Of a stretch of 61,433 nucleotides of DNA, positions 1 to 61,433 are shown piece after piece (the first letter of the stretch is position 1; each line of letters opens with the position of its first letter). Source of the DNA: an uncultured Clostridia bacterium (GTDB taxonomy: Bacteria; Bacillota; Clostridia; Christensenellales; UBA1242); NCBI GenBank assembly GCA_948442695.1, contig CAOJSF010000008.1:1-61433 (forward strand), written 5' to 3'. Both the position numbers and the translations under genes were made by a program. The notes under the pieces were generated by a model. The model saw only the letters and a program-made list of their open reading frames with translations, ran no database searches and was not told where the DNA came from.

Positions 1-163
1 CCACAAACAAAAATGCTTGTGATTTTTTTATTTTAGATGAATTGAGTATTAATTTTAATGTGATTTTGTTTGATGATATTGATATGTTTTTTGTGATTTT
101 GATTTATGTTAATTGATTAAATTATCTAGTATGTGATTTTATTTTCTAGGGATTTCTTGCTTT

Positions 164-607
164 TTAAATGTTGTCAAGAAGTTTTTTGAAACTTTCTATA
201 TCTTTAAATTGACGATAGACTGATGCGAATCGGACATAAGAAATCTCATCTATTTCTTTGAGTGCATCCATAACCATTTCGCCTAGTTGGGTAGATTTGA
301 CTTCTTGAGAAAGTTTGTTTTGAATTTGCTTTTCAATTGATGCAACTATTCCCTCAATTTGACTTAAACTTACCGGTCTCTTTTCGCAGGCTTTGATAAT
401 TCCGCGTTTTAATTTTTCTGGATCGAAAGATTGTCTTGAACCATCATTTTTGATTACTAAGATAGGTGTTGTTTCGATTGTTTCATAAGTTGTAAATCTT
501 CTTCCGCAAGAAAGACATTCTCTTCTTCTTCTTATAGCGTTTGTTTCTTCACTGTTTCTTGAATCAAGCACCTTGCTTTCTTCAGCGTTGCAATATATAC
601 ATTTCAT
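164..607 (-). CDS. nrdR: Transcriptional repressor NrdR
   Basis: NrdR represses ribonucleotide reductase genes in response to ATP/dATP. The 147-residue protein has the family's full length. An N-terminal zinc ribbon is formed by C3, C6, C31 and C34, with the basic run RRRRECLSCGRR over the second pair, and an ATP-cone domain follows from about residue 46 to 136. The start is fixed by AAGGAGA, 6-7 nt upstream of ATG. It is a single-gene unit divergent from feoA with its own sigma-A promoter. No ribonucleotide reductase gene lies in the window, so its targets are elsewhere. The family assignment is secure. Confidence 0.97.
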   Translation of the reverse strand: MKCIYCNAEESKVLDSRNSEETNAIRRRRECLSCGRRFTTYETIETTPILVIKNDGSRQSFDPEKLKRGIIKACEKRPVSLSQIEGIVASIEKQIQNKLSQEVKSTQLGEMVMDALKEIDEISYVRFASVYRQFKDIESFKKLLDNI

Positions 608-635
608 GTAAGTTCTCCTTATATTTCTTTAATAA

Positions 636-664
636 TAATAGCATAAATTAAAAGTTTTTTCAAC
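636..664 (-). promoter_or_regulatory. Sigma-A promoter of nrdR
   Basis: On the minus strand, -35 TTGAAA (659-664), a 17-bp spacer and -10 TATTAT (636-641) with an extended TGC lie about 30 nt before the nrdR start. Confidence 0.75.
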
Positions 665-975
665 ATTTTAATAATAATTTTTTATTTTTGCTGAAAAAAG
701 CAAGTGAGAATATAAATTTTTAATTTAGAAAAATGTAATTAAATAATTGTCTTTTTGTAAGTATAGAAAATAATTTAAATGTATTTTTAGATTTAAAAAA
801 ATTGATTTGAAAAATTTGAAATTTTAAAATGGTTTCAAATATTTGGGAATTAATTGTTTTATGAGCAGAGAAAGGTGGTTTTCATATTATTAAGTTTTAA
901 ATAAAAGGCATGAAATATTAGTTTTTTATTTGCGATTTTTGTCATATGATGAAAATAAATTAAATAAATTATAAT
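665..975. other. Gene-free AT-rich stretch between nrdR and feoA
   Basis: There is no ORF and no recognisable structured RNA. It must hold the feo promoter, but no box pair with good spacing is evident. A TATAAT abuts the feoA ATG directly, which is too close to act as its -10. I see no clear Fur-type palindrome. Confidence 0.4.
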
Positions 976-1200
976 ATGCAGAATTTATTAAGAGTAAAAA
1001 ATGAGTATAAATCTATATTTTCATTTGCCGAAAGCACACCTTTTAAAATTAAAAGGCGACTTTTGGAACTGGGATTTACACCTGGGACCAGAGTAAAAGT
1101 TTTAAGAAGGTCGCTTTTGGGACAGGCCTATCTTGTTGAAATAAGGGGCTTTACATTGTCTATGCGTAAGGAAATTTTGGCTTATGTCAATGTTGAATGA
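976..1200 (+). CDS. feoA: Ferrous iron transport protein A
   Basis: FeoA is a small cytoplasmic SH3-like partner of the Fe(II) permease FeoB. The 74 residues match the family length, and the FeoA signature is visible: RRLLELGFTPGTRVKVL in the middle and a hydrophobic YLVEIRGFTLSMRKE strand-helix near the end. No Shine-Dalgarno motif precedes the ATG, but no other in-frame start would keep the domain whole. It lies 160 bp upstream of feoB on the same strand, the usual pairing. Confidence 0.92.
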   Translation: MQNLLRVKNEYKSIFSFAESTPFKIKRRLLELGFTPGTRVKVLRRSLLGQAYLVEIRGFTLSMRKEILAYVNVE

Positions 1201-1359
1201 TGAAAGTTTTTTTTAATTATATTAAAAATTTAAGGTGAAAAATTGAGAAGACTTATCAAAAAAATTATATAATTTAAAAATAATAGGAAAGATTTAAAAA
1301 TTATATCAAGCGATTATATATAAAAAAATTTAAAATCAATTAATTAAGATGAGGTTGAA

Positions 1360-3471
1360 ATGATAAAAGTTGCACTTTTAGGCAATCCAAACACAGGAAA
1401 AACAACCCTTTATAATCTCCTCACTGCCTCGCACGAGCACGTTGGGAACTGGCATGGAGTTACGGTGGAAGAGAAGGCGAAACTTTATAAGCATAAGGGC
1501 AATGACATAGTTATGGTTGACCTTCCAGGGTTGTATTCGCTTTCACCTCTAAGTTATGAAGAGGAGGTGAGTGTTGATTATCTTTTAAACAACAATGTTG
1601 ATATGGTTGTCAACATTTGTGATGCAAGCAATCTTAAGAGAAATCTTTATCTTACATTATCCCTTCTTGAAATGGGCATTCCAACACTTTTGGTTGTAAA
1701 TCAAATAGACAGGCGTCCTCTTTGCAAAATTGACTTTTTAAAACTTGAAAGTATGCTGGGAATAAAGGTTTTGCATATAAATGCTTCTAACAAAAAAGAT
1801 GGTGAAATTGTCAATGACAATATTATAAAACTTTATGACAAAATAAAGTCCGGCTATCAACAGGACAAACCTTCTTATTTAAAAGAATTTGGTCTGCATA
1901 AGTTTAAATCCTTTTTAAAAAACAAAAATATTAATATGAATTTAGAGGATTATTATTGCGTCAAACTTCTTGAAGATGATGAAAGGGTGAAGTCTCTATT
2001 TTCCATCAAGCAGGAATTTGGCGGAATGGAAAGGGTGGCTAAACGGCGATATCAATACATTGATGAAGTATTGTCCTCCTGTTGTGGCAAGAGTGAGCGG
2101 GTCTATGGTAAGTCCAAATTTGATAAAATTCTTTTAAATAGATTTTTTGCGTTTCCGATTTTTATTTTGATTATTGCTGTCGCCTTTTATCTGACATTCT
2201 TTTCAATAGGGGCATATCTTAGTTCTGGACTTAACTTTTTGCTTGATAAACTTATATCAACACCGATGACAAATCTACTTATAAAATCATTTGGAGAGGG
2301 CAGTTGGATTGTAGGTTTGTTTCGGGATGCAATTTTTGGCGGGCTGGGTTCTATCTTGACCTTTCTCCCTCAAGTCGCCCTATTATTTTTCTTTCTTTCA
2401 CTTCTTGAGGACAGCGGTTATCTGTCTCGAGTAGCCTTTGTTTTTGATGATATATTAAGTAAGGTTGGTCTTTCAGGAAAAAGTGTATACACTCTTTTAA
2501 TGGGTTTTGGATGTTCTACAACTGCAGTTTTGACAGCACGCAATATGGAAGATAAAAACTCCAAAATAAAGACTGGTCTACTTACTCCTTACATGAGTTG
2601 TTCGGCTAAATTTCCTATTTACTCAGTTCTCGGCGGGGCGTTTTTTGGAGCGAAAAATATATTTATCATACTAGGCTTATATTTTCTGGGTGTGTTTATC
2701 GCGATTTTAATGTCACTTATCTATGAAAAAACCATTTTAAAGAGCAAAGAGCAGTCCTTTATTTTGGAGTTTCCGCCTTATCGAATGATGAGTTTTAAAC
2801 GTACCATGTCACTTTTAAAGCAAAATGTAAAGGAATTTATTGCTCGTGTTGCTTCACTTATTCTTGCGATGAATGTAATTGTTTGGTTTCTTTCAAATTT
2901 CACCATAACTTTTAAATATGTTGGCAGTGGTGGGGTGAGTATGCTTGAAACTTTTGGCAGGGTGATAGCACCTGTTTTTAAACCACTGGGATTTGGAAGT
3001 TGGGGACTGGCTTCAGCCTTGATTGCTGGACTTGTTGCGAAAGAGGTTATAGTCAGTTCTATTGCAATGTTTAATGGTGTGTCAGATTCCTCCCTTTCAG
3101 GGATTGCTTCGTCTATAAAAGACCCCGCATCTCCTGCTTTCTTTGCGGACGGAAGTTCGGTGTTAAGTTATCTTGTATTCTGTCTTTTGTATTTTCCATG
3201 TCTTGCAACTGCATCTGTTTTAGGAAAAGAGATAGGTAAAAAGTGGTTGGTTTTGGGACTTATATTTGAATTCTTGATTGCCTATTTGACAGCGTTTGTA
3301 GTTTACAGAATTTCACTTGCGATTGAGTCTTTTGGGTTTGGAATTGTATTTGTATTTCTTTTGGCACTGGTAATTTTGATTGTTTCTTTGGTGTATGTGT
3401 TTAAGCGTATAAAGACAAAGAGATGCTCATATGCAAATAAGTGTCCTAAAAGTTGTAAGAAAAAAGGTTGA
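1360..3471 (+). CDS. feoB: Ferrous iron transport protein B
   Basis: FeoB is the GTPase-coupled inner-membrane Fe(II) transporter. The N-terminal G domain carries GNPNTGKTT at residues 8-16, DLPG at 54-57 and NQID near 115. The following region has many membrane segments with two Gate-type blocks (cysteines in GFGCSTTAV and YMSCSAKFP). The length (703 aa) is normal. The last 45 residues form one more membrane helix followed by a basic tail with three cysteines (RCSYANKCPKSCKKKG). That resembles the small FeoB-associated Cys-rich protein found as a separate gene in many Bacillota, here seemingly fused. Start chosen from GAGG 5 nt before ATG. Confidence 0.96.
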   Translation: MIKVALLGNPNTGKTTLYNLLTASHEHVGNWHGVTVEEKAKLYKHKGNDIVMVDLPGLYSLSPLSYEEEVSVDYLLNNNVDMVVNICDASNLKRNLYLTLSLLEMGIPTLLVVNQIDRRPLCKIDFLKLESMLGIKVLHINASNKKDGEIVNDNIIKLYDKIKSGYQQDKPSYLKEFGLHKFKSFLKNKNINMNLEDYYCVKLLEDDERVKSLFSIKQEFGGMERVAKRRYQYIDEVLSSCCGKSERVYGKSKFDKILLNRFFAFPIFILIIAVAFYLTFFSIGAYLSSGLNFLLDKLISTPMTNLLIKSFGEGSWIVGLFRDAIFGGLGSILTFLPQVALLFFFLSLLEDSGYLSRVAFVFDDILSKVGLSGKSVYTLLMGFGCSTTAVLTARNMEDKNSKIKTGLLTPYMSCSAKFPIYSVLGGAFFGAKNIFIILGLYFLGVFIAILMSLIYEKTILKSKEQSFILEFPPYRMMSFKRTMSLLKQNVKEFIARVASLILAMNVIVWFLSNFTITFKYVGSGGVSMLETFGRVIAPVFKPLGFGSWGLASALIAGLVAKEVIVSSIAMFNGVSDSSLSGIASSIKDPASPAFFADGSSVLSYLVFCLLYFPCLATASVLGKEIGKKWLVLGLIFEFLIAYLTAFVVYRISLAIESFGFGIVFVFLLALVILIVSLVYVFKRIKTKRCSYANKCPKSCKKKG

Positions 3472-3816
3472 TATTGTCACACTTTTTGTCTGGTCTGAAT
3501 AAAAATGAATATGGATAAACAAAAAGATAAATTCAAAATCATCTGCATTAAAGCACCAAAATGGCTTTCTTATTTTCTTAAGAAATTTGTAAAAGAGGCA
3601 TAGGTTTTTAAAATAATAACAGAGTAATGCTGGAATGATTTTTTCGCATAAATTTTTCAGTTTGGGAAAACGAGAAGAAGTTGACGACTCCGTCTCCGGC
3701 TTTTGTCAAAAGTGGTTTTGGAAAGTCAATTCAAATTATTAAAAATCGTTTGCATTACTTTTGTTGATTTTATTTTTTGATGAAGCACTTGCGTTTTTGT
3801 ATTATGCGTTTCAAAA
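3472..3816. other. Gene-free spacer between feoB and the rpmB terminator
   Basis: No ORF or known RNA motif is seen. A locally GC-richer patch near 3670-3715 is bounded by TTGAC and GTCAA and could fold into a weak hairpin; its role is unknown. Confidence 0.35.
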
Positions 3817-3843
3817 AAGGAAGGAGCCTCTTGCTCCTTCCTT
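3813..3843 (-). terminator. Intrinsic terminator of rpmB
   Basis: Perfect 11-bp stem AAGGAAGGAGC / GCTCCTTCCTT (3817-3827 with 3833-3843) and a 5-nt loop. On the minus strand it is followed by a T run (A run at 3813-3818 on plus). Confidence 0.9.
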
Positions 3844-3884
3844 TGTCATGTCAAATTGTTTGCAAAAAAACAAAGAACACTTTA

Positions 3885-4067
3885 TTACGCTTTCTTTGCA
3901 GTTCTGATACATTTTGTGCAGGCTTTAACAGTTTGTTCTTTTCCGTCAACTTCCATTGTAACCTTTTGAAGGTTTAAATCATAAGTTCTATTATATTTCT
4001 TATTAGAGAAAGATACTTGTTTGCCTGTCATTTTGCCTCTTCCGCATATTTCACATACTCTGCTCAT
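3885..4067 (-). CDS. rpmB: 50S ribosomal protein L28
   Basis: A structural protein of the large ribosomal subunit. The 60-residue sequence begins MSRVCEICGRG and ends near ACTKCIRTAKKA. The two Cys pairs (C6/C9 and the CTKC pair) mark the zinc-binding form of L28. A GGAGG motif precedes the ATG. It is a single-gene unit with a strong promoter and terminator, divergent from asp23-fakA; L28 next to the Asp23/YloV pair is a frequent arrangement in Bacillota. Confidence 0.97.
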   Translation of the reverse strand: MSRVCEICGRGKMTGKQVSFSNKKYNRTYDLNLQKVTMEVDGKEQTVKACTKCIRTAKKA

Positions 4068-4103
4068 TACTATTTCCTCCGTTTATAATTATCTTTGCAC
4101 TTA

Positions 4104-4132
4104 ATGATAGCATTTTTAGTTTTAAAAATCAA
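4104..4132 (-). promoter_or_regulatory. Sigma-A promoter of rpmB
   Basis: Minus strand -35 TTGATT (4127-4132), 17-bp spacer, -10 TATCAT (4104-4109) with extended TGC. About 37 nt from the -10 to the start codon. Confidence 0.8.
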
Positions 4133-4214
4133 CCATTTTGGCAAAAAATATTTATTTTTATGAGAAAAATTTATCTTTTTTTCATTAATGTCAAAAAAAG
4201 TGTTGTTTTTTTCT

Positions 4215-4245
4215 TTGTTTTATTGTATTATATAGAGGGTATACT
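4215..4245 (+). promoter_or_regulatory. Probable promoter of asp23-fakA
   Basis: TATACT at 4240-4245 with a weak TTGTTT at 4215-4220 (19-bp spacer), just upstream of the AAAAGGAG ribosome binding site of the GTG start at 4265. Confidence 0.5.
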
Positions 4246-4264
4246 ATCTAAAAAGGAGCATAAG

Positions 4265-4615
4265 GTGACTGTAGATACTAATAATTACTATGGCAATATT
4301 TCTATCTCCGACAACTCAATCAGGGTTGTTGCGGGTTATGTTGCACTTGACTGTTATGGTGTAGTTGACCTTGTAAGCAAATCCATAATAGATAGTGCGC
4401 GAGAATTATTTAAAAAAGAATCTTATTCAAAAGGAATTAAGATTAACCATATCAACAACAGAATATATATTGATGTTTACTGTATTTTGAAATACGGCGT
4501 GTCTATTAGTGCCGTTGCCGAGTCACTTCGCAAATCTGTAAAATATAGTGTTGAAAATTTTACAGGTATGCTTGTTGATGCTGTCAATGTTCATGTTGTC
4601 GGAGTAAGAGTTTAG
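4265..4615 (+). CDS. Asp23/Gls24 family envelope-stress protein
   Basis: Asp23/Gls24 proteins are small, abundant, usually membrane-associated proteins linked to alkaline or envelope stress. The typical YYGNISISDNSIRVVAGYVA opening and the C-terminal VNVHVVGVRV strand are present. I start at GTG 4265 (116 aa), which has AAAAGGAG 7-8 nt upstream. The in-frame ATG at 4160 would add 35 hydrophobic residues over the promoter and lacks a ribosome site. It is followed 14 bp later by the YloV/FakA-like gene, the conserved pairing. Confidence 0.88.
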   Translation: MTVDTNNYYGNISISDNSIRVVAGYVALDCYGVVDLVSKSIIDSARELFKKESYSKGIKINHINNRIYIDVYCILKYGVSISAVAESLRKSVKYSVENFTGMLVDAVNVHVVGVRV

Positions 4616-4629
4616 GAGAATTATAATTT

Positions 4630-6261
4630 ATGATTAAGACTATAAACGGACAAACCTTCCGTAAAATGATTATTGCGGGTGCTGGTTTGCTTGAACAAAA
4701 TAAAAAATATGTTGACTCTCTAAATGTGTTTCCTGTGCCAGACGGTGATACAGGGACAAATATGTTTTTGACTATGAAGTCAGCAGTTACAGAGGTTTCA
4801 CAATGCCCAACAACAACTTTGGATGGACTTAGTGATGCTTTCGCAAAAGGTGCTTTAAAGGGTGCCCGTGGAAACAGTGGTGTTATCACTTCACAAATTT
4901 TTAAGGGCTTTTGCAGTGAGATTGCAAAATGTAAAGAAATCACAACAAAGGTTTTTGCAAAGGCTATGCAAGAGGGGGCTAATATTGCGTATAAGGCTGT
5001 CACAAAACCAAAAGAGGGCACAATCCTCACTGTCATTCGTGTCATGGCTGAAAACGCTGTTAGCGTTGCAAAAAAATGTGACGACTTTGAAGTCTTTTTA
5101 AAGAAGGTTCTTGAAGTCGGTGAAGAAATTTTGAAACAAACTCCTGAGATGTTGCCAGTTCTTAAGAAAGCAGGCGTTGTCGATGCTGGTGGAAGAGGAA
5201 TTATAATCATCTTCACAGGTTTTTACAAACTCATTATGGGCGAAGAGGATTTTGAGTTTCAGTTTGATGATGAGAAAAAGCAATCTCTTGATGATGTAAT
5301 TGCTGATATCAACAATTTGGGTGATATTCAATTTGGATATTGCACTGAATATATGATTATTCATATGAAGAAGAAAACAACTGAGGCCGACATTGACAAA
5401 CTCAGAGAGAAACTCGTTGAACTCGGTGATTCTGTCATCTGTATCGGTGACCTCAACCTTGTAAAAGTTCATGTTCATTCAAATGAACCAAATAAAGCGC
5501 TTGAATACGCTCTTGAACTGGGAGAACTTTACAATCTCAAAATTGAGAACATGAGAGAACAAAACAGAGAGATCAAGAAAAAGGCAAATGTGCTTGAAGA
5601 AACCAAAGAGCATGGTATGGTTGCCGTTGCTCCTGGAGATGGTCTTGCTGATATTTATCGTGATCTAGGTGTTGATGAAATTATTGTGGGGGGACAGACT
5701 ATGAATCCTTCGGCTGCCGATATTGCTGCTGCTGCCGACAAAGTCCCTGCAAGAAACGTCTTTGTTTTCCCAAACAACAAAAATATTATTTTGGCTGCTG
5801 AGCAGGCAAATGATTTGACTAATAAAAACTTGATAATCATACCAACTCGTTCAATTCCAGAAGGTATTTCATCTGCTATTGCGTTCAATCCAGATGGAAG
5901 TGTTGAAGAAAATACTGAATCTATGAATGATGCCCTTAAAGGTGTCAAGTCTGGTTCTGTGACTTACGCTGTCAGAGATACTCATGTCGACGGGTTTGAT
6001 CTCAATGTTGGTGATATAATCGGTCTTGATGACAAGGCAATTCTTGCCAAAGGAAAACTTGCATCAGAGACAACAGAAAAACTTATTGAAAGCATGATGA
6101 GTGAAGAAATCATGAATATTACTTTATTCTATGGTGAGGATATTCGTGAAGATGAAGCGAATAAACTTGTTGAAACTCTTTCTGCTAAATATTCCGAATG
6201 TGAAGTTTCCGCAATCAGAGGTGGACAGCCAGTTTATTATTATTTGGTAAGTCTTGAATAA
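4630..6261 (+). CDS. DAK2-domain protein, YloV/FakA-like fatty acid kinase
   Basis: FakA-type proteins phosphorylate fatty acids bound to a FakB partner, feeding exogenous fatty acids into phospholipid synthesis; some YloV members are less well characterised. The 543 residues match the family. An N-terminal DhaL nucleotide-binding domain (about 1-200) has the Mg-ATP motif NVFPVPDGDTGTNM and KGARGNSGVI. A middle domain contains the HVHSNEP motif, and the C-terminal DegV-like region extends to the end. It is cotranscribed with asp23. No fakB-like gene is visible in the window. Confidence 0.9.
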   Translation: MIKTINGQTFRKMIIAGAGLLEQNKKYVDSLNVFPVPDGDTGTNMFLTMKSAVTEVSQCPTTTLDGLSDAFAKGALKGARGNSGVITSQIFKGFCSEIAKCKEITTKVFAKAMQEGANIAYKAVTKPKEGTILTVIRVMAENAVSVAKKCDDFEVFLKKVLEVGEEILKQTPEMLPVLKKAGVVDAGGRGIIIIFTGFYKLIMGEEDFEFQFDDEKKQSLDDVIADINNLGDIQFGYCTEYMIIHMKKKTTEADIDKLREKLVELGDSVICIGDLNLVKVHVHSNEPNKALEYALELGELYNLKIENMREQNREIKKKANVLEETKEHGMVAVAPGDGLADIYRDLGVDEIIVGGQTMNPSAADIAAAADKVPARNVFVFPNNKNIILAAEQANDLTNKNLIIIPTRSIPEGISSAIAFNPDGSVEENTESMNDALKGVKSGSVTYAVRDTHVDGFDLNVGDIIGLDDKAILAKGKLASETTEKLIESMMSEEIMNITLFYGEDIREDEANKLVETLSAKYSECEVSAIRGGQPVYYYLVSLE

Positions 6262-6314
6262 AAAAATTATAGGAAAGCACTTTTTTCGTTCGTGTTATTC
6301 TTGCATTCCTAAAT

Positions 6315-6346
6315 AAAAAAAGGTATGAAATTTCATACCTTTTTTG
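6315..6346. terminator. Bidirectional intrinsic terminator after fakA
   Basis: Palindrome AGGTATGAAA/TTTCATACCT flanked by A and T runs on both sides. It can end the asp23-fakA transcript and the minus-strand transcript from 6836. Confidence 0.85.
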
Positions 6347-6530
6347 TTTGCCACAATTTAGAAGAAATGAGTGTTTTTTGTTGGGACAGTAAGTTGTAAA
6401 AGCAATGCCTATCCTCTTTGGTTGGAGGCAAAGCAATTGCAAGTTTCATTTTTGATAACTTTAATATAATTATAAATTTTTTTATGTATTGTTTTAAAAA
6501 TGAATATTATTAAAATGGTTAATTTAAAAA

Positions 6531-6836
6531 TTAAATTATTTTATTTTCTTGTAAGAGGGTGGTAAATTCTTTAAAGTTGTCAGGATACTTATTTTTTCCA
6601 TAATACTCAAATGTCTTTTCATCTTTTTCGATTTTTACCTTATATTCCTGACCGTCCATAATAAATTCATTTACCATGCGCGCATCCCATGAAGATACTA
6701 TTGAAAGAATTTTGCTGGCAAAGTCGTCAATATCAATTTTGATTTTTTCTCCATTGAGTTTTGCCTTTTTAGTTTCATCATCTAAAACAAGTTGTTTAAA
6801 CTGAGTCATACTGCTCATAATAACTGTTATTTTCAT
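6531..6836 (-). CDS. Small conserved-looking protein of unknown function
   Basis: I do not recognise the family. The 101-residue protein is hydrophilic with no signal peptide or membrane segment. It opens with MKITVIMSSMTQFKQLVLDD and its second half is a run of alternating charged and aromatic residues (EYYGKNKYPDNFKEFTTLL), suggesting a small alpha/beta fold. AAGGAGA precedes the ATG and a very good sigma-A promoter lies directly upstream, so it is a real single-gene unit. Nothing in its neighbours (fakA, tlyA) indicates a role. Confidence 0.75.
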   Translation of the reverse strand: MKITVIMSSMTQFKQLVLDDETKKAKLNGEKIKIDIDDFASKILSIVSSWDARMVNEFIMDGQEYKVKIEKDEKTFEYYGKNKYPDNFKEFTTLLQENKII

Positions 6837-6853
6837 GATTTCTCCTTTTTTTT

Positions 6854-6882
6854 ATTATATCAAAATTCAAAAAAATAGTAAA
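6854..6882 (-). promoter_or_regulatory. Promoter of the 101-aa unknown gene
   Basis: Minus strand -35 TTTACT (6877-6882), 17 bp, -10 TATAAT (6854-6859) with extended TGA. Confidence 0.75.
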
Positions 6883-7016
6883 GCAGAATAGATGTTTGCA
6901 GAGCGATTTTGATAAAGATTTTATAAAATTACTTAAATTTTGGCTATTTTCTTTAATTTTTGTTGATTTTTTTTGATATTTTCTTTAAATTTAATGTTTT
7001 TTAGTTTAATTATTGA

Positions 7017-7045
7017 TTGATTTTTATATTTAAAAATTGTAAAAT
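7017..7045 (+). promoter_or_regulatory. Promoter of tlyA, placing +1 at the start codon
   Basis: TTGATT (7017-7022), 17 bp, TAAAAT (7040-7045). The expected start point, 7 nt after the -10, is the A of the tlyA ATG at 7052, and there is no ribosome binding site between. Confidence 0.6.
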
Positions 7046-7051
7046 ATATGT

Positions 7052-7828
7052 ATGAAAAAAAGAATTGATATTTTAATTTCCCAAAAGTTTGACTTCTCTC
7101 GCACTCGAGCACAAGCATTGATTGAGGAGGGATGTGTGCAAGTTTTTGGTAGGCAGATTTTAAAACCTTCCGAACTTGTCGATGAAGAAAGTGAGTTGGC
7201 TTTGTCAATGAAAGATAGTTTTGTTTCTCGCGGTGCTTTTAAACTTTTGGGTGCAATTAAGGAATTTGGACTTAAATTTGATGACTTAATCGTGCTTGAT
7301 ATGGGTGCTTCAACAGGTGGGTTTTCAGAGGTCGCGATAAGAAATGGTGCTAAAAAAGTTTATTCTGTTGATGTGGGAAGGGACGAACTTGATAAAAGCC
7401 TTGCCATTAATCCAAAAATTGTTAATATGCAGGGAAGAGATATAAGAAGTTTGACCAAAGAAGAGGTGGGTGATGCCGATATTGTAATAGGCGACCTTTC
7501 ATTTATTTCACTAAAACATATCTTGCCGAAAATTAATGAACTTTTTGGAAAGATAGAATGTGTGCTTTTGTTTAAGCCTCAATTTGAGTGCGGAAAGGAT
7601 ATTGCAAAGAAGTTTCGTGGGGTGATAAAAGACAGGGCGGTTCATCAAAGTTTATTGAAAGATTTTTTAAATGAACTTGACTTGTATAATTTCAAATTGT
7701 CTAATTTGGCATATTCACCTATCAAAGGTAAGAATGGAAACATAGAATATCTCATGCACATAAATGGAAAAAACAATGCAAAAGTTGATATAAACGAAGT
7801 TGTAAAATCAGCATTTTCAAATTTATAA
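7052..7828 (+). CDS. tlyA: TlyA family rRNA 2'-O-methyltransferase
   Basis: TlyA-family enzymes (hemolysin A/FtsJ-like) 2'-O-methylate ribosomal RNA. The 258-residue protein has an N-terminal S4 RNA-binding domain (about 1-62, RIDILISQKFDFSRTRAQ) and a Rossmann methyltransferase domain with VLDMGASTGGFSEVA as the SAM-binding loop. The likely catalytic lysine-aspartate-lysine set includes the K in LLFKPQFE. There is no Shine-Dalgarno sequence and the promoter -10 ends only 6 nt before ATG, so the mRNA is probably leaderless. In many Clostridia tlyA sits near recN/nadK; that context is absent here. Confidence 0.93.
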   Translation: MKKRIDILISQKFDFSRTRAQALIEEGCVQVFGRQILKPSELVDEESELALSMKDSFVSRGAFKLLGAIKEFGLKFDDLIVLDMGASTGGFSEVAIRNGAKKVYSVDVGRDELDKSLAINPKIVNMQGRDIRSLTKEEVGDADIVIGDLSFISLKHILPKINELFGKIECVLLFKPQFECGKDIAKKFRGVIKDRAVHQSLLKDFLNELDLYNFKLSNLAYSPIKGKNGNIEYLMHINGKNNAKVDINEVVKSAFSNL

Positions 7829-7886
7829 TTAGTCTCAGTTTTTTAATGAAAGAAGATAATTTGCTTAAAAAATGAAAAAATTCTTA

Positions 7887-7924
7887 AAAAAACACGAATT
7901 TTTGTTTAATTTTCGTGTTTTTTT
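7887..7924 (+). terminator. Intrinsic terminator of tlyA
   Basis: AAAAAACACGAA / TTCGTGTTTTTT stem with an AT-rich loop and a following T run, 60 bp after the stop codon. Confidence 0.85.
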
Positions 7925-8052
7925 GTATTTTAGGCTGTATTTATATTGTTTTAGTTTTGTTTGTAGTTTTTATTTTATTAATACATTTTGATATTTAAGT
8001 CACTGCGATTAATAAAATTTTTTTTAGACTTTAAGATGAAACTTGAAAAAGT

Positions 8053-8706
8053 TTATCTAGAGATTGTTGCTGTTGGATACAATGGCAGGTCATCAAATCC
8101 TGGGCAAACATTTCCGCTCTGGCAAGCCTGACATGGTGGAACAACTGGGTAGCCATAAGATGGAATCAATAGGTCTACGACCGCTGTCACCTTGATGAGA
8201 ATTTGCAGGCATCCTGTCACAGTGAAAATATTTTCAGGTGTGAATGTGCCGATTTGACTTGAGAACAGAGCATTGACTTTTATGTCAACTGGTGAAAGTG
8301 AAGGTTGTGGCACAAACAACATACTGCATTTTTGAACAGTTATGCTTGAACTTGCAGTTCCGAGTACGCCATTTGCATCACGATAAGTCACAGTAAGAGG
8401 AACTGTGATTGTCATTGATACATTTGCATAGTTTGGTGAGCCTTCAATTCTGTCTATTACAAGGTCTGACACTGTTGGTGGATTGCCTATCTGATTTTGT
8501 GCGGAAATGTAAGTCAGTGGCAATGCTGGATTTGCTGGATTGAAACCTGTCAAAGGCAGAACGATGCCTGTTTCTGTTGTTTGAGAAACACAGGCGTCAA
8601 AAACCTTTGTTGTTTCAATAAGTACTTTTTCACAAATCCCATTTACAGGGTTACCTGTCATTGGCCCTGGTCTGTTGGGATTTGTATTGTTGATATAAAA
8701 TGACAT
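8053..8706 (-). CDS. Beta-rich protein of unknown function, possibly a surface or spore-coat protein
   Basis: I do not recognise a named family. The 217 residues have no signal peptide or membrane segment and are rich in V, T, P, N and S, with alternating hydrophobic strands. The N-terminal third has GICEKVLIETTKVFDACV. A central strand block (MTITVPLTVTYRDANG) leads into a Cys-containing strand (SSSITVQKCSMLF). The tail is Pro/Cys-rich, with VPPCQACQSGNVCPGFDD. Cysteines without a signal peptide would fit a mother-cell-made coat protein; that is inference only. AGGAGG stands 5 nt before the ATG. A CATATACTA sequence upstream resembles sporulation-sigma -10 boxes (see findings). Confidence 0.7.
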   Translation of the reverse strand: MSFYINNTNPNRPGPMTGNPVNGICEKVLIETTKVFDACVSQTTETGIVLPLTGFNPANPALPLTYISAQNQIGNPPTVSDLVIDRIEGSPNYANVSMTITVPLTVTYRDANGVLGTASSSITVQKCSMLFVPQPSLSPVDIKVNALFSSQIGTFTPENIFTVTGCLQILIKVTAVVDLLIPSYGYPVVPPCQACQSGNVCPGFDDLPLYPTATISR

Positions 8707-9041
8707 TTAAACCTCCTCATTTTACGATGTATGATTTTCCTTTAGCATACAATCTAGTATATGTTTATACCAGTCCGCTTTGTGCAAATAAAAAATATTC
8801 TTAGATATAATCGTAAGATTTTGCAAAACATTTGGGAAAAATTATTTTATTGAATTTGATGATTAAATATATGGAAGATTATTTTATTTGAAAAAACGTA
8901 ACTTTTTAAGAGTTTGAAAAGAATTTTAAATTTTTTCATATAATATATTTTTTATTACTGAAAATGTCGAACAAATATTTTATCTATTAAAAAACAGATA
9001 TAAAGAAAAGAAAGAGGAGAAAATTTTTATTGTGTTAATGA
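8707..9041. other. Gene-free AT-rich stretch before the 176-bp repeats
   Basis: No ORF, hairpin or RNA gene is recognised. The first 100 bp hold the promoter region of the minus-strand gene ending at 8706. Confidence 0.4.
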
Positions 9042-9570
9042 GGTTGCGAGAAATGAGATAAATGTGGAAAGTGAAAAGAATGGTGTGTGGAAGAAAATTG
9101 CGAGGATGTTTTTTAAATGCAAGAGAAAGAGAATGATAAATAAATATTATAAAAAGATGTTGTGTGGGAATTTTGAGGGATATGTTTTTTAGAGGAAGAG
9201 ATGCTTTGAAAGTTGATGGTTGCGAGAAATGAGGTAGATGTGGAGAGTAAAAGAATAAAGTGTGGAAGAAAATTGCAAGGATGTTTTTAAATGGAAGATA
9301 AAGAGGATGATAAAATAAATATTATAAAAAGATGATATGTGGGAAGGTTGAGGATATGTTTTTTTAGAGGAAGAGATTCTTTGAAAGTGAATGGTTGCGA
9401 GAAATGAGATAAATGTGGAAAGTGAAAAGAATGGTGTGTGGAAGAAAATTGCGAGGATGTTTTTTAAATGCAAGAGAAAGAGGATGATAAAATAAATATT
9501 AAAAAAACGTTGTGTGGGAATGTTGAGGGATATGTTTTTTTTAGAGGAAGAGATGCTTTGAAAGTGGATG
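9042..9570. repeat. Three tandem imperfect copies of a ~176-bp repeat
   Basis: Copies begin with GGTTGCGAGAAATGAG at 9042, 9218 and 9393 and run to about 9570, with only scattered substitutions and 1-2 bp indels. The plus strand is strongly purine-rich. Minus-strand reading frames through it are low-complexity by-products. No coding signal is seen, and no start or ribosome site is attached. Confidence 0.9.
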
Positions 9571-9681
9571 GTTTGGCGATGTGAAAAAAGAAGTGGCAGG
9601 TGTGGGGTGATGAATTTTTTAAAAACAAGCGAAAAAAGGATAGAAGAATTGCAAGTGTGAGTTTTTATGGCAATGTTTTAA

Positions 9682-9710
9682 TTGACAAAACTAGATTATT
9701 TTGATATTAT
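9682..9710 (+). promoter_or_regulatory. Sigma-A promoter of prfB
   Basis: TTGACA (9682-9687), 17 bp, TATTAT (9705-9710) with extended TGA, 28 nt before the prfB start. Confidence 0.85.
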
Positions 9711-9738
9711 TTTTTTGAAATATTAAGGAGAGTTTATT

Positions 9739-10834
9739 ATGATTTTGGACAATGTAAAATTGAGGCTTGCTGAAATGGGCGAAGAAATTTCTTTTATTAA
9801 GGAGTGTCTTTGACAAGACCAGTCTTTTAGACCAACTGAAAGTCCTTCAAGATGAGCAGGCGCAAGACGGATTTTATTTAAATCAAGACAAGGTGCTTGA
9901 AGTTGGCAAAAATGTCAAAAAAATTGAGGGGAAACTGAATGTCATTAAACTTCTTGAGAGTTTGTATGATGATTGCAGTGCTTATATTGAACTTATTGAA
10001 ATGAGTCATGATAAGGCACTGGAAGAAGAGGTGGAGGACTGTCTTCACAAACTTGAAGCCGAAGTTGAAAAGGCGAAAATCCAAACATTGCTTCGTGGTA
10101 AGTATGATTTTTCTGACGCAATAATTTCTCTTCATGCTGGTGCAGGCGGGACTGAGGCACAAGACTGGGTTGATATGCTTTATAGAATGTATAAAATGTA
10201 TTGCCAAAATATGGGATATAAATTGACAGTTCTCGATGTTTTATCTGGTGATGAAGCGGGACTTAAATCAATCACTTTTGAAGTGAGTGGTGACAATGCT
10301 TATGGATTTCTGAAGGCTGAAAAGGGTGTGCATAGACTGGTGAGAATTTCACCTTTTGACTCAAATGCAAGGCGTCATACATCCTTTGCGAGTTGTGAGG
10401 TTATGCCAAAACTTGAAAAGAGTCCTAATATAGAAATCAGATCAGAAGATTTGAAGATAGACACATATCGTTCTTCTGGTGCGGGTGGACAACATGTCAA
10501 CAAGACAGAAAGTGCGATAAGAATCACCCATATTCCAACAGGAATTGTGGTTGCCTGTCAGGTTGAGCGTTCTCAGGTGCAAAATAAGGAAAGGGCTATG
10601 GGAATGCTATATTCAAAACTTGCTGAAAAAGAGGAGAGGGAAGAACTTGAAAAACTTGCAAGCATAAGAGGCGAAGTGAAAAAGATTGAATGGGGAAGTC
10701 AGATAAGAAGTTATGTATTCTGCCCTTACACTCTTGTCAAAGACCACCGAACTGGCTTTGAAAACAGCAATATTCAGGCGGTTATGGATGGTGATATTCA
10801 AGAGTTTATAAATGAATATTTAAAGAAAATTTAG
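9739..10834 (+). CDS. prfB: Peptide chain release factor 2 (programmed +1 frameshift)
   Basis: RF2 terminates translation at UGA and UAA. The gene reads from ATG 9739 (AAGGAG at 9725-9730) for 24 codons to an in-frame UGA at 9811-9813. It continues in the +1 frame from 9812, giving about 364 residues. The shift site has the canonical layout: an internal Shine-Dalgarno AGGAG (9800-9804), then CTT TGA C. The body has the RF2 anticodon-like tripeptide SPF (in VRISPFDSN) and the catalytic GGQ in SSGAGGQHVNKTES. The frameshift makes RF2 synthesis self-limiting. Own promoter and terminator. Confidence 0.97.
9800..9816 (+). promoter_or_regulatory. prfB +1 frameshift site
   Basis: AGGAG, 3-nt spacer TGT, then CTTTGAC. 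The slippery CUU followed by UGA is the classical RF2 autoregulatory element. Confidence 0.95.
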
Positions 10835-10860
10835 AGGCATTTTGTGTCTCTATTTTTTTG
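10832..10860 (+). terminator. prfB terminator overlapping the stop codon
   Basis: TAGAGGCA (10832-10839) pairs with TGTCTCTA (10845-10852), one G-U pair, then seven Ts. The first stem arm includes the prfB TAG. Confidence 0.8.
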
Positions 10861-11027
10861 TCAAGAATATGGGGGGGTAGATAATTTTATAAAGTGATTA
10901 TAAAAGTTATGGGAATTATAACAAATTATTAATTTATATAAAAATATGTGCAAGCGTTTTGAGATTTATAAACAAAAAAAGTTATGTAAATCAGTTGACT
11001 TATTTCAAAAAAGCCAAAAATTGAGTA

Positions 11028-11056
11028 TTGACTATTATCAAAAAATATGTTACAAT
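11028..11056 (+). promoter_or_regulatory. Promoter of the lipoprotein gene
   Basis: TTGACT (11028-11033), 17 bp, TACAAT (11051-11056) with extended TGT. Expected +1 is within 2 nt of the ATG at 11065. Confidence 0.75.
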
Positions 11057-11064
11057 TTTTATAG

Positions 11065-11454
11065 ATGAAGAAGAAGAGAATTGTGAAAGTTGTGTCATTT
11101 TTATCAATGGGAGTCATGGCTGTGACAGGTGCATTTTGCTTGACTGGTTGTGATAGCAAAAAAGATGTTTCAAAGTATCAATATACAATTCTAAAGAACA
11201 AAGACGATGTTTATGTAATTCATAAAAGTTTGGATGTGAAAATTTCTAATTTATCTTTATTTAATATAAACACATCTTGCGAAAAAGTAATTGCCGAGTA
11301 TCATACAAGTACAGAGGAATATTTAATTTATAATAAAGATTATGTAGAGTTTCCAAAATATAATCTTGCACTTGCAAAAAACAAAGATGGCGTTAAGGAA
11401 TATGGTTATGATGAAATTTGTCATGAGTGTTTTTCAGAAGGAGAAATAATTTAA
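11065..11454 (+). CDS. Small lipoprotein of unknown function
   Basis: The 129-residue protein begins with a basic MKKKRIVKVV, a hydrophobic core and the lipobox LTGC (Cys near residue 29). It should therefore be exported, lipidated and anchored on the outer face of the membrane. The mature part (about 100 residues) is hydrophilic, with two further Cys near the end (EICHECF); I recognise no domain. The promoter's -10 ends 8 nt before the ATG and no ribosome site fits between, so the message is probably leaderless. It is a single-gene unit with its own terminator. Confidence 0.8.
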   Translation: MKKKRIVKVVSFLSMGVMAVTGAFCLTGCDSKKDVSKYQYTILKNKDDVYVIHKSLDVKISNLSLFNINTSCEKVIAEYHTSTEEYLIYNKDYVEFPKYNLALAKNKDGVKEYGYDEICHECFSEGEII

Positions 11455-11471
11455 TTTTTATTATTAAAAGA

Positions 11472-11498
11472 AAAAGTGGCCCATAAGTCACTTTTTTT
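11472..11498 (+). terminator. Terminator of the lipoprotein gene
   Basis: AAAAAGTG / CACTTTTT hairpin followed by Ts, 18 bp after the stop. Confidence 0.75.
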
Positions 11499-11499
11499 C

Positions 11500-11528
11500 T
11501 TGATTATATTTGATATATTTGATATAAT
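11500..11528 (+). promoter_or_regulatory. Promoter of tsaD
   Basis: TTGATT (11500-11505), 17 bp, consensus TATAAT (11523-11528), starting immediately after the preceding terminator. Only 10 nt separate the -10 from the ATG at 11539. Confidence 0.8.
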
Positions 11529-11538
11529 TGTGGTGATT

Positions 11539-12612
11539 ATGAGTTATATTGAAATAGTAAAAGAAAAATTTGAAAAATTAAAGACTAAAAAAGATATCAT
11601 TGTGCTTTCGATTGAAAGTTCTTGTGACGAAACAAGCATAGCGGTTGTCAAAAATGGAAGGGAGGTTTTGGCAAATGTTGTTTCATCTCAAATTGAAATT
11701 CATCGCAGATTTGGTGGCGTTGTGCCAGAAGTTGCATCAAGAAACCACATTTTGGCAATTTCTAATGTCTATAAAGAGGCACTTTTGCAGGCAAAATTGA
11801 CCGAAAAAGATATTGATGCCATTGCTATCACTTATGGTGCAGGTCTTATGGGAGCGCTTTTGGTCGGAGTGAATTTTGCGAAGGGGCTTGCTTATAGTTT
11901 GCAACTTCCACTGATTGCTGTCAGTCATGTCCATGGCCATATTTCGGCAAATTATATTTCTCATACCGAATTAAAACCGCCATTTATCTGTCTCATGGTC
12001 AGTGGTGGACATACCGCAATTTTGCAAGTTGAGGATTATAACAAATTCACCATGCTGGGCACAACAGTTGATGATGCTGTTGGTGAGGCTTTTGACAAGG
12101 TGGCGAGGGTGCTGGGACTTCCATATCCTGGTGGGCCTGAGATTGACAGGTTGGCAAAGCAAGGAAAGCCTGTTTATAAATTCACAGTTTCAAACAGTTT
12201 AAAAAACACATACAATTTTTCTTTCAGTGGAATCAAGACCGAGGTTGTCAATCTTGTGCATAATGCAAGACAGAGGGGTAAAGAAATTTTAAATCAAGAT
12301 ATTGCATCTTCATTTCAAGAGTGTGTGACAAAAGAACTTGCTGAGAAAGCAGTTCGAGCCTGCAAAAATTATGGATTCAAGGATTTGGTTGTCGCTGGCG
12401 GTGTTGGTGCAAACTCTCGTCTTAAAGAAAGGCTTGCTTTGTTATGCAATGAAAATAACTTAAATTTTTATAGTCCATCGCTTAAGTATTGCACTGATAA
12501 TGGTGCGATGATAGGCTCAATGGCTTATTATATGATTCGTGATGGGTTGGGGCTTGCTCCACTTTCGCTTACTGCAAAACCAAATGTAGAACTTAATAAG
12601 AATGCGTTTTGA
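11539..12612 (+). CDS. tsaD: tRNA N6-threonylcarbamoyladenosine transferase TsaD
   Basis: TsaD transfers the threonylcarbamoyl group to A37 of ANN-decoding tRNAs, working with TsaB, TsaE and TsaC (none in this window). I start at ATG 11539 (357 aa). The longer in-frame ATG at 11476 lies inside the upstream terminator and promoter. Motifs seen: SIESSCDETSIAVV near the N-terminus, the metal-binding HVHGH, LMVSGGHTAI, and the C-terminal VAGGVGANSRLKE nucleotide motif. The upstream context matches only a weak GGTG ribosome site; the leader is a few nucleotides at most. Confidence 0.95.
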   Translation: MSYIEIVKEKFEKLKTKKDIIVLSIESSCDETSIAVVKNGREVLANVVSSQIEIHRRFGGVVPEVASRNHILAISNVYKEALLQAKLTEKDIDAIAITYGAGLMGALLVGVNFAKGLAYSLQLPLIAVSHVHGHISANYISHTELKPPFICLMVSGGHTAILQVEDYNKFTMLGTTVDDAVGEAFDKVARVLGLPYPGGPEIDRLAKQGKPVYKFTVSNSLKNTYNFSFSGIKTEVVNLVHNARQRGKEILNQDIASSFQECVTKELAEKAVRACKNYGFKDLVVAGGVGANSRLKERLALLCNENNLNFYSPSLKYCTDNGAMIGSMAYYMIRDGLGLAPLSLTAKPNVELNKNAF

Positions 12613-12810
12613 TAAGTTGAAAGTTTTGAGATAAATTTAAATTGACAAAAAATAGATAAAATTTAGAAAATAAAATAAACAAATCATATTTGTAAAGAAA
12701 ATTATTAAATGATAATTGTTGATATAATTTAGAAAAATCAAAATAAAGCAATTTAAGATTTTGTTTATTAACAGAATTAAAACAAATATGGAATGAAAAG
12801 GAAGTGATGT

Positions 12811-13992
12811 ATGGAACTTTTGGCTCCTGCTGGAAATATTGAAAAACTTAAAACCGCTGTGCATTTTGGAGCAGACGGTGTTTATTTTGCTGGAAAGACT
12901 ATGGGACTTCGTGCTTTTGCTGGGAATTTTTCAGATAAAGAAATCTTTGAGGCAATGGGATATTTGCATGAGCGTGGCAAGGTTGGTTATGTCACTCTCA
13001 ACATTGTTGCAAGAGATAGCGACTTTGAAGGTATTGATGAATATTTAAAAGTCCTGGAAGATGCAAAGGTCGATGGTGTGATTGTTTCAGACCTAGGACT
13101 GATTTGTTATATAAGAAAAAAGTTTCCATCACTCAATGTCCATGTTTCAACTCAGGCAAATATAAACAATTCTCAAACTGTCAAGATGTATTGTGATTTG
13201 GGTGCGGTGAGGGTTGTACTTGCAAGAGAACTTGATTTAGACGAAATAAAAAAGATTCACCAAAACAACAAAGACATCGAAATTGAAGCGTTTGTCCATG
13301 GTGCCATGTGCATTTCATATTCTGGCAGATGTCTGCTTTCAAACTATCTCACAGGACGAGATAGCAATCGTGGTGCCTGCGTTCAGGCCTGCAGGTGGAA
13401 GTATTTTATCAGAGAAGAAAGCCGTGATGATGAATATGAAATTGAAGAGGACGAGCGAGGCACTTATATTTTAAATTCAAAAGATATGTGTCTTATTGAT
13501 CATTTAGATAAACTTCGAGATGCCGGAATTGTAAGTTTAAAAATCGAAGGAAGAATGAAGTCTGATTATTATGTGGCAAGTGTCATAAATGCCTATAGGC
13601 GTGCACTTGACGGATTTGCCAATTTTGACATTTTGCATGACGAACTTGAAAAGACCAGTCATAGAAGATACACAACAGGATTTTATTTTGGTGACAACAA
13701 TAAAGAATATCTTGAATCTTCTATGCCTGTTCAGACATCTGTTTTCGTTGCAAAAGTTGTTGAGGATGAAAAGGATGGTTTTGTCAAGGTTGAAATGAGA
13801 AATAGATTTAAGGTGGGGGATGAACTTGAAATCCTTTCTCCAGATGATAATTTCTTAAAGACAATCAAAGTTTCTTCTATCAGAAATCATTTAGGAGAAG
13901 AAATAGATGATGCAAAAAGAGTGCAAGAAATCGTTGAAATAAATTGTCCTTATCATTTGAAAAAAGGTGATATATTGAGACAAAATAATTGA
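12811..13992 (+). CDS. Peptidase U32 family protein (TrhP/RlhA-like RNA hydroxylation)
   Basis: U32 proteins were named as collagenases, but characterised bacterial members act in tRNA or rRNA hydroxylation (TrhP, RlhA). The 393-residue protein starts with the family's MELLAPAGN, then a TIM-barrel-like region. It has the U32 signature with conserved cysteines in HGAMCISYSGRC and NRGACVQACRW, the probable Fe-S or metal site, and a C-terminal beta domain from about 310. AAAGGAAGTG precedes the ATG. Cannot decide TrhP against RlhA from sequence; TrhP is more usual in Bacillota, but there it is often a two-gene pair. Confidence 0.9.
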   Translation: MELLAPAGNIEKLKTAVHFGADGVYFAGKTMGLRAFAGNFSDKEIFEAMGYLHERGKVGYVTLNIVARDSDFEGIDEYLKVLEDAKVDGVIVSDLGLICYIRKKFPSLNVHVSTQANINNSQTVKMYCDLGAVRVVLARELDLDEIKKIHQNNKDIEIEAFVHGAMCISYSGRCLLSNYLTGRDSNRGACVQACRWKYFIREESRDDEYEIEEDERGTYILNSKDMCLIDHLDKLRDAGIVSLKIEGRMKSDYYVASVINAYRRALDGFANFDILHDELEKTSHRRYTTGFYFGDNNKEYLESSMPVQTSVFVAKVVEDEKDGFVKVEMRNRFKVGDELEILSPDDNFLKTIKVSSIRNHLGEEIDDAKRVQEIVEINCPYHLKKGDILRQNN

Positions 13993-14105
13993 AATTCTTT
14001 AAAAAATAAAATATTTCTAAGAAATAAATTATTAGATAGAAAAAGATATGTATTTTGATGAAAAATATAAATTTATAAAATTTGACAATTTTTTTGAGGT
14101 GAAAA

Positions 14106-15242
14106 ATGAAAATAGCAGTTTTTACCGATAGTTTTTTCCCATCGGTTGGAGGAACTGAAAGAGCGGTTTATAATTTGTGCAAAAATCTTTTAACTTTGGG
14201 ACATCAGATTATATTGTTTGCACCAGATTATCACAGAGAACAAAATTTTGACGAGTTTGAGGTTGGCAGAGTCAAAAGCATAAAACTTTCTCATAATGAC
14301 ATGGCTGTTTTTCGTGCGGGATATAAAAAAGTTTTAAAAAGAGTAAAAGAGTTTGCACCTGATGTCATTCAATTTTGCACCGCTTCAGGGATGGCAACAA
14401 TGGGATTAAAGGTTGGAAGAAAACTGGGTATCCCTGTTGTGGCAACCATACATACCAAATTTAGAGAGGCATTTTACGATGGTTGTAAAAGCAGACTTAT
14501 TACCGAAATCATGATAAAATCTTTGGCTAGAAAACTTAATAAGGCGGACAGGGTAACCACTGTTTCGCATGATATGGCAAGAGAACTTTTCAAATATGGT
14601 TATAAGGGCAAAGTTGAAGTCATAAGAAATGGTTTTGACGGGTTGAATCCTGACTTGAAAAGTGAAAAAGATATTGACTTTGACAATATTAATTTTCTTT
14701 TTTGTGGACATTTGATAAAAGTCAAAAACATTCAATTCTCCTTGAAAAGTTTGGAAACTCTTAAAAAAGAGAAAGGCTTTGATAATTTTAAGTTTATTTT
14801 AGTTGGCGAGGGAAATTATAAAAAGAAACTTCAAAAGTTGACAAAAAAGGCAAACTTGACAGACAATGTTGTTTTTCATGGGCTTGAAAAAGACAGAGAA
14901 AAACTTGATATGCTCTATAAAAAGTCACTTGTTGTTTTATTCCCTTCCATCTTTGATAATGATAGTTTGGTGATTTGTGAAGCGGCAAGGCAGGGCACTC
15001 CGACATTGACTATTGAAGGCACTGGCTCAAGCGAGCGAATCACAAACAATGAAAATGGGTTTGTTTCCGCTTTTGACAAACGGTCATTTGCAGAAAGAAT
15101 TTATGAGATTGTAAATGACAAAGAGTTATACAACCATGTTTGTGAAAACATAGCCACTATTTCTGGCAAAACATGGCTTGAAATTGCAAAAGAATATGAA
15201 ATGATGTTTGAAGAATTGATAGAAGCAAAGGCTAAAAAATAG
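14106..15242 (+). CDS. GT4-family glycosyltransferase
   Basis: A retaining GT-B glycosyltransferase of family 4. The 378-residue protein opens with MKIAVFTDSFFPSVGGTERA (the N-terminal glycine-rich loop). It has the acceptor-side TIHTKFREAFY and in the C-terminal Rossmann domain FCGHLIKVKN and the nucleotide-sugar motif PSIFDNDSLVICEAARQGTP (EX7E-like). The overall pattern is close to diacylglycerol glucosyltransferases that make membrane glycolipids, so a role in glycolipid or lipoteichoic-acid anchor synthesis is plausible but unproven. GAGGTG precedes the ATG; it is followed by a terminator. Confidence 0.88.
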   Translation: MKIAVFTDSFFPSVGGTERAVYNLCKNLLTLGHQIILFAPDYHREQNFDEFEVGRVKSIKLSHNDMAVFRAGYKKVLKRVKEFAPDVIQFCTASGMATMGLKVGRKLGIPVVATIHTKFREAFYDGCKSRLITEIMIKSLARKLNKADRVTTVSHDMARELFKYGYKGKVEVIRNGFDGLNPDLKSEKDIDFDNINFLFCGHLIKVKNIQFSLKSLETLKKEKGFDNFKFILVGEGNYKKKLQKLTKKANLTDNVVFHGLEKDREKLDMLYKKSLVVLFPSIFDNDSLVICEAARQGTPTLTIEGTGSSERITNNENGFVSAFDKRSFAERIYEIVNDKELYNHVCENIATISGKTWLEIAKEYEMMFEELIEAKAKK

Positions 15243-15299
15243 TTCAAACTTAAATTTGTCAAATTGATAAAAATCGCAATCAAACTTGTTGCAATAATC

Positions 15300-15326
15300 A
15301 TCGTGGATAAATTCCACGATTTTTTG
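15300..15326 (+). terminator. Intrinsic terminator after the GT4 gene
   Basis: ATCGTGGA / TCCACGAT perfect 8-bp stem, 5-nt loop and T run, 58 bp after the stop. Confidence 0.85.
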
Positions 15327-15327
15327 T

Positions 15328-15356
15328 TTGACTTTTGCGGGAATTTTATTTATACT
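15328..15356 (+). promoter_or_regulatory. Promoter of the sepF-lspA-rluD operon
   Basis: TTGACT (15328-15333), 17 bp, TATACT (15351-15356), directly after the GT4 terminator. Confidence 0.85.
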
Positions 15357-15393
15357 ATTTTCTGAAATTAATATTTTATTTTGAGGTTTAATT

Positions 15394-15762
15394 ATGGGAT
15401 TTATGGGTGGAGTATTCAAAGTTTTGGGCTTTGAAAGTGAAAGCAAACCAAAGACAGGCAAAAAGACAAAAAGCATAACGAAGGCATCTTATAGTCTTAA
15501 GAAAAACAATTCTAGACCAGAGCAAATTGACGGAATATCAGTTTATTATCCAGAGAAGAAAGACCAGTGCAAGGAGTTTGTTGTATTTGCTAAAGAGGGC
15601 AAGGCCATTATTATTTCAACAGAATATTGTCCAAATGAGGATTATAACGGAATAATTGACTTTTTAAATGGTTTTGTTATCGGTGCAAATGCACGACTTA
15701 TCACACTTACTGAAAATAAGTTATATTTGATTTTACCTGAGGGAATGGAAGTTGAAGAGTAA
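15394..15762 (+). CDS. sepF: Cell division protein SepF
   Basis: SepF binds FtsZ and the membrane and helps build the septal ring. The 122-residue protein has the typical N-terminal amphipathic start (MGFMGGVFKVLGF), a short charged linker, and the SepF core. In the core, FVVFAKEGKAIIISTEY is followed by IIDFLNGFVIGANARLI and the end strand YLILPEGMEV. In well-studied Bacillota sepF sits in a cluster with ylmE, ylmG and ylmH; here it is first in an operon with lspA and an rluD-type gene, which often lie close by. Confidence 0.9.
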   Translation: MGFMGGVFKVLGFESESKPKTGKKTKSITKASYSLKKNNSRPEQIDGISVYYPEKKDQCKEFVVFAKEGKAIIISTEYCPNEDYNGIIDFLNGFVIGANARLITLTENKLYLILPEGMEVEE

Positions 15763-16564
15763 AGAATTTTTTGATATTGTAAAGAGAAAAAAGATTTTGT
15801 CACCTATTATAGTTGGCATTATTTTTGTCATTGCAATGCTTATTGATCAACTCACCAAAGGGCTTATCATTCCTGCTTATATTCCAAAGGTGGGGGATTA
15901 TTTAAAAGTAATACCAAATTTCATAAGTTTTATTTTTGTCAAAAATTATGGTGCGGCATGGGGAATATTTGAGAATAATACAATCTTTTTGTCAATCATG
16001 ACATTTGTGGGGATTGCCATTATCATAGCATTTTATATTTTAAGATTAAAGACAGTAGGCAATCGCACATCAATGTTGATGGCGGTCTCTGTCGGACTTT
16101 TGATAGGGGGAGCGGTTGGCAATCTTGCTGATAGATTGATTCTCGGTTATGTGCGTGATTTTATAAATTTTGAGTTTATAAGTTTTCCAGTTTTTAATTT
16201 TGCAGATATTTTTCTGACTTTTGGGATTATACTTCTTGTCGTTTATATGCTTTTCTTTTATTCTAAAGAAACAGAAAATGTTGCTATTAAAAATTCATCA
16301 ATGAAGAAAAGTCAAAAAGGAAATAAAGATAAAGAGAATATCACAACTGAAAATTCTGAAATTGATTATCAACAAAATGATTTATCGAAATATGACAATC
16401 AAGTTGAAATGATATCAAATGAAGATGAGAGCAACCTCTCCAAAAGAGAAAAAAACAATGACGAAAAAAAATATGATGTAGTAAAAAATAGTTATGAAGA
16501 TATTATAGTCATTGAAGACGAAAATGTTTTAAGCAAAAAAGACGAAGGTGAAAAACATGATTAG
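15752..16564 (+). CDS. lspA: Lipoprotein signal peptidase II with a charged C-terminal extension
   Basis: LspA cleaves the signal peptide of prolipoproteins in the membrane. The first 170 residues form the four-helix enzyme with VKNYGAAWGIFEN, and the two catalytic aspartates in GNLADRLILGYVRDFI and FNFADIFLTFG. The remaining 100 or so residues are an acidic/basic, low-complexity cytoplasmic tail (many N, E, K and S) not found in typical 150-165-aa LspA. I accept the TTG start at 15752, which overlaps the end of sepF and has GGAATGGAAG upstream; the next Met would delete helix 1. Translationally coupled to sepF and to the downstream pseudouridine synthase. Confidence 0.92.
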   Translation: MKSKEFFDIVKRKKILSPIIVGIIFVIAMLIDQLTKGLIIPAYIPKVGDYLKVIPNFISFIFVKNYGAAWGIFENNTIFLSIMTFVGIAIIIAFYILRLKTVGNRTSMLMAVSVGLLIGGAVGNLADRLILGYVRDFINFEFISFPVFNFADIFLTFGIILLVVYMLFFYSKETENVAIKNSSMKKSQKGNKDKENITTENSEIDYQQNDLSKYDNQVEMISNEDESNLSKREKNNDEKKYDVVKNSYEDIIVIEDENVLSKKDEGEKHD

Positions 16565-17462
16565 TGGAGAATTCGTTGTTGAAGTAAGTGGAGAAAGACT
16601 TGATAGGCTTGTGCAGATAAGACTTGATTCTCTTTCAAGGTCAAGAATTAAAGATCTTATTGAAAATGGATGCATTCTTTTAAATGGAAAAAAAGTTAAG
16701 GCGGGCGAGATTGTTAAATCAGGTCAAAAAGTCAGTTTTGCATATGAGGAAAACAAACCTCTTGAAGTGGAAAGCGAAGAAGTTGAATTTGAAATGGTCT
16801 ATGAAGATGATGATTTAATAGTAGTAAACAAACCGCAGGGGCTGGTGGTTCATCCTTGCTCCTCTACTAAAAGTGGGACGCTTGTAAATGGGCTTTTGTT
16901 TAAGGTCAAAGATTTGAGTGGGATAAATGGTGTTTTAAGACCTGGCATTGTGCATAGGCTTGATAAAAATACTTCAGGACTTATGATTGTTGCAAAAAAT
17001 GATTCCGCCCACAATTTTCTTGCAAGTCAGATTGCTGAAAAAACGCAATTTAAAAGAAAATATCTTGCACTTTGTGAGGGACATTTCAAAAATAGCGAGG
17101 GCAGGATTGAAAGTTTTATTTCAAGAGATAAAAAAGATAGAAAAAAAATGGCAGTAAGCAACAGCGGAAAGTTTGCGGTCACAAATTATAAAGTCATTCA
17201 GTCCTATCAAAAATATGATTTGGTTGAATTTTCTCTTGAGACGGGTAGGACGCATCAAATAAGAGTGCATTGTAAGATGATGAATCATCCTATTGTTGGA
17301 GATGATGTCTATGGTCATCAGATAAAATCTTTAAAAGGTCAACTTCTGCATTCTTATAGTCTAAGTTTTATTCATCCTAAAACGAAGGAAGTCATGGAAT
17401 TTCAGGCGGATTTGCCTCAACATTTTAAAGAATTTGTCGATAAAAATTGTCAGAGCATTTAA
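16557..17462 (+). CDS. RluD-family pseudouridine synthase
   Basis: RluA/RluD-type enzymes convert uridine to pseudouridine in rRNA or tRNA. An N-terminal S4 domain (about 1-70) precedes the catalytic domain, with NKPQGLVVHP and the catalytic aspartate motif HRLDKNTSGLMIVAK, then LETGRTHQIRVH. I choose ATG 16557 because GAAGGTG lies 7 nt upstream; the GTG at 16548 is part of that ribosome site. It overlaps the lspA stop by 8 bp, so the two are coupled. The lspA-rluD(ylyB) pair is classical in Bacillota. About 301 residues. Confidence 0.93.
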   Translation: MISGEFVVEVSGERLDRLVQIRLDSLSRSRIKDLIENGCILLNGKKVKAGEIVKSGQKVSFAYEENKPLEVESEEVEFEMVYEDDDLIVVNKPQGLVVHPCSSTKSGTLVNGLLFKVKDLSGINGVLRPGIVHRLDKNTSGLMIVAKNDSAHNFLASQIAEKTQFKRKYLALCEGHFKNSEGRIESFISRDKKDRKKMAVSNSGKFAVTNYKVIQSYQKYDLVEFSLETGRTHQIRVHCKMMNHPIVGDDVYGHQIKSLKGQLLHSYSLSFIHPKTKEVMEFQADLPQHFKEFVDKNCQSI

Positions 17463-17507
17463 AATGTGTCCTTTAAAAACTGAAGAAATTTATGATATTT
17501 TATTATT

Positions 17508-17540
17508 AAAAAAAGCCAAACAATTAAGTTTGGCGTTTTT
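17508..17540. terminator. Terminator between rluD-type gene and bPH gene
   Basis: GCCAAAC / GTTTGGC stem (17515-17534) extended by A and T runs on both sides, so it can serve both converging genes. Confidence 0.85.
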
Positions 17541-17573
17541 AATTTTAAAATATTTTTTATTTGATTTAATAGA

Positions 17574-17954
17574 TTAACTAATTGACTGAAATTCTGTGAT
17601 TCCAACGTGTCTTTTCTTTCTTTCAATTTCAATCAAACTTGAAATAAGGTCTCTTACCTTGTATGGATTTGCGATATGTCTAAGGTGGAAAGTTGGGGCG
17701 TTGGCATCATTACTGTCAATGGCAACAGTTCCTGTCTTAAAAATCTTGTCTCCTAAAGAAACGGTAAGTGTAACATCATAGCATCTATAGACATTGATTT
17801 CGTCGATAATTGCAGACAAAAAGCCTTTGTGTCTGAAGAATTTTACCCATTCTCCTTCCTTTTTTACTATGTAATATCTATAGAAAGAAATAGGCAAACC
17901 AAAATGTCTCTTTCTATCATGCCAAATCACTTCACAATCTTTATCAAATTTCAT
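17574..17954 (-). CDS. Small bacterial PH-domain (YdbS-like) protein
   Basis: The 126-residue sequence matches the pattern of short bacterial PH-like (bPH) proteins. It has EVIWHDRKRHFGLPISFYRY at the N-terminus, then FFRHKGFLSAIIDEINVYR, then DVTLTVSLGDKIFKTGTV, and a final helix NPYKVRDLISSLIEIERK. These domains are often membrane-proximal scaffolds; the biochemical role is unknown. AGGAGG sits 4 nt before the ATG and a good promoter lies upstream. Single-gene unit converging on the rluD-type gene. Confidence 0.8.
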   Translation of the reverse strand: MKFDKDCEVIWHDRKRHFGLPISFYRYYIVKKEGEWVKFFRHKGFLSAIIDEINVYRCYDVTLTVSLGDKIFKTGTVAIDSNDANAPTFHLRHIANPYKVRDLISSLIEIERKKRHVGITEFQSIS

Positions 17955-18004
17955 AATCCCTCCTATATATTTTATTGGTGATAATTTAAAATATTACTAA
18001 TCTT

Positions 18005-18033
18005 ATTTTAGCAATAAATTTGATAAAAGTAAA
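18005..18033 (-). promoter_or_regulatory. Promoter of the bPH-domain gene
   Basis: Minus strand -35 TTTACT (18028-18033), 17 bp, -10 TAAAAT (18005-18010) with extended TGC. Confidence 0.7.
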
Positions 18034-18288
18034 GAGTTTTTAAAAAATAATTTTACAACTATTAAAATTCTCAAATTAGATACAAAAAAATTTAAATTTT
18101 TTCTACTTTTATTGTAGAATGAAAAAAAATTGAACTTGAAAAATCAAGAATTTGTTGTTTTTGCTTTTAAATGGTAAAGAATCAATGAGGTTTGAATCTA
18201 AAAATGTTTATTTTTAATTCTTTTGTGATTTTTTTGTCTTTTATTGTCTTGTGCTAATAATTTTTTTAAACTTAATCATTCTAAATGT
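18034..18288. other. Divergent intergenic region
   Basis: AT-rich spacer between the bPH gene and the SIMPL gene. A possible promoter for the latter (TTGTCT at 18234, TAATAA at 18255, short 15-bp spacer, extended TGC) is weak. Nothing else recognised. Confidence 0.35.
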
Positions 18289-18298
18289 GGAGGTTGAA

Positions 18299-19237
18299 AT
18301 GAAAATGAAAAAAGTTTTTTTATCACTTGCAATCGTGCTGATGGCCACACTTCTTTTAATAGGGGGAGTGAGTGGAACTGTTAAAAAGAAACCTATTGAA
18401 GTAAGAGAAATGGCAATGACGCAGGCGCAGGTCATTGAATATGAGGAAGGAGAAAATAATGCTAATTCTACTGATGAAAATTCTAAAGAAAATGTCTTAG
18501 ATGATTTTGTTATGGATAAAGATTATTTGCTTAGCGAAAAAAAGCAAAATGATCTTAAAGACAAAAAAACTTCGACTGATTTTGAAAACTCTAAAATCGC
18601 ACTGAAAAATAATTTAAAGATGGTGTCTGGTGAAAAAGTAGAAGTTGATGACGTCACAATCTGTGTATTTGGAAATGCAAAACTCAGTCTTTCTCCAGAC
18701 AGTGCAAAGATTTCTGCTTGCATTCAGTTTTTGGAAAGTGAACTTGATAAAGCCAAAGAAAATAATTTTCAGGCTTTTGAAAATTTGATTAAAGCACTTA
18801 AAAAAATTGGAATTGAAGAAGATGCAATCACTTTGACTCACTTTAATTGTCATCCAAATTATAATTATGATTGTGGAAGAAAAATTGTAGGGTATTACAG
18901 CACAACTTCTTTTACTATAAAAGTTGATGCTCTTGACAAGATTAAGGAATGTGTGAGTGTGATGACTGCAAATGGCGTTACAGAAATAAACGATATTGTT
19001 TATGAAGTTTCAAATCTCGATGAACAATATTCAAATGCTTTAAAAAATGCTGTTGAAAATTCTAAGGAAAAAGCAAGCAAACTTTTAAACAGAAATGATT
19101 TGAAGATTGTAAGTGTCAAAGAAGAACACGTTTATTCTTGCAATAGTCTCTATAGAACATATGCTGGTGATATGTCTGCTTCTGACCTTGTAGGGAAAAT
19201 CGAAGTTGAGGCAAGAGTTTTGGTTGAATTTAAATAA
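18299..19237 (+). CDS. SIMPL (DUF541) domain protein, exported
   Basis: SIMPL-domain proteins are periplasmic or surface proteins of poorly known role. I start at ATG 18299 (312 aa) because GGAGG lies 5 nt upstream; the ORF extends 16 codons further without a ribosome site. Residues 1-25 form a signal anchor (MKMKKVFLSLAIVLMATLLL). A 90-residue acidic/basic linker follows. The SIMPL domain begins near VTICVFGNAKLSLSPDSAKI and ends with KIEVEARVLVEFK, including the usual GYYSTTSFTIKV and KASKLL elements. Several cysteines (CHPNYNYDCGRK) are unusual for the family. Confidence 0.85.
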   Translation: MKMKKVFLSLAIVLMATLLLIGGVSGTVKKKPIEVREMAMTQAQVIEYEEGENNANSTDENSKENVLDDFVMDKDYLLSEKKQNDLKDKKTSTDFENSKIALKNNLKMVSGEKVEVDDVTICVFGNAKLSLSPDSAKISACIQFLESELDKAKENNFQAFENLIKALKKIGIEEDAITLTHFNCHPNYNYDCGRKIVGYYSTTSFTIKVDALDKIKECVSVMTANGVTEINDIVYEVSNLDEQYSNALKNAVENSKEKASKLLNRNDLKIVSVKEEHVYSCNSLYRTYAGDMSASDLVGKIEVEARVLVEFK

Positions 19238-19243
19238 AAATTT

Positions 19244-19280
19244 AAAAAGCGTCTATCCTTTATTTGATAGGCACTTTTTT
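19244..19280 (+). terminator. Terminator of the SIMPL gene
   Basis: AAAAAGCGTCTATC / GATAGGCACTTTTT stem with one mismatch, then T run. Confidence 0.8.
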
Positions 19281-19337
19281 TAAGTGGATTATGAGCCAAC
19301 AAAAGAATCAGAGAAAAGAAACTGAAAATTTTGCAAT

Positions 19338-19371
19338 AAAAAAGAGAGATGAATTTGCACCTCTCTTTTTT
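19338..19371. terminator. Bidirectional terminator, mainly for the MoxR-like gene
   Basis: AAAAAAGAGAG (19338-19348) pairs with CTCTCTTTTTT (19361-19371); T runs in both directions. Confidence 0.8.
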
Positions 19372-19401
19372 GTAAATAAAAATTGTTTAATTAAATCAAT
19401 T

Positions 19402-20565
19402 TTAATTCATTTCTTTAAAATCATTCATCCAAGTTTCGATTTGGCCAGGTTGAACATTTTGGTTTATTTTTCTTCTTTCCTCTCTCTTTGTGTTTCTGTT
19501 GAAAATATCAGAAAGAGATTTGCCCTGTTTCTTTGCCTCTTCATCTTCAAGGTCTTTGATTATCAGAACTCTTTCATCATTGTCTTCAATCCAAAGTTCA
19601 TCAAAGATTGCGCATTTTTCGCCACCCATTTCTTGTTTGATGAATTCTCTTATCTTTTTCACATTGCTTTCATCGACAGATCTCAGTGAGCAGGTCAATG
19701 CAAATCTTCCATTTTCATTTGTTGGGATGTCTTCTTTTTGGTATTTGTTGTTTATAATATCTTCAATTGATATAAACTTTGATTGAGCAAATGACATTAA
19801 AGACACGGTGTGAGTATCTCCGATTTTGTTCATAATAAGATTTTTGCTGATGGTATTATTGTTGGCATAAATGATATTGCTTACCTGTTCCCATCCACGA
19901 GGGTCAACTGTATAGCGAGGTGGGTTTTCTGGGTTGTATGGTCTATAAAATATCCTATCAGAATTTGCTGCAACAAAACTTGCAATAACTGGATGGATTT
20001 TTGGATTGCCATTCTTTCCGATTTCACTTCCCCATCTGAGCCAACTTTGAATGTCTGGAGTGAGATATATATGGGCATCAAATCTTCTGAAAAGTGGTTC
20101 TGTCATAGGTTTTGCAGAAATAGATTCTTTTGGGTTGTTTCCGGCAGCAACAACAGTGCAGTTTTCAGGAAGTTTGCCTAAAGTTCCGTCAATAGAGCGG
20201 TCAAGCACTATATGGAAGACAAGACTTTGAACGTTTTCATCAACATTTGTAAGTTCGTCAATAAACAAAACATGATTTCTGTCGGGTTCAGCATTGCAGA
20301 CTTTTTTTAATGCAGTATACCATGTTGGTTCAATCCATGAAGAAACTCCATTTTCATAAGCAGTTTTTCCTGTGATTTCTTCAGGAAGCATACCATCTCT
20401 AAGAACGATTGTCACAAGAGAAGGGTCTATTTCTTGAACTCTTCTTGATTTTCCCAGACCGCTGGCACCATGAAGCATGAAAGTTTTTCTATTTTCAATA
20501 TAGAATTTCATTTGCTCTTTTACGCTAAGTTCATCTTCAGATACATTGACATTAAATTTTTGCAT
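19402..20565 (-). CDS. MoxR-like AAA+ ATPase
   Basis: A 387-residue AAA+ protein of the MoxR/AAA_5 type, a family of chaperone-like ATPases that usually act with a von Willebrand A (VWA) partner. Walker A is GASGLGKS near residue 38, Walker B HVLFIDELTN near 97, sensor 1 in VVAAGNNP and the arginine finger region EPLFRRFDA. The C-terminal 120 residues are charged and not recognised (KKQGKSLSDIFNRNTKREER). AAGGATGG precedes the ATG. It is a single-gene unit; no VWA gene is adjacent, which is unusual for this family. Confidence 0.88.
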   Translation of the reverse strand: MQKFNVNVSEDELSVKEQMKFYIENRKTFMLHGASGLGKSRRVQEIDPSLVTIVLRDGMLPEEITGKTAYENGVSSWIEPTWYTALKKVCNAEPDRNHVLFIDELTNVDENVQSLVFHIVLDRSIDGTLGKLPENCTVVAAGNNPKESISAKPMTEPLFRRFDAHIYLTPDIQSWLRWGSEIGKNGNPKIHPVIASFVAANSDRIFYRPYNPENPPRYTVDPRGWEQVSNIIYANNNTISKNLIMNKIGDTHTVSLMSFAQSKFISIEDIINNKYQKEDIPTNENGRFALTCSLRSVDESNVKKIREFIKQEMGGEKCAIFDELWIEDNDERVLIIKDLEDEEAKKQGKSLSDIFNRNTKREERRKINQNVQPGQIETWMNDFKEMN

Positions 20566-20861
20566 TTTTCCATCCTTATAATAAATTTATTTTTATATTT
20601 TATAAATAAAACTCATTTAATTTGCTTTTAAATATATCTTTTATTAATTTAATCAATCAAATATATGAGATTTAAATATCATGAGTTTATTTTATCACAC
20701 TTTCAGGTGAAAATCAAGATTAAAAATAAAAAATTTTGTTTAAACTTTATTTCTTTTCTTAAAAAGACATATTCTTTTTTGATGGACTATATATTTAAAA
20801 TAGGACAACCTAATAAAAGTCGGCTTGAATTTTAAAAAATTAAGTAAAGGATGGAGAAGTG

Positions 20862-21620
20862 ATGTCGGTTGCTGTTTTAGTTTTGTTGGGACTGGTGCAG
20901 GGGATTTGTGAATTTTTGCCTGTTTCATCAAGTGGACATCTTGTGCTTTTATCGAATGTTTTTGGCATTGAAGATAGTTTGTTTGTAAGTATTATTCTTC
21001 ATGTGGCGACACTTTTGTCTGTTGTGGTTGTTATGCGAAAGGAAATATTTTATTGTATCCGCCACCCATTTTCACAACTATCAATGAAAATAGTTGTCTC
21101 CACTATTTTTACCTGCATTGTTGCTATCGCACTGATGCCTTTTATTACAGCATCTTTTGAGGGGGCAATGCTTCCGGTTGCTTTTCTGACCAGTGCAATT
21201 TTGTTGTTTTTGTCTCAAAGGCTTTCAAATGGAAAAAAGGAGATAAATTACAAGAGGGCGGGACTTATCGGGTTTGCTCAAGGTCTAGCAATCTTTCCTG
21301 GCCTTTCTCGTTCTGGGACAACCATTGCCACTGGGCTTATGGCTGGGACAAAAAGAGAGGAATGTGCAAAGTTTTCTTTCCTTATAAGTTTGCCTATAAT
21401 TGTAGGCTCGCTTATGTTGGAGATTATAAAAATTTGCTCCCATGCAGAAGTTATATCGGTCAATTGGCTGGGGCTTGCACTTGCATTTATAGTCGCTTTC
21501 TTAGTTGGCACAATGACTATAAAATTTATGATTAATTTGACTACAAAATTAAATTTTAAATATTTCACAATTTATTTGATTTTAATTGCTATTGTTTCTG
21601 CTGTTGTGTTATGGTATTAA
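20862..21620 (+). CDS. uppP: Undecaprenyl-diphosphatase UppP/BacA
   Basis: UppP dephosphorylates undecaprenyl pyrophosphate at the membrane to recycle the carrier for peptidoglycan and confers basal bacitracin tolerance. The 252-residue polytopic protein shows both catalytic motifs: EFLPVSSSGHLVL near the N-terminus and PGLSRSGTTIATGLMAG in the middle. ATG 20862 is preferred over the GTG at 20859 because AAAGGATGGAG lies 6-10 nt before it. No operon partner; 240 bp of spacer precedes the P-type ATPase. Confidence 0.95.
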   Translation: MSVAVLVLLGLVQGICEFLPVSSSGHLVLLSNVFGIEDSLFVSIILHVATLLSVVVVMRKEIFYCIRHPFSQLSMKIVVSTIFTCIVAIALMPFITASFEGAMLPVAFLTSAILLFLSQRLSNGKKEINYKRAGLIGFAQGLAIFPGLSRSGTTIATGLMAGTKREECAKFSFLISLPIIVGSLMLEIIKICSHAEVISVNWLGLALAFIVAFLVGTMTIKFMINLTTKLNFKYFTIYLILIAIVSAVVLWY

Positions 21621-21880
21621 TATATAAAATTAAATATATTTGTATAAATTTAACATAATAATTAAAGAAAGAAATCAGAATTTTTGAATTTTGACATATT
21701 CTAAAAGTTGAGGAAAAAGGTTTATAATTGAAAGGACAGAAAAAGTTGAAGAAAAGATTTATAATTTTTTAAATGATAAAACTAAGAAGAAAGAGAGAAA
21801 AGATTTTAAATTTGAAAAGTTGAAAAAATGTGCAGTTGTTTAATTTAAAAAATAAAAAATTTATTTAAAAGGAAGCGAAC
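21621..21880. other. Gene-free AT-rich spacer
   Basis: Between uppP and the P-type ATPase. It has repeated AAAAAGTTGA/AAAGATT-like words (about 21700-21830) but no promoter, terminator or RNA that I can support. Confidence 0.3.
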
Positions 21881-24538
21881 GTGAAAAGTTATCATAATAG
21901 AAGTGTTGAGCAGACGCTAGCCGATTTTAAGGTCGCAATCATCGGGCTAAGTGAAAGCGAGGTCATGGCCAGAGCAAATACAAAAAAAGATGATGAAAAT
22001 AAACCTAAAAAGCAGGGGATAGTTAGTCGATTCTTTGAGCAGTTTCATGACCTGATGATTATTATCTTGCTTCTTGCTTCGGCTGTTTCTATCATTATCG
22101 GTATAGTTGAAAAAACCATGGGCGAAATTGTGGACGGGCTTATCATTCTTGCGATAGTGCTTATGAATGCAATCTTTGGTGTTGCGCAAGAATATAAAGC
22201 AGAGAAGTCTTTGGAAGCGCTAAGCAAACTTACCCAACCCGAATGTTTTGTTATGCGTGATGGAAATCTTAAAAAAATCAGCACAAAAGATTTGGTTCTA
22301 GGCGATATTGTCGTTTTGGAAGCGGGTTCGATTGTTCCAGCCGATTTGAGGCTTATTGAATGTCACCAACTTAAAATCAATGAGTCCTCTTTGACTGGTG
22401 AAAGTTTGGATGTTGAAAAACATGAAAATGGGATTTATAAAGATGATACTCCTCTCGGAGAACGCAAAAACATGGCTTACAAAGGCTCTGTTGTCAATGT
22501 CGGGCGTGGTATGGGAATTGTTGTTGCTCTGGGAAGCGAGACAGAACTGGGCAAAATTGCAAAAGTCATCACCGAAAGCAAAAATGAGATGACTCCACTG
22601 CAAAAGTCTATCAAAGATGTGGGAAAGGTTTTGACATATTTGGTGCTTGCCATTGCGGTGATAACTTTCATTATAGAAATCTGCATTTCACCTTTAAATG
22701 TCATGGATGCATTCTTGACAGCGGTTGCCATATCGGTTGCGGCAATTCCTGAAAGTATGCCGGCGGTGATAACAATTATTATGAGTTTGGGTGTGGCAAG
22801 GCTTGCAAAACAGCGGGCAATAGTAAGGCGTATGCACTCGGTTGAAACGCTGGGATGTTGTGAAGTAATTTGTTCTGATAAGACTGGGACAATCACACAA
22901 AATAAGATGACTGTCACTTCAATTTATTATAATTCTAAAATTCAAAATGGGAAGTTTAAACTTGATGATGTGGGGCAAAGGCTAATTTTGGCAGGTGTGC
23001 TTTGTAATGACACCGTTGTTTCAAATGGTAAAATTTTGGGCGACCCAACAGAAGTTGCACTGACAGAACTGGGGAATTCTTTAAAACTTAGCAAAAAAGA
23101 ATGCGACGGGAAATATAGACGAATTGATGAAATTCCTTTTGATTCAAACAGAAAACTCATGTCAGTCCTTGTAGATTATGAAGGAAAGACTATGATGAGC
23201 AAAGGTGCCCCAGACCTTTTGCTTGCAAGATGTTCTCGAATAATGATTGATGGCAAAATATATCCACTTACCGAAAAAGAGCGTCAAAATGTACTTGATG
23301 CGGTGGAAGATATGAGTGAGAGGGCTTTGAGAGTTATGGGCTTTGCCTTCAAGGGTTGTGACGACGGGAAATTTGAAGAGGGTGACCTTATATTCTTAGG
23401 GCTTATGGGCATGATTGACCCACCTCGAAAGGAAATAAAAAATGCAGTAAAAAAATGTAAAAAAGCGGGGATGAGACCGGTTATGATAACTGGTGATTAC
23501 AGCATAACAGCCCTTGCAATCGCAAAAGAAATCGGGCTTGCAAATAGTATGGAAGAGGTGATTACTGGCAAGCAAATGGCATCAATGACAGATAATCAAC
23601 TTGATGAGAGAATAAAAAATTGCTCTGTGTTTGCAAGAGTCAGCCCAGAAGACAAAGTGAGAATTGTTGAAGCATTTAAGCGTGCAGGCAAGGTTGTTGC
23701 TATGACTGGAGATGGAGTAAATGATGCACCGAGTCTTAAGCGTGCAAGCATCGGAATCGGCATGGGAAAGGGCGGAACTGATGTGGCAAAAGAGGTGTCT
23801 GATATAATAGTCACAGACGATAACTTTGCAACAATTGTTTTGGCAGTTGAAGAGGGAAGAAAAATCTATGGAAACATCCAAAAGACAGTCAAATTTCTCT
23901 TCTCTGCAAATTTAGCAGAACTTTTATCTCTGTTTTTAGTCACAATTATTTTCCCTCAACATATTTTCTTATTCCCTGTGCAAATTTTGTTTGTCAATCT
24001 TATCACAGATTCATTGCCGGCAATAGCACTAGGCGTTGAGCAGCCTGAGGCTGACCTTATGAGACAACCTCCACGTGACCGAACTAAAGGACTTTTCTCA
24101 AATGGAATCGGCGTTTCAATTGTGATTTTAGGGGTGGTTCAAACACTCTTAGTTGTTGCAACTTATATTATGGGACTTAAGATGTTTGATGATGGCGTTG
24201 CAGTGACAATGGCTTTCTATGCCCTCAATATCATTCAAATGTTCTATCTTGCGTCTATGAGGACAAATTCACCTTTCTATAAATCAAAACCACATAAAAA
24301 CATTTTCTTCATTCTTTCGCTTGCTTTCTGCTTTGGGCTGATTGCTCTGTTTGCTTTTACTCCACTTAGAGGACTTTTATCTTTAGTAAAACTTTCTGGA
24401 ATGCAATGGGGAATTGTGTTTGGCGTTTCTGCTTCAATGTTTATTTTCAGTGAAATTTATAAAATGGTTGAAAACCTGATAAAAAAGAGTAAAAACAAAA
24501 ATCAGGTCAGCATCAAAAAAACTCAAGATAATGAATGA
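21881..24538 (+). CDS. P-type calcium-transporting ATPase (PMR1/SERCA-like)
   Basis: An 885-residue P2-type cation ATPase that probably exports Ca2+ at the cytoplasmic membrane. Features in order: N-terminal cation-ATPase domain, membrane pair, actuator domain with SSLTGES, membrane helix 4 with AAIPESMPAV, phosphorylation motif SDKTGTITQNK, nucleotide domain with MSKGAPDLLL, hinge GDGVNDAPSLKRA, and six C-terminal helices. The helix-4 motif is PESMP rather than the commoner PEGLP. GTG start with AAAGGAAGCG upstream. Followed by a good terminator. Confidence 0.94.
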   Translation: MKSYHNRSVEQTLADFKVAIIGLSESEVMARANTKKDDENKPKKQGIVSRFFEQFHDLMIIILLLASAVSIIIGIVEKTMGEIVDGLIILAIVLMNAIFGVAQEYKAEKSLEALSKLTQPECFVMRDGNLKKISTKDLVLGDIVVLEAGSIVPADLRLIECHQLKINESSLTGESLDVEKHENGIYKDDTPLGERKNMAYKGSVVNVGRGMGIVVALGSETELGKIAKVITESKNEMTPLQKSIKDVGKVLTYLVLAIAVITFIIEICISPLNVMDAFLTAVAISVAAIPESMPAVITIIMSLGVARLAKQRAIVRRMHSVETLGCCEVICSDKTGTITQNKMTVTSIYYNSKIQNGKFKLDDVGQRLILAGVLCNDTVVSNGKILGDPTEVALTELGNSLKLSKKECDGKYRRIDEIPFDSNRKLMSVLVDYEGKTMMSKGAPDLLLARCSRIMIDGKIYPLTEKERQNVLDAVEDMSERALRVMGFAFKGCDDGKFEEGDLIFLGLMGMIDPPRKEIKNAVKKCKKAGMRPVMITGDYSITALAIAKEIGLANSMEEVITGKQMASMTDNQLDERIKNCSVFARVSPEDKVRIVEAFKRAGKVVAMTGDGVNDAPSLKRASIGIGMGKGGTDVAKEVSDIIVTDDNFATIVLAVEEGRKIYGNIQKTVKFLFSANLAELLSLFLVTIIFPQHIFLFPVQILFVNLITDSLPAIALGVEQPEADLMRQPPRDRTKGLFSNGIGVSIVILGVVQTLLVVATYIMGLKMFDDGVAVTMAFYALNIIQMFYLASMRTNSPFYKSKPHKNIFFILSLAFCFGLIALFAFTPLRGLLSLVKLSGMQWGIVFGVSASMFIFSEIYKMVENLIKKSKNKNQVSIKKTQDNE

Positions 24539-24597
24539 TGCTTAAAAAAAAGTTTATAATAAGTGAAATTATTATGACAATGATATTTAATTTCTAT

Positions 24598-24633
24598 AAA
24601 GGACATATTGAATTTTTAATGTGTCCTTTTTTA
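24598..24633 (+). terminator. Terminator of the P-type ATPase gene
   Basis: 12-bp stem AAAGGACATATT / AATGTGTCCTTT (one G-U pair), 8-nt loop, T run. Confidence 0.85.
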
Positions 24634-24680
24634 ATATCAAAATATTTTTTATAAATAAATTTTTCCGCTTTAAATTTAAT

Positions 24681-24709
24681 TTGCAAATAAGACAAAATTA
24701 TGTTATTAT
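24681..24709 (+). promoter_or_regulatory. Promoter of holB, +1 at the start codon
   Basis: TTGCAA (24681-24686), 17 bp, TATTAT (24704-24709) with extended TGT. The predicted start point (7 nt after the -10) is the A of the ATG at 24716. Confidence 0.7.
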
Positions 24710-24715
24710 ATTCAC

Positions 24716-25684
24716 ATGAATGATAGACTTGAAAAAATCATAACTTCATCAGAAGAATTTAAAATGCTTGCAAATGAGTTTGAAAGCGGAAAACTTGCAA
24801 AAACAATTATGCTGATTTCTAAAGATAGCGATTATGCATTTTCTTTTGCAAATCTTTTGTCATGTATGATTTTAAATAATGGACTTCAAAATGGCAATCT
24901 TGAAAAAAGTGAACATTATTACAAAATGCAGGTATCATCTCATCCTGACATAAAAATTTATCCACTTAAAGAAAAACTTTTAGTTGCTGACAGCACTGAG
25001 ATTGTTTCAGAAAGTTCAATCAGACCGATTTTTGCTGATAAAAAAATATTTATTATACGAAATATTGAACAGAGCATGGAAACAGCCCAAAATAAACTTC
25101 TGAAAACTTTGGAAGAACCTCAAAATAATGTCTATTTTATTGTTACTTCTTCAAATATTAATTTGGTGCTTCCAACAATCAAATCAAGATGCAATAAGGT
25201 AGAACTTTCTAAACTTAAGGGTGAAGATATTGTCTCTTGTCTGGACATTCAAGAAAATATCGACCTTGTTTCGGCGCTCAGTGAGGGGTATTTAGGAAGG
25301 GCGGAAAAATTAAGCAATATGCCAAACTTGAAAGAACTTTTTGAAATTGTTTTTTCTTCGGTGACAAAACTTAAGACCAGCAAACAACTTTTGTCATTTT
25401 CAAAAAGTTTGATTGACAATTCCAAAGATGCCGATTTTATATTTCAAACTCTTTCACTTATCTTTGAAGACCTATTGTTTTTAAAGGGTGGCAGAGAAAT
25501 CCGACTTAAAATGTATGAGGAAGAACTAAAAAATATTAAAAATGAATATTCAATCAAGGCTATCACTATGATTGAAAGACAGATTGATAAAGCAGTGAAA
25601 GAACTTTCTTTTAATTGCAATTTCACACTTGTTTTAGAAAATTTGTTGCTTAATATACTGGAGGTAAAATATTTATGCAGGTAG
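24716..25684 (+). CDS. holB: DNA polymerase III delta' subunit-like protein
   Basis: The delta' subunit is part of the clamp loader. The 322-residue protein has the RNMEQS/NKLLKTLEEPQNNVYFIV element typical of delta' and clamp-loader ATPases (here NKLLKTLEEPQ, then PTIKSRCNKVE). The N-terminal P-loop is degenerate (no GKT), as expected for delta'. It has no Shine-Dalgarno motif and lies at the predicted transcription start, so it is probably translated leaderless. It overlaps ricT by 10 bp; the holB-ricT-trmN6 order is conserved in Bacillota and supports the call. Confidence 0.85.
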   Translation: MNDRLEKIITSSEEFKMLANEFESGKLAKTIMLISKDSDYAFSFANLLSCMILNNGLQNGNLEKSEHYYKMQVSSHPDIKIYPLKEKLLVADSTEIVSESSIRPIFADKKIFIIRNIEQSMETAQNKLLKTLEEPQNNVYFIVTSSNINLVLPTIKSRCNKVELSKLKGEDIVSCLDIQENIDLVSALSEGYLGRAEKLSNMPNLKELFEIVFSSVTKLKTSKQLLSFSKSLIDNSKDADFIFQTLSLIFEDLLFLKGGREIRLKMYEEELKNIKNEYSIKAITMIERQIDKAVKELSFNCNFTLVLENLLLNILEVKYLCR

Positions 25685-26520
25685 AAGTAGTAGAAGCAAA
25701 ATTTAGAAAGGGTTCACATTCTTATTCTTTCAGTCCAAACGGACTTCAGTTAAAATGTGAAGATTATTGCATTGTTGACACCGAAAAAGGTCGAGACATT
25801 GTGAGAATTTCAAAAGAACCATATATGACAGATGAAGAAAACCTTATCGAGCCACTTAAAAATGTTGTAAAACTTGCAACAGATGAAGATCTTAAAATGG
25901 CTGAAGAAAATTATAAAAAGGCAGAAGCACTCTTTCCTCAAATTAAAAAAATGATAATTGATGAAAAACTTGACATGAAGTTGATTTCTGTGGAGTGTAA
26001 TTATAATTTTTCTCGTCTGACTGTGAATTTTACTGCAGAAAATCGTGTTGACTTTCGAGAACTTGTAAAAAAACTTGCAGACAAATTTAAGGTGAGGATA
26101 GAACTTCGTCAGATAGGACCTCGTGATGCTACAAGAATTCTGGGCGGACTGGGAGTATGCGGTAAGTTATGTTGTTGTCATCAAGGCTTTGGAATCAATG
26201 ACCATGTTTCGATTAAAATGGCAAAAAATCAAAACTTATCATTAAATCCAAATAATATAAGTGGACTTTGTGGAAAACTTTTGTGTTGTCTCGCTTATGA
26301 AAATCATTATTATAGTGAAGTGCTTAAAATTATGCCAAAATTAAATACAACTGTTCAAACACCTGACGGCGAAGGGACAGTGATATATAATGACCTTTTA
26401 AAGAAAATGGTTTCTGTGCGTATTTCTGATGAAAAAGAAAGCGAAATAAAAGAGTTTTCTGTTGAAGAAATAAAGGTCAAAGATAATTTTAAAGATAATA
26501 AAAAATCAAAGAAAAACTAA
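25675..26520 (+). CDS. ricT: PSP1-domain protein RicT (YaaT)
   Basis: RicT is part of the Ric (YaaT-YlbF-YmcA) complex that stimulates RNase Y-dependent mRNA processing and, in Bacillus, phosphorelay and competence. The 281-residue protein has the PSP1 core around VNFTAENRVDFRELVKKLA and RIELRQIGPRDATRILGG, followed by Cys-rich CGKLCCCHQG and CGKLLCCLAYE. Those cysteines are the Fe-S ligands known in the Ric complex. GGAGG lies 8 nt before ATG, inside holB. The extreme C-terminus is a Lys-rich tail. Neither ylbF nor ymcA is in the window. Confidence 0.93.
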   Translation: MQVEVVEAKFRKGSHSYSFSPNGLQLKCEDYCIVDTEKGRDIVRISKEPYMTDEENLIEPLKNVVKLATDEDLKMAEENYKKAEALFPQIKKMIIDEKLDMKLISVECNYNFSRLTVNFTAENRVDFRELVKKLADKFKVRIELRQIGPRDATRILGGLGVCGKLCCCHQGFGINDHVSIKMAKNQNLSLNPNNISGLCGKLLCCLAYENHYYSEVLKIMPKLNTTVQTPDGEGTVIYNDLLKKMVSVRISDEKESEIKEFSVEEIKVKDNFKDNKKSKKN

Positions 26521-26553
26521 TAATTTAAATAAAAATTAGTAAAAATTTGAAAA

Positions 26554-26603
26554 AATCGCACTTTTTCATAATATTATTGAATTTTTTATGTAAAAAAGCG
26601 ATT
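26554..26603 (+). other. Long imperfect hairpin in the ricT-trmN6 gap
   Basis: AATCGC, TTTTT and CATAA (26554-26571) pair in order with TTATG, AAAAA and GCGATT (26586-26603), with a 2-nt internal bulge. It has no T run after it, so it is not a standard terminator; it could be an RNA processing or stability element. Confidence 0.45.
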
Positions 26604-26721
26604 ATTAATCAAATTGTTAAGATTTTGATTCGATTTATTAATTAATTTTTTAATCAATATGTTAATCAATTTATTTATTATTATGTTAATCAATTTTTTA
26701 TAATTTTATTTGGAGGAATAA

Positions 26722-27441
26722 ATGACACTTTTGGAAGGTGAGAGAATAGAAGACTTGCAATGCAATGGGCTTAAGATAATTCAAAATAAAGATTATTACA
26801 CTTTCACTTCTGATAGTGTCATTCTTGCAAATTTTATAAAACTTAAAGCAAATGATTTGTGTGCTGAAATAGGCACAGGCTGTGGGGTGATTTCCATTCT
26901 TCTTTCAGCCAAAAACAAATTTAAAAAAATTCATGCTTTTGAACTTCAAATGGAGATGTCATCTCTTGCAAAGAAAAATATCCAACTTAATAATCTTGAA
27001 GATAAAGTCGAAATAATAAATGAAGACATAAAAAATTTCAATAAAATATTCCAGAAAAACTCATTTGATTGTGTTTTTTCAAATCCTCCATATATGCTTT
27101 CAAATGTTGAGAATGAAAATTCGGTGCGAAATATCGCCAGACATGATAAAAATTTAAAAATGGAAGATTTGTGCAAGACGGCAAGCCAAATGCTTAAAGA
27201 AGGTGGAAGATTTTATCTTGTTTATGTGGCAAGCAGGTGCTGTGAACTTATTTATAATTTGACAAAAAATTCTTTGGAAGTGAAAAGAATGTTTTTTACT
27301 CAAAATGGAAGAGGTGATGTCAAACTTATTGTTTTAGAGGCTGTCAAAGGTGGCAGGCATGGAGTGAAGGTGCTTCCAGAACTTGTCACAAATGATAAAG
27401 ATGGTTTGTATTTGCAAACTTTACATACAAAATATTTTTGA
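26722..27441 (+). CDS. tRNA1(Val) N6-adenine-37 methyltransferase-like protein
   Basis: A 239-residue class I SAM methyltransferase of the TrmN6/YabB type. The SAM loop is EIGTGCGVISILLS, and the catalytic NPPY of N6-adenine methylases is seen in VFSNPPYML. The opening ERIEDLQCNGLKIIQ and the YTFTSDSVILANF element are family hallmarks. Third in the holB-ricT-trmN6 block, with GGAGG 7 nt before the ATG. A 200-bp gap with repeats of ATGTTAATCAATTT separates it from ricT, so it may have its own promoter. Confidence 0.92.
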   Translation: MTLLEGERIEDLQCNGLKIIQNKDYYTFTSDSVILANFIKLKANDLCAEIGTGCGVISILLSAKNKFKKIHAFELQMEMSSLAKKNIQLNNLEDKVEIINEDIKNFNKIFQKNSFDCVFSNPPYMLSNVENENSVRNIARHDKNLKMEDLCKTASQMLKEGGRFYLVYVASRCCELIYNLTKNSLEVKRMFFTQNGRGDVKLIVLEAVKGGRHGVKVLPELVTNDKDGLYLQTLHTKYF

Positions 27442-27627
27442 TTAAAAATTGATAATTTTTCAAAAATTTAATTAAAAATGCGGTTTTTTTATGCTTTTTA
27501 TTGAAAATTTCTGTTATTTTTAAAATTTTTTAGAATTATAAATGGTTTTTAATTAAATTTTGATGGAAAAGTTTTATATAATTTTGATTTATTTAATTTG
27601 TATTTTTTAAATATAAGGAGTTTGATT

Positions 27628-28698
27628 ATGAAATTATTGCATTGTGGCGACATTCATTTAGACAGCAAAATGGAATCAAATCTTTCTTCTCAAAAAGCCA
27701 AAGAGAGAAAAAATGAAATTTTGAATACTTTTGAGAGAATGATTGAATTTGCAAAAAAAGAGGATGTCAAAGGAGTCATCATTGCAGGTGATATGTTTGA
27801 TGGCAATCGAATTTTAAGTCAAACAAAATCAAGAATATTGAAGTTGATGACAAAATACTCTGATATCGACTTTTTATATCTGTCGGGAAATCATGATATC
27901 AGTTTTATTTCACAACTTGATCAATTGCCAAAAAATCTAAAAGTTTTTGGAAAAAACTGGACAACATTTGATTATGGTGATGTAAAAATAACTGGTGCAA
28001 TCTTAAGTGGCGAAAATTCAAATGCACTTTATGAAACCTTAAATTTAAAGGAAAACGATATAAATATTGTTGTTTTGCATGGGCAGATTGCAAAGTATAA
28101 TTCTTCATCTAAAGGTGAGGTGATTGCTCTTCCAAAGTTGAAAGACAAAAATATTGATTATCTTGCTCTGGGGCATATTCATTATTACCTTTTAGAAAAA
28201 CTTGACAAAAGAGGAGAATATTGTTATTGCGGATGTCTTGAAGGGCGAGGCTTTGATGAGTGTGGAGAAAAGGGGTTTGTGCTTTTGGAGATTGACGATA
28301 AAAAAGTTTTGTCAAAGTTTATCCCTTTTGCTAGACGCAGGCTTATTGATGTTGAGTTTGAAATTACTGGCTTTGACAACTGGTTTGACATCGAAAGTGC
28401 AATCATTGAAAGGCTCAAAAATATAGATAGAGAAAATCTTTTAAAAATCACATTGACGGGCAAATATCACTTAAGCCTTGATAAACATATCTCAATGCTT
28501 GAAAAGAGACTTGAGGGTTTTTATTTTGTTAAGGTCAAAGATGAATCTTTGCTTGATGTCAAAATAGAAGATATTGAAAATGATATTTCACTTCGAGGAG
28601 AATTTATTAGAAAAGTTTTGGCAAGTGACCTTTCTGAAAAGGCAAAGGAGATTATCATTCTTTCAGGACTTAAAGCGCTTAGAGGGGAGGAAATCTAA
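27628..28698 (+). CDS. DNA repair exonuclease, SbcD/YhaO-like metallophosphatase
   Basis: A calcineurin-like phosphoesterase, the nuclease half of an SbcCD/Mre11-Rad50-like complex that processes DNA ends and hairpins. I start at ATG 27628 (AAGGAG at 27615-27620); the 10 upstream codons have no ribosome site. The 356 residues carry the metal-ligand motifs CGDIHLDS (residues 6-13), IIAGDMFDG, LSGNHD, VVLHGQ and ALGHIHYY. The stop overlaps the next start as TAATG, so the two subunits are translationally coupled. Confidence 0.92.
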   Translation: MKLLHCGDIHLDSKMESNLSSQKAKERKNEILNTFERMIEFAKKEDVKGVIIAGDMFDGNRILSQTKSRILKLMTKYSDIDFLYLSGNHDISFISQLDQLPKNLKVFGKNWTTFDYGDVKITGAILSGENSNALYETLNLKENDINIVVLHGQIAKYNSSSKGEVIALPKLKDKNIDYLALGHIHYYLLEKLDKRGEYCYCGCLEGRGFDECGEKGFVLLEIDDKKVLSKFIPFARRRLIDVEFEITGFDNWFDIESAIIERLKNIDRENLLKITLTGKYHLSLDKHISMLEKRLEGFYFVKVKDESLLDVKIEDIENDISLRGEFIRKVLASDLSEKAKEIIILSGLKALRGEEI

Positions 28699-30986
28699 TG
28701 AGACTTCTTAAATGCCATATTGAAAATTTTGGAAAACTAACAAATTTTAATTTTGAGTTTGATAAAGAATTGAATGTTTTAAATCATGAAAATGGTTGGG
28801 GCAAAACTACCTTTGCGACTTTTATAAAATCCATGTTTTATGGTCTAGCCACAACTACAAAGCGTAATCTAGACGAGAATGAAAGAAAGAAGTATAAACC
28901 ATGGCAGGGCGGAAACTTTGGTGGAAATATTGAGTTTGAAACAAATCAAAAATCTTACAGAATCACCAGATTTTTTGGCAAAAATAGTTCTGAGGACACT
29001 TTTGAACTTGTAGATTTAGTTACTGGGAAAAAATCAAGTGATTACAGCGAGAAAATAGGTGAAGAACTCTTTGCCCTTGATAGTGATGCTTTTGAGAGAA
29101 GTGCTTTTATTCCTCAAAAATCTTTTTTGAGTCTTATAAATGAAAGCATTTCAAATAAACTTACAAATCTTATTCATGGCACAACTGAGCAGTTTAATTT
29201 AGAAGGGGCTTTGGAAATACTTGACAAAAAGCGGGCTGACCTTTCAAACAATAAAAAGACTGGGCTTATTCAGGTACTCGAAAATGATGTTGAAGATTTG
29301 GTGTTTCAAATCAATTCATTAAAGTCAAATGGTCAAGCGATTGAGCAAATTCAACTTCAAATTGATGAAGAAGAAAACGAGATTGAAAAGTTTTCTGAAA
29401 AACAGAAATCTCTTCAAGAAAAGATGAATGATGTTGCGAAGATAAAGGAAAAGGTTGCAAACAAAGACCTACATAAAAAATATACTGATACAATTTCGGA
29501 CATAAACAAAAAAATAGAACATATTGATGAAATATTAAATGGTCATATTACAAGCACTGAAGAGGTCAATGAGTATCTAAATCTTGTGAAAGATTGCAAC
29601 AAAAAACAGGAAAAGATTGAACTTTTACAAGATGACTATGTTGCAAACCGCTATCAAGAATTATCAGATTATTTTGGTGAAGATAATTTACCAAATGAAG
29701 AAGAATTTGACATCGTTCAACAAAAGATAAATCAATACAATGCTTTAAAATTAAGAAATCATCAGACAGAACCAAATCAAGATAAAATAAAGAAAAATAA
29801 AAATTTACTTTCGATTGTTATGTTGATATTATGTGCTTTGTTTATTGTTGGTGGAATTGCAACTTTAAAATTTGAAATTTTGCCTATTATCTTGTTTGTC
29901 ACGGGTGGATTGACTTTTATTTTGGCAGGATTCTTTTATCTGAAAAATCTTATTAATAATAAAGATTCTGCAGATTTGAATAAAGAAATTGATTCTAAGA
30001 AAATTTTGATTGAAATGACAAATCTTGAAAACGACATAAAACAATTTAATGGCAAGTATAACGAATTGTCGGCAAACATGACTGAAGATTTCAGCAAAAT
30101 TTATTCAAATTTTAAAGAATTTCAAAAAATAAGTGTCAAAAATGAAAAAAATAAAGAGAATATGCAACAATTAATGGAAGAAATTGAAAATTGCAACAAA
30201 AATGTAGAGGAATTTTTGTTAAAGTTTAATTTAAAAAATATGTCAAATTTTGATTCATCAGATAAGTTGGAACTAATTAAAAAGTCCATTATAGACAGAG
30301 CGAATTTAAAAGAAAAATCAAAAAAAGAAGAGGAAGAGTTTGATAAATTTAAAAAAGAAAAACACTTTGACCTTTCTGATGAAGAGTTTGATGATGTTGA
30401 TTTGTCTGATTTGCAGGTTGAAAATGAGTCTTTACAGAGAATTATAGATGGGCATAAAGAGAAAAAAGCCAAATTTCTTGCAAGAATTGATAAATTAAAT
30501 GAAGAATTATCAAAGATTGATGATTTTGAAAATCAAAAGGAAGAATTAGAAAAAAAGATTGAAGTTCTTTCGCAAGAGTTGTCGGCAGTGAAAAATGCAA
30601 AGAAATTTTTGGAGGAAGCATCTGATAGTTTATCTGCAAAACTTCTTTCGCCTATGAAAGATGGATTGCGAAAATATCTTAAAATGATGACTGGAACAGA
30701 TTTTGCAAATTTACAACTTGACACAGATTTTGTTGTCACATTTGATGAATATGGCAAGTCAAGAGAGATTGATTATTTAAGCAAAGGTTATAAAGACACC
30801 ATAGAACTTTGCATGAGACTGGCGCTTATAGAATCACTTTTTGACAAAGAAAAACCTTTTGTTGTTGTGGATGACGCTTTTGTAAACATGGATGAAATTA
30901 AAATTGAGAATGGCAAAAAGTTTTTAAAAGAACTTTCAAAAAATTTTCAAGTGATTTATTTTGTCTGTCATAATTCAAGAATCTAA
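28698..30986 (+). CDS. SMC-like ATPase, SbcC/YhaN-type
   Basis: The 762-residue ATPase partner of the upstream nuclease. The N-terminus has MRLLKCHIENFGKL and the Walker A variant NGWGKTT. Two long charged coiled-coil stretches (about 180-345 and 430-640) flank a pair of hydrophobic helices near residues 370-415. The C-terminus has the signature-like YLSKGYKDTIELCMRLALIE and Walker B FVVVDDAFVNMD. The mid-protein transmembrane pair is characteristic of YhaN rather than SbcC, so a YhaO/YhaN assignment is likelier. Confidence 0.9.
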   Translation: MRLLKCHIENFGKLTNFNFEFDKELNVLNHENGWGKTTFATFIKSMFYGLATTTKRNLDENERKKYKPWQGGNFGGNIEFETNQKSYRITRFFGKNSSEDTFELVDLVTGKKSSDYSEKIGEELFALDSDAFERSAFIPQKSFLSLINESISNKLTNLIHGTTEQFNLEGALEILDKKRADLSNNKKTGLIQVLENDVEDLVFQINSLKSNGQAIEQIQLQIDEEENEIEKFSEKQKSLQEKMNDVAKIKEKVANKDLHKKYTDTISDINKKIEHIDEILNGHITSTEEVNEYLNLVKDCNKKQEKIELLQDDYVANRYQELSDYFGEDNLPNEEEFDIVQQKINQYNALKLRNHQTEPNQDKIKKNKNLLSIVMLILCALFIVGGIATLKFEILPIILFVTGGLTFILAGFFYLKNLINNKDSADLNKEIDSKKILIEMTNLENDIKQFNGKYNELSANMTEDFSKIYSNFKEFQKISVKNEKNKENMQQLMEEIENCNKNVEEFLLKFNLKNMSNFDSSDKLELIKKSIIDRANLKEKSKKEEEEFDKFKKEKHFDLSDEEFDDVDLSDLQVENESLQRIIDGHKEKKAKFLARIDKLNEELSKIDDFENQKEELEKKIEVLSQELSAVKNAKKFLEEASDSLSAKLLSPMKDGLRKYLKMMTGTDFANLQLDTDFVVTFDEYGKSREIDYLSKGYKDTIELCMRLALIESLFDKEKPFVVVDDAFVNMDEIKIENGKKFLKELSKNFQVIYFVCHNSRI

Positions 30987-31003
30987 CTTTCTATGCAATT
31001 TAT

Positions 31004-31032
31004 TTTACTTTTAACTTATTATGTTTTATAAT
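31004..31032 (+). promoter_or_regulatory. Promoter of the amidohydrolase gene
   Basis: TTTACT (31004-31009), 17 bp, consensus TATAAT (31027-31032). The predicted +1 is the A of ATG at 31039. Confidence 0.7.
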
Positions 31033-31038
31033 AAATGT

Positions 31039-31851
31039 ATGAAAATAATTGATTGTCACACTCACTTGCAAAGTGAAAAACTTATTAAAGAATATTTTGC
31101 AAACACTGATCGAGAATTTGCAGTGTCTATGCAGGCACTTGATTCTTTAATAGGAAATGGCAATGAGTTTTGGGATGCAACTAAAAAGTTTGACAATATA
31201 TTTGTTTGTCCTTGTATTGATTTGTTGCTTCCTATAAAGAAGCAATTAGAAGAAATAGATAAATTAAGTCAATATAATAAGATAATCGGACTTAAAATTT
31301 ACACTGGATATCAGCCTATTTTTGCAGACGATGAAAGATTGACTCCTGTCTTTGAGTATGCGATGGGAAAAGGCTTGTCGGTTGTTTATCACTGCGGGGT
31401 GGGAGCCGAAAACTTGCAAAGTGCCAAAGGGTATGATTACGCTTCATGTCTGCCTATTGCCAAACTTGCAAAAAGATATCCTGATGTAAACTTTATTGCT
31501 TCTCATTTTGATTATCCACATTTTGATGATTGTGCAAAACTTATAACAGAATTTGAAAATGTATTCACAGATGTCTCTGGCGAACTAGAAAATCATAAAA
31601 ATTATTCAAACAAGCAGTTGGCAGATAAGTTTATCTGTAAAATTAAACCAGTTTTAAATAAATATGATATTGATAAATTATCTGATAAAGTTATGTTTGG
31701 AACAGATTATTTTGGAAAAAATTCAAATTTTTATGCGGTTGAAGAGTATATTTATATCTGCGAATCATTATTTGGAGAAAAAAATCTTGACAAACTTTTA
31801 TTTAAAAATTGCTTAAAAGCATATCCAAAAATTCAAAAGTTTATTAATTAA
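31039..31851 (+). CDS. Amidohydrolase-family metal-dependent hydrolase
   Basis: A TIM-barrel hydrolase of the amidohydro-related type; substrate unknown. I start at ATG 31039 (270 aa), giving the canonical N-terminal MKIIDCHTHLQ with the HxH metal motif. Six upstream codons of the longer ORF cover the -10 box. Other ligands are seen in VVYHCGVG, FIASHFDYPHF and the terminal VMFGTDYFG aspartate. There is no ribosome binding site and the -10 ends 6 nt before the ATG, so it is likely leaderless. Followed by a strong terminator. Confidence 0.85.
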   Translation: MKIIDCHTHLQSEKLIKEYFANTDREFAVSMQALDSLIGNGNEFWDATKKFDNIFVCPCIDLLLPIKKQLEEIDKLSQYNKIIGLKIYTGYQPIFADDERLTPVFEYAMGKGLSVVYHCGVGAENLQSAKGYDYASCLPIAKLAKRYPDVNFIASHFDYPHFDDCAKLITEFENVFTDVSGELENHKNYSNKQLADKFICKIKPVLNKYDIDKLSDKVMFGTDYFGKNSNFYAVEEYIYICESLFGEKNLDKLLFKNCLKAYPKIQKFIN

Positions 31852-31853
31852 AA

Positions 31854-31888
31854 TAAAAAAAGGCAAACTATTTAAGTTTGCCTTTTTA
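31854..31888. terminator. Terminator after the amidohydrolase gene
   Basis: AAAAAGGCAAAC / GTTTGCCTTTTT stem with a 7-nt loop; A and T runs allow both directions. Confidence 0.9.
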
Positions 31889-31924
31889 TCTTTTTGCCAT
31901 TATTTAAAACGTTTTTGTATGAAT

Positions 31925-32674
31925 TTATAAGTCTTTTCCGATATCGCTTTCGTTGACAAAAGGATTTATATATCTTTTTTTGTTGTCTTTGTTTTTATAG
32001 ATTATTGCTTTTTGAGGACAACGATGAAAGCATCCTAGACAGGCAATACATTTGTCGCCAAAGTTTATTTTCCCATCCTTTAATTCGATATTTTTTACTG
32101 GACAGAGATTCACACATTTTTTGCACTTAATACATTTTTCGTTGACTGAAAATCTTTGACCTATTATGTGCCAGTTTGACATATTTTTAAGATAAGTTTG
32201 CTCTTTGGTTTTCCTCTTTTTTGGCAATTTGAAATTGCTAGAGGAAATTGCATTAAGCACCTTGTCAATTCGTCTGTCAGCACTCTTTAAAATCATATTT
32301 TTATAAAATGGAGGAGGGGACATGACCAGTGTGAAATTTTCTGGCATCTTTAAAGTATAAATACCTTTTACTTTTAAACCATTTTTGATTGCATATTCAT
32401 AAAACAATCTATCGGCTCCGCCTATCATTCCACCATAATTTTGAATTACTATGATTTCTTTGCCTTTTTCAAAATTTGACAGCAAATTCAAAATGGGCAG
32501 AGGCATACCAAAAGAGTAAATAGGTGTGACAATAATGATATTTTCAAATTCACTTCCATTGTCTTTATATGAAGGCACATACAAAATTTTACCGTCAAAC
32601 TTTTCTTTTGCTTTTTTGGCGATATATAGGCTGTTTCCTGTAGAACTAAAATAGAATATTGCTAAATTTTTCAT
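31925..32674 (-). CDS. EFR1-family flavodoxin-ferredoxin protein
   Basis: A 249-residue electron carrier. The N-terminal flavodoxin-like domain has the phosphate loop FSSTGNSLYIAK and IIVTPIYSFGMPLP. The C-terminal part holds two [4Fe-4S] ferredoxin motifs, CIKCKKCVNLCP and CIACLGCFHRCP. Such proteins (EFR1) are frequent in anaerobic Clostridia; the redox partner is not known. No clear ribosome site precedes the ATG. It is the last gene of a minus-strand series with the isomerase and the broken hydrolase, 60 bp after the former. Confidence 0.9.
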   Translation of the reverse strand: MKNLAIFYFSSTGNSLYIAKKAKEKFDGKILYVPSYKDNGSEFENIIIVTPIYSFGMPLPILNLLSNFEKGKEIIVIQNYGGMIGGADRLFYEYAIKNGLKVKGIYTLKMPENFTLVMSPPPFYKNMILKSADRRIDKVLNAISSSNFKLPKKRKTKEQTYLKNMSNWHIIGQRFSVNEKCIKCKKCVNLCPVKNIELKDGKINFGDKCIACLGCFHRCPQKAIIYKNKDNKKRYINPFVNESDIGKDL

Positions 32675-32734
32675 GTTGTATTTTTTTGGTTGTTTTTGAT
32701 TTATTATTATTGACTTTTTTATTTTGTTTATTGT

Positions 32735-33553
32735 TTATAAAGTTAGATTATTTGAACAATCTAAGTCTTTTTCAATTTGCGTTGCTCGTTTATATGCTTC
32801 TTTGTAAAAATCGTCTATGGTCATGTCTAGATATTTATGGTCATAAGATACCTCCAAAATTACCGGACCTGTGTAATTTGCTTTGTTGAGATTGCTTGTT
32901 ATGTTATCCCAGTCGGCAGTTCCGTCAAAAGGAAGCAGATGTGTGTCATCACCAGACCTATTGTTGTCATGAAAATGAACTGCAAAAATCTTGTTTTTAA
33001 ACTTATCCCAACTAAATTTGGCGTCATAATAGCAATGAAAATGTCCAGAATCAAAGCAAACGCCAGCATTATCATTTTTTATTCTGTCTAATACATATTC
33101 TAGATAACCAAAAATCTTATTGTTTTCAAAAGCAACTTTTATATCAAGTTTTTCTGCATAATTGACTACTTTTTGCAGTCTTTTAATGCCCAGTTCGGAA
33201 GGAGGTGGGGCGGTAAACTTGCTGCTTAGATGTATGAAAACTGTCTTTATATTATATTTTTTCATTTCATCCAAATCGTGAATGAAATTTTCTATTTTCT
33301 TCTCGCCACTTTTGCCTTCTACCCAAATATCGTTGATATGATGATAGTCAAAATGTGCAAACTCAATGCTTAGGTTGAGTTTTTGGCACAATTTAATCTG
33401 TTGTTCGGTTGGAAATGGCCAGGCTTTATAATTATTTAGTTCTATAAAAACACCATCAAAACCAGCATTTTTAATTGCATATATGGTTTCTTTTGCAGTT
33501 ACGTTTTTGTTGCCATTTCTAATTGATGCGATAAGTTTTCTCTTTTGTTTCAT
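32735..33553 (-). CDS. Sugar phosphate isomerase/epimerase (TIM barrel)
   Basis: A 272-residue AP-endonuclease-2-like TIM barrel of the xylose isomerase superfamily. Visible metal-ligand positions include VAFENN, the conserved GVCFDSGHFHCY and AVHFHDNN with a terminal ILEVSYDH. It probably isomerises or epimerises a sugar or sugar phosphate; the substrate cannot be inferred. Its ATG overlaps the end of the upstream hydrolase reading frame by 4 bp, so the two were translated together. GAGG lies 6 nt before ATG. Confidence 0.87.
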   Translation of the reverse strand: MKQKRKLIASIRNGNKNVTAKETIYAIKNAGFDGVFIELNNYKAWPFPTEQQIKLCQKLNLSIEFAHFDYHHINDIWVEGKSGEKKIENFIHDLDEMKKYNIKTVFIHLSSKFTAPPPSELGIKRLQKVVNYAEKLDIKVAFENNKIFGYLEYVLDRIKNDNAGVCFDSGHFHCYYDAKFSWDKFKNKIFAVHFHDNNRSGDDTHLLPFDGTADWDNITSNLNKANYTGPVILEVSYDHKYLDMTIDDFYKEAYKRATQIEKDLDCSNNLTL

Positions 33554-34125
33554 ATTATTTCCTCTATCAAGTTTATAAGTTCTGGTAATTTGTAAATTCT
33601 GTGATAACCATCAAAGTGGTTATAGCCCTTTAAATAAAAACTCTTTGTGTTGAAATCCTTTTCAAATCGGGTGAATTTTTCAGGGTTTTTATCATCTTCG
33701 CTAGAATTAAGAAGATAGACATTTTTGAAATTTTTTCCAAATTCAAACTCTTCTTTTGTAAGATAAGCCTGATTCTTTACTTCCACTATATAATCAGTCC
33801 TTGTCATAGGATAGGGATAAATTGCACCAGGTGCAACAGCAATTATATTTTTAGGTATGAAGTTGTGAAACTTGCAAAACTTAATAAAATATGGATTGCC
33901 TATTGAATGGCATATGATGATAGAATTTTCATTTAATGTGCCATTTTCAAGATATTTTGTCAAAATCTCATTGAATTTTATGAAAGAACTTTCTGCTCTG
34001 ATAGGAAATTGAGGCATAAATGTCTCAATACCTTTTAAGTCAAAATGTTCCTTGACATCCTTTCACCAAATTTCTAAAGTGTCACCATTGAGTGAGTGAA
34101 GTATAAAAATATTTGATTTGTTCAT
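33550..34125 (-). pseudogene. RBBP9/YdeN-like alpha/beta hydrolase, interrupted by UGA
   Basis: The intact part (33550-34017, 155 aa) has the nucleophile region IICHSIGNPYFIKF, VAPGAIYPYP and the end motif LKGYNHFDGYHRIY of small serine hydrolases. Upstream, the same frame continues to a good ATG at 34123-34125 with AAAAGGA. It encodes MNKSNIFILHSLNGDTLEIW, then a TGA (34063-34065) and KDVKEHFDLK. That is the expected N-terminal strand and oxyanion loop, so a single TGA (likely from GGA Gly) splits the gene. It may be a true nonsense mutation or a sequencing error. UGA is a normal stop in this genome. The promoter lies upstream. Confidence 0.82.
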
Positions 34126-34143
34126 TATTGTTCCTTTTGTTTT

Positions 34144-34171
34144 ATTATACCAAAGATTTAAGAATTTTCAA
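34144..34171 (-). promoter_or_regulatory. Promoter of the hydrolase-isomerase-EFR1 series
   Basis: Minus strand TTGAAA (34166-34171), 16 bp, consensus TATAAT (34144-34149) with extended TGG. Confidence 0.75.
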
Positions 34172-34273
34172 ATAATTTTGATATGATTTTTACTGTTTAT
34201 ATGTGAGAGGTTGTTTATATAGTTTTTAGGTAAAATGAATTGTCATATTTTTGTCATGTTTAATTGAATTTTA

Positions 34274-34762
34274 TTATTTATTTAATTGACTTTTTAATAG
34301 ATTGCAGGTCTGTTGTATTTTTGACAAATTTTCTTCTATCCTCATATTTTCTTTTGCATATTTTTGAATTTCTTTGACATTTTTTAAAACCTTTCCAAAT
34401 TTTTCTATCATCCATTTGTGACGGGGCATAAGCCAGACATGAAGATGGACTCCTTTTTTCTCTTCTAAAATGATGTTGTATTCTTCTGCAACAGAATTTT
34501 TTTCAAGAATTTTCAAGGTTTTATGTATAAGAGTGTTTAGTTCGAATTGTTCTTCTTGTGTTAGTTCAATAAATTTTTCAATGTGTCTATTTGAGGAAAG
34601 AATGATAAAGCCATTTATAGGAAGTTCAAAATCTTGTGCTATTGAGAAATGTTTTCCTTTAAAAATCAAACCTCCCATAACCGAAATTTTCTCTTCAACA
34701 ATTTCACAACCTAAACAGTTTTTGACTTCGACTTGTTTGCCTGTCAAATCAGTTAATTTCAT
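34274..34762 (-). CDS. HIT-like protein
   Basis: A 162-residue protein with a histidine-triad-type motif near the middle, GVHLHVWLMPRH, where the third histidine of the classical HxHxHxx is replaced by Trp. The upstream strand-helix pattern (FSIAQDFELPINGFIILSS) fits HIT/GalT-like nucleotide-binding folds, and the C-terminal 45 residues are a charged helix. The substrate is likely a nucleotide conjugate or dinucleotide, by family only. AAGGAG precedes the ATG. A single gene between the hydrolase series and the SGNH gene. Confidence 0.8.
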   Translation of the reverse strand: MKLTDLTGKQVEVKNCLGCEIVEEKISVMGGLIFKGKHFSIAQDFELPINGFIILSSNRHIEKFIELTQEEQFELNTLIHKTLKILEKNSVAEEYNIILEEKKGVHLHVWLMPRHKWMIEKFGKVLKNVKEIQKYAKENMRIEENLSKIQQTCNLLKSQLNK

Positions 34763-34929
34763 TTTTTCTCCTTATTTTTTAATAAAAATGACGATTTTTT
34801 ATTAAATTTTGATGTCATTAATATTATTTTTATATATTTATTAAATTTTATATAATTCTAAAGTTGTAATTTATTTAATAAATTCAAAATAGTTTTATAT
34901 AAAGTTTATTTATAAAAAACAAGATAGAT

Positions 34930-35577
34930 TTATACTTTATATATTTCTTTTATCTTTGAACAGACCATTTCTGCCAACTTTTCATGAGATGTTTCTGTCA
35001 GATGAACCCCGTCAACTCCTGTTTCTAAATCAAGTGCCGAAAGATAATGACAGTTTGTTTTCAAAGCAACCGTCTTAAAATAGTTTTCAAGTTCTATACT
35101 TTTTATTTCGGAAGAGTTGTCATACTTGCTTTCAAAATTTGTGCTTGCTTTTTTGCCATCAACTTTTACTGGGGTGATTATTAAAATTTGAAGATCAGGG
35201 GAGTTGTAAAGCGGTCTTGATTTTATTCCATTAATGATATATTTTTCAAGATCTTGCGCAATTTCTATTGCCGATTTATCATATCTTACCTTCACTTCAT
35301 TTGTGCCCAGCATGACTATTACAAGGTCAAGTGGTTCGTGACTGTCAATGCATGGAAGAAGATAGTCATAACCGCATCTGCCTTCTCTTCCTGGGCGAGG
35401 GTCACTTGAAATGATTGTCCTTGAATTTAGGCCTTCTTCTATTATTAAAAAATCATTTCCTAATTTATTTTGAAGTATGCCTGTCCATCTTTTGTTTGAG
35501 TCATATCTTTGATGATTTGAGCCTGATATGTAGCCAAAGGTGTTGCTGTCACCAAAGCATAAAATTCTTTTTTTCAT
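34930..35577 (-). CDS. SGNH/GDSL-family hydrolase
   Basis: A 215-residue serine esterase-type hydrolase, cytoplasmic (no signal peptide). Block I is CFGDSNTFGYISG near the N-terminus, followed by RWTGILQ. The glycine/asparagine blocks appear in VMLGTNEVKVRY. The catalytic Asp-His pair is at the C-terminus in VDGVHLTETSHEKLAEMV. The pattern is closest to arylesterase-like proteins. AGGAG lies 6 nt before the ATG. Single-gene unit; the natural substrate is unknown. Confidence 0.9.
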   Translation of the reverse strand: MKKRILCFGDSNTFGYISGSNHQRYDSNKRWTGILQNKLGNDFLIIEEGLNSRTIISSDPRPGREGRCGYDYLLPCIDSHEPLDLVIVMLGTNEVKVRYDKSAIEIAQDLEKYIINGIKSRPLYNSPDLQILIITPVKVDGKKASTNFESKYDNSSEIKSIELENYFKTVALKTNCHYLSALDLETGVDGVHLTETSHEKLAEMVCSKIKEIYKV

Positions 35578-35721
35578 AATTTACTCCTGTTCTTTTATTT
35601 TTTTGATATATTAAGTTTTGTAAATTCAATATAGATTTGTCATTAATTATAAATATTTAAAAAAATTTATATTAGATAATAAAATGATTTTAAAATGATT
35701 AATAAACTGACGTTTTTGATT

Positions 35722-36411
35722 TTAGTTCTTGTAGACTTCTTGAACTATAAATTCGACCAACTTTTGGGCTTGATTGACGCCAGTGATTTTTTCATATGGT
35801 TCAATGCCTCCTGGATTTGCGTTGACTTCGCATACCAGTGGTCTTTTATCAATCGTGTCAAAAAAATCAACAGCACAGTAGTCTAAATTTAAAATTTTTG
35901 CAATCTTTTCTGCGATTTCAATTTGCTGGATTGTTGCAATGAATTTTTCTTCATCATCTTTTCCTGCAATGTTGGTTTGAAGATTTATGGTATCTTTTCT
36001 TAAAACTGAATATATTACTTTTCCTCCAACGACAACCAACCGAATATTGTTGCCAACATTATCTGGGATAAATTCTTGAATTATGTATGCAGTTTGTCCC
36101 TGCTTTTTTATATGAGACTCCAGTTCTTCTATATTATTGATTGCCTTGACACATCTTCCGCCATAACCAAATGTTGGTTTTGCGATAAAAGGATATTCCA
36201 GTTCTTTTTCAATCTTGTTGATAAAAGAGGTGCTACGCTGAAAATCGTCAATGATAAGACCATCAAAATCGGTGTTGCCGGATAGTGTTTTTGGAAGGGG
36301 AATATTGTGGGCAAACAACTTTACATATGTCAAAAATTTATCATCAGACAATGACATTGATTTGACAGTGACTCCATTGGCCAAACTCCGCCAGCCATCC
36401 AAAACAATCAA
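35722..36411 (-). pseudogene. ATP-grasp (RimK-like) protein lacking its N-terminal domain
   Basis: The 229-residue frame from LSDDKFLTYVKLFAHNIPLPKT to the end is a clear ATP-grasp ligase. It has FIAKPTFGYGGRCV (ATP lysine and glycine loop), IIQEFIPD, CAVDFFD and the metal-binding CEVNANPGG. The usual 80-100 residue N-terminal domain is missing. The open frame only begins at a TTG without ribosome site, inside the Nudix reading frame. It looks like the 3' part of a RimK-type gene joined by deletion to the 5' part of a Nudix gene. It could still yield protein if translation re-initiates, but I judge it a remnant. Confidence 0.75.
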
Positions 36412-36649
36412 TAGTTATAAAGTCATTCATTGATATTAATTTGTAACCTGTTTCTTCAACTAATTCGCGAGATAAACATTTTTTATGAGATTGATTAATC
36501 TCAATTCCTCCACCTGGTAAAGAATATTCATTTTTATTAGTTTTATATGTTAACAAAATTTTTTCGTCTTTAACATAAAGGCCAAAACAAGTTTCTCTAA
36601 AATCGTGCTTAATGTTTCCAAAAGTTTTTCCTAGCGTTAACTTTTTCAT
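36344..36649 (-). pseudogene. Nudix hydrolase, frameshifted and truncated
   Basis: The first 75 residues are a good Nudix domain: EYSLPGGGIEINQSHKK then LSRELVEETGY. The first catalytic-box Glu (G-x5-E) is Gln here. After FITIDCF the frame fails. Reading one frame over from 36397 onward gives WMAGGVWPMESLSN, the expected continuation (DCFW...SLSN), so one T seems lost. A few codons later the sequence runs into the ATP-grasp gene. The start has a weak AAAGGAAT ribosome site. Normal Nudix length would be 140-160; the last third is gone. Confidence 0.72.
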
Positions 36650-36659
36650 ACATATTCCT

Positions 36660-37016
36660 TTATTTTTTATTTTTATTAAGTTTATTTGCTAATTCTATTA
36701 AATTCTCAATACTTTGAGGATTTGTAAACAATGATGACATAAAACTATTAGCCAAGTTATTAGTAAGTTGATTATTACTTTCTACTTTTAATTTTTCCAA
36801 TTCATTTTGATGCTGCAAATTAATTTTATCTATTTCTAATTTAAACATCTCCTTTTGGTTTTCTAAATCTAGTTTGTGCTGTTCTTGAATTTCTTTGATT
36901 TTCACATCGTTATCAAGTTTGCACTTTTTTATGGCTGAAAAATAAGTAATTAAACCTGAACATATCGCAGTCAAAAGGGCGACTAAATATGGCAAAATAT
37001 ACTGAACAAATATCAT
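36660..37016 (-). CDS. Small membrane-anchored coiled-coil protein
   Basis: I do not recognise a family. The 118 residues start with one transmembrane segment (about 4-27, MIFVQYILPYLVALLTAICS). A charged coiled coil (about 32-85, with repeated QEQHKLDLENQKEMF-type heptads) and a short tail (ANSFMSSLFTNPQSIENLI) follow. It probably has one membrane helix with the coil in the cytoplasm. AAAGGAG precedes the ATG and a promoter lies upstream. Located beside the Nudix/ATP-grasp remnant; no functional link is evident. Confidence 0.7.
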   Translation of the reverse strand: MIFVQYILPYLVALLTAICSGLITYFSAIKKCKLDNDVKIKEIQEQHKLDLENQKEMFKLEIDKINLQHQNELEKLKVESNNQLTNNLANSFMSSLFTNPQSIENLIELANKLNKNKK

Positions 37017-37041
37017 AAAGACTCCTTTAATTCACAAAATA

Positions 37042-37070
37042 ATTTTATCATAAATATAACTAAAAAACAA
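37042..37070 (-). promoter_or_regulatory. Promoter of the coiled-coil protein gene
   Basis: Minus strand TTGTTT (37065-37070), 17 bp, TAAAAT (37042-37047) with extended TGA. Confidence 0.6.
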
Positions 37071-37078
37071 GAAGATAA

Positions 37079-37123
37079 ATAAAAAACCTAAACCAAACTT
37101 TTTAGGTGTTTGATTTAGGTTTT
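37079..37123 (-). terminator. Terminator of the deoxyribosyltransferase-like gene
   Basis: Sixteen-bp stem (37083-37098 with 37108-37123, one G-U or A-C position) and 9-nt loop; on the minus strand it ends in a T run. Confidence 0.8.
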
Positions 37124-37158
37124 GTTTGGCGGAGAGCAAAATTGTTGAATTGTACCTT

Positions 37159-37473
37159 CTAAATTTCCAAGTAATTCACATTTTTTCCTGTTTTTGTTGC
37201 ATATTCGATTTCCAATTTTGTGTTTGTTCCAATATATCCATTTTTATTTATAACAAGAATTTCATCAGCCAATTTTATTCTTTTAAAGTGTAAATCTTTT
37301 AATATCTTAGCCTTAGAAGTATCTATTTCATCGTCGGCAAAATCAAATATAGGCATTAGTACTATATTTCCTTGCAAAGTAAGTTTTTTCATTTCGTTAA
37401 TAAAATCTTCTTTAAACTTTGCACTTCCACAAAGCGTGATCACTTTTACTTTTTCCAATTTAGATATTGACAT
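37159..37473 (-). CDS. Nucleoside 2-deoxyribosyltransferase-like small protein
   Basis: A 104-residue Rossmann-like protein. The N-terminal KVITLCGSAKFKEDFINEM and the later LADEILVINKNGYIGTNTKLEIEYA follow the pattern of the nucleoside 2-deoxyribosyltransferase/DUF4406 group, with GYIG...E near the catalytic Glu region. It may act on nucleotides or nucleosides; the exact reaction is unknown. AGGAG lies 8 nt before the ATG. A single-gene unit next to tRNA-Ser. Confidence 0.75.
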   Translation of the reverse strand: MSISKLEKVKVITLCGSAKFKEDFINEMKKLTLQGNIVLMPIFDFADDEIDTSKAKILKDLHFKRIKLADEILVINKNGYIGTNTKLEIEYATKTGKNVNYLEI

Positions 37474-37586
37474 AGTTTTTTCTCCTCATCTAACCTTTTT
37501 TATTATATCATATTTATTTTATAACAAAATTCAAAATAGTTCAACAAAAAACGCACCACCGATATTTGGTACGTTAAAAGAACTTT

Positions 37587-37677
37587 TGGCGGGAAGAGAG
37601 GGATTCGAACCCTCGCGCCAGTTGCCCGACCTACAGCCTTAGCAGGGCCGCCTCTTCGACCTCTTGAGTATCTCCCC
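37587..37677 (-). tRNA. tRNA-Ser (anticodon GCU)
   Basis: On the minus strand, a 91-nt class II tRNA from GGGGAGA to encoded CCA. The acceptor GGGGAGA pairs with TCTTCCC (one G-U). The anticodon loop CTGCTAA gives GCU (reads AGC/AGU). A long serine-type variable arm (GGTCGGGCAACTGGC) and the T arm GAGGGTTCGAATCCCTC are present. An ORF across it on the other strand is not a gene. Confidence 0.95.
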
Positions 37678-37987
37678 ATGTCGCTCTATCATTCTATCAT
37701 ACTCTTTTTCCTCTTGTCAATCTTTTTATTTAAATTTTTTATTTTATTTTTTTAAGTTTTATTAACGGGTTTGATTTTTAAAACTTTTTTATTTTTATTA
37801 TTTTTTACTTTCATATTGTATTTTTTTTGATTATTTAAATCGTTTTTTTATATTTATATTTTTATATCGCAGGTAATTTGGGTTTGTTTTTTATTTGTTT
37901 GAATTTTTTATTTAATTATTATATTAAAAATTTTTTGATGTTTCGACAATCTTCGACAGCAATATGGTTTTTTAAGAAATCTTTTAT
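37678..37987. other. Gene-free AT-rich stretch
   Basis: Between tRNA-Ser and the 326-aa gene. It is almost purely A/T, with one GTTTCGACAATCTTCGACAG segment near 37940 (two TTCGACA words). No ORF or RNA recognised. Confidence 0.35.
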
Positions 37988-38016
37988 TTGATTAAAGTTT
38001 TATGCTGTGATACAAT
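37988..38016 (+). promoter_or_regulatory. Promoter of the 326-aa unknown gene
   Basis: TTGATT (37988-37993), 17 bp, TACAAT (38011-38016) with extended TGA. Confidence 0.75.
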
Positions 38017-38038
38017 ATAAAAGTTTTAAGGAGATTAT

Positions 38039-39019
38039 GTGAAGGTTGAAAAAATAATAGAACAATTTAGACAGGCTTTATCAAATCTTTCATTTTTGGA
38101 AGAGATTAAAGATGAGGCAATAGTTGTCAAGATTTGTGATGAGAGTGAGTTTCAAAGAAGAAGGTATGCTTATTTTTTGAATGATTGTATTTATCATGAT
38201 GACGATATATGTAAGATTGTTGATGATTTAATAGATTGTATTAAAGATATAAATTATATTAATATAGATGAATTTGAAGAAATATATCCTTATATTCAAA
38301 AGGTTTGCCATGTCTTAAATAGGTTTGGTGAAAACAAAGTAAAGCAGGGGCAATTGTCATTTAAAGTTTTGTTGTCAAAGGATGATGGCGGACTTTTTGT
38401 AAGAGATGTGAGAACGGCTGTTTCTCAACGTCGGATTCTCTTAGAGGCTTTGGAAGACATTGATATTGTTGGTGATAACGAATATAAGCAAGATATTAAA
38501 ATCGCAAATGAGAGATTGAATCAACTTAAGATTGAAGTGCTTGAAACTTTGATTTATCAAAAAAGTTTTAAAGAATTTGAGTTTTTTACTGGAGAAGATA
38601 ATTTATGTGTATATAACATGGTGAGTCGTGATTTTGAAAGTGGAACGATATCTAATTGCATTTGCAAAATACTTCAAGATCCTGATTGTTTTGTTGCAAA
38701 CTATTCAAAATTTAGAATTAAAAAACTTATGAAAATTAAAAATGCACCCAAAGCATATGTTGAAAAATTTGAGTTGGCGCTCAAGAAAAGATATGGCATA
38801 ATGGGTAAAATTGAAAACTTAATGTCATTTTTAAAATCAGAAAAAATCAATGTTTTTAAAAGCGTAGCAGGAATGAATGAACTGAAGTTTGAATTAAGTG
38901 AAGAGTGCAAGAGTTTTGTAAGTGAAGATATTGTTGAATTTAATAAAAATGAAAAAGTTGACACAAATAGTGATGAATTAAACTTTATAGAAAAATATAA
39001 TGAGGTTGACATAAATTAA
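38039..39019 (+). CDS. Protein of unknown function, 326 aa
   Basis: I do not recognise it. It is soluble, mostly helical by composition, acidic in the first third (ESEFQRRRYAYFLNDCIYHD, DDLIDCIKDI) and rich in Lys in the last. There is no membrane segment, signal peptide or catalytic motif I can name. Short helix patterns such as LEALEDIDIVGDNEYKQDI suggest a helical-repeat or scaffold protein. GTG start with AAGGAG at 38028-38033 and a good promoter, so it is a genuine single-gene unit. It lies between tRNA-Ser and a degenerate repeat array, a typical spot for accessory genes. Confidence 0.75.
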   Translation: MKVEKIIEQFRQALSNLSFLEEIKDEAIVVKICDESEFQRRRYAYFLNDCIYHDDDICKIVDDLIDCIKDINYINIDEFEEIYPYIQKVCHVLNRFGENKVKQGQLSFKVLLSKDDGGLFVRDVRTAVSQRRILLEALEDIDIVGDNEYKQDIKIANERLNQLKIEVLETLIYQKSFKEFEFFTGEDNLCVYNMVSRDFESGTISNCICKILQDPDCFVANYSKFRIKKLMKIKNAPKAYVEKFELALKKRYGIMGKIENLMSFLKSEKINVFKSVAGMNELKFELSEECKSFVSEDIVEFNKNEKVDTNSDELNFIEKYNEVDIN

Positions 39020-39067
39020 GGATTGTTTATATGGCATACATTTTAAGTATGCTTTTTTAATGGAAAA

Positions 39068-39470
39068 AAATAACACGAACGAAGAAAGTGTTTTCTTTAT
39101 GGACGGCAGAAACATTCGTTTAGTTTGGCAGTTAAGAGAGAGTAAGGGTAAAAAAGAGAACATAGGCTGTTTTGGTCTATATTTCTTTTTAATTATTCTG
39201 CTAGTTTCAAAATGGACTAACTAAGAAAGTGTTTTTTATAGACGGGAGGTAAAACATGAAAGAAATGGGAGTTTTTATAGACAGGAGGAGTAACAAGAAT
39301 AGTATTTTCTTTTGGGCTAGTAAGAGGATGAAATGCAGAAACGAAGAAAGTGCTTTTTATGTATGTGAAGAGAAGGAGTAACAGTCGTAGAGATTTTTTT
39401 TAGAAACGGCAGGAATAACATGAATGAAATATGTGGTTTCTTTTGGCGGGCGAGGAGTATCAGGAACTAA
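39068..39470 (+). repeat. Degenerate array of a ~42-bp repeat
   Basis: About six to seven diverged units resembling AACGAAGAAAGTGTTTTTTA TAGACGGCAGGAGTAACATGAA (two halves). Clear units begin near 39075, 39217, 39260, 39340 and 39388. Spacing is 39-49 bp except for a 142-bp interval between the first two. No coding capacity. Confidence 0.7.
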
Positions 39471-39667
39471 ATGGGTGTTATTCTAATAATAAGCACTTCT
39501 AATAAAAATCTCATGGAATATCGTTTTGTTTAGTGAGAGTTGATGAAAGGCAGAATAAATTGCTTCAATTTTTGATAAAAAATTACAAAAGTTTCATTTT
39601 GAAATATTGTAGATATAATTATAAAAAGAAAAATTCTAAAAAAAATTTAAAAAATTGTCACAAACAG

Positions 39668-39696
39668 TTGACTATTTTTGAAAACTTGCATATACT
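39668..39696 (+). promoter_or_regulatory. Promoter of hrcA-grpE-dnaK-dnaJ
   Basis: TTGACT (39668-39673), 17 bp, TATACT (39691-39696), immediately upstream of the CIRCE element. Confidence 0.9.
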
Positions 39697-39700
39697 ATTG

Positions 39701-39727
39701 CTAGCACTTGAATTACAAGAGTGCTAA
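39701..39727 (+). promoter_or_regulatory. CIRCE operator
   Basis: CTAGCACTT, 9-nt spacer GAATTACAA, GAGTGCTAA. This is the HrcA-binding inverted repeat, with two mismatches to the consensus in the left arm. It covers the expected transcription start, so HrcA represses its own operon. Confidence 0.93.
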
Positions 39728-39751
39728 AAAAGTCGAAATAAAGAGGTTGTA

Positions 39752-40750
39752 ATGGAACTTTCTGAACGCAGACAAAAGATACTTTGCAGAGCGGTTGAGG
39801 AATATATTAGAGGTTGCAGTCCTATCACTTCGGGTGGAATCAAGGATTTGACTTCGATTGACTGCTCGACTGCCACACTGAGAAACGAACTAAACACTTT
39901 GGAGGCCATGGGTTATTTAAGGCAGTTGCATACTTCTGGAGGAAGGGTGCCAACAGCACAGGGCTATCGATATTATGTTGAAAAGTTGTTGTCTTCGACC
40001 GAGGCAAGTGATGCTCAACTTGAAAGGGTGAAAGATAAAATCAATTTGCGAACAAGTTCGCTTAACGACATAGTTTCGGGAATAGCCAAAATTGTCAGTG
40101 AAGCCACAAATTACCCAACAGTAATTATGGTTGATGGATATGAGAATCTTGTTTTAAAAGAGTTTAAACTTATTCCGCTTGTTGATGACAAGATAATGGT
40201 GCTTATCGGCACAGAGACTGGCTATATTTATCAGACTCTTGACCTGTTTGCAAGTCTTGAAGAGTGCAATGATGCAACAATCTATCTCACAAATCACTTT
40301 CGAGGGGAAACAATCGGTTATATGATTGACAACATCAATCAACTTGAAGGTGGAATGAAGGGAGAAATTCATGCTTTTGAAAGGGTTGTTGAGACCTTGA
40401 TTGAGGGACTTAAAACACTCAATAAACAAAGGTTTCTTGATGTGAGGAGAGAGGGAAGCGCAAAACTTCTTGACAGCAAAAATAGTCTTGAGGATGCAAA
40501 AAAGATTTTAAGTGTGCTTGATGATGAAAAAGAACTTTCAAACATCTTAGAACTTGAAGGTGATGGCAATATTGAAGTGACTGTCGCTGAAGAAGAGGGA
40601 AGTTGCTCGGTTGTCAAAGCACCTATATGCGTCAATGGAAGGCAACTTGCCTCAATAGGCGTGATAGGTCCACAGCGAATGGATTATGCGGGGATTGCCT
40701 CAGCATTGAAAGTTGTGATAGACAATCTTAATGATTTAAAAGGAGATTAG
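39752..40750 (+). CDS. hrcA: Heat-inducible transcription repressor HrcA
   Basis: HrcA represses class I heat-shock genes by binding CIRCE, with activity tuned by GroEL. The 332 residues match the family. An N-terminal winged helix (about 1-75, LSERRQKILCRAVEEYI then STATLRNELNTLEAMGYL), a GAF-like middle and the C-terminal IGVIGPQRMDYAGIASAL. GAGG lies 6 nt before ATG. First gene of the operon; its stop codon is directly followed by the grpE start. Confidence 0.96.
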   Translation: MELSERRQKILCRAVEEYIRGCSPITSGGIKDLTSIDCSTATLRNELNTLEAMGYLRQLHTSGGRVPTAQGYRYYVEKLLSSTEASDAQLERVKDKINLRTSSLNDIVSGIAKIVSEATNYPTVIMVDGYENLVLKEFKLIPLVDDKIMVLIGTETGYIYQTLDLFASLEECNDATIYLTNHFRGETIGYMIDNINQLEGGMKGEIHAFERVVETLIEGLKTLNKQRFLDVRREGSAKLLDSKNSLEDAKKILSVLDDEKELSNILELEGDGNIEVTVAEEEGSCSVVKAPICVNGRQLASIGVIGPQRMDYAGIASALKVVIDNLNDLKGD

Positions 40751-41359
40751 ATGAACATAGAAGAATTTGACAGCGTTTGCGAAGATTGTGAATGTGAAGA
40801 AAGGGAGGACAATCTTGATATAAACAATGAAGATGTAAATCAAGATTGTAATGAAGAAAATTGCGAAAAACATGAAAATTGTGATTCTGAAAGTTTTGAG
40901 GAAGAGGAAGTTGAAGTTGTTTCGCAGGCTCAAAGTCAAGACAGCATCGAAAACAGTTATTTAGATATGGCAAGACGAGTGCAAGCGGACTTTGATAACT
41001 TTAGAAGACATGCAACCGAAAACATTAAAAAGGCAAAAGTTGACGGGCAGGCATCGGTGATTGAGGTGTTTTTGCCTTGCCTAGACACTTTTAAAGAGGC
41101 GAAGAAAAGTATTAATGATGAAAACGTGCTTAAAGGCGTTGAAATGATTGAAAATAAAATCAATGATACGCTTAAAAGTTTGGGTGTTGAAAAACTTGAA
41201 TCAATCGGTCAAGTTTATGACCCACATCTGCACAATGTTATCGCAGTTATGCGTGACGAAAATCAAGAAAATGATGTCATACTTGAAGAATATCAAGCAG
41301 GATATAAATTTAATGACAAAGTGCTTCGTTATGCAAAAGTCATTGTAAACAAATTGTGA
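40751..41359 (+). CDS. grpE: Nucleotide exchange factor GrpE
   Basis: GrpE releases ADP from DnaK. The 202-residue protein has the coiled-coil region (LDMARRVQADFDNFRRH) and the beta-wing end (DPHLHNVIAVM...GYKFNDKVLRYAKVIV). The first 65 residues are a disordered acidic tail with an unusual number of cysteines (at least six, for example CEDCECEE and CNEENCEKHENC), which typical GrpE lacks. GGAG lies 8 nt before ATG within the end of hrcA. The next gene, dnaK, is separated by an unusual 468-bp gap. Confidence 0.94.
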   Translation: MNIEEFDSVCEDCECEEREDNLDINNEDVNQDCNEENCEKHENCDSESFEEEEVEVVSQAQSQDSIENSYLDMARRVQADFDNFRRHATENIKKAKVDGQASVIEVFLPCLDTFKEAKKSINDENVLKGVEMIENKINDTLKSLGVEKLESIGQVYDPHLHNVIAVMRDENQENDVILEEYQAGYKFNDKVLRYAKVIVNKL

Positions 41360-41827
41360 TGACAAAATTTTAGGAGAACTGGCTATTTTTGATAAACTTG
41401 TAAACTTAGGAAAACTGATTAGAGTGACAAGAAAAAACTTAGAAAAACTAAATTTTATATGGAGCAAACAAAATTTAGAAAAACTGATATTTAAAGGCAA
41501 ACTTATAAAAATCAATTTGGGAGATTTGATTTTGGCTGATAGGATATTTACTTAGGAAAACTGATTAATTTATAATATTAATACATAAGAAAAAATGAAA
41601 TTGTAAAACAAATTTTGCAATGGAAATTTAATAAAACAAAATAAATTAAAATATTAAAAAAGTCAAAAGCGACAAAATTTTTAATAAAAATTAAGAAATT
41701 TAACTAAAAATATGAAAATTTAACTAAAAATATGAAAATTTAACTAAAAATATGAAAATTTAATAAAAAAATAAAATTAAATCAAAAAACAAAAAATTTA
41801 ATTAAAAACAAAAAGGAGATTTTAATT
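41360..41827. repeat. Repeat-filled grpE-dnaK gap
   Basis: The first 200 bp hold diverged copies of a word like ACTTAGGAAAACTGATT (near 41405, 41439, 41468 and 41552). Positions 41701-41760 are three identical 20-bp units (TAACTAAAAATATGAAAATT) and a decayed fourth. No ORF, terminator or second CIRCE is seen. The AAAAAGGAGAT ribosome site of dnaK ends the region. Confidence 0.85.
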
Positions 41828-43651
41828 ATGGGAAAAATTATCGGAATTGACCTCGGAACTACAAACTCATGTGTTGCTGTTATGGAAGGCGGAAAGCCAA
41901 CTGTCATTGCGAATGCAGAAGGAGATAGAACAACACCTTCAGTTGTTGCTTACACTAAAGAAGGGGAAAGACTTGTGGGTAAGGTTGCAAAGCGTCAGGC
42001 TATTGTAAATGCTGACCAAACAATTCAATCAATCAAGCGTGAAATGGGAAGTGATTATAAAACCGCTCTCAACGGCAAAGATTATACACCTCAAGAAATT
42101 TCAGGAATGATTCTTTCAAAACTTAAGGCTGATGCTGAAAGTTATTTGGGTGGAGCGGTGACTCAGGCTGTCATCACTGTGCCTGCATATTTCAATGATT
42201 CTCAAAGACAGGCTACAAAAGATGCTGGTAAGATTGCAGGACTTGAAGTGCTTAGAATCATCAATGAACCAACTGCTGCCGCTCTTGCTTATGGTCTTGA
42301 TAAGGGTGAAAGCGCAAACCAAAAGATTCTTGTATATGACCTGGGTGGTGGAACATTTGACGTTTCTATTCTTGAAATCGGTGATGGTGTTTTTGAAGTG
42401 CTTTCAACAAACGGAAACACTCGTTTGGGGGGAGACGATTTTGACAACAGAATTATTGACCTTCTTGTTGAAGAATTTAAAAAGACAAACAATATAGACC
42501 TCTCTAGTGACAAACTTGCTATGCAAAGATTGAAAGAGGCTGCAGAAAAGGCTAAGATTGATCTTTCAGCAACTCCAAAAACAACAATCTCTCTTCCATT
42601 CATTTCTGCTGATGCAACAGGTCCTAAACATATGGAACTTGAACTTACTCGTGCAAAATTTGACGCTATCACAGAAGACCTCGTAAAAGAGACTATTGAT
42701 TGCACAATTAAGGCTCTCTCTGATGCAAAACTCAGTAAAGATGAAGTAAACAAAATTGTTTTAGTTGGTGGTTCAACTCGTATTCCAGCCGTTCAAGAAG
42801 CGGTGAAAAATTTCACTGGCAAAGAGCCATATAAGGGAATCAATCCTGATGAATGTGTTGCTGTTGGTGCGGCTATTCAGGCGGGCGTTCTCGGCGGAGA
42901 AGTGAAAGATGTTCTTCTTCTTGATGTAACTCCACTTTCACTGGGTATTGAAACATTAGGCGGAGTATTTACAAAACTTATCGAAAGAAATACAACCATT
43001 CCAACAAAGAAATCTCAGGTGTTCTCAACTGCATCAGACGGACAAAGTGGTGTTGACATCCATGTTCTTCAGGGTGAAAGAGAATTTGCAAGCCAAAACA
43101 AAACTTTGGGCAGATTCCAACTTACCGACATTCCACCAGCACCTCGTGGCGTTCCACAAATCGAAGTTACTTTCGACATTGATGCAAACGGAATTGTAAA
43201 AGTTTCTGCAAAAGACCTCGGCACAAACAAAGAACAAAATATCACAATCACTGCTTCTTCAAACCTTAAAGAAGAAGATATTGAAAAGGCTATTAAAGAG
43301 GCAGAGGCTCATGCTGAAGAAGACAAGAAGAGAAAAGAACTTGTTGAAACAAAAAATCAGGCTGACAACTTAGTTTATGGTCTTGAAAAAATGCTTAAAG
43401 ACAATGGTGACAAACTTGCTGAGGATGACAAGAAAAAACTTGAAGAAGCAATAGAAAAGGCTAAGAAAGATTTTGAGAGCGAAGATATCGAAGTTGTTAA
43501 GAAAGCCATTGACGAACTTACAAATGTTTCAAATGGCATAGTGACAAAGATGTATCAATCTGCAAATCCAAACGGCGACCCAAATGGTGACCCAAACGGC
43601 TCTAATCCAAATGGAGGAAACGACGGAGACCCTGAGGTTGTTGTTGACTAA
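41828..43651 (+). CDS. dnaK: Chaperone protein DnaK (Hsp70)
   Basis: DnaK folds and holds client proteins through ATP cycling with DnaJ and GrpE. The 607 residues are complete. The ATPase domain has [29 protein letters not shown] and [11 protein letters not shown], then the linker [19 protein letters not shown], the substrate-binding beta domain and the helical lid. The tail is an Asn/Gly/Pro-rich tract ([17 protein letters not shown]) ending in EVVVD, a low-complexity insert before the usual end motif. AAGGAG precedes the ATG. Confidence 0.98.
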
Positions 43652-43673
43652 TTAAAAAAGAAAAAGGACTATT

Positions 43674-44792
43674 ATGGCGAATAAAGATTATTATTCAATT
43701 TTAGGTGTTGAAAAAAATGCCAGTGATGACGAAATTAAGTCCGCCTATCGCAGGCTTGCCAAAAAATATCACCCAGATATAAATAAAACTGAAGAGGCTG
43801 TCAATAAGTTTAAAGAAATAAACGAGGCCTATGAAGTGCTGGGTGACTCTCAAAAGAGGGCAAATTATGACCAGTTTGGCTCAGCGGAAGGAAATCCTTT
43901 CGGTGGTCAGGGTGGCGGTTTTGGTGACTTCTTTGGCGGTGGCGGTGGTGGTTTTAGTGATATCTTCTCAGACATCTTCTCCGCTTTTGGTGGAGGCAGA
44001 CAGTCTTCGAGAGTGCAAACTAAGGGGCAAGATATCAATATTGCTGTCACTATTGAGTTTGAAGAAGCCTGCTTTGGTTGTGAAAAGAATATCACAATCA
44101 ACAAGACTGATAAATGTTCTGCCTGCAAGGGCACTGGTGCGAAAAATGGCAAAGAATTTACAACCTGCAAAGAATGTAATGGAACTGGAAGAGTCAGATT
44201 TCAACAAAACACCATTTTTGGGACTACAATTCGTGAAGCGGGTTGTCCAAAATGTAACGGAACTGGCAAAATTATCAAAGAAAAATGTCAAAACTGCAAT
44301 GGCAGAGGTGATTTAAGAAATTCTAAGACCATAAAAGTCAAATTCCCAGCAGGAATTGACAATGGTCAAACACTTAGAATGAGAGGTGAGGGCAATGCCC
44401 CAGCAGGTGAAGGAATCTATGGAGACCTCAATATCAAAGTAAGTGTCAAACCTCACAAACTTCTTGTGAGAAAAGATAGCGATTTATATCTTGACCTCTA
44501 TGTCCCTTTCACAACTACAATTTTGGGAGGAAAGGTTGATATTCCAACGCTAAATGGCAAATACACACTTAATATTCCAGAACTCACTGCAAGCGGAACG
44601 CTTATGAGAATCAAGAATAAGGGTGTGAAAAATCTCAATCGAGAGTCTTATGGAGATTTGCTTGTCACAGTTAAGGCAGAGGTGCCAAAAAGCCTTGATA
44701 AAGAAAGCAAGGCAAAACTCAGCGAACTTGCCTCAAAACTGGGCGATAACGCTTACACCAAATACGGCAATTTCTTGAAAAATATGAAATAA
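43674..44792 (+). CDS. dnaJ: Chaperone protein DnaJ (Hsp40)
   Basis: The J-protein partner of DnaK, delivering substrates and stimulating ATP hydrolysis. The 372 residues contain the J domain with HPD in KKYHPDINK, a Gly/Phe-rich linker (about 78-110), and four zinc-binding CxxCxGxG repeats ([32 protein letters not shown]). The C-terminal substrate domains follow. AAAAGGAC lies before the ATG, 22 bp after dnaK. In many Bacillota prmA and rsmE follow; here regulators intervene and prmA is absent. Confidence 0.97.
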
Positions 44793-44855
44793 GTATTTAA
44801 GAATTGTTTTAATTGATTGTTTATATTTCACTTTTCTTTAAAAAGTGAGCAAAAG

Positions 44856-44882
44856 AAACACCTTGAATGGGTGTTTTTTTGT
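44856..44882 (+). terminator. Terminator of the heat-shock operon
   Basis: AAACACC / GGTGTTT hairpin (44856-44876) followed by a T run. Confidence 0.75.
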
Positions 44883-45083
44883 TTATTTTAATAAATCTTC
44901 AATTTTTACCTTCATATATTTTGCTATTTTGAAAAAATATGTGAGTTTGATATGCAAACTTCCTTTGGATATCGTTTTATAAGTAGAATAACTTATGTTG
45001 CTTAATTGACAAAATTTTGCTATCGACAATCCTTCTCTTATTCTAAATTCTTCTATTAGTTTGAAGTTAATAGTCTTTTTCAT
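44883..45083 (-). CDS. Small HTH regulator (XRE/Cro-like)
   Basis: A 66-residue DNA-binding protein made only of a helix-turn-helix domain: EEFRIREGLSIAKFCQLSNI with the recognition helix region SYSTYKTISKG, and KIAKYMKVKIEDLL at the end. It is divergent from another small HTH gene with three operator-like sites between them, so it is likely one half of a switch. Its ATG has GAGG upstream. The stop codon abuts the heat-shock terminator. Confidence 0.85.
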   Translation of the reverse strand: MKKTINFKLIEEFRIREGLSIAKFCQLSNISYSTYKTISKGSLHIKLTYFFKIAKYMKVKIEDLLK

Positions 45084-45096
45084 TAAATCCTCTCAT

Positions 45097-45112
45097 TATG
45101 TCGAACGACATA
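45097..45112. promoter_or_regulatory. Operator site 1 (perfect inverted repeat)
   Basis: TATGTCGAACGACATA, a perfect 7-2-7 palindrome between the divergent HTH genes, near the start of the minus-strand gene. Confidence 0.75.
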
Positions 45113-45122
45113 TATATTATAT

Positions 45123-45138
45123 TATGCCTATCGACATA
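45123..45138. promoter_or_regulatory. Operator site 2 (one exact half)
   Basis: TATGCCTATCGACATA: the right half CGACATA is exact, the left half differs from TATGTCG at three positions. Centred 26 bp from site 1. Confidence 0.6.
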
Positions 45139-45151
45139 AGTCAGGCAATTT

Positions 45152-45167
45152 TATGTCGTTTGGTATA
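45152..45167. promoter_or_regulatory. Operator site 3 overlapping the plus-strand -10
   Basis: TATGTCGTTTGGTATA: the left half TATGTCG is exact, the right half diverged. It overlaps the extended -10 TGGTATAAA (45161-45169) of the plus-strand HTH gene. Confidence 0.6.
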
Positions 45168-45188
45168 AAATATTAATAAGGAGATAAA

Positions 45189-45392
45189 ATGAATAAGTTT
45201 GGAGACAGATTAAAAGAATTAAGAGAAGAAAACAATTTGACGCAAACGGCATTATCAAAAGACGTAGGTTATAGTCAATCAGCAATTGCTCGTTGGGAAG
45301 CATATAGCAAAACACCAAATATTGAAGTAGCCATAAAGTTTGCACAATATTTTAAAGTGTCAACTGATTATTTGTTGGGGCTTGAAGATTAA
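45189..45392 (+). CDS. XRE-family HTH regulator (Cro/CI type)
   Basis: A 67-residue regulator: GDRLKELREENNLTQTALSK (helices 1-2), VGYSQSAIARWEAYSKTPNI (recognition helix) and the usual end FAQYFKVSTDYLLGLED. It has no oligomerisation or peptidase domain, so it resembles a minimal Cro/CI repressor. AAGGAG precedes the ATG. It probably binds the three 16-bp sites upstream and antagonises the divergent HTH protein. Its own terminator follows immediately. Confidence 0.92.
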   Translation: MNKFGDRLKELREENNLTQTALSKDVGYSQSAIARWEAYSKTPNIEVAIKFAQYFKVSTDYLLGLED

Positions 45393-45423
45393 AAATAGGA
45401 AACAATATTGTTTCCTATTTTTT
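45391..45423 (+). terminator. Terminator of the XRE gene
   Basis: AAAAATAGGAAACAA / TTGTTTCCTATTTTT, a near-perfect palindrome with T run that begins within the stop codon region. Confidence 0.85.
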
Positions 45424-45636
45424 GTTGTCGATATTCAAAAATTTCTTTTTTAATAAGTCAAATTTGTTCAAAATTTTTTCAGTCGTATAATATCAATATA
45501 CTTTCAATCTTATATATTTAAGAAAATTATTATTATAAGATGATTATTAAAATTTTTATAAGTCTTCTAAATTTGATAAAAAGTTGTTTAAATTCAACAT
45601 TTTAATTTAATCAATCAATATAAGACAAAATTAAAT
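45424..45636. other. Gene-free AT-rich spacer
   Basis: Downstream ends of the XRE gene and rsmE meet here; nothing further recognised. Confidence 0.3.
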
Positions 45637-46341
45637 TTAATTATTCGATAAGACTGAAACGAGAGCGAGAGTGGTGATGACTGCGGTGTCACATCGTAGA
45701 ATGCGTTTGCCCAGCGAGATTGAATGAGAACATTGTTTTAAAAGTTTTGCCTCTTCCTCGTTGAAGCCTGCCTCATTGCCCACAATGACTGCGATATTTT
45801 GTTTTTTTGAGAGAATTTCGGGATTGAAAGGAGTTTCCTCATTTTCATAGGCAAATATCACAAGGTCATATTCTTTAAGCATATCGGGGAGTTCTTTTAG
45901 TTTGGCAGGCTTTGTCACATCCACAAGTTTTGAGCGCTCACATTGTTTGCAAGCGGTCATGACTTGAGAGGCAACTCGCTCTTCTTTTATATCCTTAATC
46001 ATTGTGTATTGACTTGTGAATGGAATGATTTTATTTACGCCAAGTTCAATACTCTTTGCAATGATATTGTCAAAATAATCCTTTTTAGGAAGCATTTGAA
46101 ATAGTGTGATATTTCGTTTTGGCAAAGCCTGACAAAGGAGTTTTTCTTCAATTAAGCAAATGCAGTCGTTTTTGCCCATTTTGGAAATAGTGCAGGTGTA
46201 ATCATAATCATCATTTACATTTGCGATTATTTTATCGCCTTCATTCATCCTCAAAACCTTTTTAAGGTGATTAAATTCGTTTCCGTCAATAATTATTTGG
46301 TTATCATTTTTATCATCTATTCGTCCAAAAAATCTTTTCAT
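45637..46341 (-). CDS. rsmE: 16S rRNA m3U1498 methyltransferase RsmE
   Basis: RsmE methylates N3 of U1498 in 16S rRNA. The 234-residue SPOUT-fold protein has the N-terminal PUA-like region (MKRFFGRIDDKND, HLKKVLRMNEGDKI), the IAKSIELGVNKIIPFTSQ element and the knotted cofactor site IAVIVGNEAGFNEEEA, ending SISLGKRILRCDTAVI. AGAGGA precedes the ATG. The usual neighbour prmA is missing between it and dnaJ. Confidence 0.95.
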   Translation of the reverse strand: MKRFFGRIDDKNDNQIIIDGNEFNHLKKVLRMNEGDKIIANVNDDYDYTCTISKMGKNDCICLIEEKLLCQALPKRNITLFQMLPKKDYFDNIIAKSIELGVNKIIPFTSQYTMIKDIKEERVASQVMTACKQCERSKLVDVTKPAKLKELPDMLKEYDLVIFAYENEETPFNPEILSKKQNIAVIVGNEAGFNEEEAKLLKQCSHSISLGKRILRCDTAVITTLALVSVLSNN

Positions 46342-46475
46342 GTTTTCCTCTTAAAAAGAGTATAGCAAGCAAAAGTTTTTTTTCAAAATGAATTGACGAT
46401 TTAATTTGAATTTATCATTTATTTTATTCTATTTTATTTTTGAACAATATGATTTTTGGTTGTTGATTATAAGTC

Positions 46476-46997
46476 TTAGCAACAACGATTTCTGCAACAG
46501 TTTCCTAGAATACAACCTGCGAGAAGGCAGAGTGAATTTCTGTTGCAACATTTATTGCAGTTGTGATTGCAGTTGCAAGGACGATTGCAGTTGTGGTTGC
46601 AGTTTCTGTCACAGTTTTTATGGCAATCATGACCTCTTTTTTGGTCAAAATCGAAATCTCTTCTTTCAAAGTTTTCCTCTCTTCCGCCTATTTCTGGTGG
46701 GTAGAGATTGAAGTCGTTGTCAAAGCCAAAATCTCTTTCTTCAAAGCCTCTGTTTTCAAATTCACGATATTCAAAGTTTCTTTCTTCATATTTCTTTTCA
46801 AATTCTCTGTTGTTCCAGCAGTTGCATGGACGATTGCAATCATTCCATCTGTCGCAGTTGTTACGGAAATCACAGTTGTGATGACATCTGCAATCATTGT
46901 TGCATTCACAATTTGGACGACAAGGATTGAAGCATGGATTTTGCCATACTTTGTTGTTGCAACCACAGTTGCAATTATTAAAATTATTAAATAACAT
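46476..46997 (-). CDS. Cys/Asn-rich low-complexity protein, possible coat or metal-binding protein
   Basis: A 173-residue protein with about 29 cysteines, in two Cys/Asn/His-rich blocks (about 9-60 and 124-173, words such as NCNRPCNC and CNHNCNKCC) on either side of a charged Phe/Glu/Arg block (NFEYREFENRGFEERDFGF). There is no signal peptide. The same duplicated RPCNC word in both blocks points to internal duplication. Compositions like this occur in spore-coat or metal-binding proteins, but homology cannot be claimed. TTAGGAGAAT precedes the ATG, supporting a real gene; opposite-strand frames are shadows. Confidence 0.75.
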   Translation of the reverse strand: MLFNNFNNCNCGCNNKVWQNPCFNPCRPNCECNNDCRCHHNCDFRNNCDRWNDCNRPCNCWNNREFEKKYEERNFEYREFENRGFEERDFGFDNDFNLYPPEIGGREENFERRDFDFDQKRGHDCHKNCDRNCNHNCNRPCNCNHNCNKCCNRNSLCLLAGCILGNCCRNRCC

Positions 46998-47049
46998 TTT
47001 ATTCTCCTAATTATTTCTAAATTTAATTTTTCATCAATATTATATATTA

Positions 47050-48060
47050 ATGTTGAATTGTTTTTTGGCTATTCTTGCCATTATAGGCACGGTTATAGGA
47101 TCGGGCTTTATAAGTGGCAAGGAAATTGTTGTATTTTTTGCAAGGTTTGGATATTTTTCCTTTCCTTGCATTGCTTTGGCATTTATTTTGTTTTTTCTTT
47201 TATTTAAAAAACTTTTGTCTTTGGGTGATAGTGCAATAGAAAAACTAAAAACATCAAAATTTGCATTTTTTATAAATCTGTTTTTATGTCTGTTTTTCTC
47301 GTCAGCCATGTTTGCAGGCATATCGAATTTGCTTGTATTTGACAAAATTGTTGTCAATTTTGTGATATTTTTTATAGTTTTGCTATTATCGTTTATCGTG
47401 TTTAAATTTGGAATGGGAAGTCTCAACAAAATAAACTTTATTTTAGTCCCATTCATGCTTATAGTTTTTTTAGTCATGCTTACAACTAAACTTTCAATAA
47501 AGCCACTTTCAAATTCTATTGAAGGAAGTTTTGGTGGAGTTTCATTTGTCTACGCAATACTTTATGTCATTTTAAACACTGCAAACGGTGGGGTGATAAT
47601 TGCAAATTTAGGGCAAAGATTGTCAAAGAAACAAAAAACGCAAGTAGCCTTTATATCGGCACTTACGCTTTCTGCAATTTTGCTGATTGCAAACATTGTT
47701 TTGCTTTTAAACCCAACTTCCTTTTCATCTGCCATGCCACTTGTCAATATGTTTTCAAAAGAAGGACATCTGATAATGACATTTGTTGTTTTTATAGGCT
47801 GTTTGACGACACTTCTTACACTTGTGGTAACATTGTCTTCTTCAATGCGAGGGCTGTGCAAAAATGAATTTTTAATATTTTTTGTAAGTGTAATAATGCC
47901 TTTAATCATAAGTCTTTTGGGGTTTGACTTTATTGTCGAATATCTCTATCCGCTTGCAAGTATACTCGGAATTTATCTTTTGTGTGATTTACTCTTTGCC
48001 ACAAGGGTGAAGAAATTATCGATTTTAAGTAGAAGAGTAAATCGTAAAAATTTTAAATAA
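47050..48060 (+). CDS. YkvI-like APC-superfamily membrane protein
   Basis: A 336-residue integral membrane protein with about ten helices. The first helix has TVIGSGFISGKEIVVFF, typical of APC-fold transporters of the YkvI group, and a later TLVVTLSSSMRGL segment. The substrate is unknown; an amino acid or other small molecule is likely by fold. No ribosome site is seen. A TATTAT (47038-47043) ends 6 nt before the ATG but its -35 is poor, so a leaderless start is only possible. Divergent from the Cys-rich gene. Confidence 0.82.
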   Translation: MLNCFLAILAIIGTVIGSGFISGKEIVVFFARFGYFSFPCIALAFILFFLLFKKLLSLGDSAIEKLKTSKFAFFINLFLCLFFSSAMFAGISNLLVFDKIVVNFVIFFIVLLLSFIVFKFGMGSLNKINFILVPFMLIVFLVMLTTKLSIKPLSNSIEGSFGGVSFVYAILYVILNTANGGVIIANLGQRLSKKQKTQVAFISALTLSAILLIANIVLLLNPTSFSSAMPLVNMFSKEGHLIMTFVVFIGCLTTLLTLVVTLSSSMRGLCKNEFLIFFVSVIMPLIISLLGFDFIVEYLYPLASILGIYLLCDLLFATRVKKLSILSRRVNRKNFK

Positions 48061-48206
48061 TTTGCTTAAAAATCACTAAATTTTATGAAAAAACATTGTT
48101 TTTGCTTGTTTTTTCTGAATTTTTTGCAAAATTATCTTTTAATATATCTTTTAAAATATGTTTTAAATATATTTTAATATATCTTTTAATCTTATATTTT
48201 AATTTA

Positions 48207-48324
48207 TTTTTTTAATAAATCTTTTAAATAAATCTATTAGTTATTTTTTTAATAAATCTTTTAAATAAATCTATTAGTTATTTTTTTAATAAATCTTTTA
48301 AATAAATCTATTAGTTATTTTTTG
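48207..48324. repeat. Three tandem copies of a 37-bp AT repeat
   Basis: Units of AATAAATCTTTTAAATAAAT plus CTATTAGTTATTTTTTT begin at 48214, 48251 and 48288 and are essentially identical. They lie between the convergent ends of the YkvI-like and ABC permease genes. Confidence 0.95.
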
Positions 48325-48350
48325 ATTATCTTAAAAATAATTTTTAATTT

Positions 48351-49172
48351 TTATTTTTTATATTTCTTTTCAAGTGGGCTTACTAAGAAATACATTCCAC
48401 TTGCAAGCAGGCAAAGGATGACGATACTAGCCATGACTATGTCAAGTTTTAAAAGTTGAGAGCCATAGTTGATTAAATAGCCCAGTCCCGCCTTACTTGA
48501 CAGATATTCGCCCATTATTGTGCCAACCCAACTCATGCCTACATTTATTTTTAGGGCGGTGGCAAATTCGGGTAATGCATTTGGAATTATTAATTTGAAT
48601 AATATTTGATATTTTTTTGCGTGCATTGATTTCATAAGCAATATTTTATCATTGTCACATGAAATGAAAGCGTTTAGCATTGAAATAGTTGTGATTATTA
48701 CACATATTAATATACACATTACAATTGTGGCACCAGTTCCTGAGCCAACCCAGAATATAATCATTGGGCCTAGTGCAATCTTTGGCAGTGAATTGAGGAT
48801 GATTAGATAGGGTTCAAGCACCTTTCTAAGTCGCTCGCTCCACCAAAGTATGATTGCGATAACAAAGCCGATGAATGTTGCAAGGACAAACCCGATAATT
48901 GTTTCATATAGTGATGTCCACATATGCAATAAAAGGTTGCCATTTTGAAAAAGGTCGACTATTGTTACGGCTATTCGAGAAGGGCTTGAAAAGAAGAATG
49001 GGTCTATCACTTCGGTTTGTGCAAGAAGTTCCCAAATTCCCAAAAATGCCAGAAGAACTGTAAATTGTAAAACAATTATCAGAATCTTGTTGTTTCGTAG
49101 GCTTTTTAGGTATTTTCGTCTTGCTTTTGAGTAGTTGACGATTTTTTTCTTCATTAGACTAGATTTCTCCAA
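48351..49172 (-). CDS. ABC transporter permease (NitT/TauT-SsuC type)
   Basis: A 273-residue permease with six predicted helices and the EAA-type cytoplasmic loop (SMHAKKYQILFKLIIPNALPEFATALK). The sequence pattern (LGPMIIFWVGSGTGATIVM, SWVGTIMGEYLSSKAGLGYL) matches nitrate/sulfonate/taurine and thiamine-precursor importers. Its start overlaps the ATPase gene by 19 bp. No substrate-binding protein gene is next to it, so the substrate is open; pyrimidine/thiamine precursors or sulfonates are the family options. Confidence 0.9.
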   Translation of the reverse strand: MEKSSLMKKKIVNYSKARRKYLKSLRNNKILIIVLQFTVLLAFLGIWELLAQTEVIDPFFFSSPSRIAVTIVDLFQNGNLLLHMWTSLYETIIGFVLATFIGFVIAIILWWSERLRKVLEPYLIILNSLPKIALGPMIIFWVGSGTGATIVMCILICVIITTISMLNAFISCDNDKILLMKSMHAKKYQILFKLIIPNALPEFATALKINVGMSWVGTIMGEYLSSKAGLGYLINYGSQLLKLDIVMASIVILCLLASGMYFLVSPLEKKYKK

Positions 49173-49909
49173 ATCATTTCAAAATAGTTGCCAAAATCTT
49201 TATCCTCGCGTTTTTTTAGAGGCGTCTCTTGTGGAAAAGACAGTTCAAGTTCGGTTTTCACCTCCGCTGGTCTTTTTGTCAAGATTATTATTTTATCAGA
49301 CATACTGAGGGCTTCTGAAATGTCGTGAGTGACAAGCAAAGCAGTCTTTTTTTCTGATTTTATAATTTCATATACATCATCGCATACTTTTAGTCTTGTT
49401 TGGAAGTCGAGTGCTGAGAATGGCTCATCAAGAAGTAGAAGAGCAGGTTCAAGCACCAAAGTCCTAATTAAAGCAACACGCTGACGCATACCACCACTGA
49501 GTTGGCGAGGCTTTTTGTTTTTAAAGTTGTAAAGATCATATTTCTTTAATAAGTCTTCTGCCAAAGCAAGTTTTTTCTCATCTTTTTTCATCTTTTTGAT
49601 TTCTAAACCCAGAATTATATTTTGCCAAATTGACCGCCATTCAAAAAGATGGTCTCTTTGAAACATATATCCGATTCTTTCATCGTTTTGCTCAACAGGT
49701 TTGTTGTCTAAAAGGATTTTTCCACTTGATGGTGTCAAAAGACCTGCGGTAAGCGAAAGAATTGTCGTTTTACCACATCCACTAGGACCAACAAGAGAAG
49801 AAAAAGATTCTTTTTCAACAGTGAAGTTTACGCCATTTAAAGCACAAACTTCGCTTTCTTTTGTTTGATAGAAGTATTTAACATTATTAAATTCAAGTAA
49901 TTTTTCCAT
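49154..49909 (-). CDS. ABC transporter ATP-binding protein (NitT/TauT type)
   Basis: The 251-residue ATPase that powers the adjacent permease. Walker A GPSGCGKTT, Q-loop MFQRDHLFEWRS, signature LSGGMRQRVALIR, Walker B LLLLDEPFSALD and switch His in LVTHDISEA are all intact. GAGG lies 8 nt before the ATG. Together with the permease it forms a two-gene operon ending near the 37-bp repeats. Confidence 0.93.
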   Translation of the reverse strand: MEKLLEFNNVKYFYQTKESEVCALNGVNFTVEKESFSSLVGPSGCGKTTILSLTAGLLTPSSGKILLDNKPVEQNDERIGYMFQRDHLFEWRSIWQNIILGLEIKKMKKDEKKLALAEDLLKKYDLYNFKNKKPRQLSGGMRQRVALIRTLVLEPALLLLDEPFSALDFQTRLKVCDDVYEIIKSEKKTALLVTHDISEALSMSDKIIILTKRPAEVKTELELSFPQETPLKKREDKDFGNYFEMIWRNLV

Positions 49910-50310
49910 TCGTATGACCTCTACATTATCAGTTTAGCAATCTGTGATATGATTGTTACAAATATTTTAAAATTTGTTTGAAATTATTTTTTTAAAAAAT
50001 CTTTGTTTAATAATATTATAATAATTTAATTATTTATATAATAAATTCATATATTTTTATCTTTTTCAATGATTTTTTATTTAAATCTTATTTTTTTTAG
50101 TATTTTTAATAATAAAATTTTATTTTTTATGATTTTATTTTAATTAATTTGATTTTTTATTTGAATTTTGATTAATTTATATAATTTATTTGGCAATTTT
50201 AATATTTTTCAATTTTTTGTGCATTTTTCTTAAATTTTTATTGATTTTTATTGATTTTTTAATAATTTTCAGATTTTTTTCAATTTTTTTAAAATTTTTG
50301 TCAGTCAACA
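49910..50310. other. Gene-free, almost pure A/T stretch upstream of the capsid cassette
   Basis: About 400 bp of A/T-dominated DNA without ORF, RNA or attachment-site signature that I can recognise. It marks a clean boundary between host genes and the phage-derived cassette. Confidence 0.4.
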
Positions 50311-50340
50311 TTGAAAATGGCTAAACATGGCTTTTATAAT
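50311..50340 (+). promoter_or_regulatory. Promoter of the capsid cassette
   Basis: TTGAAA (50311-50316), 18 bp, consensus TATAAT (50335-50340). It is a vegetative host-type promoter with a leader of about 14 nt. Confidence 0.75.
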
Positions 50341-50360
50341 ATGGGCAATTAGCTAATGAG

Positions 50361-50663
50361 ATGGGAGGAGGCGTGGAAGAACAAGACAAGATAAAAAAGG
50401 CCCTTATGAAGAAAGCGCTGGGATATAACGCTGATGAAGTGATTGAAGAATATGTCATTGACGAGGAAGGAGAGGCGAGACTTTCAAAGAAGAAGGTCAC
50501 AAAAAAACATTTCAGTCCTGACATAACTGCCGTTAAGGTTTTGCTTGAGAGATATTACAAGACTTATGAAGATGAGGTTTTGGCAATGTCGGATGAGATG
50601 CTTCTTTCTGAAAAAGAAAAACTTGAAAATCAGTTGAAGGAGGTAAAAAATGGAATTAAATGA
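50361..50663 (+). CDS. First protein of phage cassette, possible small-terminase-position protein
   Basis: A 100-residue charged protein: AAE-rich start, KKALGYNADEVIEEYVIDEE, the KKKVTKKHFSPDITAVKVLL element and a C-terminal coiled coil. The same position in P22-like modules is taken by the small terminase subunit, and the VTKKH..PDI..VK..L pattern is one I associate with phage proteins near terminases, but no firm homology can be claimed. Start is uncertain: ATG 50361 or GTG 50373, the latter preceded by GGAGG. Confidence 0.65.
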   Translation: MGGGVEEQDKIKKALMKKALGYNADEVIEEYVIDEEGEARLSKKKVTKKHFSPDITAVKVLLERYYKTYEDEVLAMSDEMLLSEKEKLENQLKEVKNGIK

Positions 50664-50874
50664 ATGTAAACATTTGACTAAGTGCGACTTTTATGGTTGC
50701 AACAATTTGGCTAAGTATAGTTTTTCAACTAAAGGACTTTTACGAAGGAATCTATGCTTTTGCGAAGATTGTCTTAAGGGGATGTATCAGGCGGTGGCAA
50801 AATTGCAGACGCCTAAGGGAATCAACAGCCCTTTCAAATTAAATAAAAGGTTGGGTAAAAAAGATGATAAGTGA
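50650..50874 (+). CDS. Small Cys-rich protein of the phage cassette
   Basis: A 74-residue protein with cysteines arranged as CKHLTKCDFYGC and CFCEDC, suggesting a treble-clef or zinc-finger fold, followed by a basic tail (KLNKRLGKKDDK). GGAGG precedes the ATG inside the previous gene and its end overlaps the portal gene by 11 bp. It occupies the place where a large terminase gene would be expected. Function unknown. Confidence 0.7.
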   Translation: MELNECKHLTKCDFYGCNNLAKYSFSTKGLLRRNLCFCEDCLKGMYQAVAKLQTPKGINSPFKLNKRLGKKDDK

Positions 50875-52813
50875 AGAAGAAAAAATTGTAAAAGAGGTCA
50901 TTGATGACTTTAAAAATCGTGCTGAAATGAGAAGAAGTTTTGATATCATTTGGCAGATTAATATGAATTTCTTGATGGGAAATCAATTTTGTAATGTAGG
51001 ATATGGAAATCGTTTAGAAGAAGTTGATAGACAATTCTTCTGGCAGGAGAGGGAGGTTTTTAATCATATTGCTCCTATTTTTGATATTCGTTATGCAAAA
51101 CTTTCAAAAATCAAGCCAGATATCAATATTATTCCTGCAACAAATGATGAGCGTGATAAACTTACAGCAAAAGTGTCTAAGAAGATATATAAATCGGTGA
51201 AGAACAAACTTGATATTGATCGAAAAATTAATCAGGCTATTAAATGGTCTGAAGTTTGTGGGACTGCCTTTTATAAGATAGGTTGGAATCCAAATGCTGG
51301 ACAAATTGTCGCAACGGACGAAAAAGGACAACCTATTAGAAGTGGCGAAATTGAGTTCTCTGCGGTTAGTCCTTTTGAGATTTATCCAGATTCATCAGTT
51401 TGTGAAAGTATTGAAGAATGTCAAAGCATAATTCATGCAAAAGCGTTCTCTACAAAACAAATTGAAAATATGTATGGCGTGAAAGTTGAAGGCGAAAAAA
51501 TCAATACATATGCTCTTGACAATGTGAGTTTTGGTGTTGGAGGGCTAGGCTTTAATGGAACTGTGCCTAAGATGATTGAAAATGTCAAGGAGGATAGTGC
51601 GGTTGTAATTGAAAGATATTGTCGTCCTAGTTCTGCCTATCCAAATGGCAGGCTGACAATCGTTGCGGGAAACAGGCTTGTGTTTGACGGAGAACTTCCA
51701 TATATGTTTGATGATGAAGAAAGAGATCTTCCTTTTATCAGACAAACAAGCATTGCTGAACCAGGTTGCTTTTGGGGGACAAGTGTAATTGAAAGACTGA
51801 TTCCAGTTCAAAGAGCATACAATGCTGTCAAAAACCGCAAGCATGAATTTATCAATAGGCTTTCTCTCGGTGTTTTAAGTGTCGAAGATGGTTCGGTTGA
51901 CCTCGACAACCTTGAAGATGAGGGGCTTTGTCCTGGCAAAGTGCTTGTTTATAGGCAGGGTGCAAGTGAACCTAAATATTTGCAGGGTGAGTCACTTCCT
52001 AGCGGGATTGAAAAAGAGGAGGCAAATCTCCTTGACGAATTTAAATCTATAAGTGGTGTAAGTGATCTTTTAAGTGCTGGTTCTCTTTCCTCTCAAATGA
52101 GCGGTGTTGCCATCGAACTTATGATTTCTCAAGATGAGACAAGACTTAATGCTTCTATTGATAGTATAAATTCTTCGGTCAAGCATATCGCAAAGAAAAT
52201 TTTGCAACTATATAAACAGTTTGCTCAATTGCCTAGACTTGCAAGAGTAATCGGAGAAAATGGTCAAATTGAAATGTTCTATTTTTCATCAAGTGATATT
52301 TCAAGTGATGATATTGAAATTGAGAGTCAGTCAGAGGGGTTAAACACTTTATCGCAAAGGAGAGAGATGATTATGTCGCTTCTAAAAAATGGAGTGCTTA
52401 GTGATGAAAACAATCAACTGACAAATAGAATGAAATGCAAAATCCTTGATATGCTGGGCATGGGAATTTGGGAAAATGCTCAAGATGTCAATGAACTTCA
52501 TATCAGAAAGGCAAGCAATGAAAATCTTAATCTTCTTAAAGGAGAGTCTGTAAAGGTAAGCGAAATTGACAATCATGAACTTCATATAAACGAACATATT
52601 GCCTTTATGCTGGGTGAAGACTATGAAAAGGTTTGCAAAAAGAATGATAAAGTTGAGCAGTTGTTTTTGGAGCATATAAATAAGCATAAAAATGAGAAAA
52701 TGCAAAATGATATGCAAAAAAATGACAATCAAAAAATTGTTGAGTCAAACGATATTAAAAATATCAATCATAATGACAATCAAAAAAATCATAATCAAAA
52801 CAATAATATTTAA
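50864..52813 (+). CDS. Phage portal protein (P22-like)
   Basis: Portal proteins form the dodecameric ring at the capsid vertex through which DNA passes. The 649 residues start with a helical region, then FLMGNQFCNVGYGNR, FNHIAPIFDIRYAKLSKIKP, and WSEVCGTAFYKIGWNP (family hallmarks). A beta-rich region follows, then SGVSDLLSAG and MSGVAIELMISQDETRL, then the long helical crown and a Gln/Asn/Lys-rich disordered tail. The size and motif order suit P22-type portals. The start overlaps the previous gene. Confidence 0.85.
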   Translation: MISEEEKIVKEVIDDFKNRAEMRRSFDIIWQINMNFLMGNQFCNVGYGNRLEEVDRQFFWQEREVFNHIAPIFDIRYAKLSKIKPDINIIPATNDERDKLTAKVSKKIYKSVKNKLDIDRKINQAIKWSEVCGTAFYKIGWNPNAGQIVATDEKGQPIRSGEIEFSAVSPFEIYPDSSVCESIEECQSIIHAKAFSTKQIENMYGVKVEGEKINTYALDNVSFGVGGLGFNGTVPKMIENVKEDSAVVIERYCRPSSAYPNGRLTIVAGNRLVFDGELPYMFDDEERDLPFIRQTSIAEPGCFWGTSVIERLIPVQRAYNAVKNRKHEFINRLSLGVLSVEDGSVDLDNLEDEGLCPGKVLVYRQGASEPKYLQGESLPSGIEKEEANLLDEFKSISGVSDLLSAGSLSSQMSGVAIELMISQDETRLNASIDSINSSVKHIAKKILQLYKQFAQLPRLARVIGENGQIEMFYFSSSDISSDDIEIESQSEGLNTLSQRREMIMSLLKNGVLSDENNQLTNRMKCKILDMLGMGIWENAQDVNELHIRKASNENLNLLKGESVKVSEIDNHELHINEHIAFMLGEDYEKVCKKNDKVEQLFLEHINKHKNEKMQNDMQKNDNQKIVESNDIKNINHNDNQKNHNQNNNI

Positions 52814-52899
52814 GAAATATATAGATAAGAAAATGATAGGCGAGAAAATAAAAGACAAGAAAAAGATAATTAAAAATATTAAAATGGAGGAATGGAATT

Positions 52900-53751
52900 A
52901 TGGAAGAAAAAAGAGAACAACCGATTATAATGCCAGCAACAACTTTAAACCTAGTAGATGAAAACAGTGCTATGAGCGAAATCGGCTCTCTGCATGATTT
53001 AGGGAAATTTAAAACCGTTCAGGCTTTGAAAGACGCGTATGATAGTCTGGAGGTGGAATTTACTAAAAAGTGCCAAAAACTTAGTCAGTTACAAAAAGAC
53101 AAAACTGAAAACTTATCAAAGAAGGAAGAAAACAATGAGGTAGAAAAAGAGGTTTCTGCAAAAGAGGTTGACGAACAAAAGTTGACAGAAAAAATTGATA
53201 ATTTTGTTAAAATCGACAAAATTTTTCATAAAAATGATGAAAAAACACATGAAGATGCAGAAATTATCTCAAATAACGACGAGAATGCTTCTGAAAGAGA
53301 AAATGATTTGCAAGAAGAAAATAATGAAAATGATGCAAAAGATGAGCAAATTGCTCTTTCTAAAACAGGTGAAAATTCTTTCGATGATGAAGAAATGAAA
53401 AAGTTCCTTGAATGTAATTTTGATGCAAGTTGTTATGCTGATGAAATCAAAGAAAGATTCAAAAGTGTAGACATTAAAAATTCTGACCCATTTGAGGTTG
53501 CATGGGCTCAGGTCCTTCTTAGTCATATCAAAGAAGGGGACAAAGCAAGCGACCCATTAATCAATCAATATGTTTTATCTGATAAAAATGTAAGAAAAAA
53601 GGTAATCGAGGATTATCTTGATGGCTTACGCAACTCAAAACCACCACTTGTAATTTCTTCACAGAGCGGAGAAAGGGTGTCAGGTGTCATGCCTGACAGC
53701 CCTAAAACGCTTGCTGATGCGAAGAGGCTTGTGGACAAGATGTTTAGTTAA
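52900..53751 (+). CDS. Probable capsid scaffolding protein
   Basis: A 283-residue, highly charged, mostly helical protein with a disordered Glu/Lys/Asn-rich middle (about 70-160). The C-terminus (GVMPDSPKTLADAKRLVDKM) is helical and basic, like scaffold proteins that bind coat protein. No specific homology is visible; the call rests on composition and position between portal and major capsid genes. GGAGG lies 9 nt before ATG. Confidence 0.7.
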   Translation: MEEKREQPIIMPATTLNLVDENSAMSEIGSLHDLGKFKTVQALKDAYDSLEVEFTKKCQKLSQLQKDKTENLSKKEENNEVEKEVSAKEVDEQKLTEKIDNFVKIDKIFHKNDEKTHEDAEIISNNDENASERENDLQEENNENDAKDEQIALSKTGENSFDDEEMKKFLECNFDASCYADEIKERFKSVDIKNSDPFEVAWAQVLLSHIKEGDKASDPLINQYVLSDKNVRKKVIEDYLDGLRNSKPPLVISSQSGERVSGVMPDSPKTLADAKRLVDKMFS

Positions 53752-53937
53752 AAAAATAAAAAAAGAGCAATAAAACATATTTTTTTCAAGAAAATTAATA
53801 AAATTTTATCAAATTTGGGGTATTTTTTATTAAAATCTAATAATTTTTTTTAAATTATCAAATTTGGATTTATCCTTTTAATAGAAAATATACTTTAAAA
53901 TTTGCTTATTAAATTATTAATTTTTATCAATTAAATT
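53752..53937. other. AT-rich gap before the major capsid gene
   Basis: No ORF. A possible second promoter, TTGGAT (53864) and TATACT (53889-53894) with a 19-bp spacer, would give separate transcription of the major capsid gene. TTGGAGG is the ribosome site at the end. Confidence 0.4.
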
Positions 53938-55170
53938 TTGGAGGGAAAAATGGTAACATTACAAACTGCTGAAAGTGCTTTAAAAAATGTGTATCTTGGC
54001 GTGGTTGCAAATCAACTCAATGTCAATGCAAATCCACTTTTGGCTAAAATCAAAAAATCAAGTAAAGATGTTTGGGGCAAAGAAGTCCGCAAACTTGCAC
54101 CTTTTGGCATCAATGGTGGCATAGGTGCTGGCAGTGAAACTGACGCACTTCCTTCTTCTTCATCGAATGGATATGTTCAGTTTATTGCAGAACTTAAAAA
54201 CCTTTATGGTAAAATTGAAATTTCTGACAAGGCAGTGAGAGCATCTGCAAACAATGTTGGTGCTTTTGTAAATCTTCTTTCTGATGAAATGGAAGGACTT
54301 GTTAAGGCAAGTGCATTCAACTTAGGAAGAATGCTTTATGGTGATGGCTCTGGTAAACTTGCAGAAGTTGACAGTGTTTCAGACAAAACTGTAAAATGCA
54401 ACAAGGTAAACAATCTTATAGAAGGTATGCTTGTTGACATTTATTCATCAACTGGAAAGAAAAGCACAAATCCTTTGAAAATCACATATGTTGACAGAGT
54501 AAACAAGACTTTTACATACATCTGTGCATCTGAAATCACTATTGCAAGAGGTGATATCATTTATGTTCAAGGCTCAAAAGATTTTGAAATCAGTGGACTG
54601 GGCAAATTATTTGATACAACTGCAACTTCTATTTATGGAGTAAGCAAATCAGAACATCCATGGCTTAATCCTTATCAAACTTCTTCTGAAACTGAAATTT
54701 CTGACTTATTGATTCAACAGGCTATTGACTTCCTTGACATGAACACTGACAGCAAAATCAACTTTATTTCTTGCTCAAGCACGGTAAGAAGAGCATATCA
54801 AGAATATCTCGGTGCTTACAGAAGAAATATTGACATTGCAGAACTTGAAGGCGGATATAAAACTATATCTCACAATGGTATTCCAGTTGTTGCTGACAGA
54901 TTTGTTGACGATGATACAATGTATTTATTGAATACAAATGATTTCACTCTTCATGAACTTTGCGACTGGCAATGGATTGAAGGTGAGGATGGAAGAATCT
55001 TAAAACAAAATCAAGGATTCCCAACCTACAGTGCAACTCTTGTAAAATATGCAGAACTCATCTGTGACAAGCCATGTGGACAGGCTAAAATTTCTAAAAT
55101 TAAGTCAAGTGTGACAAATCCTTTTGCTCCAAATGTGACAGTAAACAATACTGCTTCAACTGAGGCTTAA
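53938..55170 (+). CDS. Phage major capsid protein
   Basis: A 410-residue protein with the pattern of HK97-fold coat proteins in gut phages. An N-terminal helix is followed by GIGAGSETDALPSSSSNGYV and LYGKIEISDKAVRASANN (the E-loop/P-domain region), GLVKASAFNLGRMLYGDGSG, a central beta insertion (about 140-210), then the A-domain with FISCSSTVRRAYQEY and HNGIPVVADRF. The C-terminus ends in TVNNTASTEA. TTGGAGG precedes the start. An intrinsic terminator follows 20 bp after the stop. Confidence 0.88.
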   Translation: MEGKMVTLQTAESALKNVYLGVVANQLNVNANPLLAKIKKSSKDVWGKEVRKLAPFGINGGIGAGSETDALPSSSSNGYVQFIAELKNLYGKIEISDKAVRASANNVGAFVNLLSDEMEGLVKASAFNLGRMLYGDGSGKLAEVDSVSDKTVKCNKVNNLIEGMLVDIYSSTGKKSTNPLKITYVDRVNKTFTYICASEITIARGDIIYVQGSKDFEISGLGKLFDTTATSIYGVSKSEHPWLNPYQTSSETEISDLLIQQAIDFLDMNTDSKINFISCSSTVRRAYQEYLGAYRRNIDIAELEGGYKTISHNGIPVVADRFVDDDTMYLLNTNDFTLHELCDWQWIEGEDGRILKQNQGFPTYSATLVKYAELICDKPCGQAKISKIKSSVTNPFAPNVTVNNTASTEA

Positions 55171-55190
55171 GAGATAATTAAGGAAAATCA

Positions 55191-55230
55191 GGCAAAAAAC
55201 AGTAAAAAATCAAGGTTTTTTGCCTTTTTT
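55191..55230 (+). terminator. Terminator directly after the major capsid gene
   Basis: GGCAAAAAAC (55191-55200) pairs with GTTTTTTGCC (55215-55224), then six Ts. It would end most capsid transcripts before the connector genes. Confidence 0.85.
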
Positions 55231-55270
55231 CTTTAAATTTTTTAATATTATCAATTTTATGAGGTGTTTT

Positions 55271-55588
55271 ATGAAAAATTTAATCAAGGTAGAAAATGAT
55301 GTTTTTTACATTGCAAGGCGACTAAAAAATGTTGACCCTAGTTATGAAGTCTATTTCAATTTAACGACAAAATGTTTTGAAGTTCATTCAACAGAGCAAG
55401 AAAAAAACAGTTATTGTTTTAAAGTGCCTTACAACATTCTTGATGAAAGAACGATTGATTATGCTTTGAAAACTCGCTCTGAAAATCGTGATAAACTTCT
55501 CATGGAGATTGAACTAAACAACAAAATCATAGAGGAGAGAAATATTAAAAATCAAGTAAATTTATTAAAGGAGGCGTTATGTTTGTAA
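55271..55588 (+). CDS. Small phage-cassette protein of unknown function
   Basis: A 105-residue protein from ATG 55271 (GAGGTG at 55261-55266). The longer ORF starting at 55220 runs over the terminator and has no ribosome site. It opens MKNLIKVENDVFYIARRLKN, then DPSYEVYFNLTTKCFEVHST, a compact alpha/beta pattern, and ends in a charged helix. Many phages have a similar small gene after the coat gene. It overlaps the next gene by 10 bp, so it is translationally coupled. Confidence 0.75.
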   Translation: MKNLIKVENDVFYIARRLKNVDPSYEVYFNLTTKCFEVHSTEQEKNSYCFKVPYNILDERTIDYALKTRSENRDKLLMEIELNNKIIEERNIKNQVNLLKEALCL

Positions 55589-56130
55589 AAGATATTATTT
55601 TAAAGGCTTGTGACTTTATCGAAAATGATGAACTTGCGCAGGCTATCGAGCAAGATAGTGCTTTAGATGAAGAAAAACAAAACGCATTAGATAAACTTTT
55701 AAAATGTTTCAATCTTGTCAGGAATGAAATTGTCTGCGAGTATATGCCCATAGTAAATATGGAAAGGGTGATTTGTCATGACGGCAAGATAAATTTTAAT
55801 CAGTTTAAAAAGAAGGTTGTCGACATAATTTCAGTTAAGGATAACTTTGGAAACAATGTAAAATTTAAAATATTTGATGACTTTATGCTGGTTGAAGGAG
55901 GAGACGTCTTAGTATGTTATAATTCATCAACTGATGAACTTGATCTTGATGGCGAATTTTTTTCTACCATTTCAGATAGGGTTTATGCATATGGCGTTGT
56001 AAGAGAATATTATTTTATTCAAACTCTTTATGAAGATGCCAAAGTGTGGGATGAACGCTTTAAATCAAGTTTGCAAATTTTTGAACGTAAAAAAGGAGAT
56101 ACGGTTTTGCCTCGTAGGAGGTGGATCTGA
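55579..56130 (+). CDS. Probable head-completion/connector protein (gp4-like position)
   Basis: A 183-residue protein with an N-terminal helical half (IENDELAQAI, NALDKLLKCFNLVRNEI) and a beta-rich second half ending LPRRRWI. In P22-like modules the gene after coat is a head-tail connector of about this size and two-part structure; homology cannot be shown here. Coupled to both neighbours: its start lies inside the 105-aa gene and its stop overlaps the next start (TGATG). Confidence 0.65.
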   Translation: MFVKDIILKACDFIENDELAQAIEQDSALDEEKQNALDKLLKCFNLVRNEIVCEYMPIVNMERVICHDGKINFNQFKKKVVDIISVKDNFGNNVKFKIFDDFMLVEGGDVLVCYNSSTDELDLDGEFFSTISDRVYAYGVVREYYFIQTLYEDAKVWDERFKSSLQIFERKKGDTVLPRRRWI

Positions 56131-57650
56131 TGTTTTATAAAAGGACTTTATCGGGCAAAAAGAGTGACGAGAAAGAATTTGAATTTGATATGTTTGGCGA
56201 CAACCAAAACATGGAAGATGACCAAACTGTATTAAGAGTGGGTGAGCCTAGAAAGGTTTACAATTTTATTTCTGCTGACGGGACACTGAAGAATGGTTAT
56301 GGTTTTAAAAATATAGCAATGCCAACAAGTGAAACTGATCTTGACAATGAAACTGATATTTCACTTAGAGGAAATGAGGTTAAAAATATCTGGAAACTTA
56401 AATGGTATGACGCAGGAGCAGACCAAAACAAATATTATCTCTTCTATTTTAATGATGAAGGCAATGTTTGTTTTGACAATATATTTGGATTGAGGGTTAT
56501 GACGGGTTATAAAAAAACAGACTTTGTAAATACTCCATATGCCTGTTATTACCGCAAAAATTTGCAGGATGCAATTATGCTGTCAGGTGAGGCAAAGATT
56601 CAAGGTGATGAAAATGAAACTGGTAAAAAGTTGATGATTATTACTGGTGAACATACTTTTACAAGCGATACTGCACCAAAGATAATATCATGTTGCAGTC
56701 ATTATGGAAAACTCTTTGCAATCACTGCAAATGCTCGTGGCACCCTTGTTTATAAAGAAAATAGTGATGTGCTTGAATGGACGGATGAGAAAACGCAAAA
56801 TCTTGATTTTAGTGATAGTAGAGGTGACCTTAACAAGATAATCTCGTTTAATGATTATCTATATTTGTTTAGGGATTTTGGCATTACAAGAATTTCTGAA
56901 TATGGCAAAGATGGACTTTTTGAAATTTGCCATATTTATCAATCTGATAGTTATATTCATCCAAATACAATAGCAGAGACTGGCGACAATGTCTATTTTA
57001 TGGAAGGCAACAAACTTAAAGTTTTTAATGGCTCTTCAATTAAAACAGTTGACCTTGAAGTTTTTAGACTTTTGCAAGGATGTGACAACAGATTTGCTTA
57101 TGGAGAGTGTTTTGACGGAAAATATTATCTTGCTTGTCGTGGAAATTTTGATGATGACAGGAGTATAGGATGTGAAAATTTTGAGAGCGGATTTAAAAAT
57201 AATATTTTGTTGGTCCTTGATATTTTAAGTCAGCATATTGATATTATAAGAGGTGTTGACATAAACAAACTTCTTGCACTGACAAATAAATTCAAGTCAA
57301 AACTTGTTGCCTGCTTTTACGGTCAACATAAAGGACAGATAGGAGAACTTACCTTTGATGGAAAGGTGTTTGGCGAAGAAGAAAATGCCTTTTGGGAAAG
57401 TGGAAAAACCGATTTTGGTTATAGCGGTAAACTCAAGAGAATTAAATCCTTTTTAATCAAAAGTGAGGGGGATTGCAAAGTCACTTTTATAAGTGAACGA
57501 GGTGAGAAATCTTTTGCCGTCAAAGGAAGGAAAGATGTGCAAAAAATAAGAGCAAATGTTCTAGGTAATCAATTTGTTGTAAAGATTGAGACAAAGAATA
57601 ATCAAAAAGTTTATATAAGCAATTTTGTGCTGAAAGTGAGTTGTGGTTGA
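56130..57650 (+). CDS. Tail-stabilisation-like phage protein, beta-rich (gp10-like)
   Basis: A 506-residue beta-rich protein from ATG 56130 (AGGAGG 56116-56121; the GTG at 56121 lies in the ribosome site). Repeated strand-turn units (LYLFRDFGITRIS, VYFMEGNKLKVFNGSSI, YGECFDGKYYLACRG) suggest a propeller-type domain. That is how the P22 gp10 packaged-DNA stabilisation protein is built, and gp10 lies at this point of the P22 order. Direct homology is not certain. No signal peptide. Confidence 0.65.
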   Translation: MFYKRTLSGKKSDEKEFEFDMFGDNQNMEDDQTVLRVGEPRKVYNFISADGTLKNGYGFKNIAMPTSETDLDNETDISLRGNEVKNIWKLKWYDAGADQNKYYLFYFNDEGNVCFDNIFGLRVMTGYKKTDFVNTPYACYYRKNLQDAIMLSGEAKIQGDENETGKKLMIITGEHTFTSDTAPKIISCCSHYGKLFAITANARGTLVYKENSDVLEWTDEKTQNLDFSDSRGDLNKIISFNDYLYLFRDFGITRISEYGKDGLFEICHIYQSDSYIHPNTIAETGDNVYFMEGNKLKVFNGSSIKTVDLEVFRLLQGCDNRFAYGECFDGKYYLACRGNFDDDRSIGCENFESGFKNNILLVLDILSQHIDIIRGVDINKLLALTNKFKSKLVACFYGQHKGQIGELTFDGKVFGEEENAFWESGKTDFGYSGKLKRIKSFLIKSEGDCKVTFISERGEKSFAVKGRKDVQKIRANVLGNQFVVKIETKNNQKVYISNFVLKVSCG

Positions 57651-57757
57651 TGTTTGAAAAACTGAGAAATCATATTGATTTGATTAATAAAAGAGAATTT
57701 CTGGTCGAAGAATATCTCTTAAAAAAAATGCTTCAAAAAAGCAGGAGGAAAAAATAA
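57650..57757 (+). CDS. 35-residue small protein in the phage cassette
   Basis: ATG 57650 overlaps the TGA of the previous gene (TGATG) and the TAA at 57755-57757 is followed one base later by the next ATG. The reading frame (MFEKLRNHIDLINKREFLVE, then EYLLKKMLQ and a Lys/Arg tail) is an amphipathic basic helix. The AGGAGG that starts the next gene is inside its end. Tight coupling on both sides argues for real translation; function unknown. Confidence 0.6.
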   Translation: MFEKLRNHIDLINKREFLVEEYLLKKMLQKSRRKK

Positions 57758-57758
57758 T

Positions 57759-57986
57759 ATGGATTTCTGGTCTGAACTTGTAAAAACTGTGATTAGTAAT
57801 GGTATATTTGCCATGCTGTTTGTTTATTTGCTTTTCTATATTCTCAAAGATAGTCAAAAAAGAGAAGATGCCTATCGCAAGACGATTGACGAACTTGCCG
57901 AGCATCTTATTGTCATTGAAGATGTAAAAGAAGAGGTGGCAGAAATTAAAGACTATCTTGAAAGGAGGTCTGATGATGAAATATAA
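57759..57986 (+). CDS. BhlA/UviB-type holin-like protein
   Basis: A 75-residue protein with one N-terminal membrane segment (about 10-31, FWSELVKTVISNGIFAMLF), then a KDSQKREDAY motif and a charged coiled coil. This matches the BhlA/UviB family, implicated in membrane permeabilisation or bacteriocin release. AGGAGG is 8 nt upstream. It overlaps the next gene by about 11 bp. Confidence 0.85.
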   Translation: MDFWSELVKTVISNGIFAMLFVYLLFYILKDSQKREDAYRKTIDELAEHLIVIEDVKEEVAEIKDYLERRSDDEI

Positions 57987-58365
57987 ATCTTATGGTTTCT
58001 GGACAGCCCTGGCAGGAGCGGTGACTCTTTTTGCAGGTGCAATAGCGAAATGCTTTGGTCTTTCAATCAATGTCGCAATCATTGAAGATGTCATTATGAC
58101 TTTCGCTGGGATACTTGTTGTGCTGGGAATTGTGTGTATGCCCATTGAAAATGAAAAAAATCACGAAAAATCTGTCGGAAATGAAGAATCTAGTGAAATA
58201 ATTGATAATAAGTCAACTGATAATCTTGATGATCAGGCATTAGGTGAGATGAAAGAAAATGAAGAGTCTTTAGATAAATCAGCAGATAATTTTGCAGGTG
58301 AATTTAAAAATGATACTGCAGGTGTTTTAGCAGATTGTGAATCTGATAAAAATTGTGATTTATAA
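57976..58365 (+). CDS. Phage holin-like membrane protein with acidic tail
   Basis: From ATG 57976 (AGGAGG 57963-57968) the 129-residue protein has two membrane helices (about 5-25, 33-55: FWTALAGAVTLFAGAIAK and IMTFAGILVVLGIVCMP), as in small phage holins. A 75-residue acidic, Asn/Ser-rich tail follows, which is long for a holin. It is the last gene of the cassette; no endolysin follows. A lysis or secretion role is inferred from the holin fold. Confidence 0.75.
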   Translation: MKYKSYGFWTALAGAVTLFAGAIAKCFGLSINVAIIEDVIMTFAGILVVLGIVCMPIENEKNHEKSVGNEESSEIIDNKSTDNLDDQALGEMKENEESLDKSADNFAGEFKNDTAGVLADCESDKNCDL

Positions 58366-58542
58366 ATTGTGGATTTAAATCAATAGAATTGCAAAGACAC
58401 CATATCGAAAAATTGTTTAATTTATATAATTTTATCGAAAAATGTAGAAAAATAGGTAAAAAAACTGAAAAATATAGAAATATATCGAAACAAATAGAAT
58501 TGTGGCGATTAGATAGGCGAATTTGAAATGCTAATCAAAAGA

Positions 58543-58571
58543 ATGTCTCCATTTTTTGGAGGCATTTTTTT
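58543..58571 (+). terminator. Terminator of the phage-derived cassette
   Basis: TGTCTCC / GGAGGCA stem (one G-U), A/T loop and a T run, 180 bp after the last stop. Confidence 0.85.
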
Positions 58572-58599
58572 GTTGCAGAAAGGCACAGGTCTGTTTTTC

Positions 58600-58655
58600 T
58601 CCGCTCGCACGCTCGCCCCACCTTTGGCGGGGACAACGCACGCTCGCTTTCCGTC
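58600..58655. repeat. GC-rich island with direct repeat and hairpin
   Basis: GCACGCTCGC occurs at 58607-58616 and 58638-58647. Between them CCCCACC / GGCGGGG forms a hairpin. The segment is sharply GC-richer than anything within kilobases. Function unknown. Confidence 0.7.
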
Positions 58656-58683
58656 ATATTACAAACTCCTTCTTGCGATATTA

Positions 58684-58882
58684 TGGTATAATTAATAATC
58701 AAAAAAAATCATAGTGAAATAATTAAAGTTGTAAACAAGTAGACGAAAATGGTATAATTAAATTTTAAGAAAAAAACTATAGTGAAAAGTAAAGATTTGA
58801 AAAATGAGGTTGAAGATGGCATAATTAAATGCAAGAAAAATCATAGAGAAATAAATAAGATTTTAAATATGTGGACGAAAAT
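58684..58882 (+). repeat. Three degenerate 66-67-bp tandem repeats
   Basis: Units start with TGGTATAATTAA or TGGCATAATTAA at 58684, 58750 and 58817 and share inner words AAAAATCATAGTGAAA and GTGGACGAAAAT. Each TATAATTAA looks like a -10 but no -35 fits. Confidence 0.75.
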
Positions 58883-59077
58883 AGAAAAATAAGAATCAAT
58901 CATTCTTTAATACAGGTGAAAATATAAAAATTTTAGAACTTGTTTTGAAATAAAAAAAGAAGAAAGAATAATAAAAGTCAGGCTTAAATTAAGAGTGAGA
59001 AAAGATAGGATTTTTAAAAAGAAAGTAAAAAAGTTAGAATATTTGGAAACTAAGTTTTAAAACATAAAGACAAACAG
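58883..59077. other. Gene-free AT-rich stretch
   Basis: Purine-rich on the plus strand; no ORF, hairpin or clear repeat. Confidence 0.3.
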
Positions 59078-61197
59078 TTTAACAAATTTCGGCTTTTACA
59101 ATGTAATGTTTATTACTTGTATTTTTGTTTATTATGAGACAACTCGCAATAAATTTCGACTTTTTTAATAGGGTGATGGTTGTTTGTTTTGAGGCCATGC
59201 AAGACAAATTTCGACCTTTATAATAGTTTATGCCGTAAAAATAATTGTTTTCGGTTGATTTGAATTTACATGAGTCTCAACAAATTTCGACTTTAGTTAT
59301 GTACTGAGATTATAAAAATAATGAATGATTTTTGGTTGAGCAATGCAAATTACAAACAAACTACGACCTTTTTGTTGTGGTGGGAGGTTTGGTGAGTTTT
59401 GCATGATATGTAGAACCTCAACAAATTATAGATTGAAAGGTGGCTTGTTATTTTTGAATCAAACATAGAATCTTGATAATTGTAGCGTGAATGGGGCACA
59501 ACGACATAAAAATCAATAAATTTCGACTTTTGTTATGTATGATATTATAAAACTTATAGAAGATATTTATGCTATCTAGATGTGCATTTCAACAAATTTC
59601 GACTTTTCGGAGATGGTGTGATTTGGCGTGAATGTGCGTTTGATGAAAATGGCTGTGATGAAAAACTTGATAGAATTAAAGTGTAAGTAGTAAATTATAA
59701 GGAATAAATTGTAAGTCGTAAGTTGTGATGAATAAGTTGTGATGAATAAATTGTTATAAATAAATTATGATGAAAAATTTGGCAGAATCAATTATGAAGA
59801 ATAAATTGTGAGGAACAAAATGTGAGAAATAGATTGTGTTGGAAACAATTTATTTAAACAAAATTCGACATGTGATAATGCGGACAGTTCGGTAAGTTTG
59901 GCACAAATGATATAGCATTGAATGATAATAAAGTAGAATCTATGAGTTTGTTGCGGTTGATAAAAAAATGAGAATTTGACAAAGCATTGATTGAATAGGC
60001 AGTGGTAAACATGATGTGAATTTTTATATGTGACAAAACTTGATTTGAGGGTTGTGAATAAATTGATGAATTTTTGTAGATGACAAAAACTTGATTTTGG
60101 GTGGGTGGTAAAATATTATAAAGTGCGGGTGAAAAGTAGGCGGTTTTAAAAATGATGAAAAATACGTCAAAATTCGACATTGAATCCATGAAGAGAATGA
60201 TGAGTTTTTGAAATGTTGAAAATCAAGTGAGATAAAATTTTATAAGTTGAAAAAGAGGAAAGTTTGGAGGGGATTGTAAATGGCAAACAATCAGACAAAT
60301 TTCGACATAAAATGGATTGATGGCAAAGTGCGATTTTATTTATTAATTTTTGATTGAATTATAAAATTCAACAAAATTTGAATAGGTAAAATTTGTGTAA
60401 ATTTTGTTCAAAAAATTAAACAAACAAATAGAATGAGAAAATGTTTTTTTAAATACGACAAATTTCGACAAAAATACATGAGAGGCTAGTTTAGGTTTGA
60501 TGAGAAAATAAAATTTAAGAGGTTGGAGAGAGGAATGCAACTTAAAAATTTCAATAATATTCTATAAAATAAGAGCAAGTGAAATTTGTGCGGGTGAGAT
60601 GAAAGAAATAATAATAAAGAGGATATAGTGGGAGGAGTGGAATTTGCAAGATTTGGCAAAATGTGGGTAAGTGAAATTTGTGCGGTTTTGATGATAAAAT
60701 TAAAAAAGAAGATAGAATTATAAAATGTTGTTTTTGAAATACGACAAATTTCGACAGGGGATTTGTGAGTGAAATTTGTGCGGGTGAGATGAAAGAAATA
60801 ATAATAAAGAGGATATAGTGGGAGGAGTGGAATTTGCAAGATTTGGCAAAATGTGGGTAAGTGAAATTTGTGCGGTTTTGATGATAAAATTAAAAAAGAA
60901 GATAGAATTATAAAATGTTGTTTTTGAAATACGACAAATTTCGGCAAAGGGTGTGTGAGTGAAGTTTGTGTGGATGAGATGAAAGAAATAATTTTTATAA
61001 AATAGTATAAGTGAAAGTTGTACGCAAATTTCGATAAGATTCGACATAAAATTATAAAAATCGACAAAGAGTAGGTGGAAGAGATTTGTGATATAAAACA
61101 GGCGGAAAGAATGTGTGACAAATTTCGATTTGATTTAATAATTTGTGGCAGATTTCGACAAAATATAATTGAATAATGTTTATTTCGACATTGAAAA
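59078..61197 (+). repeat. Dispersed AAATTTCGAC motif array in gene-free DNA
   Basis: Exact AAATTTCGAC lies at 59152, 59207, 59282, 59518, 59594, 60297, 60460 and 60746, always on the plus strand and often preceded by AC. Near matches occur around 59082, 59865, 60169, 60936, 61023, 61117, 61149 and 61183. The intervening DNA is unrelated A/G-rich sequence. Minus-strand reading frames here are low-complexity and lack ribosome sites, so I annotate no gene. Confidence 0.85.
60578..60994 (+). repeat. Tandem 190-bp repeat, two full and one partial copy
   Basis: AGTGAAATTTGTGCGGGTGA begins at 60578 and 60768, and a diverged AGTGAAGTTTGTGTGGATGA at 60958. The two full units are nearly identical over most of their length. 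Each ends in TACGACAAATTTCGAC/GGC, so the motif array is partly amplified with the repeat. Confidence 0.92.
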
Positions 61198-61433
61198 TGT
61201 GCTTAAGAAAGGGAGGAAGAAGAGGGAGAAATATGAATTTAAAAAGGCTATAAAGTGGATGAAAGGGTGGTTTTGGGAGATAAATAGGGGTAAATTGAGA
61301 GATTTTTTGAAATTTTTGGTTTAAGGTATTGATTTGTGATTTAAAATATGTTATTCTATAAATGTAGTTTTAATAAGTCAAGAAATTTTTATATTGAATG
61401 ATTTTTAAATTAGAAATAAAAAAATTTCCACAT

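Follow-up and report, generated by a model that had tools for sequence, protein, structure and literature searches.

A phage-derived cassette in uncultured Christensenellales as the probable capsid and tail half of a vertically inherited, podovirus-type gene transfer agent

Introduction

Gene transfer agents (GTAs) are best studied in Alphaproteobacteria. A compact run of phage-like genes at positions 50361-58365 of a 61,433-nt window (the whole stretch of DNA analysed here, from an uncultured Clostridia bacterium) raises the question of what a bacterial chromosome keeps when it keeps a capsid and a portal. The preliminary description of this cassette reported no terminase, tail, endolysin or integrase, and proposed either a domesticated particle, GTA-like or nanocompartment-like and incapable of packaging DNA on its own, or a decayed prophage. 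Our reading, to which we attach a probability of roughly 0.85, is that the cassette represents the capsid and tail half of a domesticated podovirus-type GTA, inherited vertically by its host lineage. The host is probably an uncultured order of Clostridia, the Christensenellales, and we infer that the agent would form particles and transfer DNA.

Results

Gene content of the cassette

As previously described, the cassette is a tight run of intact ORFs. All genes lie on the forward strand; they encode a P22-type portal, the major capsid protein (MCP) with a scaffold-like protein before it, connector-region proteins, BhlA and a second holin. Its GC content (31-34% across 50-58 kb) falls within the window's range of 28-40%, in agreement with the chromosome-like, AT-rich composition already noted. 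Host genes that we read as an ABC-transporter permease and ATPase (48351-49909, reverse strand) mark the site upstream, and the contig terminates at 61433, the end of the window.

The first gene (50361-50663) encodes a short, GTA-type small terminase (TerS) of 100 aa, matching positions 197-243 of the 319 in phrog_309 (E = 6.5e-5), a family matched by 35 of the 40 TerS orthologues scanned. HTH Pfam domains were found in none of these 40 orthologues and in none of eight longer forms (137-173 aa), one of the 40 giving a marginal match to a PHROG named transcriptional regulator (E = 0.0095); as a positive control, HTH_23 was present in the TerS of an apparent prophage from another order (L281). 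The lack of an N-terminal HTH/DNA-binding domain, as found here, is put forward as the defining trait of GTA-type TerS in the account of PMC6854486. Between TerS and the portal lies a conserved 74-aa Cys-rich protein (50650-50874), earlier taken to occupy the place of the large terminase and recovered as a separate gene by six-frame HMM search in 34 of the 36 genus genomes, the window's own included; it is missing at a contig edge in G025 and through cassette loss in G029.

The portal (50864-52813, 649 aa) is of P22 type (Pfam P22_portal, E = 8e-23; phrog_156, 1e-39) and is followed by a 283-aa scaffold-like protein (52900-53751), present in 34/36 genus genomes and named by position only, family profile searches giving no significant match. 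The MCP, 406 aa from the ATG at 53950 (53950-55170), matches NCBIfam NF033394 (1.3e-77) and phrog_14242 (2e-53), scoring 261 bits against NCBIfam capsid_maj_Podo (cut-off 80). Family profile searches likewise returned nothing significant for the next connector-region protein (55271-55588, 105 aa), which is conserved in 35/36 genus genomes.

Two further genes were assigned through AF2 models and Foldseek. The 183-aa protein con183 (55579-56130; pLDDT 87) matched tail or neck proteins of Pa223 (2.5e-6), KHP30 (2.6e-6) and SU10 (8e-5), and the 506-aa protein g509 (56130-57650; pLDDT 89.9, pTM 0.90) matched the Pa223 tail (1.5e-19), VP1 (2e-13) and the P22 tail (3.6e-11). Their predicted folds are thus like those of a podoviral head-to-tail adaptor and of the nozzle or hub of a short tail, and the cassette can no longer be regarded as tailless. 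A 35-aa ORF (57650-57757) has relatives in three genomes and 5 of 80 named loci, counts that may miss further relatives as ORF calling stopped at 35 aa. The cassette closes with a 75-aa BhlA-type holin-like membrane protein (57759-57986; PF10960, 1.1e-16) and a Phi-LC3-like holin of up to 135 aa (57958-58365; phrog_297, 2.9e-7), whose PF04531 match (1.4e-4) is barely above the family cut-off.

Head, packaging and tail genes of phage origin are therefore intact, as in a GTA. No integrase or endolysin family was matched when the ten cassette ORFs were scanned against Pfam, PHROG and NCBIfam profiles, consistent with the preliminary description. Adding the six proteins scanned from the second locus described below, no integrase, excision or replication gene was found, nor was any endolysin, receptor-binding protein or fibre recognised. 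A DUF7934 gene kept in relatives had no match above cut-off in the window's genus.

The packaging motor at a second locus

Across several families of the order, a conserved set forms one contiguous locus in the order sig-sh3-TerL-TerS-Cys74-portal-scaffold-MCP-g108-adaptor-nozzle-(DUF7934)-BhlA-holin, some clusters missing some members. In the window's genus this set is split into the locus in the window and a second one, sig-sh3-TerL, each with conserved neighbours. The window's own genome has a single strong match to the large terminase (TerL), which lies on another contig (C1), beside lexA and some 110 kb or more from the cassette by contig arithmetic, assuming non-overlapping contigs. Among the 40 TerLs longer than 400 aa, the motifs GGNRxGKxE and DEEPP are conserved at 97% or above, as are the acidic residues D317, D378, D460 and D464; these elements are taken to be catalytic. 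A strong TerL was not recovered in G001, G009, G012 and G031. With a phrog_309-type TerS at 50361 and a motif-conserved TerL in the same genome, the latter beside a gene carrying the cassette's promoter, neither the absence of a terminase nor an inability to package DNA independently is upheld.

When both loci fall on one contig, they are approximately 32-144 kb apart in seven genomes and 5-8 kb in four; four congeners (G003, G019, G024 and G034) display an intermediate arrangement. Dispersal too wide for co-packaging, a feature of GTAs, is thus found in the genus but not where families keep the genes contiguous. G018 also carries a second, divergent pair of MCP and TerL on a short contig.

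A promoter shared by the two loci

The promoter given earlier as one bound of the cassette (50300-50340, forward strand) consists of a GTCAGT upstream element, N5, a -35 TTGAAA, 18 nt and a -10 TATAAT, its core (50311-50340) agreeing with the consensus at 11 of 12 bases; conservation, rather than the scan by itself (51 sites where 37 were expected), sets it apart. The terminator given as the other bound is poorly supported, the scan having returned 6 sites against 3.5 expected and the palindrome at 58547-58561 being listed for the minus strand alone.

The same motif precedes the regulator gene sig, the neighbour of TerL, on contig C1 (L039:7930). Across 1.149 Mb of loci from the genus its strict form matched 22 times, where mononucleotide shuffles gave 0.15; 18 of the 22 matches begin 11-72 bp upstream of a called terS or sig start. 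A looser pattern matched four times across the whole of the window's own genome (control 0), and GTA sites made up 2/4 of its matches there, 2/7 in G010 and 2/3 in G022; G004 had just one GTA site among three matches, with two in the control. Within a genome, the two loci tend to carry matching promoter variants: their hexamers agree at 88 of 96 bases, where permutation gives a mean of 74. This concordance is partly shared ancestry.

Distribution, address and inheritance

The MCP gene occurs in 35/37 genus genomes, the window's own included, in one copy each except for G018 (two extra fragments on another contig). Over the order it is found in 244/395 genomes and 69/134 genera, almost always as a single copy, and family f1 has it in 41/43 genomes among the matches listed. 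In 33 of 36 genomes of the genus the cassette lies next to the ATPase gene; the other three are contig edges (G010, G025) and the cassette loss in G029. Across the 36 genomes examined, core genes run their full length, save at the ends of contigs or extracted stretches and in that one whole-cassette loss. Portal and MCP are absent from G029, which retains its TerL locus, from G062 (100% complete), and from G031 and G292; as some congeners lack the cassette, it is dispensable.

The trees of the core genes largely follow the host tree. Mantel correlations with rpoB reached 0.91 for the portal, 0.92 for the nozzle and 0.85 for TerL (30-32 genomes; 0/999 permutations), and the portal shared 22/32 splits with rpoB (shuffle mean 0.26), with conflict in none of its 18 supported splits. 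The fit was weaker for the MCP (r = 0.59; 17/31 splits shared), and 3/13 supported TerL splits conflicted with rpoB, so that some exchange has probably taken place.

Core genes of both loci are under purifying selection. In the least saturated pair (G035-G036; most other pairs are near saturation), dN/dS was 0.024 for the portal, 0.038 for TerL, 0.041 for TerS and 0.053 for the MCP, against 0.018 for rpoB, and lay at 0.02-0.06 for portal, MCP, TerL and nozzle; sig and g108 reached 0.15-0.20 even in the best pair. The fixed site, host-congruent trees and purifying selection expected of a GTA are therefore found, the MCP and a few TerL splits pointing to exchange. Of the cross-genome pattern anticipated in the preliminary description, the conserved site and the purifying selection on portal and capsid were recovered, while the absence of terminase was not, TerL lying on C1.

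ComEC was detected in 19/21 and DprA in 20/21 genomes tested; these genes are common anyway, and their presence is only permissive for DNA uptake.

Discussion

The domesticated, GTA-like option of the preliminary description is strongly supported: inheritance is vertical, chromosomal addresses are conserved, single copy is nearly universal and selection is purifying. The nanocompartment idea is not needed. The other option, an old integrated phage now drifting without its integrase and lysis genes, could draw on the lack of an integrase family in the ten cassette ORFs and on the four genomes without a portal; it is contradicted by core genes kept full length in 36 genus genomes, contig edges and one whole-cassette loss apart, by dN/dS of 0.02-0.06 in the least saturated pair, and by two separated loci retained together under a common promoter, and we consider it extremely unlikely. 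An active temperate P22-like phage, spreading horizontally with its remaining genes elsewhere, would account for the homologous MCP in L281, for 58 IMG/VR loci with related MCPs and for the MCP and TerL splits at odds with rpoB. However, the same chromosomal neighbour recurs in 33/36 genus genomes, the remainder being contig edges or loss, the trees are congruent with rpoB, and the nearest phage MCP is 28% identical; of the 58 IMG/VR loci, 53 hold at least three genes of this set, and sh3 with terL, as on the chromosomes, is found in 16. A temperate prophage would have an integrase and a variable position; here the address is conserved and the cassette ORFs matched no integrase family, making this reading very improbable.

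A phage satellite, or a capsid supplier dependent on a helper, has nothing specific in its favour beyond the earlier idea of missing packaging genes. As the genome has its own TerL and TerS, the cassette ORFs matched no integrase family and the addresses are conserved, its likelihood is negligible. Unlikely, though deserving more weight, is a PBSX-like killer or lysis-released particle that packages DNA without delivering it and is kept for strain competition. The two retained holin genes and the lack of a recognised receptor-binding protein would suit such a particle, a possibility that the report on FpGTA leaves open for that agent (PMC12946183). Against it stand the retention of TerL, an HTH-less TerS, adaptor and nozzle together, and the presence of ComEC (19/21) and DprA (20/21), although such genes are common anyway.

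Under the preferred reading of a domesticated GTA, a putative regulator of the shared promoter would fire both loci together in some cells, and portal, scaffold and capsid would assemble a small head. An HTH-less TerS would be unable to recognise a pac site, so that TerL would start on host DNA irrespective of its sequence and fill the heads, which adaptor and nozzle would close to give a stub tail. The holins would release the particles, with an endolysin supplied from elsewhere. With its genes from about 32 kb to more than 100 kb apart, the particle would be unable to propagate itself, and recipients may take up the DNA through ComEC and DprA, encoded in these genomes.

If true, a large clade (244/395 genomes of an uncultured gut order) would have capsid-borne gene exchange as a standing trait, and candidate genes could be named for packaging events seen in stool viromes. 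The contiguous, intermediate and separated arrangements illustrate how a phage may lose self-transmission while its parts stay co-selected, and the shared promoter offers a direct handle on the regulator. The findings also suggest that some short capsid contigs listed in virus catalogues may be fragments of bacterial chromosomes. We also lean, slightly, towards a broader proposal: a GTA lineage that spans the order and is independent of those in Alphaproteobacteria, with motor and capsid at distant sites coupled only by a co-evolving promoter. It would be the source of the GTA-like packaged DNA of Christensenellaceae in human stool (PMC12946183), and bipartite GTA regulation would become testable in these lineages. 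The sections of that report drawn on here record such DNA and name no operon for it.

Among 50,697 phage records the best MCP match was 28% identical, and Arthrobacter phages Jasmine/Adat and Cellulosimicrobium phage DS1 shared 26-28% identity in the MCP and about 22-24% in the portal. P22-like podoviruses and these phages have the same kinds of portal, MCP, adaptor and nozzle; whereas the records of phages Jasmine/Adat and DS1 are 45-47 kb long, here the genes are split and no integrase or replication family was found in the scanned proteins of either locus. RcGTA is siphovirus-like, with TerL within its main structural cluster, and PBSX of Bacillus subtilis has a single prophage-like locus and a long contractile tail; compared by description, the present set differs from both in these respects. 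It resembles RcGTA and its alphaproteobacterial relatives in a TerS without an N-terminal HTH and in vertical inheritance, and GTAs tend toward several loci, sometimes hundreds of kb apart (PMC6854486, PMC11841831). PBSX, described as a defective phage-like, GTA-like element packaging DNA without injection, would share with this set the phage-like DNA-packaging particle (PMC12946183).

A close likeness by description is to FpGTA of Faecalibacterium, reported in January 2026 as a gut GTA of podovirus-like morphology and, in its own words, the first of its kind (PMC12946183). Both are podovirus-type, belong to gut Clostridia, occupy two far-apart operons and include TerL, portal, scaffold and MCP, and the FpGTA TerS is likewise described without an obvious DNA-binding domain (PMC12946183). 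Proteomics, microscopy and packaged DNA stand behind FpGTA, while the present set is described at the gene level (PMC12946183). The FpGTA order TerS-TerL-portal-scaffold-MCP, with TerL in the main operon straight after TerS, differs from that seen here (PMC12946183). In the genus TerL lies at the second locus; most of the contiguous relatives seen have it before TerS (TerL-TerS-portal), and one, L055, runs TerS-TerL-portal. Unlike FpGTA, the present set spans an order.

Gene content of the cassette and predicted particle

The window corresponds to a complete contig (C8, 61,433 bp) of an assembly of 1.32 Mb in 29 contigs, with 96.9% completeness. The tight run of portal, scaffold-like, capsid, connector and holin genes reported in the preliminary description was confirmed as a single co-oriented series at 50361-58365 (locus A), comprising genes for the small terminase (TerS), a 74-aa Cys-rich protein (Cys74), the portal, a scaffold-like protein, the major capsid protein (MCP), proteins of 105 aa (g108), 183 aa and 506 aa, a 35-aa ORF, BhlA and a second holin. 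When modelled with AlphaFold (pLDDT values of 87 and 90), the 183-aa and 506-aa proteins resemble podoviral head-tail adaptors and tail nozzles, respectively, as known from the solved tails of Pa223, VP1, KHP30, SU10 and P22. Because these models match a podoviral adaptor and nozzle, the predicted particle should be short-tailed, and the claim that the cassette lacked a tail had to be abandoned. An Rfam scan returned a tRNA as its sole find, and megablast of the cassette against plasmid records yielded no match.

Elsewhere in the window, a repetitive Asn/Cys-rich ORF of 173 aa and unusual composition was observed at 46476-46997 on the reverse strand. The non-coding segment from 59080 to the contig end at 61433 is rich in repeats, including about 12 copies of a motif like ACAAATTTCGAC, a tandem duplication of 190 bp at 60578-60957, and an array with a 14-bp period at approximately 59665-59855. 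It contains 6 of the genome's 11 exact 12-mers.

Large terminase at a second locus

The preliminary description also took the cassette to be without terminase, which was not confirmed: its first gene encodes TerS, and the genome has an intact large terminase (TerL) of 505 aa on contig C1 (290,513 bp). The latter was the single match of the phage TerL family phrog_2 in the genome (approximately 182.4-183.9 kb; Pfam Terminase_6N, 6e-13, and 6C, 1e-4). Across those 40 TerLs of the set that exceed 400 aa, the motifs GGNRxGKxE and DEEPP and the residues D317, D378, D460 and D464 are at least 97% conserved; these are taken to be the Walker A and B motifs and the residues of the nuclease. The two loci lie about 110 kb or more apart, if the contigs do not overlap.

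At this second locus (locus B), a divergent SH3-like membrane protein (sh3) adjoins TerL in all 33 genomes of the window's genus with a TerL stretch (G001, G009 and G012, besides G031, fall outside this count), preceded by the gene sig in 32 of them, the one miss being a contig edge. The sig product weakly matches the phage activator family phrog_248 (E = 0.003). A large surface protein, encoded at 11120-13402 of the fetched stretch (L039), also adjoins TerL in most genomes of the genus, with a dN/dS of 0.11 in the closest pair and about 0.4 in two near-saturated pairs, possibly paralogues.

The separation of the loci varies. Several other families, as well as sister genera (L054, L290, L295, L357 and L358), have a contiguous series that runs from sig, sh3, TerL, TerS and, in part, Cys74 to the portal and onward. 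Within the genus, four genomes (G003, G019, G024 and G034) hold both halves in a single neighbourhood stretched to approximately 5-8 kb, where a surface-protein gene, a brnQ-like gene and the two ABC genes intervene, in that order, between TerL and the capsid cassette; approximately 32-144 kb separate the loci in the other members with both on one contig (G004, G006, G016, G021, G026, G030 and G033).

A further gene, encoding DUF7934 (PF25588), exceeded the cut-off in 8 of 61 genomes; in G038, G043, G045 and G054 it is flanked by nozzle and BhlA. It also lies at 4027-5028 of locus L053, and is present in G037 and G060, where an MCP match is absent. DUF7934 is a candidate for a role in the tail, in ejection or in entry. 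No match above cut-off was obtained in the genus, where weak sub-threshold matches occurred in 3 of 37 genomes, and none elsewhere in the window's own genome. Relocation of DUF7934 within this genome was therefore rejected. In the genus, the only traces besides those weak matches were a 94-aa ORF of G026 that matches a custom profile at the expected place, and one (L092) of the 38 named loci carrying the genus-type ABC gene.

Promoter shared by the two loci

Genus loci totalling 1.149 Mb contain 22 matches to the pattern [TG][GT]CAGT-N5-TTG-N19..22-TA[TA]AAT, compared with 0.15 in mononucleotide shuffles, and 18 of the 22 start 11-72 bp upstream of the point where terS or sig is called to begin. 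A looser pattern gave four sites in the window's genome, of which two precede terS and sig, one precedes a phage-like remnant and one lies at the end of a contig. The share of its matches contributed by the terS and sig sites was 2/7, 2/3 and 1/3 in three congeners, the last being G004, where the backward control also gave 2. Further regulon members were sought by pattern in these four genomes and rejected, the other matches preceding unrelated genes (e.g., dnaA in G022) or the phage-like remnant, or lying at a contig end. The remnant itself (G000:C1:84323, stretch L369; also L376), with TerS-like and ParB-like ORFs by sequence reading, is conserved behind the same promoter pattern in G010.

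The upstream hexamer varies by lineage (GTCAGT, GGCAGT, GGCACT, GGCATA). Across the 16 of 36 genomes in which both promoters were found with at most three mismatches, the remainder having a weaker match or none at one of the loci, the hexamers of the two unlinked loci agree at 88 of 96 bases, against a permuted-genome mean of 74, and are identical in 10 genomes, an agreement inflated by relatedness. A DNA-binding factor shared by both loci would be the simplest cause. LexA was considered as the regulator but was not supported: although lexA closely neighbours sig, the Gram-positive SOS box (at most one mismatch) occurred less often than expected by chance in both the window and the locus B stretch, with no match upstream of terS, sig or terL.

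Small terminase

The window TerS matches the TerS family phrog_309 only C-terminally, at positions 197-243 of 319. Of 158 TerS matches, 40 orthologues from across the order were retained once filtered for length (80-135 aa) and redundancy, shorter forms being left aside; 35 of them match phrog_309, none matches HTH Pfam families, and a single one gave a marginal PHROG match named transcriptional regulator (E = 0.0095). HTH domains were likewise absent from the eight longer forms scanned. In L281, an apparent prophage from another order whose MCP is related, TerS carries HTH_23. In PMC6854486, loss of the HTH domain is proposed as the defining trait of the TerS of gene transfer agents (GTAs), explaining random packaging. 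Judged by its domains, the window TerS belongs to this type.

Inheritance and selection

The cassette is inherited rather than acquired. The preliminary description had named conserved synteny at the same site and purifying selection on portal and capsid as checks, and both were observed. The same ABC-transporter gene adjoins the cassette in 33 of 36 genus genomes (G031, with no MCP and no strong TerL, lying outside this count), the exceptions being a contig edge in two and loss of the cassette in one. Protein distances correlate with those of rpoB (Mantel r of 0.92 for nozzle, 0.91 for portal, 0.85 for TerL and 0.59 for MCP; 24-32 genus genomes per gene), each value exceeding all 999 permutations. 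In FastTree trees of the 35 genomes with portal, TerL above 400 aa and rpoB above 900 aa (34-35 per tree), splits shared with rpoB numbered 22/32 for portal, 19/32 for TerL, 18/31 for nozzle and 17/31 for MCP, versus shuffle means of 0.2-0.3; for portal and TerL, which were tested for conflict, supported splits conflicting with rpoB were 0/18 and 3/13.

Six pairs were compared for dN/dS, five of which show partial or complete saturation at silent sites. In the remaining, least saturated pair, dN/dS was 0.02-0.06 for portal, TerL, TerS, MCP and nozzle (rpoB, 0.018), 0.07 for adaptor and Cys74, and 0.12-0.20 for BhlA, scaffold, sig and g108. The clusters of two far-apart families (L053 and L056) have the housekeeping genes rplT, a SpoU-type methylase, YebC and proA as common neighbours, as named from sequence reading.

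Distribution

MCP was detected in 35 of 37 genus genomes, the window's own included, and in 9 of 24 further sampled genomes of the order, one being a weak fragment. In a wider draw of the order, 244 of 395 genomes were MCP-positive, representing 69 of 134 genera and including 41 of the 43 genomes of family f1 in the kinship-ordered list; as listed, G063, G066, G112, G196 and G285 have two matches and the rest one. In the class at large, 20 of 293 genomes were positive, six from other orders. The portal was missing from G029, G062, G031 and G292, and the system is thus dispensable.

Relatives among phages are distant. Of 50,697 phage records, 14 match MCP (top identity 28%) and 966 match TerL, all below 60% identity (best listed, 30%), while the portal matches with the best coverage have approximately 20-24% identity. 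At least three genes of the set occur in 53 of 58 IMG/VR loci, and sh3 together with terL in 16, so that many of these look like chromosomal pieces catalogued as viruses.

Variant loci were also noted. A tandem MCP pair lies within an otherwise usual cluster in G112 (L283:8035-10370), as well as in L177 and L179. A short contig of a genus member (G018:C41, L252), perhaps a related prophage, carries an additional TerL and a pair of fragments of a second, divergent MCP. Outside the order, three species of one genus in family f65 (L277-L279) have a related run of scaffold, MCP, in part g108, adaptor and nozzle, adjoining serC-serA in all three (names from sequence reading), with neither portal nor TerL seen in the fetched stretches; L280 contains MCP and scaffold only. 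All four may be additional GTA-like loci of the split kind, from other orders of Clostridia.

Proposed mechanism and comparison with known systems

Judged by its genes, the set would work like a GTA, in agreement with each GTA criterion that was fully testable; integrase and replication families did not appear among the ten cassette ORFs and six locus B proteins scanned. Both loci would fire jointly and a small head would assemble, into which TerL would load host DNA by headful, TerS being presumably unable to choose a site; adaptor and nozzle would then close the head, and particles would be released through the holins. ComEC and DprA, present in 19 and 20 of the 21 genomes tested, may provide a putative uptake route. 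In part of the genus only (L211, L214, L220, L238 and others), comEC either directly follows the holin gene or lies a few kb beyond it; since the window genome's own comEC lies on another contig (G000:C18:5743-6516), it may follow the window's cassette.

Open-licence PMC papers, mostly at abstract level, yielded neither a description of the present locus nor one of a Christensenellales GTA operon. The consulted portion of PMC12946183 attributes 3/25 GTA-like packaging events to Christensenellaceae (genera HMG11616 and QANA01), without naming an operon there. The Faecalibacterium GTA of that paper (FpGTA) is the nearest described system, compared by description only: according to the same portion, it belongs to the podovirus type, its TerS has no obvious DNA-binding domain, its two operons lie approximately 125 kb apart in one closed genome, and its particles measure about 40 nm, with DNA of about 9 kb. 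The present set differs from FpGTA in the order of TerS and TerL in most cases seen.
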